The notes beneath the pieces are model-generated. The model did not search any database, had not been told where the DNA came from, and was given only the letters and a program-made list of their open reading frames with translations. From Paeniroseomonas aquatica (GTDB taxonomy: Bacteria; Pseudomonadota; Alphaproteobacteria; Acetobacterales; Acetobacteraceae), in the NCBI RefSeq assembly GCF_030409335.1, contig NZ_JAUFPN010000126.1, positions 458 to 50,516 on the forward strand: a DNA stretch of 50,059 nt. Reading direction: 5' to 3'. The position numbers and the translations under genes were made by a program. Positions 1 to 50,059 of this stretch are shown piece after piece. Positions within the stretch are counted from its first letter, which is position 1; every line of letters begins with the position of its first letter.

Positions 1-76
1 CGCCGCCAGCAGCGCCAGGGCCGGCAGCACCCGCCGCGGCCAGGCGGCCGCGGCCCCGGGGGGCGGGGACAGCGGC
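1..76 (-). other. Possible 5' end of a gene downstream of secDF
   Basis: On the minus strand, directly after the secDF stop, one frame stays open to the window edge. It reads as a short proline/alanine leader followed by a hydrophobic leucine/alanine run, which could be the start of a signal peptide. No ATG is present; a GTG before the hydrophobic run is the only plausible start. The stretch is short and very GC-rich, so an open frame means little. This could equally be an intergenic spacer. Confidence 0.2.
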
Positions 77-2668
77 CTAGACCCCGGCTGGCGCCCGGCC
101 CTTGCCGCCCGCCGCGGCCGGCGCCGCCTCCGGCCCGCCCCGCCGCAGCGAATGCTGGCCGGTGTAGAGCACGATCGGCGCGGCGATGAAGACCGAGGAG
201 GAGGCGCTCACCACGATCCCGAACAGCATCACCCAGGCGAAGCCCGAGAGCGTGTCGCCGCCGAACAGCGCCAGCGGCAGGGCCGAGAGCAGCAGGGTCA
301 TCGAGGTGCCGAGCGAGCGGTTCAGCGTCTCGTTGATCGACTGGTCGACCAGCTGGCGCAGCGGCATGGTCTTGTACTTGCGCAGGTTCTCCCGCATCCG
401 GTCGAAGACCACCACCTTGTCGTTGGCGGAGAAGCCGATGACGGTGAGGATGGCGGCGACCGTCGTCAGGTTGAACTCCACGTTGAACAGCACCATGAAT
501 CCGACCGTCTTGGTCGTGTCCAGGATCAGGGTGATGATCGCGGCGATGGCGAACTGCCATTCGAAGCGGAACCAGATGTAGACCAGCATCGCCAGCATGC
601 TGATCGCCAGGGCGATCATGCCGCCGAGGAAGAGCTCGTCCGAGACCCGGTTGCCCACGGCTTCCACCCGCAGGATGCGCGCGCCCGGCGCCACCTGCTC
701 CACGCCCGCGCGCACCGCGTTGACCGCCTGCTGGGTGCCGCCCTCGTCGGCCTGGACCGGCAGCCGCACCAGCACCGTCTCGGCATCGCCGAAGGCCTGC
801 AGCCCGACGTCGCCGAGGCCGAGGCCGGAGACCTTGCTGCGCAGCGCCGCCAGGTCGGCCGGGCCCGGGGTCCGCACCTCCATGACGATGCCGCCCTTGA
901 AGTCGATGCCCTTCTCGAGCCCCGGATAGAAGGCGCCGATCAGGGATGCCGTGGACAGCACCGCCGAGACCAGCAGCCCGACCCGCGCGCCCTTCATGAA
1001 GGGGATGCGGGTCACGTCGGGGATGATGCGGAACAGCGGCCGCGCCATCCGGCCCCAGAAGCCGCGGCCATCCTCGATCACCGGCAGGGTCTTCGGCCGG
1101 GTCGTGCGGTACCACCAGGAGACCATCAGCCGGACCAGCGTGGTCGCGGTCCACATCTGCACGATGGTGCCGATGGCGACCGTGACCGCGAAGCCCTTCA
1201 CCGGCCCGCTGCCGAAGGCATAGAGGCAGGCCATGGCGATCAGGTTGGTCAGGTTGCTGTCCATGATGGTGCCGGAGGCCTTGGTGAAGCCCGCCTCCAG
1301 CGCGCTCAGCGGTGGCCTGCCGTTCTTGTATTCCTCGCGGATGCGCTCGTTGATCAGGATGTTCGCGTCGAGCGCGGTGCCGAGCGTGAGGACGATGCCG
1401 GCGATGCCCGGCAGGGTCAGCGTCGCCTCCAGCACCGAGAGCGCCGCCAGCAGCAGGATGATGTTCACCAGAAGGGCGATATCCGCCAGCCAGCCGAACA
1501 GGCCATAGGCGAGGCCCATGTAGAGGAAGACGAAGACCGCGCCGAGCGCCAGCGCCAGGATGCCGGCGCGGATCGCATCCGCCCCCAGCTCCGGCCCGAC
1601 CGTGCGTTCCTCCACCACCGTCAGCGGCGCCGGCAGCGCGCCGGCCCGCAGCAGCACGGACAGCTCGTTCGCCCCGCGGGCGTCGAAATTGCCGCTGATC
1701 TGGCCGCGGCCGCCGGTGATGGCCTCGCGGATGTTGGGCGCGGTGATCACCTTGTCGTCCAGCACGATGGCGAAGGGCCGGCCGACGTTGGCTCGCGTCA
1801 CGTCGGCGAAGCGCCGGGTGCCGATGGAATCGAAGGTGAAATTCACCACCCATTCGCCGGTGCGGTTGTCCTGCCCGGCGCGGGCATCGGTCAGGTTGGC
1901 GCCATCCACCTCGACCCGGCGCCTGACCGCATAGCGCGTCTCCGGCTGGCCGGGCCGGGCCTCGCCCATCAGGAACATCACCCCGGGCGGCGGCGTCGCG
2001 GCCGCGACATTCGCCGTCTCGTCCAGCAGGTGGAAGGTCATCCGCGCGGTCTTGCCGAGCAGCTCCTTGATCCGGTTCGGGTCCTCGACCCCAGGGAGCT
2101 GCACCAGGATGCGGGCCTGGCCCTGGCGGGCGATCAGCGCCTCGGAGACGCCGGTCTCGTCGATCCGGCGGCGGACGATCTCGATCGACTGCTCGACCGC
2201 CGCGGTCGCCTTGGCCCGGAGCCCGACCTCGGTCAGCGTCGCGGTCACCACCCCATCGGGGGTCGAGGCCACCTCGATGTCGGGCGTCGTGGCGCCCATG
2301 CTGGTCGGGATCTGGTTCGCCTGCTCGCGCAGCTGCGCCATCGCCGCCGGCACCTGCGCCATGTCCCGCACCCGCAGGCTGACCCGCCGGTTGGCCGGCT
2401 CCGCCGCCAGGTTCACGTAGCCGACATTGGCCTGGCGCAGCCGGGTCCGGCTGGCGTCGGCCAGGCTCTCGAGCCGCTCCTTCACCACCGCGTCCATGTC
2501 GACCTCGAGCAGCAGGTAGGACCCGCCGCGGAGATCGAGGCCGAGCGAGAACTGCCGCGCCCAGGAAGGCAGGGAGGCCTTGGGGAAGAGGTTCGGCGTG
2601 CACAGCAGCACGCCGAACAGGCAGACCGCCAGGATCGACAGGGTCTTCCAGCGGGCGAAGAACATCAT
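77..2668 (-). CDS. secDF: Fused protein translocase subunit SecDF
   Basis: Inner-membrane, proton-driven accessory of the Sec translocon that helps pull exported proteins out on the periplasmic side. The protein is about 863 aa. The SecD half has the first membrane helix, then the D1 motif (LGLDLRGGSYLLLE), a large periplasmic part, and the membrane motif GTALDANILINERIREE. The SecF half begins near the GIDFKGGIVMEV motif and has IGFSANDKVVVFDRMREN in its membrane domain. SecD and SecF are separate proteins in many proteobacteria; here they are one chain with about 12 expected helices, as in Bacillus and some alphaproteobacteria. The open frame extends 59 codons upstream, but that part is low-complexity. 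I place the start at the adjacent ATG-ATG (2668/2665), just before the first transmembrane helix. It is transcribed divergently from the LOV kinase. Confidence 0.95.
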   Translation of the reverse strand: MMFFARWKTLSILAVCLFGVLLCTPNLFPKASLPSWARQFSLGLDLRGGSYLLLEVDMDAVVKERLESLADASRTRLRQANVGYVNLAAEPANRRVSLRVRDMAQVPAAMAQLREQANQIPTSMGATTPDIEVASTPDGVVTATLTEVGLRAKATAAVEQSIEIVRRRIDETGVSEALIARQGQARILVQLPGVEDPNRIKELLGKTARMTFHLLDETANVAAATPPPGVMFLMGEARPGQPETRYAVRRRVEVDGANLTDARAGQDNRTGEWVVNFTFDSIGTRRFADVTRANVGRPFAIVLDDKVITAPNIREAITGGRGQISGNFDARGANELSVLLRAGALPAPLTVVEERTVGPELGADAIRAGILALALGAVFVFLYMGLAYGLFGWLADIALLVNIILLLAALSVLEATLTLPGIAGIVLTLGTALDANILINERIREEYKNGRPPLSALEAGFTKASGTIMDSNLTNLIAMACLYAFGSGPVKGFAVTVAIGTIVQMWTATTLVRLMVSWWYRTTRPKTLPVIEDGRGFWGRMARPLFRIIPDVTRIPFMKGARVGLLVSAVLSTASLIGAFYPGLEKGIDFKGGIVMEVRTPGPADLAALRSKVSGLGLGDVGLQAFGDAETVLVRLPVQADEGGTQQAVNAVRAGVEQVAPGARILRVEAVGNRVSDELFLGGMIALAISMLAMLVYIWFRFEWQFAIAAIITLILDTTKTVGFMVLFNVEFNLTTVAAILTVIGFSANDKVVVFDRMRENLRKYKTMPLRQLVDQSINETLNRSLGTSMTLLLSALPLALFGGDTLSGFAWVMLFGIVVSASSSVFIAAPIVLYTGQHSLRRGGPEAAPAAAGGKGRAPAGV

Positions 2669-3038
2669 GGGGCGGGGTGACTCATGGGAGGGTAAAGCCC
2701 TAGGGGAAGGCGCGGCGAGGGCGGCAGCGGCCCCCGGCAAACCGGCGGGAATGTGACGACGGCCGCCGAGGGATGCAACCCTGGCGGCGATCCGATGTTG
2801 GCCACCGTAACATGCTTGCTGCGACTCGAACCGAAAACGTTCCATGGACCCTGGCCGGCGGGCCCGCTCCGGCCCTGGCGCGGCCCCGGGGCCGCCCGGC
2901 CGTCGGGGCGGCGCAACCGGGGCCCCTCCCGGGCGTCTTGCCCCGCAGCCCCGCCGCGCCGAGTTTGCGCCGGCGCCGCCCCGAAGCCCCGCCCCGCCCG
3001 AGTCGCAGCTTGCCGCGGCCTACCGGATGCCCTGCCCG
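2669..3038. promoter_or_regulatory. Divergent intergenic region, secDF / LOV kinase
   Basis: About 370 bp between the two divergent starts. It must carry promoters for both genes. I could not assign a convincing -35/-10 pair on either strand. A less GC-rich patch around 2795-2845 is the likeliest promoter area. The right-hand part (2850-3025) is very GC-rich and can be read as a proline/arginine-rich extension of the kinase, which I consider untranslated. Confidence 0.3.
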
Positions 3039-5660
3039 ATGAACTCCCCCGCGCCCGCGGCCAGCCCCGCCACCCAGGCCCAGGTCGAGGCCGACCAGGA
3101 ACGGATCGGCGCCGAGATCCTCGGCCTCGACCTCAGCACCGACCCCTTCGTCTCCGCCGTCCGGGCCACCCGGATGCCGATGATCATCTCCAACCCGCGG
3201 CTGCCCGATAACCCCACGGTCTTCGCCAACGACGCCTTCGTCCGCCTCACCGGCTACCCGCGGGAGGAGATCCTCGGCCGCAACTGCCGCTTCCTGCAGG
3301 GGCCGGCAACCGACCGGGACTCGATCCGGCGCATCAGCGAGGCGGTCCGGTCGCAGCAGTCGATCGAGATCGACATCCGCAACCACCGCAAGGACGGCTC
3401 GACCTTCTGGAACCGGCTGCTGCTGGCGCCGGTGCACGATGCCGCCGGCGAGCTGACCTACTTCTTCGCCAGCCAGATGGACGTGACCATCGAGCGCGAG
3501 CGCCTGGCCGGGCTCGAGAGCCGCAACGCCGCGCTGGTCGCCCAGCTCAGCGACCGGCTGCAGTCGCTGAGCGAGAGCGAGGCCCGGCTGCGCTTCGCCA
3601 CCGAGGCCGGCAAGCTCGGCATCTGGGAGCTCGACCTGCGCCGCGGCGAGCTCACCGCCTCGGCGATCTGCCGGCTGAACTACGGCCGCCCCGCCGACTC
3701 CCCCTTCGACTTCGCCACGCTGCGCGAGGTGGTGCACCCCGAGGACCTGCCGCGGCTGCAGGCCGGGCTGGCCGAGAGCATCGCCAGCGGGGCCGATTTC
3801 GGCGCCGAATTCCGGGTGCTCCGGCCGGACGGCACCCCCGGCTGGATCGAGGCCCGGGCGCAGGTGGTCACCGGGCTCGACGGCGCGCCGCTGCGCCTCG
3901 CCGGCACCTCCCGCGACATCACCAACCGCAAGAACAACGAGGCGCAGAACCGGGCGCTGCTCGAGCTCGACGACTGCTTCCGCGCGCTCGACCGTCCCGC
4001 CGACCTCGCCGCCGCCGCCGCCGAGATCCTCGGCCGCACCCTCGAGGCCTCCCGCGCCGGCTACGGCACCATCGACCTCGAGGCCGAGACCGTGACCATC
4101 GAGCGCGACTGGAACGCCCCGGGCGTCGCCAGCCTGGCCGGGGTGCTGCGGTTCCGCGACTACGGCAGCTACATCGAGGACCTCAAGCGCGGCGAGACCG
4201 TGGTCTTCGGCAATGCCGAGGTCGACCCGCGCACCGCGGGCAACGCCGCGGCGCTGCGGGCGATCAGCGCCGTCTCGGTCATCAACATGCCGGTGACCGA
4301 GCGCAACGGGCTGGTGGCGCTGCTCTACATCAACCACGCGACCGCCCGCGAATGGCAGCCGCACGAGCTGGCCTTCGTCCGCGAGGTGGCCCAGCGCACC
4401 CGCATGGCGGTGGAGCGGCGGCGGGCCGAGGACGACCTCCGGGCCCTGGCGGAATCGCTCGAATCCCAGGTCGTCTCCCGCACCGAGGCGCTGATGGAGG
4501 CCGAGGCGGCGCTGCGCCAGTCGCAGAAGATGGAGGCGGTCGGCCAGCTCACCGGCGGGCTGGCGCATGACTTCAACAACCTGCTGGCCGGCATCACCGG
4601 CAGCCTGGAGCTGATGCGGACCCGCATCGCCCAGGGCCGCCTGCCCGAGGTCCAGCGCTACCTCACCGCCGCCCGGGGCGCCGCCGACCGCGCCGCGGCG
4701 CTGACCCACCGGCTGCTCGCCTTCTCCCGCCGGCAGACCCTGGCGCCCAGGCCGACCGACATGAACAAGCTGGTCGCCGGCATGGAGGAGCTGATCCGCC
4801 GCACCATCGGCCCGGCCATCACCCTCGAGGTGGTCGGCGCCGGCGGGCTCTGGGCGACGCTGACCGACCAGAGCCAGCTCGAGAACGCGCTGCTCAACCT
4901 CTGCATCAACTCCCGCGACGCCATGCCGAACGGCGGCCGGCTGACCATCGAGACCTCGAACCGCTGGCTCGACGACCGCATGGCCGCGGCGCAGGACCTG
5001 CCGGCCGGGCAATACGTCGCGCTCAGCGTCAGCGACACCGGCACCGGCATGACGCCCGACATCATCTCCAAGGCCTTCGACCCCTTCTTCACCACCAAGC
5101 CGATCGGCCAGGGCACCGGGCTCGGCCTCTCCATGATCTACGGCTTCGCCCGGCAGTCGGGCGGGCAGGTGCGGATCTATTCCGAGATCGGCCAGGGCAG
5201 CGTGGTCAGCGTCTACCTGCCGCGCCACGTCGGCGCGACCGAGAGCGCGGAATCGCCGGGTGCCGACCCGGAGCTGCCGCGCGCCGAGGTCGGCGAATCG
5301 GTGCTCGTCGTGGACGACGAGCCGACCATCCGCATGCTGGTCACCGACGTGCTGCAGGAGCTGGGCTATGCCGCCATCGAGGCGGAGGACGGCGCCGGCG
5401 GCCTCAAGCTGCTGCGCTCCCCGGCCCGGGTCGACCTGCTGGTGACCGATGTCGGCCTGCCCGGCGGCATGAACGGCCGCCAGCTCGCCGATGCCGGGCG
5501 GGCGCTGCGGCCGGGGCTGAAGGTGCTGTTCATCACCGGCTATGCCGAGAACGCGGCCATCGGCCATGGCCACCTGGAGCCGGGGATGCACGTGCTGACC
5601 AAGCCCTTCGCCATGGAGACCCTGGCCAACCGCATCCGGGCGCTGATCGAGGGCGGCTGA
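3039..5660 (+). CDS. LOV-domain hybrid histidine kinase with receiver domain
   Basis: Predicted cytoplasmic blue-light sensor kinase of about 873 aa with no membrane segment. Numbering is from the ATG at 3039; an in-frame ATG at 3027 is also possible. Residues ~40-145 form a LOV domain with the canonical motif GRNCRFLQG, whose Cys83 would form the flavin adduct. A second PAS domain follows (~190-300), then a GAF-like domain (~310-460). The HisKA dimerisation helix carries the phospho-acceptor His in GGLAHDFNN, followed by the ATPase with DTGTGM and GTGLGLSM boxes. A C-terminal receiver domain has VLVVDDEP and the phospho-acceptor Asp in [12 protein letters not shown] kinase with an attached receiver suggests phosphorelay or feedback. 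No separate output regulator is adjacent. The kinase core and receiver closely resemble those of the kinase at 17490, so the two are probably paralogues. Confidence 0.93.
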   Translation: MNSPAPAASPATQAQVEADQERIGAEILGLDLSTDPFVSAVRATRMPMIISNPRLPDNPTVFANDAFVRLTGYPREEILGRNCRFLQGPATDRDSIRRISEAVRSQQSIEIDIRNHRKDGSTFWNRLLLAPVHDAAGELTYFFASQMDVTIERERLAGLESRNAALVAQLSDRLQSLSESEARLRFATEAGKLGIWELDLRRGELTASAICRLNYGRPADSPFDFATLREVVHPEDLPRLQAGLAESIASGADFGAEFRVLRPDGTPGWIEARAQVVTGLDGAPLRLAGTSRDITNRKNNEAQNRALLELDDCFRALDRPADLAAAAAEILGRTLEASRAGYGTIDLEAETVTIERDWNAPGVASLAGVLRFRDYGSYIEDLKRGETVVFGNAEVDPRTAGNAAALRAISAVSVINMPVTERNGLVALLYINHATAREWQPHELAFVREVAQRTRMAVERRRAEDDLRALAESLESQVVSRTEALMEAEAALRQSQKMEAVGQLTGGLAHDFNNLLAGITGSLELMRTRIAQGRLPEVQRYLTAARGAADRAAALTHRLLAFSRRQTLAPRPTDMNKLVAGMEELIRRTIGPAITLEVVGAGGLWATLTDQSQLENALLNLCINSRDAMPNGGRLTIETSNRWLDDRMAAAQDLPAGQYVALSVSDTGTGMTPDIISKAFDPFFTTKPIGQGTGLGLSMIYGFARQSGGQVRIYSEIGQGSVVSVYLPRHVGATESAESPGADPELPRAEVGESVLVVDDEPTIRMLVTDVLQELGYAAIEAEDGAGGLKLLRSPARVDLLVTDVGLPGGMNGRQLADAGRALRPGLKVLFITGYAENAAIGHGHLEPGMHVLTKPFAMETLANRIRALIEGG

Positions 5661-5741
5661 GGGCGGCCCGGCCCGCCCTATGGCGGGGCCGGCCGGCCCT
5701 GCTAGAGAGGCGGCCGCAGCAGGATCGGGATCCCCTCCACC

Positions 5742-6677
5742 ATGCCCCTTCGCATCGGCGTTCTCGGCGTCGGCCATTTCGGCCGCTTCCACGCGCTGAA
5801 GCTGGCCGCGGCCGGCCTCCTCGCCGGGGTGCACGACGCCGACCCGGCGCGCGCCGCGCTGGTCGCCGCCGAGGCCGGTGCCCCGGCGCTGGCGGTGCCG
5901 GCGCTGCTGGCGGCCGCGGATGCCGTCGTCATCACCGCGCCCACGGCGCATCACCACGCGCTGGCGATGCAGGCGCTGGCCGCCGGGCGGCATGTCTTCG
6001 TCGAGAAGCCGATCGCCGCCACCACCGCCGAGGCCGCCGAACTGACCGCCGCCGCCCGGGCCGCCGGGCTGGTGCTGCAGGTGGGGCACATTGAGCGCTA
6101 CTCCGCCGCCATCCGCACCCTGCGGGCGAGCGCGGCCACCGACGGGGCGCTGGCCTTCGAGGCGACCCGCGTCGCCCCCTTCCGGCCGCGCAGCCTCGAT
6201 GTCTCGGTGGTGCTCGACCTGATGATCCACGACCTCGACCTGGTGCTGACGCTGGCCGGCTCGCCGCTGGCCGAGGTCCGCGCCAGCGGCGCGCGGGTGA
6301 TGTCGGACCATCCGGATTTCGCCGTGGCCCAGCTCCGCTTCGCCAGCGGCGCCGCGGCGACGGTGACCGCCAGCCGGGTCAGCGTGGCGATGGAGCGGCG
6401 GCTGCGCATCCTCGGCCCGCTCGGCGAGACCCGTGTCGACTTCCTCGCCCGCAGCCTGGAGCGGCTGCATCCCGGCGGCGCCGAGGCGGTCGGGACCATG
6501 CCCGGCTGGGGCATCACCCGCGCCACCTGGGTCGAGCACGACAGCCTGGAGGCCGAGCAGGCGGCCTTCGTCGCCAGCATCGAGCGGGGCGCCCCGGTGG
6601 AGGCCAGCGGCGCGGTCGGGCTGGCGGCGCTGGATGCCGCGCTGCGGATCGAGCAGGCGATCGCCGCCGGCGGATAG
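5742..6677 (+). CDS. Gfo/Idh/MocA-family NAD(P)-dependent oxidoreductase
   Basis: A 311-aa sugar-type dehydrogenase. The N-terminal Rossmann motif is GVLGVGHFGRFH. The family EKP motif is present (VFVEKPIAAT), with the following GHIERYS segment, and the C-terminal half is the usual alpha/beta substrate domain. The substrate cannot be read from sequence. Members of this family (GnnA) act with an aminotransferase to make the 3-amino sugar nucleotide for some lipid A types, and in Acidithiobacillus gnnA lies beside lpxA and lpxB. The convergent neighbour here is lpxB, so a lipid A role is possible, but no GnnB-like aminotransferase is in view. It starts 80 bp after the LOV kinase. Confidence 0.85.
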   Translation: MPLRIGVLGVGHFGRFHALKLAAAGLLAGVHDADPARAALVAAEAGAPALAVPALLAAADAVVITAPTAHHHALAMQALAAGRHVFVEKPIAATTAEAAELTAAARAAGLVLQVGHIERYSAAIRTLRASAATDGALAFEATRVAPFRPRSLDVSVVLDLMIHDLDLVLTLAGSPLAEVRASGARVMSDHPDFAVAQLRFASGAAATVTASRVSVAMERRLRILGPLGETRVDFLARSLERLHPGGAEAVGTMPGWGITRATWVEHDSLEAEQAAFVASIERGAPVEASGAVGLAALDAALRIEQAIAAGG

Positions 6678-6851
6678 GGCTGGACGTTGCTGGTTCGTTC
6701 CAGTACGCTGCGGCGTCGGGCCGGGCTCCGGCACCCGGTGCGGCCTGAGGCCTCAATTCTAAAATTTCTCCACCGGATTGCAGCGATATCAACGGCTTGG
6801 GGCGGTCCAATTTAGCGGATTTGAGTGGAATTGAGCCGTTTTGAGGCGAAT

Positions 6852-8006
6852 TCAGTCCCGCCCGGCGGCGTCCAGCACCCGCAGCACCGCCACCGCCGCC
6901 GCCTCGCTCGGCAGCCCCTCCGGCACCCGCAGCCGGGCCAGCACCGTGGCGAAGCCCTCCCGCTGCGCCGCGACCAGCCCCGGGTCCCGCAGCAGCGCGA
7001 CCAGCGCCGCCGCCAGCCGCGCCGGGGTGCAGTCCTGCTGCAGCAGCTCCGGCACCACCGCCCGCTCGGCCAGCAGGTTGACCAGGGAGACGAAGGGCAC
7101 CTGGATCAGCCGGCGGACGATCGCCGCGGTGACCGGGTTGACCTTGTAGCCCACCACATGCGGCACGCCCGCGACCGCCACCTCGAGGCTGGAGGTGCCG
7201 GACTTGATCAGCCCGACCGCCGCCGCCGCATAGGCGTCGTGCTTCTCCGCCGCCGTGCGGGCGAAGATCGGCGGCACCGGCCAGCCGGCGCTGCCCGCCC
7301 GCACCGCCGCCTCGACCGGCCCGGCCAGCGCCACCACCGGCCGCAGCCCGGGCACCTCGGCCTCCGCCCGGCGCAGCGCCGCGCCGAAGACGGCGAGCAG
7401 CCGGCGCACCTCGGACCGCCGGCTGCCCGGCATGACCAGCACCACCCGCTCCCCGGGCCGCAGCCCATGCGCCGCGCGGAAGCGGGCGGCATCGCCCGCG
7501 GCGGCGCCGCTCTCGAGCACCGGGTGGCCGACGAAGGTGACGGGGATGCCGGCGCGCTCGAAGAAGGGCGGCTCGAAGGGCAGCAGCGCCAGGATGCGGT
7601 CGACCCGCTCGGCGATCTCGGCGACCCGGCCCGGCCGCCAGGCCCAGACCTGCGGCGCCACGTAATGCACCACCGGGATGCCCTTCGGCCGGACGCGGGC
7701 GGCCAGCCGCAGGGTGAAGCTCGGCGCATCGATGGTCACCAGCACCGCCGGGCGGCGGGCCAGCACGTCGGCCTCCGCCTCGTCCATCCGCCGGGCCAGC
7801 CGGCGCAGGTTGGGGATCACCTCGAGCAGCCCCATCAGCGACAGCTCGCGCATCGGGAAGAGGCTCTCGAGCCCGGCCTCGGCCATGCGCTCGCCGCCGA
7901 TGCCGGCGAATTCCAGGCCGGGCCGCCGCGCCCGCAGCGCCGCCATCAGGCGGGCGCCGAGGATATCGCCGGAGGCCTCGCCGGCGGCGATGTAGATCAG
8001 GGTCAT
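6852..8006 (-). CDS. lpxB: Lipid-A-disaccharide synthase
   Basis: Glycosyltransferase (GT19) that joins UDP-2,3-diacylglucosamine and lipid X (2,3-diacylglucosamine 1-phosphate) to make the lipid A disaccharide at the inner face of the inner membrane. The 384-aa length is normal. Recognisable segments are IAAGEASGD at the N-terminus, IDAPSFTLRLA, HYVAPQVWAWRPGR, FVGHPVLE and VMPGSRRSEV. The start at 8006 gives an ATGA overlap with the stop of the upstream amidohydrolase, so the genes are probably translationally coupled. A longer open frame upstream is a shadow. lpxB is more usually the end of an lpxD-fabZ-lpxA cluster; here it closes a different operon. Confidence 0.96.
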   Translation of the reverse strand: MTLIYIAAGEASGDILGARLMAALRARRPGLEFAGIGGERMAEAGLESLFPMRELSLMGLLEVIPNLRRLARRMDEAEADVLARRPAVLVTIDAPSFTLRLAARVRPKGIPVVHYVAPQVWAWRPGRVAEIAERVDRILALLPFEPPFFERAGIPVTFVGHPVLESGAAAGDAARFRAAHGLRPGERVVLVMPGSRRSEVRRLLAVFGAALRRAEAEVPGLRPVVALAGPVEAAVRAGSAGWPVPPIFARTAAEKHDAYAAAAVGLIKSGTSSLEVAVAGVPHVVGYKVNPVTAAIVRRLIQVPFVSLVNLLAERAVVPELLQQDCTPARLAAALVALLRDPGLVAAQREGFATVLARLRVPEGLPSEAAAVAVLRVLDAAGRD

Positions 8007-8872
8007 GCGAATACCGCCGGCCGCGGCCGCTCGACCGGGCCGGCCGGCCAGTCCCGGTGGTTGAGCACCGCGCCCTCCCGCCGCACCGTGGCGATGCGCT
8101 CGGGGTCGAGCGTGCAGAAGACCCAGCCCGGCGCATCCAGCGCGCCGCGGGCCAGCACCCCATCCTCGGGGAAGCCGCGATCCACCGGGCCGAAGACGGC
8201 GGCGAAGCCGCGGTTCACATCCAGCGCGGCCGACCAGGGCGCCTCGCCCACCGTCGGCGCCATGGCGACGAAGCACTGGTTCTCCAGCGCCCGCGCCTGG
8301 CAGGCGAAGCGGACGCGGTTGAAGCCGTGCATCGTGTCCGTGCAGGTCGGCACCAGCACCAGCCAGGCCCCGGCCTCGACCTGGGTGCGGACGTGCTTCG
8401 GGAATTCCGCGTCGTAGCAGATGGAAACGCCGAGCCGCCCCCAGGGCGTGTCGAAGACCTGCGGCCCGGCGCCGGGGGCGATGCCCCAGCGCTCCGCCTC
8501 GAAGCGGGTCATCGCCATCTTGTCCTGGAAGGCGAGGCGGCCGTCGGGGGCGATCAGCGGCGCCCGGTTGAGCACCCGGCCATCGGCGCCCGGCATCGGC
8601 AGGCTGCCCGGCAGCAGCCAGATGCCGTGGCGGCGGGCGACGCCGCGCATCGCCTCCAGCACCGCCGGGGCCTCCGCCACCATGGCGCGCAGCTCGCCGG
8701 CCTCACCCGCCCCGCCGGCCGCCAGCTCGACGCTGGCATACTCCGGCATGAGCAGAAGGTCGGCCCGGCCGGCGGCCTCGGCGACGAAGCCCTCCAGCCG
8801 CGCCGCGTAGCCGGCGACGTCGCGGGGATTGCCGACCGGCCAGGCGAGGACGCCGAGGCGGAGCGCGGTCAC
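8003..8872 (-). CDS. Carbon-nitrogen hydrolase (nitrilase superfamily)
   Basis: Predicted cytoplasmic amidohydrolase of 289 aa. The catalytic triad of the superfamily is visible: Glu in LLMPEYASVE, Lys in FQDKMAMTRFE and Cys in VSICYDAEFP. The most likely start is a GTG at 8872, which overlaps the stop of the upstream acetyltransferase by four bases (GTGA). Its own stop overlaps the lpxB ATG in the same way. The pairing with a GNAT acetyltransferase matches proteins in which the two domains are fused (YhcX-like). The substrate is unknown; cleavage of an amide made or handled by the acetyltransferase is a reasonable guess. Confidence 0.88.
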   Translation of the reverse strand: MTALRLGVLAWPVGNPRDVAGYAARLEGFVAEAAGRADLLLMPEYASVELAAGGAGEAGELRAMVAEAPAVLEAMRGVARRHGIWLLPGSLPMPGADGRVLNRAPLIAPDGRLAFQDKMAMTRFEAERWGIAPGAGPQVFDTPWGRLGVSICYDAEFPKHVRTQVEAGAWLVLVPTCTDTMHGFNRVRFACQARALENQCFVAMAPTVGEAPWSAALDVNRGFAAVFGPVDRGFPEDGVLARGALDAPGWVFCTLDPERIATVRREGAVLNHRDWPAGPVERPRPAVFA

Positions 8873-9468
8873 AGCGGGTCCTTCAGCCAGAAGCCGAGGC
8901 TGTGCGGCGTCTCCCGGTCGTCTCCCACTTCCTTCCAGGAGAAGACGCAGGAGAGGTCGGGCCGCGGCAGGTAGCCGCGCCGGCGCCAGAAGCCGTCCAG
9001 CGGCTGGTGGCCGGCCGGCCGGCGGGGGTCGTTGGCGTTGCGCACCACGGCGCAGAAGGCCGCCGCGTGCAGGCCGAGGGAGCGCGCATGCGCCTCCCGC
9101 GCCGCGAAGAAGCCGACGCCGGCGCCGCGCCCGCGATAGGCCGGCAGCAGCACGCTCTCGCCGAAGTAGCAGAAGCCCGCGCCGTCCACCCCGCGCCGGC
9201 GGAAGGCGGCCTGCACCGGCGCATGCGCCTCGGCCAGCGGCTGGCAGGTGGCCATGCCGACCGGCGTTGCCCCGTCGAAGGCGACGACGATCGCCGCGCC
9301 GGGGCTGGCGGCCAGGGTCGCGAGGTAGCCGGATTCGAAATTCGGATCGCTCTGATAGAGGTAGGGCCATTCGGCGAAGACCGTGCCGCGCAGCCGCGCC
9401 AGCCCGGGCAGCGCCGCGGCCAGCGCGGCGCCGCCGAGGGTTTCGATCCGCAGGGGAGGGGAGCTCAT
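8869..9468 (-). CDS. GNAT-family N-acetyltransferase
   Basis: A 199-aa acetyl-CoA-dependent acyltransferase. The GNAT core shows the substrate-side strand GMATCQ, the beta-bulge strand FGESVLLPAYRG and the acetyl-CoA pyrophosphate-binding loop YRGRGAGVGFF. A C-terminal segment (WRRRGYLPRPD) is typical of GNAT ends. It is the first gene of a GNAT-hydrolase-lpxB run with four-base overlaps. The gap to the upstream GTPase is only 9 bp, so the whole hisI-to-lpxB run may be one transcript. The acceptor substrate is not evident. Confidence 0.85.
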   Translation of the reverse strand: MSSPPLRIETLGGAALAAALPGLARLRGTVFAEWPYLYQSDPNFESGYLATLAASPGAAIVVAFDGATPVGMATCQPLAEAHAPVQAAFRRRGVDGAGFCYFGESVLLPAYRGRGAGVGFFAAREAHARSLGLHAAAFCAVVRNANDPRRPAGHQPLDGFWRRRGYLPRPDLSCVFSWKEVGDDRETPHSLGFWLKDPL

Positions 9469-9477
9469 GCCCCCGGC

Positions 9478-10596
9478 TTAATCGGCCCGCGCCGGGGAGA
9501 CAACCGGGCCGCCGGCCATCTCCCGCTGCTGCCGGGCGCTCTCGGCGAAGGCGGCGAGGCCCTTCTCCACCGTGGCCCGGTCAAGGTCGCGCAGGATGAA
9601 GACCAGGCGGGAGCTGCGGTCCTCGGTGCCATCGGCCCGGCGCGGCCAGGCGGCCAGGCGCACCGGCGGGTGGAACAGGTGCTGCACGCCATGGATGGCG
9701 ATCGGCCGGTCCTGGCCCTCGAGGTTCAGGATGCCCTTGATCCGCAGCACGCTCTCGCCCCGGGTCATGGTCAGCACCTCGAGCCAGGTGGAGATGCCGT
9801 CCCAGGGCAGCGGCGCGTCGAAGCTGAGGCAGAAGCTGTGGATGCGGGCATCGTGCCGGCTGGGGTCGTGCCCATGCTCATGCCCGTGATGGTGGTGGTG
9901 GCCATGGTGGGCGTGCGCGGCATAGGCCTCGGCATCCAGCCAGCGGCGCACGTCGGGGTGCTTAGCGGCGGGGTCATAGAGGCCGCAGTCCAGCAGCTCG
10001 GCCGGCGCGATCTCGCCATGCAGGGCGTTCAGCAGCGGCGCGCCGGGGTTCAGCGCCCGCAGCCGCTGCCACAGCGCCGAGACCTGCTCGGGCGTCGAGA
10101 GGTCGGTCTTGGTCAGCACCAGCCGGTCGGCGACGGCGGCCTGCTTCACCGCCTCGGCCTGGGCGTCGAGGGTCGCCATGCCGGTCGCCGCATCGACCAG
10201 CGTCACCACCCCATCGAGGCGGTAGCGGGCCAGCACCAGCGGGTCGCTCATCAAGGTCTGCAGGATCGGCGCCGGGTCGGCGAGGCCGGTGGTCTCGACC
10301 ACCACGCGGCGGATCGCGTGGCCGGCCGCGACCCGCTCCGCCAGGTCGCGCAACGCGCGCACCAGGTCGCCGCGCACGGTGCAGCAGAGGCAGCCGGCGT
10401 TGAGCAGCACGGTATCGCCGTCCAGCCGCTCGACCAGCAGATGGTCGAGGCCGATCTCCCCGAATTCGTTGATCAGCACCGCGGTATCGGTGAGGCCAGG
10501 GTGCCGCAGCAGCCGGTTCAGCAGCGTCGTCTTGCCGGCGCCGAGGAAGCCCGTCAGGACGGTGACCGGGATCGGGGTCCCATGGCTTGAAATCAT
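9478..10596 (-). CDS. COG0523 (CobW/ZNG1-type) GTPase, probable metal chaperone
   Basis: P-loop GTPase of 372 aa. The Walker A motif is GFLGAGKTT, the family metal-binding motif is [11 protein letters not shown] (CxCC), the guanine-specificity motif is LTKTD, and a His-rich loop ([14 protein letters not shown]) lies before the C-terminal CobW_C domain. Family members deliver zinc or cobalt to client enzymes. The neighbours point to zinc: the overlapping upstream gene is hisI, a zinc enzyme, and a Zur-type regulator diverges from it. The ATG at 10596 overlaps the hisI stop (ATGA). No cobalamin genes are nearby, which argues against a CobW role in B12 synthesis. Confidence 0.92.
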
Positions 10597-11039
10597 CGGC
10601 CGTACAGCGCCTCCGGGTCGGTGGTCGGCTGGGCGATCTCGGTGACCGCGCCGTCGCGCAGCGCGACGAAGAAGCAGTTCCGCCGGCCGGTGTGGCAGGC
10701 GACCCCGGTCTGGTCGACCAGCAGCAGCAGCGTGTCGCCGTCGCAGTCGACCCTGAGGTCGACCAGCCGCTGCGCCTGGCCCGAGGTCTCGCCCTTCCGC
10801 CAGAGCCGGTTGCGCGAGCGGGAGAAGTAGCAGGCCCGGCCGGTGGCCAGCGTCTCCTCCACCGCGTCGCGGTTCATCCAGGCCAGCATCAGCACCTCAC
10901 CGCTGTCGTGCTGCTGGGCGATGGCGGGGACCAGGCCGCGCAGGTCGAAGCGGATGGCCTCCAGCAGCCGGGCGCGGGCCTCGGCGGCGGGGGCGGCCCA
11001 GGATGGGGGAGGGGCGAGGCTCGTCGGATCGGGGGTCAT
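10593..11039 (-). CDS. hisI: Phosphoribosyl-AMP cyclohydrolase
   Basis: Third step of histidine synthesis: hydrolytic opening of the adenine ring of phosphoribosyl-AMP. The 148-aa protein is the stand-alone cyclohydrolase without the HisE pyrophosphohydrolase domain. Seen are [11 protein letters not shown], the substrate motif [11 protein letters not shown], and the metal-binding block [13 protein letters not shown] followed by CHTG and C(F)F with the zinc cysteines. The start at 11039 (MTPDPT) lies 41 bp from the divergent regulator start. No other his gene is adjacent. Linkage to a COG0523 GTPase and a Zur-type regulator raises the possibility that this is a zinc-responsive hisI copy; whether the genome has another hisI cannot be seen. 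Confidence 0.93.
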
Positions 11040-11080
11040 CACCCTATATAGGACCCGGAGCCGCCGATGGAGGAGCCCCG
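11040..11080. promoter_or_regulatory. 41-bp divergent control region, hisI / Zur-type regulator
   Basis: Only 41 bp separate the two start codons. The centre is the near-palindrome CCTATATAGG (11043-11052), which could serve as a -10 element in either direction. A strong ribosome-binding site GGAGGAG (11069-11075) precedes the regulator ATG by five bases. I do not see a clear AT-rich Zur-box palindrome, so autoregulation is inference from the arrangement only. Confidence 0.4.
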
Positions 11081-11599
11081 ATGCCGGCCATGGACCAGGA
11101 CGCCGAGGTGGCGGCCAAGCAGGACGCCCAGATGGAGGCGAGCCTGGAGCGGGCCGCAGCACTTTGCTCCCGCCGCGGCGCCCAGCTCACGGAGCTGCGC
11201 CGGCAGGTGCTGCGGCTGGTGCTCGATTCGGCCCAGCCGGTCGGCGCCTATGCCCTGCTCGACCGGCTGAAGGCCAGCCGGGCCGGGGCGGCGCCGCCCA
11301 CGGTCTACCGGGCGCTGGATTTCCTGGTGGAGCAGGGGCTGATCCACAAGGTGGAACGGCTCGGCGCCTTCATCGGCTGCGCCGAGGTCGACGACCACCC
11401 GGCGGATTGCGACTGCGGCACGGCGCACGACCACCCGCATCAATTCCTCATCTGCTCGCGCTGCGGCACCACGACGGAGCTGAGCAACCCCGGCGTCGCC
11501 CTCGCCCTGTCGCGCGCCGCCGCCGCCGCCGGCTTCGCCCTGGCCCGCGCCACGGTGGAGGCGGAGGGGATCTGCGCCGACTGCCAGGCGGCCGCCTGA
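11081..11599 (+). CDS. zur: Fur-family regulator, probably Zur
   Basis: A 172-aa metal-dependent repressor. The N-terminal winged helix contains LTELRRQVL and the recognition segment PPTVYRALDFLVEQGLIHKVE. The C-terminal domain has the metal-site region with a Cys/His-rich insert (DDHPADCDCGTAHDHPH), the structural HQFLICSRCG motif and a second GICADC pair at the end. The divergent hisI and COG0523 GTPase favour zinc sensing over iron or peroxide. The ATG at 11081 is set by a good GGAGGAG site. The stop codon overlaps the next ATG (TGATG), so the TPR gene is co-translated. Confidence 0.88.
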   Translation: MPAMDQDAEVAAKQDAQMEASLERAAALCSRRGAQLTELRRQVLRLVLDSAQPVGAYALLDRLKASRAGAAPPTVYRALDFLVEQGLIHKVERLGAFIGCAEVDDHPADCDCGTAHDHPHQFLICSRCGTTTELSNPGVALALSRAAAAAGFALARATVEAEGICADCQAAA

Positions 11600-12180
11600 T
11601 GCGCCGCCGCCTCGTCCTGCTGCTGCCGGCCGCCTGGCCCATGGCCGGCCGGGCGCAGCCGGCCGCGCCCGGGACGCCGCCGCGCGGCCCGGAGGCCCGC
11701 AAGGCGGAGCTGGACCGCGCCTTCGAGGCCTTGCGGACCGCCCCGAACGAGGAGGGCGCGGCGCTGGTCGAGGGCCGCATCCGCATGCTCTGGGCCCAGG
11801 GCGCCAGCCCGGCGGTCGGGCTGCTGCTGCGCCGGGGCGGCCGCAACCTGGAGGCGGAGCTGCCGGTCGAGGCGCTCGAGGATTACGACGCCGCCATCAC
11901 CCTGGCGCCGGATTTCGCCGAGAGCTGGTTCCTCCGGGCCCAGGCCAACCTCCGCGCCGGCGCCGGCGCCGCGGCGGCGCGGGACCTGCAGGAGGTGCTG
12001 CGGCTGGAGCCGCGGCACTGGCCGGCGCTGACCATGCTGGCGGCGATCCAGAACGAGGCCGGCGACCCGCAGGGGGCGCTGCGCAGCCTACGGGCGGCGC
12101 TGGCGATCAACCCGCAGATGCCGGGCGGGGCGGAACGGCTGCGCGAGCAGCGCCGCAAGGCGGAGGGCGACGCCACCTGA
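11599..12180 (+). CDS. Exported TPR-repeat protein
   Basis: A 193-aa protein with an N-terminal signal peptide (MRRRLVLLLPAAWPMAGRAQ, cleavage expected after ARAQ-like GRAQ). From about residue 80 there are two to three tetratricopeptide repeats, for example ALEDYDAAITLAPDFAESW and AARDLQEVLRLEPRHWPALT, then a third ending LRAALAINP. A periplasmic protein-protein scaffold is likely. Its partner is unknown. It overlaps the regulator stop codon by one base and is probably in the same transcript, although a functional link to metal control is not evident. Confidence 0.8.
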   Translation: MRRRLVLLLPAAWPMAGRAQPAAPGTPPRGPEARKAELDRAFEALRTAPNEEGAALVEGRIRMLWAQGASPAVGLLLRRGGRNLEAELPVEALEDYDAAITLAPDFAESWFLRAQANLRAGAGAAAARDLQEVLRLEPRHWPALTMLAAIQNEAGDPQGALRSLRAALAINPQMPGGAERLREQRRKAEGDAT

Positions 12181-12313
12181 GGCCATGCCCATGTTGCATG
12201 GCAGCGATCCCCAGGAATGATTGCCCTGTCATGCGAAGCGGTTCAACATTGCCGCCATGACATGTTGCCCGCCGCCGCCGCGGCGGTGCGGCGCCGGCCC
12301 TGGGGACCCTGCC

Positions 12314-12391
12314 ATGAACGAGTTGCTGACTATCCTGCCCTGGGCCTTCTGCCTGGTCGCCGCCGCCGCCGCGGTGAAGCTCTCCCGCTGA
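12314..12391 (+). CDS. Candidate 25-aa single-pass membrane microprotein
   Basis: A short frame starting at ATG 12314 begins MNELLTILPWAFCLV, continues as a hydrophobic alanine/valine run, and ends KLSR before TGA. It has one predicted membrane helix with a basic C-terminus. A GGGGA at 12302-12306 gives a ribosome-binding site at reasonable spacing. It sits alone in a 300-bp gap between the TPR gene and soxB. Short hydrophobic frames occur by chance in GC-rich DNA, so this is a candidate only. The rest of the gap shows nothing clear. Confidence 0.35.
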   Translation: MNELLTILPWAFCLVAAAAAVKLSR

Positions 12392-12481
12392 TCCCTCGTC
12401 GTTGATCCCTCCTGGCCGGCCGGCCGGGCCCGGGCTACACCCGCGGGGGTGCTGTGGGGTCGGGATGGCGGGCTGGTGACG

Positions 12482-13738
12482 ATGCGCTTCTCCTGGAGGG
12501 GCCTGGCGCGGGAGGCGCTGCGCGGGCATGCCGGCTGGACGCCGCACTGGCGCAGCCCCGAGCAGCCGCAGCCGGGCTACGACGTGGTCATCCTGGGCGG
12601 CGGCGGGCATGGCCTGGCCACCGCCTACTACCTCGCCAGCCAGCACCGGCCCGGCCGCATCGCCGTGCTCGAGAAGGGCTGGATCGGTGGCGGCAACACC
12701 GGCCGCAACACCACCATCATCCGCAGCAACTACCTCTTCCCCGAGAGCGCGGCGCTGTATGACCATGCGCTGCAGCTCTGGGAGGGCCTCTCCCTGGCGC
12801 TGAACTACAACGTCATGTTCAGCCCGCGCGGGGTGATGATGCTGGCGCATTCGCAGCACGACGTGCAGTCCGGGCTGCGCCACGTCCATGCCAACCGCCT
12901 GGCCGGCGTCGACAACGAATGGCTGACGCCCGCGGAGGCCAAGGCCTTCTGCCCCCCGCTCGATACCTCGGCGGCCATCCGCTACCCGGTGCTCGGCGCG
13001 GCGCTGCAGCGGCGCGGCGGCGTCGCCCGCCACGACGCCGTGGCCTGGGGCTATGCGAGGGCGGCGAGCGCGCTCGGCGTCGACATCATCGAGGGCTGCG
13101 AGGTCACCGGCATCGACCGCGACCCGGTGAGCGGCGCGGTCACCGGGGTGCAGACCGGCAAGGGCCCGATCCGCTGCCGCAAGCTCGGCGTGGTCGCCGC
13201 CGGCAGCACCAGCCTGGTGATGGCCATGGCCGGGCTGCGGATGCCGCTCGAGAGCTTCCCGCTGCAGGCGCTGGTCTCGGAGCCGGTGAAGCCGGTGTTC
13301 CCCTGCGTGGTCATGTCCAATACCGTGCACGCCTATATCAGCCAGTCCGACAAGGGCGAGCTGGTGATCGGCGCCGGCACCGACCAGTACCCGAGCTACT
13401 CCCAGGCCGGCGGGGTGCAGATCCTGGGCCATACGCTGGAGGCGATCTGCGAGATGTTCCCGATCTTCCGCCGGATGCGGATGCTGCGCGCCTGGGGCGG
13501 CATCGTCGACGTGACGCCGGACCGCTCGCCGATCCTGAGCCGCACGCCGGTGCCCGGGCTCTATGTCAACTGCGGCTGGGGGACGGGGGGCTTCAAGGCG
13601 ACGCCCGGCTCGGGCCATGTCTTCGCCGCCACCATCGCCCGCGACGAGCCGCACCCGATCGCCGCCCCGTTCAGCCTCGACCGCTTCGCCGGCGGCCGGC
13701 TGATCGACGAGGCGGCGGCGGCGGCGGTGGCGCACTGA
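12482..13738 (+). CDS. soxB: Sarcosine oxidase beta subunit
   Basis: Catalytic flavin subunit of heterotetrameric sarcosine oxidase, which oxidises sarcosine to glycine, giving H2O2 and, with tetrahydrofolate, 5,10-methylene-THF. The 418-aa chain has the FAD dinucleotide motif VVILGGGGHGLATAYYL, the GNTGRNTTIIRSNY segment characteristic of SoxB near the covalent-flavin histidine region, and the C-terminal GWGTGGFKATPGSG motif. The start at ATG 12482 (MRFSWRGLAREA) matches the usual SoxB N-terminus. It is the first gene of soxB-D-A-G. The stop overlaps the soxD ATG (TGATG). Confidence 0.95.
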   Translation: MRFSWRGLAREALRGHAGWTPHWRSPEQPQPGYDVVILGGGGHGLATAYYLASQHRPGRIAVLEKGWIGGGNTGRNTTIIRSNYLFPESAALYDHALQLWEGLSLALNYNVMFSPRGVMMLAHSQHDVQSGLRHVHANRLAGVDNEWLTPAEAKAFCPPLDTSAAIRYPVLGAALQRRGGVARHDAVAWGYARAASALGVDIIEGCEVTGIDRDPVSGAVTGVQTGKGPIRCRKLGVVAAGSTSLVMAMAGLRMPLESFPLQALVSEPVKPVFPCVVMSNTVHAYISQSDKGELVIGAGTDQYPSYSQAGGVQILGHTLEAICEMFPIFRRMRMLRAWGGIVDVTPDRSPILSRTPVPGLYVNCGWGTGGFKATPGSGHVFAATIARDEPHPIAAPFSLDRFAGGRLIDEAAAAAVAH

Positions 13739-14010
13739 TGCTGCTGATCGCCTGCCCCTGGTGCGGCGATCGGCCGGAGCTCGAGTTCCGCCACGCCGGC
13801 GAGGCGCATGTGACCCGCCCGGCCGATCCCGCCGCCGTCTCCGACGCGGCCTGGACCGGTTTCCTGTACGAGCGGCAGAACCCGCGCGGCCTATACCGCG
13901 AGCGCTGGCGCCACCTGCATGGCTGCGGCCGCTTCTTCAACGCGGTGCGGCATACCCTGACCGACCGCTTCCTCGGCAGCTACCCGCCCGGCGGGGAGCC
14001 GCCCGCGTGA
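13738..14010 (+). CDS. soxD: Sarcosine oxidase delta subunit
   Basis: A 90-aa zinc-binding small subunit of the sarcosine oxidase complex. It starts MLLIACPWCGDR, with CPWCG and the downstream HLHGCGRFFN supplying zinc ligands, and contains the family segment FLYERQNPRGLYRERW. It overlaps soxB by one base, and its TGA overlaps the soxA GTG (GTGA), indicating translational coupling that should fix subunit stoichiometry. Confidence 0.94.
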   Translation: MLLIACPWCGDRPELEFRHAGEAHVTRPADPAAVSDAAWTGFLYERQNPRGLYRERWRHLHGCGRFFNAVRHTLTDRFLGSYPPGGEPPA

Positions 14011-16949
14011 GGCTTCCCGCCGGCGGCCGGATCGACCGCGACCGGCCGCTCCACTTCACCTTCGACGGCCGCGCCTATACCGGCTACGCCGGCGACACCC
14101 TGGCCTCGGCGCTGCTCGCCGCCGGCGTGTCGATCTTCGGCCGCAGCTTCAAGTACCACCGGCCGCGCGGCCTGCTGGCGGCGGGTGCCGAGGAGCCCAA
14201 TGCGCTGGTCGAGATCGACCGCGGGCCGGGGCGGCGCGAGCCGAACCAGCGCGCCACCATGGTGCCGCTCGAGGCGGGGCTGGTCGCCCGCAGCCAGAAC
14301 CGCTGGCCGAGCCTCCGCCTCGATGTCGGGGCGCTGGCCGGGCTGGCGGCGCCGCTGCTGCCGGCTGGCTTCTACTACAAGACCTTCCTCGGCCCGCGGC
14401 GCGATTCCTGGCACCGGCTCTGGGAGCCGCTGATCCGCCGCATGGCCGGGCTCGGCCGGGCGCCCGATGCCCCCGACCCGGACCGCTACGGCAACCGCTT
14501 CGCCCATTGCGAGACGCTGGTGGTGGGCGGCGGCCCGGCCGGCATCGTCGCCGCCCTGACCGCCGCCGAATCCGGCGGCCGGGTCATCCTCTGCGACGAG
14601 CAGGAGGAGCTCGGCGGCAGCCTGCTGGCGACGCCGGAGGTCATGATCGACGGCCAGCCCTGCTGGGAGAGCCTGGCCGCCGCGGTGGCCGAGCTGCGGG
14701 CCAACCCGCAGGTGCGGGTGCTGACCCGCACCACCGCCTTCCACTACGGGCTGCAGAATTTCGTCGCCCTCGCCCAGGTGCTGGACCGGGCCGATGGCCT
14801 GCGGGAGCGGCTCTGGCAGGTCCGCGCCGGGCGGGTGCTGCTGGCGACCGGCGCCATCGAGCGGCCGATTCCCTTCCCAGGCAACGACCGGCCGGGGGTG
14901 ATGCTGGCCGGGGCGGCCCGGAGCTATTGTGCCCGCTGGGGGGTGCTGCCGGGCCAGCGGGCGGTGCTGCTGGCGGCGCACGACAGCGGCTATGCCGCCG
15001 CCTTCGCCCTGGCGGATGCCGGGGCCGCGGCAGGGGCCGGGGCGGTGGTCCCGGTCATCCTCGACCTGCGGGCGGCGCCGCCCGAGGCGCTGGTCGCCGC
15101 CGCGGCGGCGCGCGGCATCACCGTGCTCGCCGGCCACGGGGTGGTGGAGACCATCGGCGCCGGCCGCATCAGCGGCCTCCGCGCCGCGCCGCTGCGGCCG
15201 GACGGCACCCCCGACCGCGGCCGGGCGACGGCCATGGCCTGCGACCTGCTGCTGATGGCCGGCGGCTGGACGCCCAACGTGCAGCTCTTCTCGCAATCGC
15301 GCGGCCGGCTGCGCTGGGACGCCGCGGCGGATGCCTTCCTGCCGGGCGGGAGCCCGGAGGCGCAGGCCAGCCTCGGTGCCTGCAACGGCACCACCGAGCT
15401 CGGCGCGGTGCTGCAGGAAGCCGCCGCCGCCGGGCGGGGCGAGGCCCAGGCCGCCGCCGCCCCCGCGGTCCCCACCGCCCTGCCGATCCGCGCCATCGCC
15501 GCCGGGGCGGTGGCGGCCCGGAAGGCCTTCGTCGACTTCCAGAACGACGTCACCACCGCCGACCTCGCGCTGGCGGTGCGGGAGGGCTTCCGCTCGATCG
15601 AGCACGTGAAGCGCTACACCACCACCGGCATGGCGACCGACCAGGGCAAGACCAGCGGCATGATGAGCCTCGCCGTCACCGCCGCGGTGCTGGGCCGGGA
15701 CCTGCCGGAGGTGGGGCTCACCAGCTTCCGCCCGCCCTATACCCCGACCAGCTTCGGCACGCTGGCCGGGCGGCACCGCGGCGCGGTCTTCGATCCCGGC
15801 CGCACCGCGCCGATGCACGACTGGGCGGTGGAGCAGGGCGCCCTCCTCGAGCCGGTCGGCCAGTGGCTGCGCGCCCGCGCCTTCCCGCGCGGCGCCGAGG
15901 ACCTGCAGGCCGCGGTCGCCCGGGAATGCCTGGCGGTGCGCCAGGCGGTCGGGATCCTCGATGCCTCGACCCTTGGCAAGATCGAGGTGGTGGGGCCGGA
16001 TGCCGCCGAATTCCTCGAGCGCTGCTACGCGAACGCCTGGCACGGCCTCGCCCCCGGGCGCTGCCGCTACGGACTGCTGCTGCGCGAGGACGGCTTCCTG
16101 CTCGACGACGGCGTCGTCGCCCGGCTGGCGCCCGACCGCTTCCATGTCACCACCACGACCGGCGGCGCGGCGCGGGTGCTGCACCTGCTCGAGGATTACC
16201 GCCAGACCGAGTTCCCCGAATTGCAGGTCTGGCTGACCTCGACGACCGAGCACTGGGGCGTCGCCGCGCTGCAGGGGCCGCGGGCGCGGCGGGTGCTGGC
16301 GCCGCTGGTCGAGGACCTCGACCTCGCCGCCCTGCCGCACATGGGGGTCGCCGAATGCCGCGTCGCCGGCTTTCCCGCCCGGCTGTTCCGCGTCAGCTTC
16401 AGCGGCGAGCTGGGCTTCGAGGTGAATGTCCCGGCCAACCGGATGCCGGCGCTTTGGCAGGCGCTGTGGCAGGCCGGCGCGCCGCAGGGCCTCACCGCCT
16501 ACGGCACCGAGGCGATGCACGTGCTGCGGGCCGAGAAGGGCTTCATCATCATCGGCCAGGAAACCGACGGCACGGTGACGCCGGACGACGTCGGCCTGGG
16601 CTGGGCGATCGGGCGGAAGAAGCGCGACTTCATCGGCAAGCGCGGCCTGGCCCGGGCGGGGATGGCGGCGCCGGACCGGCGGCAGCTGGTCGGCCTCGCC
16701 CCGGCGGACGGGCGGCGGCCCGAGGAAGGGGCGCAGCTGCTGGCCGGGGCGCGCCGGGCCGAGGGCCATGTCACCTCGGCCTATGACAGCGCCTGCCTGG
16801 GCCGGCCCTTTGCGCTGGGCCTGCTGGCCGGCGGCCGGGCGCGGCACGGCGAGACCGTCTTCGCCACCCGGCGCGACGGCCCGCCGCAGCCGCTGACCGT
16901 GGGATCGCCGGTCGCCTGGGACCCGGCCGGGGAGCGCCTCGATGGTTGA
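14007..16949 (+). CDS. soxA: Sarcosine oxidase alpha subunit
   Basis: The largest subunit (about 980 aa), starting at a GTG that overlaps the soxD stop. The N-terminal ferredoxin-like domain (residues ~1-100) includes GDTLASALLAAG and GRSFKYHRPRG. A dinucleotide-binding domain follows with TLVVGGGPAGIVAALTAAE. The C-terminal half is a glycine-cleavage T-protein-like, folate-binding domain (LQGPRARRVL, SFSGELGFEV, EKGFIIIGQETDG). It houses the NAD site and passes the methylene group to tetrahydrofolate. Its 3' end overlaps soxG by 8 bp. Length and domain order are normal. Confidence 0.95.
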   Translation: MRLPAGGRIDRDRPLHFTFDGRAYTGYAGDTLASALLAAGVSIFGRSFKYHRPRGLLAAGAEEPNALVEIDRGPGRREPNQRATMVPLEAGLVARSQNRWPSLRLDVGALAGLAAPLLPAGFYYKTFLGPRRDSWHRLWEPLIRRMAGLGRAPDAPDPDRYGNRFAHCETLVVGGGPAGIVAALTAAESGGRVILCDEQEELGGSLLATPEVMIDGQPCWESLAAAVAELRANPQVRVLTRTTAFHYGLQNFVALAQVLDRADGLRERLWQVRAGRVLLATGAIERPIPFPGNDRPGVMLAGAARSYCARWGVLPGQRAVLLAAHDSGYAAAFALADAGAAAGAGAVVPVILDLRAAPPEALVAAAAARGITVLAGHGVVETIGAGRISGLRAAPLRPDGTPDRGRATAMACDLLLMAGGWTPNVQLFSQSRGRLRWDAAADAFLPGGSPEAQASLGACNGTTELGAVLQEAAAAGRGEAQAAAAPAVPTALPIRAIAAGAVAARKAFVDFQNDVTTADLALAVREGFRSIEHVKRYTTTGMATDQGKTSGMMSLAVTAAVLGRDLPEVGLTSFRPPYTPTSFGTLAGRHRGAVFDPGRTAPMHDWAVEQGALLEPVGQWLRARAFPRGAEDLQAAVARECLAVRQAVGILDASTLGKIEVVGPDAAEFLERCYANAWHGLAPGRCRYGLLLREDGFLLDDGVVARLAPDRFHVTTTTGGAARVLHLLEDYRQTEFPELQVWLTSTTEHWGVAALQGPRARRVLAPLVEDLDLAALPHMGVAECRVAGFPARLFRVSFSGELGFEVNVPANRMPALWQALWQAGAPQGLTAYGTEAMHVLRAEKGFIIIGQETDGTVTPDDVGLGWAIGRKKRDFIGKRGLARAGMAAPDRRQLVGLAPADGRRPEEGAQLLAGARRAEGHVTSAYDSACLGRPFALGLLAGGRARHGETVFATRRDGPPQPLTVGSPVAWDPAGERLDG

Positions 16950-17430
16950 GACCGCCCGCATCAGCCTGCAGGCGCCGCCGGCGCTGACCGCGGCCTTCGG
17001 CGAGGCCTTCGGCATCCCGCTGCCGGAGGCCCTGCTCACGGCCCGGTCGGGCATGGCCCGGGCGGCGCTGCGGCTCGGCCCCGACGAATGGCTGCTGCTG
17101 GCCGAGGATGCCCCGGCGCGGGTGCTCATCGCCGCGCTGGAGGCGGCGCGGGCCGGCGCCGCCGCCTCGATCGTCGATGTCTCCGACCGGCAGGTGGCGC
17201 TCGACATCGAGGGGCCGGAGGCGCTGGACCTGCTGGCCGAGGGCTGCCCGCTCGACCTCGCGGCGATGCCGGAGGGCGGCTGCACCCGCACCCTCTTCGG
17301 CAAGGCCGAGGTCATCCTCTGGCGCCGGGCCGAGGACTGGTTCCGGCTGGAGGTGGCGCGGTCCTTCGCGCCCTATGTCCGGGCGCTGCTGGCGGAGGCG
17401 GCCGGAGACCAGGACCGGGATGGCGGCTAG
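16942..17430 (+). CDS. soxG: Sarcosine oxidase gamma subunit
   Basis: A 162-aa subunit with a T-protein-like fold. Seen are RLGPDEWLLLAE and SIVDVSDRQVALDIEGPEAL, typical of SoxG, and the TLFGKAEVILWRR segment. It completes the alpha-beta-gamma-delta enzyme. It is the last gene of the operon and faces the convergent histidine kinase across about 60 bp. Nearby glyA or folate genes, which often accompany this operon, are absent from the window. Confidence 0.93.
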   Translation: MVETARISLQAPPALTAAFGEAFGIPLPEALLTARSGMARAALRLGPDEWLLLAEDAPARVLIAALEAARAGAAASIVDVSDRQVALDIEGPEALDLLAEGCPLDLAAMPEGGCTRTLFGKAEVILWRRAEDWFRLEVARSFAPYVRALLAEAAGDQDRDGG

Positions 17431-17489
17431 TACAGGCCTGAGCGCCCCGGCCCGCGGACCCCGCTCCGGCGTGCCGGCCGGGCTGTGCT

Positions 17490-20390
17490 TCAGCGCGCCT
17501 CGATCAGGCCGCGGATGCGCCGGGCCAGGCCGACGGCCTCGAAGGGCTTGGTGATCAGCGCCATCCCCGGCTCCAGCACGTCGCCGGCCAGCCCCGCCGC
17601 GTCGGCATAGCCGGTGACGAAGAGCACCCGGAGCCCCGGCCGAAGCTCCCGCGCCGCATCGGCGAGCTGGCGGCCGTTCATGCCGCCGGGCAGGCCCACG
17701 TCGGTGACCAGCAGGTCGATCCGCCGGGCGGAGCGCAGCAGGTCCAGCGCCTCCTTGCCCTCGCCCGCCTCGAGCGCGCGGTAGCCGAGGTCGCGCAGCA
17801 CCTCCACCACCACCCCGCGGACCACCGGCTCGTCCTCCACCACCAGCACCGTCTCGCCGGCGGCGGCGCCCAGGGCTTCAGCCGGCGCCGCGGCGGCCGG
17901 GCTGCCCGGGTCGACGGGCTCCGGACCATCCCCGGCCGGGTGGTGCTGCGGCAGGCAGAGCCGGACGGTGGTGCCGTCCCCCGGCGCCGAGCGGATCCGG
18001 ACATTGCCGCCCGACTGGCGGACGAAGCCGTAGATCATGGAGAGGCCGAGCCCGGTGCCCTGGCCGGTCGGCTTGGTGGTGAAGAAGGGGTCGAAGGCGC
18101 GGGCCACCACCACGGGGTCCATGCCGACGCCGGTATCGGCCACGGCGAGGCAGATGTAGTCGCCGGGGGCCACCTCGTCCCCGGCCAGCAGCCGGACATG
18201 GCCGGCGTGGATCCGCAGCCAGCCCCCCTCCGGCATCGCGTCCCGCGCATTGATGGCCAGGTTGAGGATGGCGTTCTCGAGCTGGTTGGGATCGCAGAGG
18301 GTGGGCCGCAGCCCCGGCTCGAGCTCGACCGAGAGGACGATGGCCTCGCCGATGGTGCGGCGGAGCAGCTCCTCCATCGAGCGGATGAGCGCGGCGACAT
18401 CGACCGGGCGGGGGTCGAGCGGCTGGCGCCGGGCGAAGGCCAGCAGCCGCTGGGTCAGCGCCGCGGCCCGCTGGGCCGAGGTGGTGGCGGCTTCGACGTA
18501 GCGGCCGACCTCCGAGGCGCGGCCCTCGGCGACCCGCTTCTTCAGCAGCGCCAGGGAGCCGATGATGCCGGTCAGCAGGTTGTTGAAGTCATGCGCGATG
18601 CCGCCGGTGAGCTGGCCGACCGCCTCCATCTTCTGCGCCTGGCGGAGCTGGTCCTCGGCGGCACGGAGGGCGGCGGCGGCGGTCCGCTCGGCGGTGACGT
18701 CGCGGCCCACAGCATGGATCAGCCCCTCGGCCGGCACCGCGGTCCAGGAAACCCAGTGCCAGCTGCCGTCCTTGTGCCGGTAGCGGTTCTCGAAGCGCAG
18801 GGTGGCGAGGCCCTGGCCAAGGCGGGCGGTCTCGACCAGGGTCGCCTCGTGGTCCTCGGGATGCACGAGGTCGAGGAAGCGGCTGCCCACGAGGTCTGCC
18901 TGTCCCCAGCCGAGCTGGCTGGTCCAGGCCGGGTTGACCGCGGTGACGGTGCCGTCGAAGTGGGCGACCAGCATCATGTCCTGCGACAGCAGCCAGATCC
19001 GGTCGCGCTCCCGGGTGCGTTCCACCACCCGGCCCTCGAGCGAGGAATTGACCGCACGCAGCGCCGCCTCGGCCCGGCGCTGCTCGTCGATGTCGATGTT
19101 CATGCCGACCCAGGCCCGCAACTCGCCGTCCGGGCCCAGCAGCGGGACGTTGCGCGCCATGGTCCAGCGGTGGCCGCCGGCGTGGTGGCGCAGCCGGTAG
19201 GCATGCTCGAAGGGGCGGCGCCGGGCGACGCAGTCGCGCCACAGCGCGGTGGCGGCCGCCCGGTCCTCGGGGTGGATCGCCTCGGCCCAGCCGTTGCCGC
19301 GCCATTCCGCCTCCGCCTGGCCGGTGAAGGCACGCCAGGATGGGCTGTCGCCCACCGCCAGCCCCTCGGCGTCGGAGGTCCAGACGATCTGGGCCGAGGC
19401 CTCGACCAGGGCCCGGAACCGCGCCTCGCTCTCGCTCACCGCCTGGGCGGCCGCCTGGCGCTCCGAGATGTCGATGACCGAGCCGATGTAGCCGAGGTAC
19501 TCGCCGGCGTCGCCGAATCGCGGCGCCGCCGCGTCGATCACCGCGGCATAGCTGCCGTCGCCCCGGCGCAGCCGGTAGTCGATCTGGAACGGGTGGCGGG
19601 CGGCGTTGTGGGCGAGGAAGGCGGCGTAGGCCGTGGCCTGGTCGTCCGGATGGATGGCGGCCGTCCAGCCGAAGCCCTCGCCGGCGCCGGATGGCTGGCC
19701 GGTGAATTCGTACCAGCGACGGTTGAGGTAGGTGGAACGGCCCTCCGGATCGGTGGTCCAGATCATCACCGGGGCATGGTCGGCCATGTTGCGGAAGCGG
19801 GCCTCGCTCTCGCGCATCGCCGCCTCCGCCTCGGCCCGCTGGCGGTCGGCGAGCACCTGGCCGGTGGTCTCGGTGCAGGCGCAGAACATCCCGGCGATGC
19901 GGCCGGTCTCGTCGCGCAGCGGGCTGTAGCTGAAGGTGTACCAGGTATCCTCGGGATAGCCGTGCCGCTGCATGACCAGGTGCATGTTCTCGACCCAGGT
20001 CGCCTCGCCCTCCAGGGCGCGGCGGACCAGCGGGCCGATGTCGTCCCAGATCTCGGACCAGATCTCCCGGAAGGGCCGGCCGAGCGCCGCCGGATGGCGG
20101 GTGCCGAGGATGGGCCGGTAGCTGTCGTTGTAGAGGAAACTCAGCTTCTCGCCCCAGGCGAGGAACATGGGCTGGCGCGATTCCAGCATCAGCTGCGCCA
20201 CGACGCGCAGGCTGGCGGGCCAGCCCTCGGGCGGGCCGAGGGCGCTCCGGCTCCAGTCCAGGGTCCGGATGGCCTCGGCCATCCCGTCGCGGCAGCGGGG
20301 CATCCAGGCCAGCGGGGCAGGGGGGGCCGTGCCCGGGCCGCCGGCGGGCCCGGTCGCAGGGCCACTCATCAACGGCGGGCCGGGCGCCAC
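17490..20390 (-). CDS. PAS-rich hybrid histidine kinase with receiver domain
   Basis: About 966 aa, soluble. It starts either at GTG 20390 or at ATG 20369 (MSGPATGP). The N-terminal ~200 residues form a divergent PAS domain of the kind seen in many alphaproteobacterial kinases ([19 protein letters not shown], then [15 protein letters not shown]). Three further PAS domains follow (starting near [24 protein letters not shown] and [12 protein letters not shown]). The HisKA His is in GGIAHDFNN, the ATPase boxes include DTGVGMD and GTGLGLSM, and the receiver has VLVVEDEP with its Asp in [11 protein letters not shown]. Signal and target are unknown. It is the last intact core gene before the island boundary. 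Confidence 0.92.
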
Positions 20391-20613
20391 CGGGCCGGCC
20401 TATTCCGCATGCTGCGCCGCCGCCCTGGCCCCTGTCTCGTGGTCCATGCCCCTGCCCGTCTGCCAAGGTTGCCGGTCCGACGCCGGTGCGGCGTCCGGCG
20501 TGCATCCTTCCATCCCAGCGGCGGCGGAGGGTTCCGGTTCCATGGGGTGCCCAATCCGCCGCAACGTCAACCCTGGGTCGAAGGCCGGGCCGCCGGTCCG
20601 GGCCGGCCGGTCC

Positions 20614-20735
20614 TCACATGCCGAGGGCACGCTTGTAGAGGTCGAGCAGGGTCTCCTGTTCCTCGACCTCGGCCGGCTCCTTCTTGCGGAGCGAGATCAG
20701 GGTGCGCACCACCTTGACGTCGAAGCCTTTTCCAC
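20614..20735 (-). pseudogene. 3' fragment of gapR-like gene (DUF2312), cut by the island
   Basis: The minus strand encodes about 40 residues reading [18 protein letters not shown], then an acidic linker and [11 protein letters not shown] before TGA. This is the conserved C-terminal half of the GapR nucleoid-associated family (DUF2312), which binds overtwisted DNA. Upstream the frame hits a stop at 20755-20757 with no start codon between, so the N-terminal half is missing. Base composition falls abruptly at about 20735. The missing 5' part is not elsewhere in the window and presumably lies beyond the other end of the island. gapR is usually essential or important, so an intact copy elsewhere would be expected. 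Confidence 0.8.
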
Positions 20736-20784
20736 CCCTCGAAAATTTGTATCCTCACCCGAAGATCCTTGCCACCTCGCGACT

Positions 20785-20813
20785 TTGCAACCCGAATTCA
20801 GACCCTACATACT
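20785..20813 (+). promoter_or_regulatory. Possible sigma-70 promoter of the recombinase operon
   Basis: TTGCAA (20785-20790) and CATACT (20808-20813) are separated by exactly 17 bases, each matching four of six consensus positions. They lie 20-40 bp upstream of the first recombinase start, in the AT-richer DNA just inside the island edge. The region is also where recombinase arm or core sites should lie. Assignment is by eye only. Confidence 0.3.
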
Positions 20814-20832
20814 TCGTATTATCACCCACGCA

Positions 20833-22302
20833 ATGGAGGGGGAAGCCGTGTTGGAGGAGATGAGTATAACGGAGTCCTTAAGCGCACCTTTTAGCGTTGT
20901 CCGAACGCTTCCGACGATTACCAAGGAGGGGATCGAGCACCTACCATTCCTTTTTATGGACCAGGACGGGGCGGATTCATGTTGGCATCTGGAAGCGTTG
21001 GTGTATGCGCGTAGTGCCCGAGCCGGTTACGACTTGCCGACAGTCGAGCACGATCTTGAGGTAGTAGGACGCTTGTTCGATTTCTACCGTGTGTTTTGGA
21101 CCGGAGCTACGTTGACTGAAGATGATTTTGATTACCTGATTTATGCGTTTCTTGCTTGGCGTCATCGGGGCACAATTCAGAATGGGGCTTCTGTTCTGGG
21201 AGGGCTGCGGTGGCAACCGCTCGCTTTTACTTCGCTCCAAAGTGAATTTAGGTCGCTTGTTAGATATTGCCACTTTTCTTCTCGGACCTGGGGGCACGTC
21301 TCCATCGGGCGCTTCCGCCAGCAACTTAATCCTGACGGCGTTGCGCTGGCGAGAATGAAGAACTTAGGCAAAGAGCGCGAGCGGGATTTCCTCGTTCATC
21401 TCGGCGCATCAAGGGACCGCTGGGCTTCGGCGCTTGAGAAGGCCGTTGTAGAGATGCCTCCCGTCGCTATTCCGGAACGAAATGCGTCCAAAGCCGGCCT
21501 GAGCATTATGAATGACGCGCAGGTATGGGCTATTATCAATGCAGAAAAAAATCCAGTCTTCCGGGCACTGTGGTTGGTGGGCGCCTTCGGTGGCATTCGC
21601 ATCAGCGAGCAACTGAACACCTGGCAAATCGATGTTCTTCCTGGATCTTATCGTAAACTGGCGTTTGACTATGATGAAGGCGCTGAAATTTTATTTCTCC
21701 GCGCTGATCCAGTTCATTCACGATACGTTGGTGATCTCGGAAAACAAGGCGATACGCGCAAACAGTATTTGCACAAACAATACAATCTCCTACCGAGGAA
21801 CGCGCTCGGTCGGCGGGATCCACTGTATGCGGGATGGAAAGGTACCCTGTCGATTAACAGCGATTTCCGTATTTCGGAGGTGTTTTGGATTGACAGGCAG
21901 GCCGCCGCCTTATTCGCAGAGTGTGCAAGAGAGATAAGGGAGTTTCACCGACTTCACAAATCGAGTGAACGGCATCCCTATCTCTATGTAAATATGGCAG
22001 ATCCAACATTAGAATACCGCGGTGCGCCTTTAAAAAAGAGTAATGTCGAGGCTGCATTTGAGCGAGCATGTCGTCGCTGTGGAATAGAGCCCCATCGGTG
22101 GGGCGTCAGAATTCACGGGCTTCGACACTACTACAAAAGCTGCGCGGAGTCTCTTGGGATAGCTCCTGATCATATTCAGCTAATGATGGGACATAGCCGG
22201 ATACAGTCGCAGCAAAACTATGGACGCGGGGCACGAGAGGTCGCCAAGCAGCTATCTGAAGCACGCGAGCAACGTAAAAGCATATCTAAGGATCAAAAGT
22301 GA
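20833..22302 (+). CDS. Tyrosine recombinase, first of a recombinase trio (GmtY-like)
   Basis: Site-specific integrase of about 480-490 aa. The C-terminal catalytic domain has an Arg in FGGIRISEQLN (~residue 255), the HGLRHYY box (H-x-x-R, ~427-430), the GHSRI histidine and a QQNYGR tyrosine (~461). The N-terminal half would be the arm and core-binding region. The start is uncertain: ATG 20833, GTG 20848 (preceded by a GGAGGGGG run) and ATG 20860 are all in frame. Its stop overlaps the next gene's GTG by four bases. Codon composition is far less GC-rich than in the preceding 20 kb. By order and size it corresponds to GmtY of Gamma-Mobile-Trio islands. A Tn554 TnpA-like assignment is the main alternative. 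Confidence 0.85.
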   Translation: MEGEAVLEEMSITESLSAPFSVVRTLPTITKEGIEHLPFLFMDQDGADSCWHLEALVYARSARAGYDLPTVEHDLEVVGRLFDFYRVFWTGATLTEDDFDYLIYAFLAWRHRGTIQNGASVLGGLRWQPLAFTSLQSEFRSLVRYCHFSSRTWGHVSIGRFRQQLNPDGVALARMKNLGKERERDFLVHLGASRDRWASALEKAVVEMPPVAIPERNASKAGLSIMNDAQVWAIINAEKNPVFRALWLVGAFGGIRISEQLNTWQIDVLPGSYRKLAFDYDEGAEILFLRADPVHSRYVGDLGKQGDTRKQYLHKQYNLLPRNALGRRDPLYAGWKGTLSINSDFRISEVFWIDRQAAALFAECAREIREFHRLHKSSERHPYLYVNMADPTLEYRGAPLKKSNVEAAFERACRRCGIEPHRWGVRIHGLRHYYKSCAESLGIAPDHIQLMMGHSRIQSQQNYGRGAREVAKQLSEAREQRKSISKDQK

Positions 22303-25300
22303 CCTACCGGTATGAAGTAACGAGTGCAACCAATACAGTTACGCTAGATACAGATGGTGTAGCCTATTCCAACGCTGCGGGATCGTCGGTGCTAGTTGGA
22401 ATCCGCACCATCTCGATGTCGGAGCTTCGCTCACTTTGGGCTTCTTTCAAAGATCAGCTTCGGCACGCGTTGAGCGATGCGCTTAGCAAAACGCCGCCTG
22501 AATTTGTGAGTTGGCACATTTACGGCGAAAAATTTGATTTAAGTCCAAAGATTATATCTTCGAACAGCTGCGTGGGCTTCAAAAGGAAGGCTGTCGGGTA
22601 TCCAAAGCTGCATTACATGCGGCAATCAGCTATTGTCCAAGCTTTGCTCGATCTAGGCTTGGTGCCCAAAACCGATGCGCACGGAAAACCAAGAAAGAAT
22701 ATTCCAAGAGGCGCTGGGGGGGCACCCGCTTTTTGCCAGGATTTGCCCTCAGAACTGCAACTCAAAGTTATGCGACAGGCATTCAGCGACCCTTACATGT
22801 CGCTTGATGACATCCTGACGCTTCCCAGCCAAAATAGTGTCGTGGATATTGAGGCCATAGAAAAAGCGTTTGCAGAGTGCCGGGATGCTGATGACGTTAT
22901 GCGGCACTTGGCCGCAATGTTATGGGACTTCGATCGACTGCAGGATACGATGGCTCTAGGCGGTAGGGGTGCCGGTCTCCATTACGCCGCACCTTGGTTC
23001 CTTATGTATCTCGCACGAGAGGATTACATTCTCTTTCCTCGTCTTATATATCCAGACTCCTTGTTACCAAGATTTGTGGCGCCCTTGCTTTGGACATTTT
23101 TTATGCCGAAGGCAGCAAGAAACTTAGCGCTTCATCTAGTCAAGCACCCTGGTGAAGATCAGTGGACATACACGCGTCCCGTCCTCCGAGAACTTTTTCT
23201 TTATACGAATTTTTTTAGACTTGAAACAAGTACCATAGCATTTGCACATTTCGTAAATTTTAAGCGTGAATATACATTATCTGAGACTGGGGCAGAAGTT
23301 GTACGCGAGGGTGCTGGGGTACTATCTCATGGCCTAAATCGTCTCTTTGATGCTTACTTAAATTTTCATGGAAAAACCTGGGAGGATGTCGGCTCAGACG
23401 CAAGATATTTTGGAGGTGGGTACAGAATTACTTCCGACAATTCAAGAGATGCCTTTTCCTGGGTGGAGCAACCTAAGGGCCATAAGCTTGTGCTTTATCG
23501 CAAGCACATCGGAGAGCCTCCAGAGACATTCCCGGGGCATATTCAGGAGTGGGCACGTGATCTGCGAGCTATTTTGCTCTTGTATGGAGTTCAGTCTCCC
23601 GCGAATAAGATTGATTCACTAAACTATTGGCTAATTTTCTTGATGAAATTGGGAGATGACGCACCGAGAAACTGGTGCGAAGTTGAACGCGAGCGACACA
23701 TTAATCATGTTGGTTTAGCTGTCCACCTAACCTTTGTCGACTTCATACGCAGTCTTGATCGGGACACTCGTTTTCGTATTTTGCCGGATATCCAACAAGC
23801 TTGGCATTTGGCCGCAGTGCGAGATGGTTTCCTGGGAAAACTTACTAACCCAATCGACCCAAATGTCGACAATCTAGGATTTACTGATCCAAATTCGGGG
23901 GAAAATCGTACGCGGCGACAGGCAATGCCCGACGATCTCTACCAGCTCGTTATCAGAGAAAATCGACGGAATAACTATGAGTTTGCCAAGTCGACGGTTT
24001 CCAAAGCAGGAGCACGGCCTGCGCGAAATATTCATTGGCGGTCCGTTAATGATCCGAGCACCAAGCAGCGAGTTGAGGTGTTCTGGCCTGGTATACCTAT
24101 CATGCTCGACATGATTTTAAGCCAAGGCCTGAGGCAGGCCTCTGCGATGTGGGCAGACTCGGGTGAGGGCGACGAGTTTTGGGTGAATACCGAAACCCTA
24201 GAATACTATCCAAACCCACTTCCTATGCGCACGTTAGGACGGCAGCTGGGTTTTTTACGTGTCTGCCAACTTGGCCCCAAGAAGGATGACAAGGTTCTTG
24301 GGATGTACGTCGCTGTGAATAAGACTGGGCCGTACGAAGTTGCTTGGGTCGATCCTGCGACCGCGACAGCCTATCAGGAAATGCGCGCTTGGCAGGCCCG
24401 ATATACCCCAAGGCGGACACCGACGAAGGCTAGCCGCGATGATATTCAAAAGCTTTATGCGGGTCAGGGTACGATTCCTGAAGTGTACCCTTTATTTAGG
24501 GACCCGGAGTCTCGGTCTGGACACCCACCTTCATCGACGACCCTTTACGCGTATTGGGGCACGCTGCTTGGACACTGCGAAAAAATCTTCGAACAGACGA
24601 CTGGGCGGTTTGAGTCTTGCTTGGTAAATGGCAAGCCAAGATGGGATTTACATTCGTTACGCGTAACCACGATTTCGATCTTGCTTGAGCACGGTGTCGA
24701 ACCCTGGATCGTAGCTGAGCTTGCTGGGCACGCCTCTGTCACCATGACATGGCGCTATAAGGCACGAGATGGGCGTAAAACACACGCCGCGCTACAAAAG
24801 ATCCATGAAGAACGTCGCCTACTGGCGATTCAAAAATTGCAGGAACTTGGTGACCATTTTATTGAAAATGAGGACGACTTAGATGTCCGTTTGAAGGATA
24901 TTCTGGGGCCGTTTGTTAAATTCAGAGAAGATAACAACGGAGAAACGCTTTTACGTCAGCAGATGACGGAGGGCGGTCGCTATGAGACGTATGCACATGG
25001 CCTTTGCCCGGGTGGTGATTGTGCCACTGGCGGCGTGATCTACAAAAATGCATATCAACCAGTTTTTAGGCCGCGTGCTTGTTCACAGTGCCGGCACCGG
25101 GTTACAGGTCCACAGTTTTTGGCTGGGCTTGTAAACCGCTTGAACAGCTTCATGATTGAAATTAAGTCGTCTATGGACACAGAGGCTGATTTAAATCGGC
25201 AGATCGAGGAGATCGAAGATCAGGGGAAAGGCGGTGGTGGAAAGGTTGTCGCTCTTGGTGCGCTCATTCGACGGGAGCGGGAGTTGCGCGACAATCTCTG

Positions 25301-25811
25301 GGGTGAATGGTGCGCCGAATTGGCGACCATTCGTCAGTGCGAAAAGGAGCAAGACAGCGCGAGCAAAGGGTCAAATATGCCTTTAATTACACGTCAAAGC
25401 GGGGAAGATTTCAAACTGCACCTTGACACTGTGCATCAGATGGCTCTGTTGCACAATGTTCTTACAGATAGCGATATTATTCTCGGGGCCAGCCTCGAAG
25501 TTCCAGCCGGCTTACGAGAGCGTCGAGACACATTGTTACTCGAGGTAGCTCGTAATAATGATCTGGCGCCAGTATTCTATAAGCTTGCCCCGAGCCGGCG
25601 CAAGAAGGCATTGCAGCATTTTGGTGACCTGCTTCTCGGCCATATCGACGGTGTTTCCGAGCTTCAGCAACTCATTGATGGCGACCTCACGACACGCGAA
25701 CTTCCTGCGCTCGAGGTTGAACTAGAGGAATTTGTAGCAGCGGTGGAACGCGATTCGGCTCACCAACTCGATCAGATTAAGCCAGTGGCGTTGCGCGGGA
25801 GAGCCGACTGA
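22299..25811 (+). CDS. Very large tyrosine recombinase with C-terminal Cys cluster (GmtZ/VPA1269-like)
   Basis: A 1170-aa protein starting at GTG 22299. The first ~580 residues match no domain I recognise. A tyrosine recombinase catalytic domain follows: Arg in SQGLRQASAMW (~610), HSLRVTTISILLEHG (~784), AGHASVTMTWRYK with His ~809 and Tyr ~819. C-terminal to it is a cysteine cluster, HGLCPGGDCATGG (~900) and CSQCRHRVTGP (~925), probably metal-binding. A charged, likely coiled-coil region follows to the end. Ordinary integrases are 300-450 aa. The combination of large N-terminus, late catalytic domain and Cys cluster resembles the VPA1269 family, named GmtZ in Gamma-Mobile-Trio islands. It presumably acts with the upstream recombinase in excision and integration. 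Confidence 0.8.
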   Translation: MTYRYEVTSATNTVTLDTDGVAYSNAAGSSVLVGIRTISMSELRSLWASFKDQLRHALSDALSKTPPEFVSWHIYGEKFDLSPKIISSNSCVGFKRKAVGYPKLHYMRQSAIVQALLDLGLVPKTDAHGKPRKNIPRGAGGAPAFCQDLPSELQLKVMRQAFSDPYMSLDDILTLPSQNSVVDIEAIEKAFAECRDADDVMRHLAAMLWDFDRLQDTMALGGRGAGLHYAAPWFLMYLAREDYILFPRLIYPDSLLPRFVAPLLWTFFMPKAARNLALHLVKHPGEDQWTYTRPVLRELFLYTNFFRLETSTIAFAHFVNFKREYTLSETGAEVVREGAGVLSHGLNRLFDAYLNFHGKTWEDVGSDARYFGGGYRITSDNSRDAFSWVEQPKGHKLVLYRKHIGEPPETFPGHIQEWARDLRAILLLYGVQSPANKIDSLNYWLIFLMKLGDDAPRNWCEVERERHINHVGLAVHLTFVDFIRSLDRDTRFRILPDIQQAWHLAAVRDGFLGKLTNPIDPNVDNLGFTDPNSGENRTRRQAMPDDLYQLVIRENRRNNYEFAKSTVSKAGARPARNIHWRSVNDPSTKQRVEVFWPGIPIMLDMILSQGLRQASAMWADSGEGDEFWVNTETLEYYPNPLPMRTLGRQLGFLRVCQLGPKKDDKVLGMYVAVNKTGPYEVAWVDPATATAYQEMRAWQARYTPRRTPTKASRDDIQKLYAGQGTIPEVYPLFRDPESRSGHPPSSTTLYAYWGTLLGHCEKIFEQTTGRFESCLVNGKPRWDLHSLRVTTISILLEHGVEPWIVAELAGHASVTMTWRYKARDGRKTHAALQKIHEERRLLAIQKLQELGDHFIENEDDLDVRLKDILGPFVKFREDNNGETLLRQQMTEGGRYETYAHGLCPGGDCATGGVIYKNAYQPVFRPRACSQCRHRVTGPQFLAGLVNRLNSFMIEIKSSMDTEADLNRQIEEIEDQGKGGGGKVVALGALIRRERELRDNLWGEWCAELATIRQCEKEQDSASKGSNMPLITRQSGEDFKLHLDTVHQMALLHNVLTDSDIILGASLEVPAGLRERRDTLLLEVARNNDLAPVFYKLAPSRRKKALQHFGDLLLGHIDGVSELQQLIDGDLTTRELPALEVELEEFVAAVERDSAHQLDQIKPVALRGRAD

Positions 25812-26608
25812 TGGTGCAGCGAGCGTCAGAGCACATTTTGGTACGGCTCAGGAGTCAAGCGGAGACCTATGAAAAATCTGAGGTCCGGCTTGGTTCGATT
25901 GAGCGCCTAGTTACTGCTTGCGATGCGATAGAAAGTGGCGCGGCCGCCATCCTTTTATGCAAAATAGAAGGGTCCGACCTGGGCCTCGCTCGAACTCCCA
26001 AGATAAATCCTTCTAATATAGAAAAATACGTGCGAGCGCGGCAAAAACAGGGCTCTCAAGAGTGGACCGGCCCAACTCGGGTCTTTATAGCCTCAGACAG
26101 CGAACTAAAAGCGTACGTCACTGCCCGCGAGGATGAGCGACTTAAGCCAGCAGAGATAAGTAAGCGTCCCTCGCAGCGACAGAAGGATATTGAAGACACG
26201 GTGAGCCAGATACAGAGCATTGAAATGCGCCAAATCGTCAGGCACGATTTGGAAGAGGGCCGTCTTACAAGAAGGCGGTTAGATATCCTCACCGCTGGGC
26301 TTCGGACCCTGCCGGGCATTGATGTAGATGCATTACTGCGCGGCACACCTGGCGGTTCCCAAAACCGACCGGCGATTGGTGGCGAGGGCGTTTCGGCCTC
26401 CCTTACCCTTAGCCCTGAAGAGAAGGGAATTCTAAAGCGACTTTTGGACAGGCTGGCAGATACAGCCGAAATGGCCCGGGCAGGTCTGGAAAGCGACGGG
26501 CGTCGTCTTCGGCTGGCAATAGCGCCTCGAACAACCATTATTCGCCCCGATGAAATGAGTCTCCTGCGTCAGTTAGCGCAATTGGAGGACGTAAATGGCA
26601 AAGCGTGA
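25811..26608 (+). CDS. Uncharacterised 265-aa third member of the recombinase operon (GmtX position)
   Basis: The start overlaps the upstream stop by one base (TGATG). I recognise no firm domain. The N-terminal ~100 residues are a mixed alpha/beta segment with IERLVTACDAIESGA and a NIEKYVRARQKQG helix. The middle is charged and helical (ERLKPAEISKRPSQRQKD). The C-terminal third is rich in Leu/Arg helices. It occupies the place of GmtX in the Gamma-Mobile-Trio arrangement, but the resemblance is positional and I cannot confirm homology by eye. A DNA-binding accessory of the recombinases is the simplest inference. Confidence 0.65.
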   Translation: MVQRASEHILVRLRSQAETYEKSEVRLGSIERLVTACDAIESGAAAILLCKIEGSDLGLARTPKINPSNIEKYVRARQKQGSQEWTGPTRVFIASDSELKAYVTAREDERLKPAEISKRPSQRQKDIEDTVSQIQSIEMRQIVRHDLEEGRLTRRRLDILTAGLRTLPGIDVDALLRGTPGGSQNRPAIGGEGVSASLTLSPEEKGILKRLLDRLADTAEMARAGLESDGRRLRLAIAPRTTIIRPDEMSLLRQLAQLEDVNGKA

Positions 26609-27062
26609 TGTGGTGGCTGATATTCTTTGCCGCCTGAACGCTTTTATTGAACAGGGTGGCCAAATCCCGGGCACGGTTGATGGCAAGGTAAACGTGCTGG
26701 CCCTCTGTCGGGAACTCGGCTTGGCGGAGGCTGACGCCCAGCATTTCCATCGCAAGGACGCTATAAAGTCCGCCGTCAACGTACTCGCCGAGGAGCGAGC
26801 GTTGCGGGCCATCGGGGCGCGCGGTCAGCCGATGGAAGTGGCCGAGCAAAAACTGGAGGAGCGTATCAGTCGTGCTCAGAGCGATGCTCGTCAGGATGCC
26901 ATTGCTGCGACCGAAGCGTCCGCAGCGATTTCTGCGCTGGCTGAGGAACTGCGGGCCGCGCAAGGTGAGGTTTCAGAACTTCGAACTCAGAACCGAGCCC
27001 TGACCGAACGCCTCCGTCTCGTAGAAGAGTGCGGTTTGGTATTTGATACCGGGAACTGGTGA
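26595..27062 (+). CDS. Small HTH plus coiled-coil protein of the recombinase operon
   Basis: A 155-aa protein overlapping the previous gene by 14 bp, with its own GGAGG site before ATG 26595. Residues ~25-65 contain KVNVLALCRELGLAEADAQ, which looks like a small helix-turn-helix. Residues ~75-145 are heptad-like and rich in Glu/Ala/Leu/Arg, so a coiled coil is expected. In shape it recalls TnpC-type accessory proteins that assist paired tyrosine recombinases in Tn554-like elements. Homology is not shown. Its stop overlaps the helicase start. Confidence 0.65.
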   Translation: MAKRDVVADILCRLNAFIEQGGQIPGTVDGKVNVLALCRELGLAEADAQHFHRKDAIKSAVNVLAEERALRAIGARGQPMEVAEQKLEERISRAQSDARQDAIAATEASAAISALAEELRAAQGEVSELRTQNRALTERLRLVEECGLVFDTGNW

Positions 27063-29269
27063 TGCGACTCGCCGTGATGTCGATTCTCTCCTCCAGGAGC
27101 TTCGGATGCCTTTGGGCCGGAGTTGGCGAAGCTGGTGAGCGCATCAGGGTTAAATCAGACGAGCCTGTTTGGCCTGTCGTGGGCGAGGTTTATGACGTCG
27201 AAGGCGCCGAGGAAGCTTTCGAAGACAGTTGGGGGCGCAGGCATCGTCAAATCAGCGGTGCACGCCTGACCCGGATCCGTGCCTCTGGGCGGCTTCTAGT
27301 GCCTTGGCTTAGGCAACTTCCTGGCGTGGGCGAGACGCGTGCTACTCGCCTTTTGGAGCGTTTCGGGAATGACCTGCTTGACGTGCTGTCTGACCCAGCG
27401 CGAGTTGGAGAAGTTGCAGACGCCCTCGATCCGGAACGGCAGGCTCTGGCTGCACGGCTCGCCATCGCTTTGCAAGTCGCCTATGCGAAGCAAGCCTGCG
27501 TTGAGCGAGATAAAATGTCCGAAGGACACTTTTATGCCCGTCTGGAAGAGGTGGGCGTAGCAGATCGTACAGCTGCGCGGTCCCTCTGGCGTCTCCTAGG
27601 CAACGACGCCTGGGAGCGGCTTTGTCAGCGGCCTTACACAGCTGCCGTTGTAATTCCATGGGAACGAGCCGATCACTTAGGCCAGCGTCTCCTCTCAGCC
27701 GCAACGGGTACTTTGGACCTCCGAAGGCACCCTGATCGGCTTGCCGGGGCCTGCGATAGCGTCATTCGAGATTTACTGCGGCAGGGAGACACGGCTGCCG
27801 ACCCGGATGAATTTAGGAGGCGCCTAAGCAACAAGGCGGTGTCGGCAAAAGAGGCGCTGAAAACCGGCCTTGAGCGTCGCCGAGTGCTGGCATTTCAAGA
27901 TCTTATTGTTGCCCCGGGGGCGGCATACCTGGAAGGCGAGATTTACCGTCATATCCAACGCTTGCGCGCGGCGTCTGCGCCTTACTCCCTGGCCACAGAT
28001 GACCGAGCAGAGAAAGCCATAGAAACAGCCGAACGGACCACTGGGCTTGTCCTCACCGGCGAGCAGCGAACGGCCGTCCGGGTACTCCTCCATCAGGGTG
28101 TTGGCCTGCTGCAGGGAGGGGCCGGCACGGGTAAGACGACGTCCATGCGCGTGCTCGTGGCTGCCTGCAATATTATGGGGCGCCGTGTTGAACCCGCCGC
28201 CCTGAGCGGAAAGGCAGCACTCAAACTAGCGCAGGCGTCCCAGTTCGATGCGCTCACGATTGCCCAAGTCATTGAACGTCTAAAGCTGCGGGACGAACTC
28301 GAAGCTGAAGGGCGCCTCAGCTCAAATGACGATTATCTACGGGGCGAGAATGGCTTACCTCTCAAGCGCTTGCCGCGCCTTACCTCCGACACGACCCTGC
28401 TCCTCGACGAGGCAAGCATGGTCGATATCGCTAGCCTCCACCGGCTTCTGGGGCGCCTACCGGATGGTGGGGGTCTAATCCTCGTCGGCGACTTTAGTCA
28501 GCTCCCACCGGTAGGCATCGGGCAAGTCTATCACGACTTGGTCGAGGCACGGCACGGGGTCGTCGAGCTGACGCAAATCTTGCGGCAGGCCGACGGCAAC
28601 CCGCTACTCGCCGTGGCGGCGGCGATCCGGCACGGACAGGTTCCGCTGCTTCCGAAATTTACCGGCGCCGCAACCGGCGTGCAGTTTCAGGAATGTACTT
28701 TGAAGGGGGTTGCCGATCAGTTGAGGGTGGTTCGGCACCGGTTGGTTCAGGAGACTTTTGAAGATGACCTCCTTGTCCTCTCCGCCCGAAAGACGACAGC
28801 AGGAAGTGTCTGCCATGGAGAGATGTCTCGACGACAAACAGAAGGTGCGGAGGGCGTCCGCCTTGGCCCGCTCTGCGTTTGGGTCTCCATCGGAGATCCC
28901 GTGATGATGGGGGTCAACCATTACAAGTACGGCTTGGCGAACGGACAACTTGGCCGGGTCACGTCGATCAACCCCGTCCAGATCCAGTGGGACGGCTCCG
29001 ACCATTCGTTCGAGGTCAATGAGGATTATCGTGGCGATGTGGTCTCTGCTTGGGCAATCACCTGCCACAAGAGCCAAGGTTCGGAAGCTCGCCGGGTGAT
29101 CATCGCGTTAGACTCAAAGCGGATGCTGACCCGCCAATGGCTTTACACAGCGGTTACACGAGCTCAGGAGCAAGCCGTTCTCGTTGGTCCCGGTGAGCTC
29201 TTTAATCTCGCCATTCAGCAGATTGCTATGCGAACCACGCTGTTGTCGCGGCTCTGCCAGCATAAGTAG
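27059..29269 (+). CDS. RecD2-type superfamily 1B DNA helicase
   Basis: A 736-aa helicase. The N-terminal ~100 residues form a beta-rich domain, followed by a helix-hairpin-helix-like stretch (LRQLPGVGETRATRLLERFG), as in RecD2. The SF1 motor has Walker A GGAGTGKTTS, motif II LLLDEASMVD, motif III GDFSQLPPVG, a CHKSQGSEARRV box and the C-terminal YTAVTRAQEQAVLVG. It starts at GTG 27059 or ATG 27062. It is the fifth gene of the unbroken operon. RecD2 proteins unwind 5'-3' and act without RecBC. Here it may process island DNA during transfer or be the first cargo gene. It is followed within 170 bp by an IS21 remnant. Confidence 0.88.
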   Translation: MMRLAVMSILSSRSFGCLWAGVGEAGERIRVKSDEPVWPVVGEVYDVEGAEEAFEDSWGRRHRQISGARLTRIRASGRLLVPWLRQLPGVGETRATRLLERFGNDLLDVLSDPARVGEVADALDPERQALAARLAIALQVAYAKQACVERDKMSEGHFYARLEEVGVADRTAARSLWRLLGNDAWERLCQRPYTAAVVIPWERADHLGQRLLSAATGTLDLRRHPDRLAGACDSVIRDLLRQGDTAADPDEFRRRLSNKAVSAKEALKTGLERRRVLAFQDLIVAPGAAYLEGEIYRHIQRLRAASAPYSLATDDRAEKAIETAERTTGLVLTGEQRTAVRVLLHQGVGLLQGGAGTGKTTSMRVLVAACNIMGRRVEPAALSGKAALKLAQASQFDALTIAQVIERLKLRDELEAEGRLSSNDDYLRGENGLPLKRLPRLTSDTTLLLDEASMVDIASLHRLLGRLPDGGGLILVGDFSQLPPVGIGQVYHDLVEARHGVVELTQILRQADGNPLLAVAAAIRHGQVPLLPKFTGAATGVQFQECTLKGVADQLRVVRHRLVQETFEDDLLVLSARKTTAGSVCHGEMSRRQTEGAEGVRLGPLCVWVSIGDPVMMGVNHYKYGLANGQLGRVTSINPVQIQWDGSDHSFEVNEDYRGDVVSAWAITCHKSQGSEARRVIIALDSKRMLTRQWLYTAVTRAQEQAVLVGPGELFNLAIQQIAMRTTLLSRLCQHK

Positions 29270-29436
29270 GGCGGAGCCGCTCTGAATGATGCACGATCGA
29301 TCAGCAACTTGGGAAAATGTGCACGGCGGAGAGAAAGTCGGCCACTGGAGCGGCGGCGTGATGCTGCTGCGGGCGGTGTAAAACCTGGCCAGTGGCAGGC
29401 GGCCTACCCTGAGGGCTTAGGGTAGGGCGCCGGGAG

Positions 29437-29978
29437 ATGTTCGTGATGGAGACCTACGCGGCGGTCCGTCAGTTCGTGTTCCTGGAGGGGGGCAAAGCCA
29501 GCGGGAGGCGTTCCGGGTTTTGGGCTGAGCCGGGATACGATAGCCAAGATGTGCCGGTACTCGGCGCCGCCGGGGTATGTGCGGACGCGGCCGGCGGGCA
29601 AGCCCAAGCTGGGGGCGCTGCTGCCGGTGATCGCTGCCATCCTGGAGGCACACCGGGCTGGCCCGCCCAAGCAGCAGCATACCGCCAAGCGGATCTTCGA
29701 GCGGCTGCGCGACGAGCATGGCTATGGCGGCGGCTACACTGTGGTGAAGGATCACGTGCGGCGGCAGCGGGCGCGTAGCCAGGAGGGTTTCGTGCCGCTG
29801 GCGCATCCGCCGGGCCATGCCCAGATAGATTTCGGCGAGGCGGTGGCGGAGATCGGCGGGGTTCGCCAGAAGGTGCACTTCTTCTGCCTGGACCTGCCGC
29901 AGTCGGACGCCTGCTTCGTGAAGGCCTATCCGTGGGAGACGACCGAGGCCTTCCTCTCGTCGTGCTGCCGCACAAGGG
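29437..29978 (+). pseudogene. istA of IS21-family element, frameshifted and truncated
   Basis: The IS21 transposase N-terminus can be read from ATG 29437 (METYAAVRQFVFLEG). The frame then shifts twice within about 60 bp (29490-29545) before resuming as KMCRYSAPPGYVRTRP and running to HAQIDFGEAVAEIGG and AYPWETTEAFL. After that the sequence jumps: the remainder of istA, including the end of the DDE domain, is deleted. At least three lesions make this non-functional. Confidence 0.85.
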
Positions 29979-29989
29979 CGAGGATGTCC

Positions 29990-30345
29990 ACCATCTCGCG
30001 GTCGCCTGTTCACCACCGTGGCCCAGCTGGTGCACCAGCTGATGGAAGCGCGTGACGAGAAACGCCTGCTTAGGCTGCAGCGGGAGTTGCAGGCAGCCCC
30101 GCTGCTGATCGTCAACGAGCTTGCCTATGTGCCGCTCTCGCCGACCGGGGCGGAGCTGCTGTTCGAGGTATTCAGCCAGCGCTACGAGCATGGCTCCACC
30201 ATCGTCACCTCGAACCTGCCGTTCGAGGAATGGACCGCGGTGTTCGGCTCGGAACGTCTTACCGGCGCCCTGCTCGACCGGCTCACCCACCACGTCTGTT
30301 TCCTGGCCGTGACCGGCGAGAGTGTGACCGTCAGCCTATCACCAC
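29990..30345 (+). pseudogene. istB of IS21-family element, 5'-truncated
   Basis: The C-terminal half of the IstB helper ATPase is readable: RLFTTVAQLVHQLMEA, LLIVNELAYVPLSPTGAEL, TIVTSNLPFEEW and FGSERLTGALLDRLTHHV. The Walker A part is missing, and the Walker B Asp has become Asn (VNEL instead of VDEL). After about 30330 the reading frame continues into unrelated sequence. With the istA fragment, this is a single IS21 copy with a large internal deletion. Confidence 0.85.
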
Positions 30346-30364
30346 GACTTGACCTGATCCCAAT

Positions 30365-30492
30365 AGGGTTCAACGGAGTTGAACCCTTGCCCTTTGGCGA
30401 GAATGAAGGCGCAAGCGGAAAAGCGCTTTCGCAAGGGCCCGGCTGTCCGGAGCAACGCGACCGAAGTTAGGTGGAAGGCGCTTCGAAGCGCG
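30365..30492. other. Cluster of inverted repeats between IS21 remnant and type IIG gene
   Basis: The gap contains a perfect 10-bp stem with a GGA loop (AGGGTTCAAC ... GTTGAACCCT, 30365-30387). A looser GCCCTT...AAGGGC-bounded foldback follows at about 30386-30436. A perfect 14-bp palindrome GCGCTTCGAAGCGC lies at 30478-30491. No run of T follows, so these are not ordinary intrinsic terminators. They lie 3' of the type IIG gene. No gene is seen in this stretch. Confidence 0.5.
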
Positions 30493-30547
30493 CTGGGGGC
30501 GACGCCCTAAGGCGTATTAAGCCAACTCGGGTGGGTTCTAGTCACGG

Positions 30548-33379
30548 CTATGTCAGCCTCCTTTCTAATAACTCAACTTCGTCTGATGTAAGGCCGAACA
30601 GCGCGTAGACAGCGGCATCAATTTGCCTAATATGCATCTTGATTTGACGCTCGACCACAACAGACTGCGGCCCTGTTTTGAGTTTGATTATTGAAGTAGC
30701 GATTTTTTCCAAGTGGCCAAGATTTGTAGGATTCGGAATGGGAAGCAGTTCAACAAACTCCTTCTTAACTTCAGCCAATGCTTCGCCAGCTTCTGGATTC
30801 ATGACTCGCAGGCACCAAGTCATCAATTTACAGTTCAAAAGGGCTAAGATACCCATTAGATTTTTTAAGCCGTCGTGAGGAGCCAAAACATGAAGATTAT
30901 TTAGGCACAAGAATTGCTGATCATCAAGAGCCGCTATTATCTCATCCCCTGTCTGCCTAACTAGAATTTTAGTAATGGCGTCGAAATTCGCAGATGGCCT
31001 TGGCTCTGCCAACCAAGGCCCATATCTTAGAAAACGCTGTTCTAGGGGCTTGATTTCAAAACGCCCAATGTCTCTTCCGCGCAGGTACTGCCGGTACTCG
31101 TTGGATATTTTTTTAGAGGCGTCGAAGGTGCGGTTCTCAACTATGTCCTTCGTTTGTGCGGGTTTTCCCTTACCGATCTGATAAGGCTTCACTCCAACAT
31201 TTACTTTAAAAAGCGCATCGACTGTAAACGGTTGCTTAAAAATCTTATTGCGCAGCCGCCGCTCCGCATCAGATAGAAAGACATTTATCGGCTTATCGGC
31301 AAGCTTTAACCAATCATCCTGGTTGCCCTCAATTAGCTCTGCATGCTCGAGAAGTTCGCCCACCGGCTCAGACGGAACTATATGAACCTGAGGCTTGAAA
31401 TTTTTCCTGTATCCATTCTGAAGCACTACAATTTCTGTATCGACAACCACTCTTCTGAAAACAGAATAGCGAAAATGCACTATTTGTTTAACGGCAGTGT
31501 GGCCCATTACTAGTCGCCGCAGCTTGTCTTGGCGAATGTTGCTAATCCATGGATTAGGTATGATCATTCCCCATAAGCCATCTTTATGAAGCAATTTCTT
31601 TATGCTGAGCTCCATAAAAAGCAAGTAACTGTCGAGTTGGTACGATTGCTCTTTGTAATGCGTCTGAAGAAATTTCTTCTCAAGTGGATAAAGTGTGGCT
31701 CCGTATGGAGGATTACCAAGTACGACGTCAAACTTGCCTTTTTTAAAAATTGCGGCGTATTCTTCCTGCCAGTCAAAAGCATTAATTCGATAGACATCTT
31801 CTTCTGTTAACAGCGGTAGGTCACCCTGGTCATGAAACTCACTTCCAATCAGACTGTTGCCACATTTTATATTATTTCCTAAATCTGGAAGCGCACGCTC
31901 ATGAAATAGAGACAGGTTCTTACCAATTGCCTCTCCCGTTTCGCCCTCAAGAACCTTAAGCAAAAGCGATAGCTTAGTTACTTCTACCGCCTGCGCGTCG
32001 ATATCAACGCCGAATATATTGTTAAGCAAAATTGCCTTGCGAACTTGTGTGGTGAGCCTCAACGCTCCCTTCTCCGTGTGCCTGAGCTCTTTTTTAAATT
32101 TGGCTATTCCACCGTTGGCCACAAAATAATTCAAATGCCAATCCAATAGGTGCTGATATGCGACAATAAGAAAAGATCCGGAACCGCATGCCGGATCAAG
32201 AATTTTCAGTTTCTCGACCTGTTTAGGAGTTTTTCCTTCGAGAAGGCTATCCACCGTCTCTTTGACGATGTGCTCAACAATATAACTGGGGGTGTAATAT
32301 ACGCCGCCGGCTTTTTTAACTTCCGGCTTTTCCTCGATTATTGCTTTCTTGCCGTCGACTCGAATGACTTTTCCTAAAAATCTTTCATAGATTTGGCCTA
32401 AGATGTCGGCAGGAATAACCGAGAATTCGTATGGATTAGGCGGATATAAACTTTCAACGATTTCTCGAAGTGGGGCATCGTCAATTTTAAGTTTGAGAGT
32501 TAAAAGGTCGGGATCAGTTGCATTTTTTTCCTTGGGATTAAAATGAAATAGTCCCGAATTGTATTTATCGTCTGCGTCCTTGAATAGATTTGTGAGGCGC
32601 TGGTAAATGCCTTTTTGCTTTACCGTTTTTAGAAGACGCTCGTATAGCTCAATGCCGCGGTCCTCGCATATTCGAAGAAATATTACACGATCAATAATTA
32701 GTTGGACGGCGAGATTTAAGTCGCGTTGGGTCATTTGATTGCCCTGCAAGATATTGCTTGCAAGAGACTGACGCCATCCTTCTATCTCAGAAAGAAATGC
32801 CTCATCTACGGTGGTGGTGCCCTTCTTCTTGGCGTCAGCAAATTTATCGAAAGAACCTTTTAGGATCGCTTCCTTAGAGAAAAGAGCATAAATCTCGTCC
32901 CATTTGTCTTCATAATCGGTATATTTATAGTAGTATAGACGCGCTTTTGCGGCGGAGTGATTTTCTTCCGGTTTGTGCGTGCAATCATATACTGCAAATT
33001 CCTCAAAATCAGTCAGAATGCTTATCGGCAGCTTTGCACTCCAACCGTACCGCCGCAATTGAAAAGCCGGCTTTGGATCACCGCTGATCGATACCGAGGG
33101 CCTTTTCGCCTCGACGAAAAACTTCCGCATCCCTCCCACGCGAAAGGAGTAATCTGGTGCCTTTTTGGCGGTTCCAACTAGTACCATATCCTCATGTATT
33201 ACATCTCTATAAGCTTCGGCGTAATCATTATTGTTGTGGATGTCCCATCCGAGAGCTTTAAAAAACGGGTCGATAAAATCTATCCGCACCTGCGTCTCAT
33301 TGTATGAACCCAACAAGTAGGCCGGACTTTGCTCATCGAATCTTTTAACTAGCTTGCGAATGCTATCGGGGATTGTCAT
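30548..33379 (-). CDS. Type IIG restriction-modification enzyme (single-chain nuclease-methyltransferase)
   Basis: A 943-aa protein (start ATG 33379) that should both methylate and cut DNA at the same site. The N-terminal nuclease domain shows a PD-(D/E)xK pattern (PDYSF at 75-79 and FFVEAKRP with EAK at 90-92). The amino-methyltransferase core has motif I ILDPACGSGSFL (393-404) and motif IV NPPY (556-559), implying adenine-N6 methylation. The C-terminal ~300 residues are a TaqI-like specificity domain (YRQYLRGRDIGRFEIK). The gene is markedly AT-rich compared with both the core and the recombinase operon, so it was acquired separately. No partner specificity subunit is nearby. It is intact and probably functional in phage defence. 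Confidence 0.93.
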   Translation of the reverse strand: MTIPDSIRKLVKRFDEQSPAYLLGSYNETQVRIDFIDPFFKALGWDIHNNNDYAEAYRDVIHEDMVLVGTAKKAPDYSFRVGGMRKFFVEAKRPSVSISGDPKPAFQLRRYGWSAKLPISILTDFEEFAVYDCTHKPEENHSAAKARLYYYKYTDYEDKWDEIYALFSKEAILKGSFDKFADAKKKGTTTVDEAFLSEIEGWRQSLASNILQGNQMTQRDLNLAVQLIIDRVIFLRICEDRGIELYERLLKTVKQKGIYQRLTNLFKDADDKYNSGLFHFNPKEKNATDPDLLTLKLKIDDAPLREIVESLYPPNPYEFSVIPADILGQIYERFLGKVIRVDGKKAIIEEKPEVKKAGGVYYTPSYIVEHIVKETVDSLLEGKTPKQVEKLKILDPACGSGSFLIVAYQHLLDWHLNYFVANGGIAKFKKELRHTEKGALRLTTQVRKAILLNNIFGVDIDAQAVEVTKLSLLLKVLEGETGEAIGKNLSLFHERALPDLGNNIKCGNSLIGSEFHDQGDLPLLTEEDVYRINAFDWQEEYAAIFKKGKFDVVLGNPPYGATLYPLEKKFLQTHYKEQSYQLDSYLLFMELSIKKLLHKDGLWGMIIPNPWISNIRQDKLRRLVMGHTAVKQIVHFRYSVFRRVVVDTEIVVLQNGYRKNFKPQVHIVPSEPVGELLEHAELIEGNQDDWLKLADKPINVFLSDAERRLRNKIFKQPFTVDALFKVNVGVKPYQIGKGKPAQTKDIVENRTFDASKKISNEYRQYLRGRDIGRFEIKPLEQRFLRYGPWLAEPRPSANFDAITKILVRQTGDEIIAALDDQQFLCLNNLHVLAPHDGLKNLMGILALLNCKLMTWCLRVMNPEAGEALAEVKKEFVELLPIPNPTNLGHLEKIATSIIKLKTGPQSVVVERQIKMHIRQIDAAVYALFGLTSDEVELLERRLT

Positions 33380-33537
33380 ATACCCACAGTTCCTTATCAA
33401 TTTTAACACTAACTTCTTCGTTATTCTATCTTAGGTTCCGGTCCTGAAGGTGTCACCTTATAAAATTCCATACCATGTACCCTAGCTGCTGTGATCTAAT
33501 CTATGCGGCGTCGCATTCGAAGGCGCTGGCGCATATT

Positions 33538-34846
33538 CTAACAGGCTGCGGAAATTCGCCGCTACGGGCCTGATTTGTCGTTGGTGTGATGGCGGTCGGG
33601 TAGCGAGAGCGGAGCCGTGACGCCGGGTTTGCGGCGGCTAACCGCCAAAATTTACGGTGCCCTGCTCCTGTCCGGAGGCCATCAGGCAGGCGCTGCCAGC
33701 AGCTTCGGCAGGCGGATCAGGTTGTAGGCCGCCACCCGCAGCGTGAAGCCCCATCCGACGCGCTCGAGGCCGCGCAGCAAGGTCCGGCGCATGCCGCCAA
33801 TCTCCTTGCCCCAGCCGAATACCTCCTCGATCCGCTTGCGAATGCGCTGGCTGACCGCGTAGCCCGGGTGACGCGTGGTTCGCCCGTCAATCGCTGAGCG
33901 CCGACCATTCTTGTGCTGCGCCACGTGTGGCGTTACTCCCAGGCCCCGCATCGCCGCCACGAAGTCCCGCGTGTCGTAGTCCTTGTCCGCGCCCAGCATG
34001 CTGCGCGGCGCGCGATCCAGCCCTGCCATCATCGCCTTGCCCGCATCCCGCTCGGCGGTGCCGGTCGCCCGTGTCGTGGTCGCCGCCACCGCCAGGCCGT
34101 GCCGGTTCTCCATCACCACATGCCCGGCGTAGCTAAGCTTGGAGGCCTGTCCGTTCGACTTCCGCGCCAGCCGCGCATCGGGATCGGTCTTCGAGGCGTG
34201 GGTCTCGTTGCTGCGCTTCTCGCCATGGAAGTCGCGCTCGCCGTTGCGGCCCGGCCCGGGTGGCGCGCCGGAGCCGTCCTTCGGCCGGAAGCTCTTCATC
34301 GAGGCCCAGGACTCGATCAGCGTGCCGTCCACCGAGAAATGCTCCGGCGAGAGCAGCGGCTTTACCCGCGGGTCGGCCAGTACCGCGGCGAAGAACTTCC
34401 CCGCCACCTCGCCCCGCAGCAGTCGGTCCCGGTTCTTGGTAAACACCGTCACGTCCCACACCGGGGCGTCCATCGACAGCCCAATGAACCAGCGGAAGAG
34501 CATGTTGTAGGTCACCTGCTCCATCAGCCGCCGTTCGGACCGCACAGAGTAGAACGCCTACAACAGCAGCGCCCGCAGCAGCTTCTCCGGCGCGATCGAA
34601 TCCCGCCCGCCTGCGGCGTAGAGCGCATCGAAATCCCCGGACAACCGCTCCAGCGCCGCATTCACCAGCAGCCGGATTGCCCGCAGCGGGTGGTCCGACG
34701 GCACCAAGGCCTCCGGGCTCCATAACTAGACATCGACCCCGTCTGCCGATCCGAACCGCGCATCGCCCAACCCATCGCCGCTGACAAACGCCACAGCGAA
34801 TCAGGTCACAGCCGTTCTGAACAGCCAAATTTCTGCAGCTTGCTAA
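33538..34846 (-). mobile_element. IS5-family element (IS5 group) with CTAA target duplication
   Basis: The element spans 33542-34842 (1301 bp). Its ends are imperfect 19-bp inverted repeats: CAGGCTGCGGAAATTCGCC on the left and CAAGCTGCAGAAATTTGGC (reverse complement) on the right, with 15 of 19 matching. It is flanked on both sides by CTAA (33538-33541 and 34843-34846), a YTAR-type 4-bp duplication that is characteristic of the IS5 group. The transposase inside is a pseudogene. The intact duplication indicates fairly recent insertion. Confidence 0.88.
33682..34740 (-). pseudogene. IS5-group transposase with two in-frame amber codons
   Basis: The C-terminal 287 codons are open and contain the DDE domain (FSVDGTLIESWAS, LGADKDYDTRDFV, RKRIEEVFGWGKEIGG). 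Upstream in the same frame the N-terminus is recognisable (ALVPSDHPLRAIRLLVNAALE, DSIAPEKLLRALLL), but a TAG at about 34558-34560 separates the two parts, and a second TAG precedes LWSPEALVPSDHP near 34730. Related proteins have Gln at the first site, so CAG-to-TAG transitions are likely. The gene is probably dead. Confidence 0.85.
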
Positions 34847-34847
34847 A

Positions 34848-34990
34848 AACCTGACTGCGAACGATATAGTAACGGATAAGATTGGTGAGAAGTCAGGGTC
34901 TTGGCCGCAGCGCGATTTCACTGCCCGGCCGCCTCATCCTATTCACAGCCAATACGTTGAAGCCATTTCGAATTCGTTCACAGTCAGGCT
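34848..34990. mobile_element. 143-bp MITE related to the IS at 48790
   Basis: A short element with terminal inverted repeats: AACCTGACTGCGAACG on the left and AGCCTGACTGTGAACG (reverse complement) on the right, matching at 14 of 16 positions. The right repeat is identical to the terminal repeat of the IS5-family element at 48790-49713 (AGCCTGACTGTGAACG). The interior has no coding capacity. It is therefore a non-autonomous derivative that a transposase of that type could mobilise. It directly abuts the CTAA duplication of the preceding IS. The flanks (TAA left, TGA right) fit a TNA target but are not identical. Confidence 0.75.
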
Positions 34991-34994
34991 TTGA

Positions 34995-35392
34995 GTTCCG
35001 ATCGAACGCGAAATGCGACCTTAAGAAGGACCTCTGTCCCTACAACGCCGAGGGTGCCGAGTTGCGCGTCTTCGAGGTGACCTCGACCCGCCTGCCTCCC
35101 AGGGACGCCCTGCGCCTCGTGCTGAACTGCCTGACCGCCGCCGACGAGGACTGGGCACTGTCTGGAACGCCTCGGACTCCCGAAGCCCGACAGCGAGCTG
35201 GGCCACGTGCTCAAGGTACATGGAGTCAAAAGCGTGCAAGATGCGGCAATAGCGCTAAAATTGGTGTGGGGTTTCCGGAGGCAGCTCCCCGCCGATGCGG
35301 TGCAGACCCTGTTCCCCACGCATCAGGACCCGCGCAGCATGATGGAGTTCATATCATGGGGCGCCCCGCTGCTTCACGCGCTAGGACCATAG
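34995..35392 (+). pseudogene. Remnant of an unrecognised gene, frameshifted
   Basis: A plus-strand frame enters from the MITE without a start codon and reads RVFEVTSTRLPPRDALRLVL and LTAADEDWALS. After one frameshift near 35170-35185 it continues as LGLPKPDSELGHVLKVHGVK and FISWGAPLLHALGP before TAG. The strong GC bias at third positions suggests a former host-type gene. I do not recognise the family. It may have been cut at its 5' end by the MITE/IS insertions. Confidence 0.5.
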
Positions 35393-35523
35393 TGGCTACT
35401 GATATCTGGCCCTCGTCTTAAGGTAGAAAATTTCGATAAATTGAAAGGTCTGGATGCGCGTATGGTCTAGACTGATGTCGCATCCTTATGCGCAACAATA
35501 TTTGTCTGGAGAGGAATGGAGAG

Positions 35524-36064
35524 ATGAAACTGCCGCCGTACGGAAAGATGGGCGAAGGATACTTCGAAGCGATTGCGGCTGAAAATGTGCCCCCTGATTT
35601 CCTGCCATCTGACACTAATCGAGATGTGAGCTGGCACAAATGGCTTCTATCAATGAAAGATTTGATGGCGGATAACCTTTGGCCTTCTTATGACACTACA
35701 ACGGGTGGATGGAACGGGGCGGCGCAGGATTTTGCGGAAGACCTGGTACGGTTTGAAGTCGCCATGATGATGGAGTGCTATCAAACAAATGGCAGTTTTT
35801 AGACAAAAAACCTGAATCTCCTACCTTAGCTGCTGATGCTCATACTCATCTATTACATTTTCGGTCCGAAGACGGCGGTAAGCCGTTTGGGACGGAATAT
35901 TTCGAGTACGACTCATCGGCGCCATCGTGGCAGGCAGCCATGGTAGCTCCGATAATGAGAGAGGCATTGAGAAAGAAACTGGCTTCGGGTATTTTATATC
36001 TTAAAGCCGCATTTGTAAAGTTGCGTCCTTATCAAGCCTCCATGATTATCAGACCCCGTTTGAG
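35524..36064 (+). pseudogene. PAP2-family phosphatase, 5' part (frameshifted, IS-interrupted)
   Basis: Starts MKLPPYGKMGEGYF after a GGAG site. The frame breaks at a T5 run (35796-35800): adding one T joins CYQTNGSF to LDKKPESPTLAADAHTHLL. It continues through AFVKLRPYQASMIIRP, which resembles the first PAP2 motif, up to the direct repeat GTTTGAG at 36058-36064, where a composite IS begins. The 3' part, with the remaining PAP2 motifs, resumes at 38385. The product would have been a lipid or phosphoester phosphatase, or a related vanadium haloperoxidase-type enzyme. Confidence 0.65.
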
Positions 36065-36145
36065 AAGGTTGTCTGGGTCTGATGTAAGCGTCTAATCCCG
36101 GCCCTTTGGCCAGCGTTGCCGGCGGTTTCCTTGTTGGAGACCGCG

Positions 36146-36988
36146 ATGTGGACCCCTGCTGATCGCACGCTGGTTGGGAATTTCGGCGCCGGGCGGGCGC
36201 TGACGGATGAGCAGTTTCAGTTGCTTGCGGCGTTGATCCCGCCGGCAAAGCCCGGCGGGCGGCCGCGCACGACAGACCCCCGGAGTTTGCTGGACGGGCT
36301 GTTCTACCTCGTCCGCACCGGCTGCCAGTGGCGGCACCTGCCGCCGCCTCCGGCCTTCCCGCCGTGGCGCACGGTGTACGGCTACATGCGCGCCTTCCTG
36401 CGGGACGGGGTTTGGGAGAGCATCCGCCACCATCTCGTCGTCCTGCTGCGCGAGGGCGCCGGGCGGGAGGCCAGCCCCACGGCGGCGGTCGTCGACACCC
36501 AGAGCGTGAAGACCACCGAAAGCGGCGGCCCACGGGGCTGGGATGCGGCGAAGCGGCTGAAGGGGCGCAAGCGTCACATCGCCGTGGACGCGGGCGGGCT
36601 GCTGCTGGGCATCGTCGTGCATGCCGCCAACATCCAGGATGCCGACGGCATCGGCGATCTGCTGAAACGCGTGAAGCCGCTCTACGCCTGGCTCCGCGCC
36701 GTGTTCGCCGACAGCGCCTACAATCGGCTCGCGGCCTTGCTCGCCTGCTTCCTGACCGGGCTCGCCTTGATCATCGTGCGCCGCCTCGCCGGCACCATCG
36801 GCTTCGTCGTCCAGCCGCGCCGCTGGGTGATCGAGAGGTCGTTCGGCTGGTTCGGCCGATGCCGCCGGCTGTCCAAAGATTACGAGGCGCTGCCCGAGGT
36901 CTCCGAGGCTATGGTGACCTTGGCAGCCATCCGCCTCATGCTCCACCGCCTCGCCCATCCCAACCGCAGGCGACTGCCAGCACCATAA
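36146..36988 (+). CDS. IS5-family (IS427/IS1031-like) transposase
   Basis: A DDE transposase of about 280 aa, with the likely start at MWTPADRTLVGNF (36146); an ATG at 36116 is also in frame. Characteristic segments are LLDGLFYLVRTGCQWRHLP, the catalytic Asp in VVDTQSVKTTESGGPRGWDA, KGRKRHIAVDAGG, the FADSAYN region and the catalytic Glu in RRWVIERSFGWFGRCRRL. The frame is intact, but its right terminus has been displaced by the IS110 insertion, so the element's mobility is doubtful. Confidence 0.92.
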   Translation: MWTPADRTLVGNFGAGRALTDEQFQLLAALIPPAKPGGRPRTTDPRSLLDGLFYLVRTGCQWRHLPPPPAFPPWRTVYGYMRAFLRDGVWESIRHHLVVLLREGAGREASPTAAVVDTQSVKTTESGGPRGWDAAKRLKGRKRHIAVDAGGLLLGIVVHAANIQDADGIGDLLKRVKPLYAWLRAVFADSAYNRLAALLACFLTGLALIIVRRLAGTIGFVVQPRRWVIERSFGWFGRCRRLSKDYEALPEVSEAMVTLAAIRLMLHRLAHPNRRRLPAP

Positions 36989-37079
36989 CTTCGCAAACAT
37001 GGGATAATCGGGGCGGGCGACTTCCCCGAGCTTGGGACTAAAATCAATTTCGGGCACACCAATCTCGGGAGAAGCCGCT

Positions 37080-38114
37080 ATGGAGCAGTATGTCGCACTC
37101 GACGTGTCGCTGAAGGAGATCAGCGTCTGCGTGATCGACGGCAAGGGCGCCGTGACGTTCGAAGGCAAAGTGGCGGCCGAGCCCGCTGCCCTTATCAGCC
37201 TCATCCGTAGCAAAGCGCCGCAGTTGGCGCGGGTGGGCCTTGAGACCGGCGCCACCTCGCCATGGCTGTATCATGCGCTCAAGGCGGCAGACCTGCCGGT
37301 GGTGTTGATGGACGCCCGGCATGCCCATGCCGCGCTCTCGATGCGGCCGACCAAGTCGGACCGCGGCGACGCCCGTGGCCTGGCCGAGATGCTGCGCATG
37401 GGATGGTACCGCGCCGTCACCGCCAAGAGCTTCACCGCGCACGAGCGCCTGGCCCTGCTTGCCGCCCGGCACCGTCTGGTCAGCATCCGTACCGACCTGG
37501 ACGCGCAGATCCGCGGCTTGCTCAAGACCTTCGGCCTGATCCTCGGGCCGGGAAATACCGATGCCCTGATCCGGCGTGCCGAAGCCCTGGCGGAGGGTCA
37601 TCCCATGGTCAGCAGCCTGGTGGCCAAGCTGGCCGAGGTGCGGCGGCATGTGGTGGCCCAAGTTGCGGCCTTGGACCGCGACCTCCGCCGCCTGGTCAGA
37701 AGCGAGCCTACCCTCCGGCGATTCATGACCGTGCCGGGGGTCGGGCCGATCACCGCGGTGGCCTTCCTCTCCACCATCGACGATCCGGAGCGGTTCAAGC
37801 ACGCCCGTGACGTCGGCCCCTATCTCGGACTGACGCCCACCCGCTACCAGTCCGGCGAGACCGACCGGCACGGTCGCATCTCGAAGTGCGGCGATGCGTT
37901 TACCCGCACCTGCCTCTATGAGGCAGCCAATGTGCTGCTGACCAAGGTGCAGCGGTTCTCGCCGCTCAAGGCCTGGGGCACCCGCCTGGTGCAGCGGATC
38001 GGCGCCAAGAAGGCGCGGGTCGCGGTGGCTCGCAAGATCGCCGTCATTCTCCGCTGCATGTGGACGGACGGCACCGAGTTCTGGTGGACCCGCGAGGAGG
38101 CCAAGATGGCCTGA
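37080..38114 (+). CDS. IS110-family transposase (DEDD recombinase)
   Basis: A 344-aa protein with the two-domain IS110 plan. The N-terminal RuvC-like DEDD domain begins YVALDVSLKEISVCV and has GLETGATSPWLY and KSDRGDARGLAEML. The C-terminal Transposase_20 domain has TVPGVGPITAVAFLSTIDDP, ARDVGPYLGLTPTRYQSGE and the serine region RHGRISKCGD. IS110 proteins use a structured RNA from the element's own non-coding end to choose target and donor. The ATG at 37080 sits about 70 bp from the probable left end, leaving about 230 bp downstream as the likely RNA region. The frame is intact. Confidence 0.94.
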   Translation: MEQYVALDVSLKEISVCVIDGKGAVTFEGKVAAEPAALISLIRSKAPQLARVGLETGATSPWLYHALKAADLPVVLMDARHAHAALSMRPTKSDRGDARGLAEMLRMGWYRAVTAKSFTAHERLALLAARHRLVSIRTDLDAQIRGLLKTFGLILGPGNTDALIRRAEALAEGHPMVSSLVAKLAEVRRHVVAQVAALDRDLRRLVRSEPTLRRFMTVPGVGPITAVAFLSTIDDPERFKHARDVGPYLGLTPTRYQSGETDRHGRISKCGDAFTRTCLYEAANVLLTKVQRFSPLKAWGTRLVQRIGAKKARVAVARKIAVILRCMWTDGTEFWWTREEAKMA

Positions 38115-38345
38115 CCCGCAGTTCACCACCCAGGCTCCGCTCCGGCGGAGAGGCTGTCTCTGCCGGGACGGCGGGTGGAAGCGACCGCGCAGAACCCGTT
38201 GGCCGGTCTGGCAGATATTGTTGGATCAGGCCGTCGCAAACATCGCGGCGCCCCATCCCTGACCCCCATCATGGGGCGGATCACACCGACCCCGGAGAGA
38301 ACCATGACCCCGGCAGCGGTCAGCCTCCACTTCGGCGCTTGACCT
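38115..38345. ncRNA. Candidate bridge/seek RNA region of the IS110-family element
   Basis: The non-coding tail after the IS110 transposase has several short foldbacks, for example CTCCGCTCCGGCGGAG (38139-38154) and CCCATCATGGGG (38264-38275). Long downstream non-coding ends of this size carry the guide RNA in the IS1111-type branch. In the IS110-proper branch the RNA lies upstream, where only about 70 bp are available here. The RNA itself is not proven from sequence. Confidence 0.4.
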
Positions 38346-38391
38346 GGAAACCCCGATTAGAGAACGGGGTCTCAGACAGAACGAGTTTGAG

Positions 38392-38784
38392 TCACAAACC
38401 GCCGCGACCTCATTAACCTCTTCAACATTTAGCGGTCACTGCTTGCAGGGCATCGTCGCTGGTTGCGCGGTTTTCGAAGTTTGGCAGCATAACAACTTAC
38501 TCAGGAGCGCAGATTCTGCTGCTTGTTTGGCACAATTTTCAGTAGATATTGGTGACCGAAGAGTCTTTGCGGGAGTTCATTACCCGACAGACAATGTAGC
38601 ATCATGGATTCTCGCAATGAACTTAATTCCGCATATTTTCAAGGAGCCAGAGCCAATCCTGAAATTTGCAAAGTTTGCGATTACCGAAAGAAGTCACGTC
38701 TATAAAGAATTACAGAAAAGAGCAACGGCGACGGTAGCTCTCACCAAACCCATCGCAGCCTTGGACGCTGCCCTTTCTATTTGA
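38392..38784 (+). pseudogene. PAP2-family phosphatase, 3' part
   Basis: In frame with no start of its own, this reads SLTSSTFSGHCLQGIVAG and VFAGVHYPTDNVASWILA, then a helical tail ending at TGA 38784. SGH and R(x5)HYPTD are the second and third PAP2 catalytic motifs. Joining it to the 5' part across the GTTTGAG repeat gives a one-base phase mismatch, so a further indel exists near the junction. Two frame lesions plus the IS block make the gene inactive. Confidence 0.7.
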
Positions 38785-38828
38785 GCGTCCCATGATGCAT
38801 TCCAGGCAATTCGGAAGCGGCACCGCCG

Positions 38829-39176
38829 CTACACCGCCGTCTCCGGCCGTACCGTCCAGGCCGGCATCCGCCAGTCGATCCCCTCCAGCAGCATTGAGAG
38901 CATCGCCGGCGTCAGCGACACCACGCCGCTCGCTGCCTGTGGCCAGACGAACTTGCCGCGTTCCAGCCGCTTGGCCAGAAGGATCAGGCCCTGGCCGTCC
39001 CAGACCAAAATCTTCGGCAGGTCACCGCGGCGGCCGCGAAAGCAGAACAGCGCGCCGCCATAGGGATCCTGCACCAGAACCGTCTGCACCTGGGCCGCCA
39101 GCCCGTCGAAGCCCTTGCACATATCGGTCACGCCGCAGGCAAGGAATACCCGCGTGCCGGGCGGCGGCCCGAACAT
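38829..39176 (-). CDS. tnpB: IS66-family accessory protein TnpB (Orf2)
   Basis: A 115-aa full-length TnpB of IS66-type elements: RVFLACGVTDMCKGFDGLA, FCFRGRRGDLPKILVWDGQG, LLAKRLERGKFVWPQ and LLEGIDWRMP. The stop of the upstream tnpA overlaps its start. The tnpC transposase that should follow (at lower coordinates) is absent, since the PAP2 remnant lies there, so this is an element fragment. Confidence 0.9.
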   Translation of the reverse strand: MFGPPPGTRVFLACGVTDMCKGFDGLAAQVQTVLVQDPYGGALFCFRGRRGDLPKILVWDGQGLILLAKRLERGKFVWPQAASGVVSLTPAMLSMLLEGIDWRMPAWTVRPETAV

Positions 39177-39495
39177 CAGCGCCCGCCAAGCTCCGCCAGG
39201 ACAACCCGCAACATCGCCGGATCCACCGCGCCGCTGACGCGCACAGTCGTCCCGGATGGGAACGCCACCTCGAGCAGGCCAGGCGCCTCGTCCGCCTTTG
39301 CCGGCGCGACCGCCGCGGCCACCGCAAGTTCCGGCACGACCGCGACCGGGGCAAAGCCCGACATGGCCGTGGCCAGCATCTCGCGCGGCCAGGTGAACAG
39401 CAGCCCGGTGCCGATGCCGTGCCGGTCCGCCACCACCTTGGCTATCGCACCATGCGCCAGCGTCTCGCCCACGATCCGCAGCTTGTCCTCGGCAG
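39176..39495 (-). pseudogene. IS66-family TnpA (Orf1), 5'-truncated
   Basis: The C-terminal ~100 residues of the HTH accessory protein are present (SAEDKLRIVGETLAHG, then RHGIGTGLLFTWPREMLA). A TAG lies just before SAEDKL where related proteins have Trp, and the first residues are missing. Unrelated IS5-type sequence on the other strand starts at about 39496. A GTG could restart the frame but would lose part of the HTH. Confidence 0.75.
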
Positions 39496-39598
39496 ACTAG
39501 CTGCGGATTGGGAATGCTTGAATCGCCGCGCGCTGGCTTTCCTGCGCTGGGCCTCGGTCGGCCGGATGCTCCGAAGTCTGTGTCAGAAAACCGTATGA
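39496..39598 (+). pseudogene. C-terminal remnant of an IS5-family transposase
   Basis: About 32 residues ending at TGA 39596-39598 read DWECLNRRALAFLRWASVGR and MLRSLC. This is the typical C-terminal helix of IS5-type transposases, where a Glu-Asn-Leu...AlaLeuAlaPhe segment precedes the last arginine-rich helix. Nothing of the catalytic domain remains. Confidence 0.6.
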
Positions 39599-39630
39599 TC
39601 CCGGACGGACTTTAAAGCGGAGCAAGTCCA

Positions 39631-40065
39631 GGGATAGAGGCGCCCCTGTGGGGGATAGCGGCACCCTGGTGAGGGATAGAGGCGCCCGGTGGGGGATAGA
39701 GGCGCCCCGATGGGGGATAGAGGCACCCTAGTTAGGGATAGAGGCGCCCGGTGGGGGATAGAGGCGCCCCGGTAGGGGATAGAGGTACCCTGGTGAGGGA
39801 TAGAGGCGCCCCGGTGGGGGATAGAGGCGCCCCGGTGGGAGATAGAGGCGCCCCGGTAGGGGATAGAGGCGCCCCGGTAGGGGATAGAGGTACCCTGGTG
39901 AGGGATAGAGGCGCCCCGGTGGGGGATAGAGGCGCCCGGTGGGGGATAGAGGTACCCTGGTGAGGGATAGAGGCGCCCTGGTGAGGGATAGAGGCGCCCG
40001 GTGGGGGATAGAGGCACCCTGGTGAGGGATAGAGACGCCCGGTGGGGGATAGATGCACCTCAATC
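39631..40065. repeat. 21-bp minisatellite, 20 copies plus one decayed copy
   Basis: Tandem units beginning GGGATAGAGG and followed by a six-base palindrome, usually GGCGCC, then CCGGTGG or a variant. Twenty units cover 39631-40045: fifteen are 21 bp and five are 20 bp (one C fewer). A decayed 21st copy follows. Three unit classes recur: GGCGCCCGGTGG, GGCGCCCCGGTAG and GGTACCCTGGTGA. The third class often follows the second, giving a higher-order pattern. Units with the GGTACC or GGCACC centre end in TGGTGA. All three minus frames stay open because 21 is divisible by three, but there is no start, ribosome site or stable frame, so I do not call it coding. There are no spacers, so it is not CRISPR. 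The following ~210 bp (40066-40275) are AT-rich with nothing recognised. Confidence 0.95.
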
Positions 40066-40275
40066 AAAACCTATTCAAATATTGGTTAAATTTTCATTGA
40101 CTAAGAAGCCTGTTCGCTCGCAAACACACTATCTTGCGTCGTGGCGACATTATCGTACAAGCTTTGTTATAAGCTTAGCGGATCCACAGTAGAATATCAA
40201 AATAATATCGGAAAAATATGCATTTTGTTTTTATTTTTGGAAGAAAAAATTAACTATCTCCTCACTGTCTGCACA

Positions 40276-40782
40276 CTAACTGGCTGAAGCAGTTCCAAGC
40301 GGCGTAAAAATTCCATCCTTTGCCAACGTGCCGACCTCTTTTCTGCCGTCTAACTCACGGATGACAGTACCCGACTGATATTTGTTGGCGTAAATCAACG
40401 GGACTCCAGGCTTACGCTCGATCACTACTCCTGGAATAGCCAAGCCCGAGGCTAAACGCCTCAGAGCAGCTTCGCTCTCCGCGGAATTACGCGCTCGTTG
40501 CTCAGGAGTAGGTTCCGGGCCAGTAACCGTCACACTACCGAAAGTAACGGTCCTCCTGGGCCTGCCGCCGGCCTCATTGACATGGACTGCCCATGTCTCA
40601 GTGAGTTCCATCTCCGCTTGCTCCTGCTTCAAGTCTCTCTCGAATTTGTCCATGGCTGTATCATACCAGAAAGTAAGCAAATACAATACGATGCCCAAAT
40701 AGGCGATTGGAGAAAAACCGCATACCAACCTGGCACCAGCGGCGTACCATCCGCCCTTTCTGATCCACCTCGTTGAATGCAT
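40276..40782 (-). CDS. Uncharacterised membrane-anchored protein
   Basis: About 168 aa from ATG 40782 (MHSTRWIRKGGW); a GTG at 40806 is also possible. A hydrophobic segment YLGIVLYLLTFWY at residues ~25-40 should be one membrane helix after a basic N-terminus. A charged, possibly coiled stretch follows (DKFERDLKQEQAEMELTE), then a soluble domain with PTPEQRARNSAESEAALRRL and a beta-rich end. No family recognised. The base composition is intermediate. It lies alone between the minisatellite and an IS66 remnant, so it is probably island cargo. Confidence 0.6.
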   Translation of the reverse strand: MHSTRWIRKGGWYAAGARLVCGFSPIAYLGIVLYLLTFWYDTAMDKFERDLKQEQAEMELTETWAVHVNEAGGRPRRTVTFGSVTVTGPEPTPEQRARNSAESEAALRRLASGLAIPGVVIERKPGVPLIYANKYQSGTVIRELDGRKEVGTLAKDGIFTPLGTASAS

Positions 40783-40954
40783 TGCGTTCAGCCGTCCTGA
40801 TACCAAACTCGATCGCTCATTCTTGGGAGCGCCGGCGGCGACTTATGCGAACGTCCGCACGAAGCCTCCTCCTTGCATCGCTCCTAGCGGCGCTATCGGT
40901 CCATCGCACTAATTATCCAAAAGCCCGGCGGGCCTACTCAAATTACGTAACTGT

Positions 40955-41690
40955 TCAACCTGGGGCGAGTACCGATTGGCTCTGTAGGGCGGCACGGATG
41001 GCCTGATAGGCATCGGTACTGCGTCTCGCTGCAGTGCCGATGACAGAGCGAACGTCGGCGTAAAGATCAGCGCCCCAAGTGGATCGAAAACCACCGGTGA
41101 CCTTGCGATCGGTGTCGGTCGGTCGAAGCTTTTGCTCGCTCCCATTGTTGTCGGTGGTAACGTCGGGATGATCGAGAAGGTGAAGAGCTGCTGACGTAGT
41201 TTCCCGTAGCGGTTTCGCAATCGCTGGCCGTGCCGATTCGTCGAGGCGAGCGCCATGACGGTATTGAGCGCATGCTCGAGGCGGCGGCGGTACTCACGCC
41301 GTGTGCTTTCGGCCAGACCGCGATGTCGCCGGGGAGAACGACGGCGCGTAGCAGCAACGCCTTTATGCGCGGGGCGAAGATGGCGTCGCCCGCCTTGGCG
41401 GCGTAGCGACAGTCACGCAGCTGATGCGCCAGGCAGATTTGCCAGGCCTCGGCGTGGCCACGCTGGGCGCCGTAGAGGTCGGAGACCCAGATCGCCGGAC
41501 GATGATTGGCCATCACCTCGGCGACGATGCCGGCATCACGGCTGCGGCGGACCGCATGGATCACCACCTCGTCGTTCTGGAACACTTAGGTCCAGCAGCC
41601 GTCGACGCGCACGCAGGTCTCGTCTGAACAGACCACCCGGGACCCGGCGCAGCCGGGCCAGGATGGGCGCCTCTCCGGTGAGGAAACGAA
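40955..41690 (-). pseudogene. IS66-family transposase TnpC, C-terminal half, frameshifted
   Basis: Readable in pieces across all three minus frames: VVCSDETCVRVDG, a TAG at the expected WTW site, VFQNDEVVIHAVRRSRDAG, NHRPAIWVSDLYGAQRGHAE, QICLAHQLRDCRYAAKAGDA, then after a frameshift NRHGQRLRNRYGKLRQQLF, and after another KVTGGFRSTWGADLYADVRS and RRSTDAYQAIRAALQ to TGA at 40955. At least one stop and two frameshifts are present. It is not the missing tnpC of the IS66 fragment at 38.8-39.5 kb, because it lies on the wrong side. Confidence 0.8.
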
Positions 41691-41784
41691 CCGGATATTC
41701 GCAAATCTAGCTGCGTGGGAGCAAGTGCTCCGGGATACATCGCTAGGTAAACCGCGCCCGCCCTCATTGTGACGGGGCCGCTCA

Positions 41785-42275
41785 GTGTCCCTGCAACAGC
41801 CATTCAGCGCCGCCACAAGCGGCAAAGCCTTCCCGTTTCCCAAACGGCGACCCGCGCCGTTCAGCCTTCGCCTGTCAGAGGCTGAGCGCGCCCGACTGGT
41901 GGATGAGGCCAAGGGCGCGCCCCTGGGGCATATATCAAGGCGAAGCTGCTGGGCTCGGCGCTGCCGGTGAGAACAAGGCGAAGCGGCCTTGCCGTCTGCG
42001 ACCGGCAAGCGCTGGCCCAGGCCCTCGCTGCTCTTGGGGCCTCGCGCCTGTCCAGCAATATCAATCAGCTCGCAAAGCTCGCCCATATTGGGGCGCTGCC
42101 GGTGACCCCAAAGCTAGAAGCCGAGTTCGGCTCGGCGTTGGCTGACATCCACGAAATCCTCCGCCTGTTGGTTTCCGCCCCCGGCCTCAAGGCGGAAGGA
42201 AACGCGCCAGATATTCAAAGGATCGCAACGAAGCGGCGGCGCGGACCTTGCCGCGCGTCTGATGCGCATCGATGA
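41785..42275 (+). pseudogene. mobC: mobC (relaxosome accessory protein), one frameshift
   Basis: The first part reads PFSLRLSEAERARLVDEAKG and APLG. After loss of one G in a G run (near 41930) the sequence continues in another frame as AYIKAKLLGSALPVRTRRSG, QALAQALAALGASRLSSN, LAHIGALPVTPKLEAEF. This is the MobC family, which opens oriT DNA for the relaxase in mobilisable elements of alphaproteobacteria. The gene runs into the start of a relaxase gene, the usual order. The frameshift suggests the locus is dead. Confidence 0.75.
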
Positions 42276-42359
42276 GAACCAGCATGTCCGCGTCCATGAG
42301 ATGCGCGGCTTCGTCGCCGATGATCTGCGCGGGGCATTCAATGAGGCGGAAGTACAGCG
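42211..42359 (+). pseudogene. Relaxase (MobA/VirD2-type) N-terminal fragment
   Basis: About 50 codons overlap the end of mobC in another frame: FKGSQRSGGADLAARLM, then NQHVRVHEMRGFVADDLRG and AFNEAE. This matches the N-terminus of the relaxase that usually follows mobC in alphaproteobacterial mobilisable elements. The expected ATG is not present at its normal place (ATA TTC AAA follows CAG). The homology ends at about 42355, directly against the stop codon of the Gabija helicase on the other strand. That marks a recombination junction. Confidence 0.65.
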
Positions 42360-42360
42360 G

Positions 42361-44271
42361 CTAATCAGAGTAGGTCTGTGGTAACTCAAACCCCATCTCG
42401 GTAAGAAATCTAGACGGCATCTTTCCCCAGTTGCCGTAAGTATCCGCATAAGAAAGGCATAACCATTCTTTAGCTCGCGTAATCGCAACGAAGCAATTTC
42501 TCCTTTCTTCTTCCATTTCGGGACTATTTTCTCCGAGCTTAACGCTATGGAAACTAGGGAGAATGCTTTCTGCCATACCAGCTAAAAAGACATGATCGAA
42601 CTCTTTCCCTTTAGCAGCATGAATGGTCATTAAAGCAACCATTGATTTCACAGGCGGAGGCTCTTTTGACCTGATAGACAGCTCTTGGAGAAATTGTTCA
42701 AGAGGCGCATCGCGACCAATAGCTCTTGAGATGTTTCGATTTAAGTCGTTCCAAGCGTTCCTATCTTCTGCAAGATCTACGAGGCTTTCGTCACCGGTCG
42801 GTAGATCTTGTATCACGGCATCTATGAAGTGTCGAAAACGCGATGGCTCTTTCCCATATTTGGCAGTGAGTTCCGCCAGCTTTAATCCCGCAGCGTCAAT
42901 CTGAGGTGGGACCGCGGCTGCCCATTCGTCCAAATACGACCGGTTAGAAACCTCTGCTGCTGCTATAATATCGCCAACTTGTAGTTCTGTACCCCACCAA
43001 CGATTGAACGCGCCAATCAAAGCCTCAAGAGCTCGCGTATCTAAAGGTCTAAGCGTCTGTCGGAGCACAGCTGATAGCCATAGAAATTCGGGTGAACGAA
43101 AGTCGTCGCGCCGTTGAGCAATCGCCGCAGGTACGCCAGCTGTGCTTAGAGCTTGCTGGATGCGTTCGAGCATGGCACGTGTGCGGGCCAAAACAACGAC
43201 TTCGCTCCAGAGGCTTTTGTCGATACTTTTAATCCCACGTGCAACTGCAGCTGCTTCTGCGGTATCCGACGAAAAGCGCAACAAAGAAATATGAGTGCCG
43301 TCAGGGTACCTAAGATTTTTTTTGCCAGCTTCCAATGGCAATTTGGTCTCAGTTCGTTGCGAATTGTGTATTACGAGGCGGTTAGCCGCCATAACAATAC
43401 TGGGGGGGCACCGGTAATTCGTTGGAAGCTGGATTTCTTGTGGTGCAAAGTCTGCCCGGAATCGTTGTATCTGCTGGTAACTTGCGCCGTTCCATTGATA
43501 AATTATTTGGTCGTCATCTGCCACTGCAAAAATATTCTTGAAACTATCACCGGCTAGTGCCCGTATTAGTCGATATTGTCCATCGTTTGTATCTTGGAAT
43601 TCGTCGAAAAGCCAATATTTGTACGTTCTACGATAGGTGGTAGCAATTCCTGGATTGTTGGAGATTAAACTATGGGCGGCAGATATGAGAGAGCCGAAGT
43701 CTAAGGCATTCGCACGTAACAGCGCATTCTCATAAGCTCTGTAGGAATTCGCGATTCGACTTCCAGCCTCTTTATCTCGAAAGCTATTGGCGCTTTCTTC
43801 TGGCGAAATCAGACGCGATTTTAGCTTATCGATGATATTTAGGAGTTTTATATCTCCGTAACCCAGCCCTGCCTGTTTTAAAGCATCTCGTAGAAGCTCT
43901 TGTCTATCTGCATCAAGAGAATAAATAGCAAAATCCGGTCTTATGCCGATGTGAGAACCGTGCTGTTGCAACATTTGCATACAAAATGAATGAAATGTAC
44001 CTATCAGGGCTCTACGCTCCTGATCTGGAACCAAGACGCTGACGCGCGCCGACATTTCATCAGCTGCTTTATTGGTGAATGTTAACGCTAGGACGCGGAA
44101 GCTTTTATCCGGACTGTCGGATAAAAGTTTTGCAATTCTCGTTGTCAGAACCCGAGTCTTGCCCGAACCCGGACCAGCCAAAACAAACAGAGACCCTTCA
44201 TTCCAACACGAGGCAGATGCCTGAGGGGGCGTTAGCTCAGCAAGAGCTTGTTCCACTAATATCGTCATCAC
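42361..44271 (-). CDS. gajB: UvrD/Rep-type helicase, Gabija GajB-like
   Basis: A 636-aa superfamily 1A helicase. Seen are the Q-motif region, Walker A LAGPGSGKT (31-39), motif Ia ALTFTNKAADEM, motif II FDEFQDTN, motif III VADDDQIIYQWNGA, motif IV QLPTNYRCP, motif V MTIHAAKGKEFDHVFLAG and motif VI VAITRAKEWL. It starts at GTG 44271 or ATG 44268, overlapping the stop of the OLD-type nuclease gene. UvrD-like partners of class 2 OLD nucleases are GajB; in Gabija defence the pair responds to phage-induced changes in nucleotides and DNA ends. It is slightly longer than typical GajB (about 500 aa) and close to full UvrD length. Moderate GC content sets it apart from the core. Confidence 0.85.
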   Translation of the reverse strand: MMTILVEQALAELTPPQASASCWNEGSLFVLAGPGSGKTRVLTTRIAKLLSDSPDKSFRVLALTFTNKAADEMSARVSVLVPDQERRALIGTFHSFCMQMLQQHGSHIGIRPDFAIYSLDADRQELLRDALKQAGLGYGDIKLLNIIDKLKSRLISPEESANSFRDKEAGSRIANSYRAYENALLRANALDFGSLISAAHSLISNNPGIATTYRRTYKYWLFDEFQDTNDGQYRLIRALAGDSFKNIFAVADDDQIIYQWNGASYQQIQRFRADFAPQEIQLPTNYRCPPSIVMAANRLVIHNSQRTETKLPLEAGKKNLRYPDGTHISLLRFSSDTAEAAAVARGIKSIDKSLWSEVVVLARTRAMLERIQQALSTAGVPAAIAQRRDDFRSPEFLWLSAVLRQTLRPLDTRALEALIGAFNRWWGTELQVGDIIAAAEVSNRSYLDEWAAAVPPQIDAAGLKLAELTAKYGKEPSRFRHFIDAVIQDLPTGDESLVDLAEDRNAWNDLNRNISRAIGRDAPLEQFLQELSIRSKEPPPVKSMVALMTIHAAKGKEFDHVFLAGMAESILPSFHSVKLGENSPEMEEERRNCFVAITRAKEWLCLSYADTYGNWGKMPSRFLTEMGFELPQTYSD

Positions 44272-46181
44272 TCTAACCCTCTAAGCGAGATGATTGCATC
44301 TCGAAAAGCCTTTGGCATGCGCGCCGCAAGGGCCGCATCCTGTGCACATTTGCGGCCTAGAACGGCTCCGTAGGCACTTTTGCTCGCAACCAATGCCTTC
44401 AAAAGTGCCGCGTCATCGTAGGTTGGCGCTTTAGTTTCGCCGATATCCAGCAAAGATGCCTTTAGTTCGGCTTGCAATCCGTCCGCGATGAGCTGCTGTT
44501 CAATATCGCCTTCGGCTAGTTGATAGGTGCGGTGGGCAATCTCGGCAACATTAAAGCCCCGAGGCGAAAGTTTCTGAATATAAGATGTTCCAGCTGCGTC
44601 CCCATCAACGATCATTAACCATGGGTAGCCTAAAGCTCTTCCTAAGGCACAAAAACATTCAGGATTGCCGTTGTTTTGAAAGTCGATCACCGAAACTCCG
44701 TGTTCGTCGAGATTATAGCCAAGGCCCTCCGCAATGCCATGAACCAAATGATATTCGCATTGGCCTTCGACAAGCAACCATCTTCTCGCAAAGAAAATCT
44801 CGCCTCGTATTCGCCTTGCGAATGTTTCTAGCTGCGCCAGCTCTTCATCCGGTATAAAGCGTTGTGACAGTTCATACACACGTTTGAGCTCAACGCCAAT
44901 TGCGGCACGATCAGGGTGGGTGCCATATGCGGTTAAGAGATCGCGGTAGATATTTTGGCCGAGAACTTGATGCACCACAATTTGGCCGAGTGAGCCATCA
45001 TAACTTAACCGACCAGCTGATTTCGCCATTACCGCAAAAATAGAGGGTAGGTTAGGACACGACGCGCGATATTCTGTTGGGAGTGAATGAACAGTTGTTC
45101 CATTATTTCCAACACGAACAATCCGGATATCACGGAAGGGTACGTGTTCAAGGAAATAAGGTGAGTGTGTGCTGGCAATTTTTTGCCCAGGCAGTTCGGA
45201 AATGTGACGCCAAAGGGTGCGGGCTGCTTGTGGATGCAGATGTGTCTCTGGTTCTTCGATTGCAAGAACTGGAGAACTTTCTGGTCTGTATAGTTCATCG
45301 AGAAGATGCTCTATAAATGCTTTGAATAAAAACATTACTGACAGGCTTTGTACGCCTTGACCGTGCTTATGCAGTGGAAGCCAAGGTTTGTTAGCTTCAG
45401 ACTTATATATCACTTCAGCTTTGGAAAGTATGTCCCATGTGTTTAAAGGCAGAAGCCGAAGGTCGGCTTCACCCGGTTGGTCCGCGGAAGCAATACGACT
45501 AATTGTTGAAAGTCCCGAAGATAAAGTTCCAAGAAGTGGGTCTGCTCGCAAAAGCTTTTTGTTGAGTAGGTCGAATACTCGTTGCGATTTTTTTTCAAGA
45601 TCATCAGGTATTTGAACGGCTTTGAGTAACCGTCCCCAAAACTGGCTGCGGCTAGAAAATTCGTCCCCAGCGTCCCTGATTGCTTCCATATAAAATGCTG
45701 GGATGAACTGGAAAAACTCTTGGAGATTTAGCGCTCTAGCGCCCCGGCCAACAAGCGGTTGTCGGGTTACATTGAGGAATTCCCATTTAGGTATAAAGCT
45801 TTCTTCTAGAGCGTCCCAAGCACAACTCACGCGAAGAATAATTGATGCGACGCCAGATACAGGGTCGGTTTGGATAATATCGGCGAGATCTCCATGAATG
45901 TTTTCATGCCATTCGTTTGCAACGTTCTCTTGTATTTCAAGCTCAATTACAACCGGGTCTCCAATCTTTGGATCTGGCCGGGACTCACATAAATGTATGT
46001 CGTATTCGGTAAATCCGGTGCCCCGTTGTCCCCACCGCCTCGTCAGCGCTATGCGTATTGCTTCTAAAATGGCTGTCTTGCCCGAATTATTCGGACCAAT
46101 TAGAACAGTGTTTTCGCCGAATTCAATATCTGCTGACCGGATCGACCGAAAATTATTAATTCTTACCCTCTTTAGCCGCAT
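44268..46181 (-). CDS. gajA: OLD-family ATPase/TOPRIM nuclease, Gabija GajA-like
   Basis: About 637 aa from ATG 46181, preceded by AAAGGGG. The ABC-type ATPase has Walker A IGPNNSGKT (28-36), a signature-like KHGQGVQSL segment, Walker B VLAIEEPETHLHP (305-317) and the STHSPYF H-loop (337-343). A TOPRIM nuclease domain follows, with LLVEGQCEYHL (Glu472) and MIVDGDAAG (Asp526, Asp528). A class 2 OLD nuclease directly upstream of, and overlapping, a UvrD-like helicase gene is the Gabija arrangement. Known GajA forms a tetramer that nicks DNA when NTP levels fall. All key residues are in place, so the system is probably active. PARIS and Lamassu were considered but lack this helicase partner. Confidence 0.88.
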   Translation of the reverse strand: MRLKRVRINNFRSIRSADIEFGENTVLIGPNNSGKTAILEAIRIALTRRWGQRGTGFTEYDIHLCESRPDPKIGDPVVIELEIQENVANEWHENIHGDLADIIQTDPVSGVASIILRVSCAWDALEESFIPKWEFLNVTRQPLVGRGARALNLQEFFQFIPAFYMEAIRDAGDEFSSRSQFWGRLLKAVQIPDDLEKKSQRVFDLLNKKLLRADPLLGTLSSGLSTISRIASADQPGEADLRLLPLNTWDILSKAEVIYKSEANKPWLPLHKHGQGVQSLSVMFLFKAFIEHLLDELYRPESSPVLAIEEPETHLHPQAARTLWRHISELPGQKIASTHSPYFLEHVPFRDIRIVRVGNNGTTVHSLPTEYRASCPNLPSIFAVMAKSAGRLSYDGSLGQIVVHQVLGQNIYRDLLTAYGTHPDRAAIGVELKRVYELSQRFIPDEELAQLETFARRIRGEIFFARRWLLVEGQCEYHLVHGIAEGLGYNLDEHGVSVIDFQNNGNPECFCALGRALGYPWLMIVDGDAAGTSYIQKLSPRGFNVAEIAHRTYQLAEGDIEQQLIADGLQAELKASLLDIGETKAPTYDDAALLKALVASKSAYGAVLGRKCAQDAALAARMPKAFRDAIISLRGLE

Positions 46182-46609
46182 CAAATAGTACCCCTTTCCA
46201 GTCCGCACTAGTTATTCAACCCTACTATTTAAGCGTAACGAGCTCCAGCGATGTTTCCTTATTTCATTATAGGCATGTAAAAAAACCGAAACAAGCTTGC
46301 TCTCAGGTAAAGCAGCGTTCCAAGGGGCAAGCACGCTCCTTGGTCGATGGGGTCCAGGGGAGAGCGAAGTCTCCGCTTGGTCGTGATCCACCCGGGAGAG
46401 GGTGGCGGACATCCAAACCGCGCAGGGTTGGCTATGGGGTGTCGGGGAGCGCGGAGGCTCCCTGACTGGTGGTGCGTCGGCCAAACGACTCATGGCGCAG
46501 ATCCGGCCCAAAGCCGGTGAATGCGCCATAGGCTGGGGATATCCAACGGGGGCGGGCACCGCCCCCTTGGCAAGATTGCGATACTACACCGCATATCTTG
46601 CACTCTTCG
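46182..46609. other. Hairpin-rich non-coding gap upstream of gajA
   Basis: No convincing gene in 428 bp. The first 120 bp are AT-rich and should hold the gajA promoter. From about 46330 the DNA becomes GC-rich with several foldbacks: GGAGA/TCTCC around 46353-46368, GGGGAGC/GCTCCCT around 46444-46464, and a strong 8-bp stem GGGGGCGG / CCGCCCCC with a GCA loop (46548-46566). The style resembles the inverted-repeat regions beside mobilisation genes, so an oriT remnant is possible. It could also be an RNA gene. Neither can be decided by eye. Confidence 0.45.
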
Positions 46610-46854
46610 CTACGGCCAGTTTGAGCGTAGGCGGGTCATCCAGTTCTTCGAGTCGGCTTCCTGCGCTTCCATAATGAGCGCTTTCGCCTGGTTGACGGTG
46701 ATCCTGGCGTAGCTTGCAGGGATCATTGGGAACATCATGTCGGCACCGATCACCTCACCATGCGTCACGATATGAATCGCCGTATCGACCGGGTTCTGCC
46801 CATCCTTCGTTCCTACCTGCCACCCGGTTGAGTCTGGTGAAACCGGAACAGCTG
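46610..46854 (-). pseudogene. C-terminal part of an unrecognised gene, interrupted by IS1380
   Basis: About 80 codons read GWQVGTKDGQNPVDTAIHI, VTHGEVIGADMMFPMIPASY and ITVNQAKALIMEAQEADSKN before a TAG at 46610-46612. The frame enters from the IS1380 element without a start. On the other side of the element (about 48480-48515, minus strand) the sequence continues with an ATG-led segment (MADGSDEAAS), but in a different frame. The intact gene therefore either had a further indel or began elsewhere. No family recognised. It lies downstream of the HigA-like gene in the same orientation. Confidence 0.45.
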
Positions 46855-48480
46855 CTAGCCCGGATTATGCACGAGGGCTGGCGGACATGGCGCAAGCCAT
46901 TGATCGAGCATAGAATTCGGCTGCGAGACCAGAACCCAGCCGATTTCGGAGCCCATGCCCGCCAAGGTTGAAGCTACCTCTGCGTTGCCCGGCCTGTCAC
47001 CGGTCTGCGGCAAGCCGATCATCGCCCGCTTCGACGGCGGCCAGCTCTCCTCAGATGCCGGTGTGCTGGCGCTGCGCGAGATCGAAAGCCGCCTCGGTAT
47101 CGCTGACCGCCTGGCCGCCTGCGTGGCCGATCCCCGCGCGGCGGGGCGGGTCGTGCATGGCATCGCCGACATCCTGCGGTTCCGGATGCTGATGATTGCC
47201 GCCGGCTATGAGGACGGCAACGACGCCGACAGCCTGCGGCACGACCCGGCTTTCAAGCTCGCCCTCGGCCGGCTGCCGGATGGTGCCGCGCTGTGCTCGC
47301 AGCCGACCATCTCGCGGCTCGAGAACCTGCCCCGGCCGCGTGACCTGCTACGCATGGGCCAGGCCATGGTCGGGCTCTACTGCACCAGCTTCCGCCAGGT
47401 GCCACGCCGCATCACGCTCGACATCGACGACACCTTCGATGCGGTCCATGGCGGCCAGCAGCTGCGGCTGTTCAACGCCTACTACGACGCATACGGCTTC
47501 CAGCCGATCGTCGTGTTCGACGGCGAAGGCCGCCCCGTCGCCGCCCTGCTGCGCCCGGCGTGTCGACCGACCGGGCGAGAAGTGCGTGGCTTCCTCCGCC
47601 GCCTGGTACGCGAGATCCGCGGCCACTGGCCGCGGGTCGAGATCCTGCTCCGTGCCGACAGCCACTACTGCGCCCCTGAGGTGCTGGATTTCTGCCGGGT
47701 CGAGCACATCGATTTCATCCTTGGCGTCGCCACAACCACAACGCTGCGCCGCCATGTCGAGGCCCTGGAGCGCAGCACCGCGGCCCGGCAGGCCGCCACG
47801 GCCGGCCCGGACAAGCTGCGGCGCTACAAGGAATTCCACGACGGCGCCGCCAGCTGGAGCCGGGTCGAGCGCATCATCGCCCGTGTCGAGGCCAGCGTGC
47901 AGGGCACCGACACCCGGTTCGTCGTCACCAACCTGGCCGGCGGCGCGCCGCGCACGCTGTACGAAGAGCTCTACTGCCGCCGCGGCCAAGCCGAGAACCA
48001 CATCAAATCCTGGAAGACCCACCTGGCCGCCGATCGCACATCCTGTCACCGCGCCAGTGCCAACCAGCTGCGCCTGATGCTGCACACCGGCGCCTACTGG
48101 CTCATGTGGTCGCTGCGCCGCCTGATGCCGGCGCGGTCGTCCTGGCGCGTCGCCCAGTTCGACACGCTGCGGCTGCGCCTGCTGAAAATCGCCGCTCGCA
48201 TCGTCGCCTGGAAGACCAAGGTGCTGGTCCATCTGCCCAGCGGCTGTCCCGACCAAACCATCCTGCGGCTTGCGCTCGAACGCCTGCCGCGGCTGGTCAT
48301 CTGAACACCGGGGCGATGTCGCCCTGACCGAGCCCGTCACCGCAGCCCCAAGCCTCGCAATCAGCACCCCACCGCCGACCTCACAGCCGGCGGGCCGTCA
48401 GCATGCCCGCGCAACCAGGCCGTGCAGACAGAAGAGCCCGATCAAGCCGCGCAGAGCCCCTGCTGAATTTTTCGGGCTAG
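46855..48480 (+). mobile_element. Intact IS1380-family element with CTAG target duplication
   Basis: The element is 46859-48476 (1618 bp). The ends are imperfect inverted repeats starting CCCGGATTATGCACGAGGG and CCCGAAAAATTCAGCAGGG (13 of 19 match). Both flanks carry CTAG (46855-46858 and 48477-48480), a 4-bp duplication, as expected for this family. The transposase gene is complete, so it may still be active. It split an unrecognised minus-strand gene. Confidence 0.9.
46955..48304 (+). CDS. IS1380-family transposase
   Basis: A 449-aa DDE transposase. The N-terminus has IIARFDGGQLSSDAGVLALRE, characteristic of IS1380. The catalytic residues are visible as Asp in ITLDIDDTFDAVHG, Asp in ILLRADSHYCAP and Glu in YCRRGQAENHIKSWK. 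The C-terminal region (ANQLRLMLHTGAYWLMW) is also typical. The ATG at 46955 lies about 100 bp inside the left end, and the stop about 170 bp before the right end. Codon use is host-like GC-rich. Confidence 0.95.
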   Translation: MPAKVEATSALPGLSPVCGKPIIARFDGGQLSSDAGVLALREIESRLGIADRLAACVADPRAAGRVVHGIADILRFRMLMIAAGYEDGNDADSLRHDPAFKLALGRLPDGAALCSQPTISRLENLPRPRDLLRMGQAMVGLYCTSFRQVPRRITLDIDDTFDAVHGGQQLRLFNAYYDAYGFQPIVVFDGEGRPVAALLRPACRPTGREVRGFLRRLVREIRGHWPRVEILLRADSHYCAPEVLDFCRVEHIDFILGVATTTTLRRHVEALERSTAARQAATAGPDKLRRYKEFHDGAASWSRVERIIARVEASVQGTDTRFVVTNLAGGAPRTLYEELYCRRGQAENHIKSWKTHLAADRTSCHRASANQLRLMLHTGAYWLMWSLRRLMPARSSWRVAQFDTLRLRLLKIAARIVAWKTKVLVHLPSGCPDQTILRLALERLPRLVI

Positions 48481-48566
48481 CCGCTTCGTCGGACCCGTCC
48501 GCCATGCGACTGAGCCTTATGCCTGGTAGCGCTGCGCTTTAACCTGCCCCGGCTCGGAAACCTTGC

Positions 48567-48786
48567 TCAGGTACGTGCTGGTTCGGGCCTTGCCGGTGTG
48601 GTCCTTGGAATGTGCAAGTCGATGACCGTCACCTCCACATCCTGGCCAAGCTTGCCGAGCATCGTCAACAAACGGTTTACGGTGAAACGATCTAGGTTAG
48701 CACGGCGGATGCGAGAGAAATCAGCGGCGGCATAGCCTGTGAGCTCTGCTGCCTTTCTGACGGTGAGGGTTTGCTCGTTCAGCGCC
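48567..48786 (-). pseudogene. HigA-like antitoxin, 3' part
   Basis: Reads ALNEQTLTVRKAAELTGYAA, DFSRIRRANLDRFTVNRLLT and MLGKLGQDVEVTV before a short tail and TGA (48567-48569). This is the C-terminal half of an XRE-type antitoxin with a helix-turn-helix, of the kind paired with Gp49-like HigB toxins. The 5' part lies beyond the IS at 48790-49713. Removing the IS and one copy of its TTA duplication joins the codons ATT ATT AAG GCG CTG exactly in frame, restoring a 111-aa protein. Confidence 0.8.
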
Positions 48787-49716
48787 TTAGAGCCTGACTG
48801 TGAACGCTGCCGCAATGGGGGTTGGATGGTCGGGTAGGCTGTGATTCCAACAGGTTGTCGAGACCGAGTTGGATGAACAGCCTGATGTGGACCCCGACCA
48901 CCCGTGCCCTTCATAGGCGGGAGGGCCTGCGCTTCGCCAGTGATGTGACCGATGCGGAATGGGCGGTGCTGGCACCACTCCTGCCGCCCGCTTCTCCGGT
49001 CGGCCGGCGACCAAGCTGGCCGATGCGCGAGATCATCAATGCGATCTTCTACGTCCTGCGTGGCGGCATTCCCTGGCGCATGTTGCCGGATTGCTTCCCG
49101 CCTCGGCAGACGGTCTATGCCTGGTTCCTGGCCTTCCGCGAACGCGGGGTCTGGGAGAGCATCAACCACCACCTTGTCATGCTCGACCGCGAACGGGCTG
49201 GCCGTGAAGCCAGCCCAACCGCCGCGGTGATCGACAGCCAGAGCACCAAGACTACGGAAGCAGGTGGTCCGCGCGGCTACGATGCCGGCAAGAAGATCAA
49301 CGGCCGCAAGCGCCACGCCATGGTCGACACCGATGGCCGCCCACTGGTCCTGCAGTGCCACGCAGCCTCGGTCCAGGACCGCGATGGCGCCATTCCGCTG
49401 CTGCAGGCGTCACGTGCCCGCTTTCCCTTCGTCGAGCGGGCCTTTGCCGATGCAGCCTATGCCGCCGACCGCGTTGCCCAGGCCACCCGCATCGCCATCG
49501 AGATCGTCCGCAAGCCGAAAAACCAGGTCGGCTTCGCCGTTCACCCGCGCCGCTGGGTGGTCGAGCGATGTTTCGCCTGGCTCGGCCGCAGCCGCCGGCT
49601 CGCCAAGGACTTCGAGGCGACCATCGCCTCGGCCACCGCCTTCCTCTACGCCGCTTCCGTCTTGCTACTCATACGCAGGCTGGCACGTTCCGCATGAGTT
49701 CACAGTCAGGCTCTTA
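48787..49716 (+). mobile_element. IS5-family element (IS1031-like) with TTA target duplication
   Basis: The element is 48790-49713 (924 bp) with terminal inverted repeats GAGCCTGACTGTGAAC at both ends, perfect over 16 bp. TTA flanks both sides (48787-48789 and 49714-49716), fitting the TNA duplication of IS1031-type members. The transposase is intact. The termini match those of the MITE at 34848-34990. It disrupts the HigA-like gene cleanly, which argues for recent transposition. Confidence 0.92.
48873..49697 (+). CDS. IS5-family (IS1031-like) transposase
   Basis: A DDE transposase of about 274 aa from ATG 48873 (MNSLMWTPTTRAL); 48885 and an upstream ATG at 48822 are alternatives. Typical segments are DVTDAEWAVLAPLLPPA, YVLRGGIPWRMLP, the catalytic Asp in VIDSQSTKTTEAGGPRGYDA, KINGRKRHAMVDTDG, the ADAAYAAD region and the catalytic Glu in PRRWVVERCFAWLGRSRRL. 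The frame is intact. It is related to, but clearly distinct from, the transposase at 36146. Confidence 0.94.
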   Translation: MNSLMWTPTTRALHRREGLRFASDVTDAEWAVLAPLLPPASPVGRRPSWPMREIINAIFYVLRGGIPWRMLPDCFPPRQTVYAWFLAFRERGVWESINHHLVMLDRERAGREASPTAAVIDSQSTKTTEAGGPRGYDAGKKINGRKRHAMVDTDGRPLVLQCHAASVQDRDGAIPLLQASRARFPFVERAFADAAYAADRVAQATRIAIEIVRKPKNQVGFAVHPRRWVVERCFAWLGRSRRLAKDFEATIASATAFLYAASVLLLIRRLARSA

Positions 49717-49829
49717 ATAATTCGGGCCGCCAGGATCAAGCGAAGCTGCTCCAGCGTGGCATTGGGCTGTTTTAGATAGCGCAAAAGGTTGCCGCTTCCC
49801 CGCACCAGTTCAACATCATCTTTGCTCAT
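49714..49829 (-). pseudogene. HigA-like antitoxin, 5' part
   Basis: The start ATG at 49829 is preceded by GAAGGAG. It reads MSKDDVELVRGSGNLLRYLK, then TLEQLRLILAARII, where the IS-generated TTA duplication interrupts it. The original toxin stop codon overlapped this ATG (ATGA), the normal toxin-then-antitoxin arrangement of higBA loci. The gene is inactive unless the IS excises precisely. Confidence 0.78.
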
Positions 49830-49858
49830 CTTAGCTGCTCCTTCAGTCGTTTAAGCCT

Positions 49859-49966
49859 TTACGCAATTAGGTCGATCTCCCCTTTTGGGGTTTTGATGCC
49901 GCTCTTCGATTTCTTCTGGAAGGCATGCAGAATCCAGGTATCATTATCGATCTGGACGGCGTAAGG
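49859..49966 (-). pseudogene. HigB-like (Gp49/DUF891) toxin, 3' fragment
   Basis: Minus-strand codons read YAVQIDNDTWILHAFQKKSK, SGIKTPKGEIDLIA, then a premature TAA at 49859-49861. Without that stop the frame would continue RLKRLKEQLR and end at a TGA overlapping the antitoxin ATG. HAFQKKS and GIKTP are hallmarks of the Gp49-like RelE/HigB toxin family. The N-terminal half is missing: at about 49966 the sequence switches to IS630-type DNA on the opposite strand. Confidence 0.75.
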
Positions 49967-50059
49967 CGGCTGATCGACCTCTGCCAGTGGCTGTGGGAGG
50001 AATACCGGGTCACGGTGGCCAAGCAGACGCTGAGCCGCGAGGTGCGTGCGCTGGGCTAC
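49961..50059 (+). pseudogene. IS630-family transposase fragment, running off the window
   Basis: From about 49961 to the window end the plus strand reads RRLIDLCQWLWEEYRVTVAK, then QTLSREVRALGY. This is the winged-helix segment that precedes the DDE domain in IS630-type transposases. The N-terminal HTH domain is missing at the junction with the HigB remnant. The rest lies outside the window, so whether the catalytic domain survives cannot be seen. Confidence 0.75.

Follow-up and report, generated by a model that had tools for sequence, protein, structure and literature searches.

Mobile islands usually occupy sites where insertion is harmless, or else the end of the gene that they strike is mended. 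The closest described systems are the GMT (Gamma-Mobile-Trio) islands, which are said to carry GmtX, GmtY and GmtZ (reportedly described by Mahata et al. in 2024). We know of no GMT island that consistently targets gapR, a chromosome-organising gene essential in Caulobacter, and brings a gene to replace it. Three further groups of elements invite comparison. Strand-biased circularizing elements (SEs), as far as the sections of the report describing them go, have their module at the left end and a 6-bp core, with the host core at attL and a foreign one at attR (PMC10214605). GInts (ginABCD) are described in part of their report as combining several tyrosine recombinases with a small helix-loop-helix/coiled-coil protein (PMC5385486). 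Islands targeted to tRNA genes or dusA also insert site-specifically in a conserved gene (PMC4383910, PMC4482086); at tRNA sites, island sequence at the junction restores the disrupted gene.

The locus analysed here lies in a stretch of 50,059 nucleotides from Paeniroseomonas aquatica (contig NZ_JAUFPN010000126.1), called the window below. It resembles GMT islands in having a homologous trio in Y-Z-X order at the island end together with defence cargo. It differs from them in that its Y and Z fall below the equivalog cut-offs, in a pair of genes (4 and 5) that is extra in some members, and in consistently targeting gapR while carrying a replacement for it. Unlike in the tRNA-site islands, the gene carried is complete and separate and the gene hit stays broken. 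Literature searches retrieved no paper joining GapR, a genomic island and an integrase, and looser searches gave nothing on gapR as a target among the matches listed.

A five-gene module at the island edge

Five open reading frames on the + strand overlap head to tail, by 4, 1, 14 and 4 bp. Gene 1 (Y; 20833..22302, 489 aa, counted from the ATG at 20833) encodes a GmtY-like tyrosine recombinase, gene 2 (Z; 22299..25811, 1170 aa) a GmtZ-like (VPA1269/Integrase_2) tyrosine recombinase with a C-terminal Cys cluster, and gene 3 (25811..26608, 265 aa) a GmtX homologue. They are followed by gene 4 (26595..27062, 155 aa), which combines a helix-turn-helix with a long coiled-coil helix and is the positional counterpart of VPA1267, and by gene 5 (27059..29269, 736 aa), a RecD2-like SF1B helicase. 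In 1-kb steps, G+C is 0.70-0.78 left of 20 kb, 0.45-0.61 across the operon (21-29 kb) and 0.42-0.70 in the remainder of the window. Among 10 downstream ORFs scanned, defence cargo was found on the - strand: a type IIG restriction-methyltransferase with an Eco57I domain (30548..33409; PDLC03604, 632 bits) and the Gabija proteins GajB (42361..44271; PDLC00114, 825 bits) and GajA (44268..46208; PDLC00062, 897 bits).

Gene 1 matched the GmtY model NF040693 with 129.8 bits (E 1.6e-37; equivalog cut-off 340 bits) and gene 2 the GmtZ model NF047926 with 158.2 bits (E 2.3e-46; cut-off 600 bits) as well as PF13009 with 39.3 bits. In Z the Cys cluster consists of C903, C908, C928 and C931, and an R-K-H-R-H-Y set, R612, K675, H785, R788, H811 and Y820, is invariant in the eight aligned sequences, the window's included. 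Gene 3 had no NCBIfam match at E 1 or better, the GmtX model NF040692 (cut-off 40 bits) included, and a profile-profile comparison was therefore needed; against 14 GmtX-type rows it gave a probability of 98.1 and E 8.5e-14 over 217 columns. The structure model of gene 3 is weak (pLDDT 71, pTM 0.41). By the NCBIfam equivalogs, then, Y, Z and X all remain below the cut-offs of strict GMT membership, while in the sense of homology relatives of all three occur together and in order. From these profiles, genes 1-3 are to be read as divergent relatives of GmtY, GmtZ and GmtX. No relative of Z was found in viral contigs.

Much of this had been proposed from the letters and the ORF list, without database searches (the sequence-only reading below). 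The five overlapping genes, the change in composition at the operon, the Cys cluster of the 1170-aa protein and the downstream defence genes were all recovered, and the profiles uphold the likeness of the first three genes to GmtY-GmtZ-GmtX; that reading had staked itself on the 1170-aa and 265-aa proteins resembling GmtZ and GmtX, and both do. Its placing of the module at an island edge also holds, though it did not see that gapR is cut there, at 20722-20727. The edge itself is at 20728, within gapR; as in GMT-like loci, the module stands at the edge of an island with defence cargo. On comparative grounds, the operon is assigned as the integration module at the left end of an integrative, GMT-like island, which belongs to a distinct alphaproteobacterial clade and has its attachment site in mid-gapR. 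What is newer with respect to the sequence-only reading is this target site: the split gapR and the replacement carried.

The gapR site, the island ends and the spare gene

The host flank of attL is the C-terminal part of the host gapR, 37 codons and the stop (20614..20727, - strand; tblastn, PF10073). By tblastn, GapR residues 65-101 align at 20727-20617 with 100% identity to a same-genus GapR, and the fragment covers positions 35-72 of the PF10073 model; the island splits the gene at codon 65. The N-half lies on another contig of the same genome (C21), and 160 bp inside the island past this N-half there is a complete spare gapR that differs from the native one. No GapR-domain match beyond the two halves and the spare was found in the host genome. 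In same-genus relatives the gapR flanks abut at the core with nothing between; empty sites were seen in relatives only.

Six sister elements were found, in Roseicella, Kiloniella, Tardiphaga, Rhizobium, Aliihoeflea and Allosphingosinicella, and each of these genomes has the N-half, the C-half and an intact spare. When joined, the halves give a whole GapR in all seven elements. The seven Z proteins of these sites form one clade with support 100/100 in a 24-row tree. Both halves plus a spare occur in 7/7 elements against 0/383 other sampled alphaproteobacterial genomes; among 385 genomes of the class, only the two with this Z (above 1400 bits) have them. A class-wide Z search at E 0.001, with matches listed in at least 369 of the 385 genomes, best first, gave 42 bits as the best match after these two, and the matches listed below them are short ones to the catalytic box. 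A weak Z match was noted in genome G118. The layout varies somewhat: the Tardiphaga module is 16 kb from attL, and Z and X of Aliihoeflea point toward the C-half, opposite to the window, on a contig that ends at Z. Taken together, it is very probable from these comparisons that the island inserted at GapR codon 65, splitting gapR and placing a complete spare inside its right end, as in all seven elements of the clade. Only one of 14 control genomes, that of Caulobacter, had a GapR match, and we infer that the gammaproteobacterial GMT loci must use another site.

At attL, a 6-nt core (20722..20727, - strand), GGCTTC in the direction of gapR, is the same in 6/7 same-genus intact gapR genes. The left island end follows (20728..20757), and its first 12 nt form an inverted-repeat arm pairing with the right island end. 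Over the seven elements 64 of 84 arm positions match (7/12 in the window element), a value reached in 0/5000 shuffles (mean 27.1, sd 4.1), and the predicted crossover is this 6-nt core between inverted arms. In the three elements where the cores differ, the integrase-side core matches host relatives and the far core does not (3/3, the Kiloniella case being based on one close relative); the other four are uninformative on polarity because both of their cores are alike. All three thus carry a host 6-mer at attL and a foreign one at attR, in the manner of SEs, and the foreign 6-mer may record the previous host. In the mechanism that we propose, GmtY and GmtZ, helped by GmtX, would make cuts flanking the core and bring about recombination between a circular form and gapR. 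The seven mapped ends represent attachment sites for GMT-like recombinases; therefore excision, the roles of the five proteins and the choice between copy-out and cut-and-paste become directly testable.

In 7/7 elements the spare is found 100-265 bp inward of the right core, in the same direction as the N-half. Spares are 60-80% identical to the native GapR of their own host, and native/spare differences at codon positions 1, 2 and 3 number 97, 63 and 270 over 448 codons, a bias that points mostly to divergence preceding insertion. A single element-borne lineage of spares was ruled out, since the spares fail to group together (5 changes against a mean of 5.2 in shuffles). Since gapR is essential in Caulobacter, the island would survive by replacing it, keeping the host alive through its own complete gene beside the broken copy. 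Because the native promoter and the broken 5′ half lie immediately upstream of it, the spare could be read from that promoter or from its own. We consider it likely that the spare replaces gapR function, essentiality being known from Caulobacter and not from these hosts. Precise excision would restore the native gapR; sloppy loss would cost the only intact gapR in 6/7 genomes, and the island would thereby be stabilised. Second gapR genes are not rare, however: another, divergent GapR match (73 bits) is present in Kiloniella, and two matches were found in 6/10 relatives from the genus of the Tardiphaga host, so that reliance on the spare may be limited to some hosts. Seven divergent elements disrupt a gene essential in Caulobacter and bring a whole replacement, which offers a testable, toxin-free route to host dependence. 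A fuller reading is doubtful: the clade would have become a specialist that destroys an essential nucleoid protein and supplies a substitute, it would integrate only in gapR, the host would be made dependent on the island's GapR by addiction without a toxin, movement would be copy-out like, and genes 4 and 5 would be an exchangeable helper in this movement. If it is true, the element may tune chromosome topology in its own favour, and six nucleotides of each former host gapR would be carried as a travel record.

Other accounts of these observations were weighed. The window host is a 313-contig draft with the island spread over two contigs and the gapR halves on different ones, and misjoined contigs might have produced the split; yet Tardiphaga, Rhizobium and Allosphingosinicella show the same layout on single contigs, cut at the same codon and with similar arms, and an artefact is hardly credible. 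That the complete gapR is a common paralogue with no link to the insertion is very improbable as well: some alphaproteobacteria do carry more than one gapR gene with no sign of a split, and a second intact copy is present in G300, a genome of the same genus, but in all seven elements the intact copy has the right core on one side and the remainder of the island on the other, within the short distance given above, and in relatives with an uninterrupted gapR nothing separates the abutting flanks. More can be said for a GInt, an SE or a Tn554-type island in place of a GMT relative. The 6-nt core, the module at one end, the coiled-coil fourth protein and the core polarity fit the GInt and SE descriptions in the sections consulted of both reports (PMC5385486, PMC10214605); SEs share the left-end module and the core polarity, and GInts have inferred 6-nt staggered cuts and insert at the 5′ end of a protein gene. 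In contrast, SE genes are given there as intA, tfp, intB and srap, from gammaproteobacteria only (PMC10214605), and GInts as four genes, with no helicase mentioned in the main text and no replacement gene in the sections consulted (PMC5385486). With Y, Z and gene 3 matching the GmtY, GmtZ and GmtX profiles, such an identity is improbable. No Tn554-named model appeared among the family-model matches of the operon proteins.

Genes 4 and 5

The product of gene 4 is 44.7% identical to its Acidiphilium counterpart and 53% to that of Roseicella. An AlphaFold2 model from an alignment of four rows (pLDDT 87) predicts helices at 34-41/45-53 and 80-145, and a fold search of the PDB and BFVD gave nothing at E 0.001 or better. 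Named families matched weakly, the matches being of coiled-coil type; NF040697 (VPA1267, cut-off 90 bits) was not among the matches of gene 4 at E 1, and its standing as a proven VPA1267 relative was dropped (profile-profile probability 3.4, E 0.013). In viral contigs no relative of gene 4 was confirmed. Gene 5 matched RecD2 TIGR01448 with 267.9 bits across residues 86-731, below the cut-off of 500 bits; Walker A and other helicase columns are invariant in nine rows, and identity is 41% to the Acidiphilium counterpart and 51% to that of Roseicella.

The sequence-only reading had asked how often these two genes co-occur in sister loci, holding that their absence from all of them would count against it. 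Of 26 GMT-type loci, 7 have the pair, in three arrangements: it may follow X, precede Y or separate Z from X. In most cases it overlaps the trio or directly adjoins it, and both alpha- and gammaproteobacteria are represented. Its novelty as an alphaproteobacterial addition did not survive: Vibrio vulnificus and a Providencia IncC plasmid show the same Y-Z-X-4-5 order, the fourth gene being of the VPA1267 family and the fifth coding for a RecD-like ATPase. There the fifth protein is 25-26% identical to that of the window, and gene 4 passes the NCBIfam VPA1267 cut-off, whereas the similarity of the window's gene 4 to VPA1267 is not significant. As a mark of the gapR-site clade the pair was ruled out, being in just 3/7 elements. 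The pair is missing from three fully sequenced sister islands that share this target and is therefore accessory; as judged from these loci, it appears as a real but interchangeable companion of the trio. On the Z tree its presence requires at least six changes and is no more clustered than shuffled labels (354/500 shuffles as low).

As to roles, gene 4 would bind the island end and the RecD2-like helicase would open DNA at excision or copy-out circularisation, an assignment that we offer tentatively. The two genes, perhaps serving defence or repair, could instead be cargo in first position that abuts the operon and stands outside mobility. The three pairless islands and the scatter on the Z tree speak for cargo, as does a genome-wide search, made for gene 4 only, that did not find it in Tardiphaga, Allosphingosinicella, Aliihoeflea or Rhizobium. 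Against this stand the three positions held beside the trio across two classes, a Sinorhizobium locus where other tyrosine recombinases are accompanied by a related pair, and a 15-nt motif that accompanies the pair in the gapR-site clade; we regard cargo as unlikely. All three pair-bearing gapR-site elements carry the motif 17 nt inward of the right core; it is identical in two and has two mismatches in the third.

RecD matches in Bradyrhizobium CB82, Bealeia and Arsenophonus plasmids, with no such recombinase annotated in the flanks shown, served as outgroup of the helicase tree. In this tree the Acidiphilium helicase joins those of the gapR-site elements with support 100/100, the inner order being unresolved, while its Z falls elsewhere.

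A divergent GMT module at the island edge

Five ORFs overlap head to tail on the + strand of the window, as the sequence-only reading had described: Y (20833-22302), Z (22299-25811), gene 3 or X (25811-26608), gene 4 (26595-27062) and gene 5 (27059-29269). Re-derived end points gave overlaps of 4, 1, 14 and 4 bp, and gene 1 most likely starts at 20833, giving 489 aa. The composition shift noted at that stage was also recovered (G+C 0.70-0.78 left of 20 kb vs 0.45-0.61 across the operon). Scanning 10 downstream ORFs turned up a Gabija pair and a type IIG restriction enzyme, which supports the statement that defence genes lie downstream. ARAGORN found no tRNA genes in the window. Left of the island, 17476-18648 and 4511-5673 are 75-77% alike in opposite orientation and are probably paralogous genes.

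Against NCBIfam, gene 1 matched GmtY with 129.8 bits (E 1.6e-37), short of the cut-off of 340, and gene 2 matched GmtZ with 158.2 bits (E 2.3e-46), short of 600; gene 2 also matched Pfam Integrase_2. Residues R612, K675, H785, R788, H811 and Y820 and four Cys of gene 2 are kept in all eight aligned sequences, gene 2 itself counted. Gene 3 matched none of the NCBIfam models. A profile of gene 3 and six sister proteins nevertheless aligned with 14 GmtX-type sequences over 217 columns (probability 98.1, E 8.5e-14), and BLAST connected them through the Roseicella sister protein (3e-10 to Azonexus GmtX, 1e-6 to gene 3). On these profile and bridging matches, the trio is by homology a divergent relative of GMT (Gamma-Mobile-Trio: GmtY, GmtZ, GmtX). 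The proposed family link is thus upheld as homology, outside the strict NCBIfam equivalog definitions. In two GMT loci greB follows gmtX (L011 8312-8815, Pseudomonas plasmid; L012 8325-8798, Halomonas plasmid).

A split gapR and its probable carried replacement

The left island edge lies within gapR, whose C-half, covering GapR residues 65-101 with the stop codon, occupies window 20614-20727 (-). The genome of the window's host, Paeniroseomonas aquatica, holds three GapR-domain matches: this C-half and, on contig C21, an N-half and a complete gapR starting 160 bp past the N-half core. This spare, inside the right island end (L029, 6989-7300), encodes 103 aa and shares 76% identity with the native GapR as rebuilt. 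C21 ends within the island, after an ORF judged by eye to be transposase-like (7339-8196). gapR is intact in all seven other same-genus genomes searched, and its flanks abut at the core in same-genus relatives. One same-genus genome with an intact native gapR carries a second intact copy on a 3.4-kb contig (L032, G300:C198).

Scanning GTDB contigs with the Z alignment (a single pattern) gave 11 loci, six of them of the window's clade: Tardiphaga, Allosphingosinicella, Kiloniella, Aliihoeflea, Roseicella and Rhizobium sp. Root1334. In each of these sister genomes gapR is present as an N-half and a C-half, with an intact copy close to the N-half; the joined halves give a whole GapR protein in 7/7 elements, and the seven gapR-site Z proteins form one clade (support 100/100). 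Kiloniella has one extra, divergent GapR match (73 bits), and no further match above the family cut-off was found in the other five sister genomes or the window's host. Islands with both ends on one contig measure 62.3 kb (Tardiphaga), 26.4 kb (Rhizobium) and 46.4 kb (Allosphingosinicella); tblastn with genes 4 and 5 gave no match in any of them. In Aliihoeflea, Z and X (L049 100-4496) are directed at the gapR C-half, the reverse of the window.

All seven elements have an intact spare that begins 100-265 bp from the core, is oriented like the N-half and shares 60-80% identity with the GapR of its own host. Differences fall mostly at the third codon position (97, 63 and 270 at positions 1, 2 and 3; 448 codons). 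The spares of the window and Roseicella are sisters (92/91); a single lineage of spares was ruled out, as they form no single group in the tree. In four of seven elements a stop codon directly follows the core and closes the broken 5' half; the gene that comes next is the spare. The natural reading is that the spare replaces the broken gapR, a gene that parts of two reports describe as essential in Caulobacter (PMC6853979; PMC7498317).

One draw of 385 alphaproteobacterial genomes served for both GapR and Z searches, and 274 gave a GapR match at E 1e-5. No half in the seven elements scores worse than E 5e-12, so that carrying both would give a genome at least two matches. Full re-listing covered 27 genomes: 24 that gave more than one match, not counting the window's host and Kiloniella, and three whose single match was weak; none held N-half and C-half together, and G397 has partial matches at contig ends. 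Split gapR with a spare was confined in this census to the window's host and Kiloniella, as was, among the matches listed, Z of the window's clade (1535 and 1417 bits; next 42 bits). Neither 10 same-genus Tardiphaga relatives nor 10 same-family Kiloniella relatives had both halves, and six of the former had two GapR matches. The flanks abut in 9/9 Tardiphaga relatives tested and in three same-genus Kiloniella relatives; in two more distant ones, alignment with the gapR flanks was not on both sides.

Crossover core and arms

Core sequences follow GG[CT]T[TA][CT] (window attL, the integrase-side junction, 20722-20727). Shared stretches of ~5-8 nt and the register of the seven junctions suggest a core of 6 nt. 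Adjoining it, the reverse complement of the left end and the right end form inverted arms matching at 64/84 positions. Sliding the ends gave 21-25 matches and shuffling a mean of 27.1 (sd 4.1), with none of 5000 shuffles as high.

The attL and attR (far junction) cores differ in three elements, and in each the attL core is that of intact relatives: GGCTTC in the window (6/7 relatives; attR GGCTTT), GGCTAC in Tardiphaga (8/9; attR GGTTTC) and GGCTTC in Kiloniella (closest relative only; attR GGTTTC). The second Kiloniella relative has GGCTTT, and in the third the site was not found by pattern. Of the host relatives whose cores were read, none had the attR core of the element concerned. This placement is the same as that described, in the part of the report concerned, for SEs, which have the host's 6 bp at attL, a carried 6-bp fingerprint at attR and a copy-out like route (PMC10214605). 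For GInts, a passage of another report infers 6-nt staggered cuts (PMC5385486).

A 15-nt motif, TGTAGTGTGTATGTA, lies 17 nt inside the right core (L029 6846-6860; L095 5909-5923; L099 6861-6875) of the three gapR-site elements with genes 4-5. The window's host and Kiloniella have the same 15 nt, and Roseicella's copy differs at two positions. The motif is absent at that place from the other four, Aliihoeflea having its first six bases there; matches elsewhere with 4 mismatches are at about chance level.

The gene 4-RecD2 pair and a possible course of movement

The structure predicted for gene 4 from 4 aligned rows (pLDDT 87) has a helix-turn-helix and, after it, a helix of 66 residues; gene 5 is a RecD2-like helicase by NCBIfam profile search. 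The pair, which had been proposed to belong to the mobility machinery, was found in 7/26 loci and is thus not absent throughout (tblastn, E 1e-4; Roseicella, with trio and pair on separate contigs, counted separately). The 26 comprise the window and G209, a genome of the window host's family, together with 13 loci on plasmids (L005-L017, found with Z) and 11 on genome contigs (L046-L056); absence refers to the fetched flanks, and L009 (Z alone) and L049 are cut by record or contig ends. X was not detected at E 1e-4 in L053, L054 and L056. Plasmid matches H6 and H8, which score like H5 and H7, lie outside the set, as does a Providencia plasmid locus found through its helicase. The order is Y-Z-X-4-5 in Kiloniella, Vibrio vulnificus and Providencia, Y-Z-4-5-X in Acidiphilium (gene 4 45% and gene 5 41% identical to the window's) and a Bradyrhizobium MAG, and 4-5-Y-Z-X in G209.

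On a Z tree of 24 rows (fragments L009, L015 and L017 out, Providencia in), the distribution of the pair takes 7 changes to explain, of which starred branches force at least 6, and is no more clustered than shuffled labels. In the helicase tree Acidiphilium joins the three gapR-site elements (100/100; inner branching without support), and its Z falls in a different part of the Z tree from theirs. From this scatter and mismatch, the two genes appear to pass together from one GMT lineage to another.

Sequence comparison establishes the site, split, spare, core, arms, clade and modular pair. Y and Z would be the putative catalysts of recombination and X their putative helper; the native gapR promoter may express the spare, and the host may depend on the island; genes 4-5 may act in movement, and strand opening by the helicase would fit a copy-out step. 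That these islands destroy and replace gapR, make the host dependent without a toxin and move by copy-out with gene 4/RecD2 as helper is, taken jointly, a tentative reading that we rather doubt, slightly more so because Kiloniella itself and relatives of the Tardiphaga host have further gapR-like genes. A GMT-like island is a known kind; as far as literature searches show, what is new is the gapR-specific clade, its carriage of a complete target gene, the mapping of GMT-like att sites whose core polarity is SE-like, and a gene 4-RecD2 pair that is exchangeable.

In Vibrio vulnificus and Providencia, gene 4 scores above the NCBIfam VPA1267 cut-off. The window's gene 4 showed no significant match to VPA1267 by sequence profile (probability 3.4), and its equivalence to that family is one of position. 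After gmtX, the GMT locus of a Marinobacter plasmid has a gene-4-like fragment, a short gene resembling VPA1267 (L008 10397-10663), and no helicase was found in its flank. Sinorhizobium meliloti plasmid pEm1132b carries a different tyrosine-recombinase operon (L039 1738-10091; 394, 369, 785, 151 and 135 aa, then a RecD2-like helicase), whose 135-aa protein resembles a VPA1267-type gene 4.
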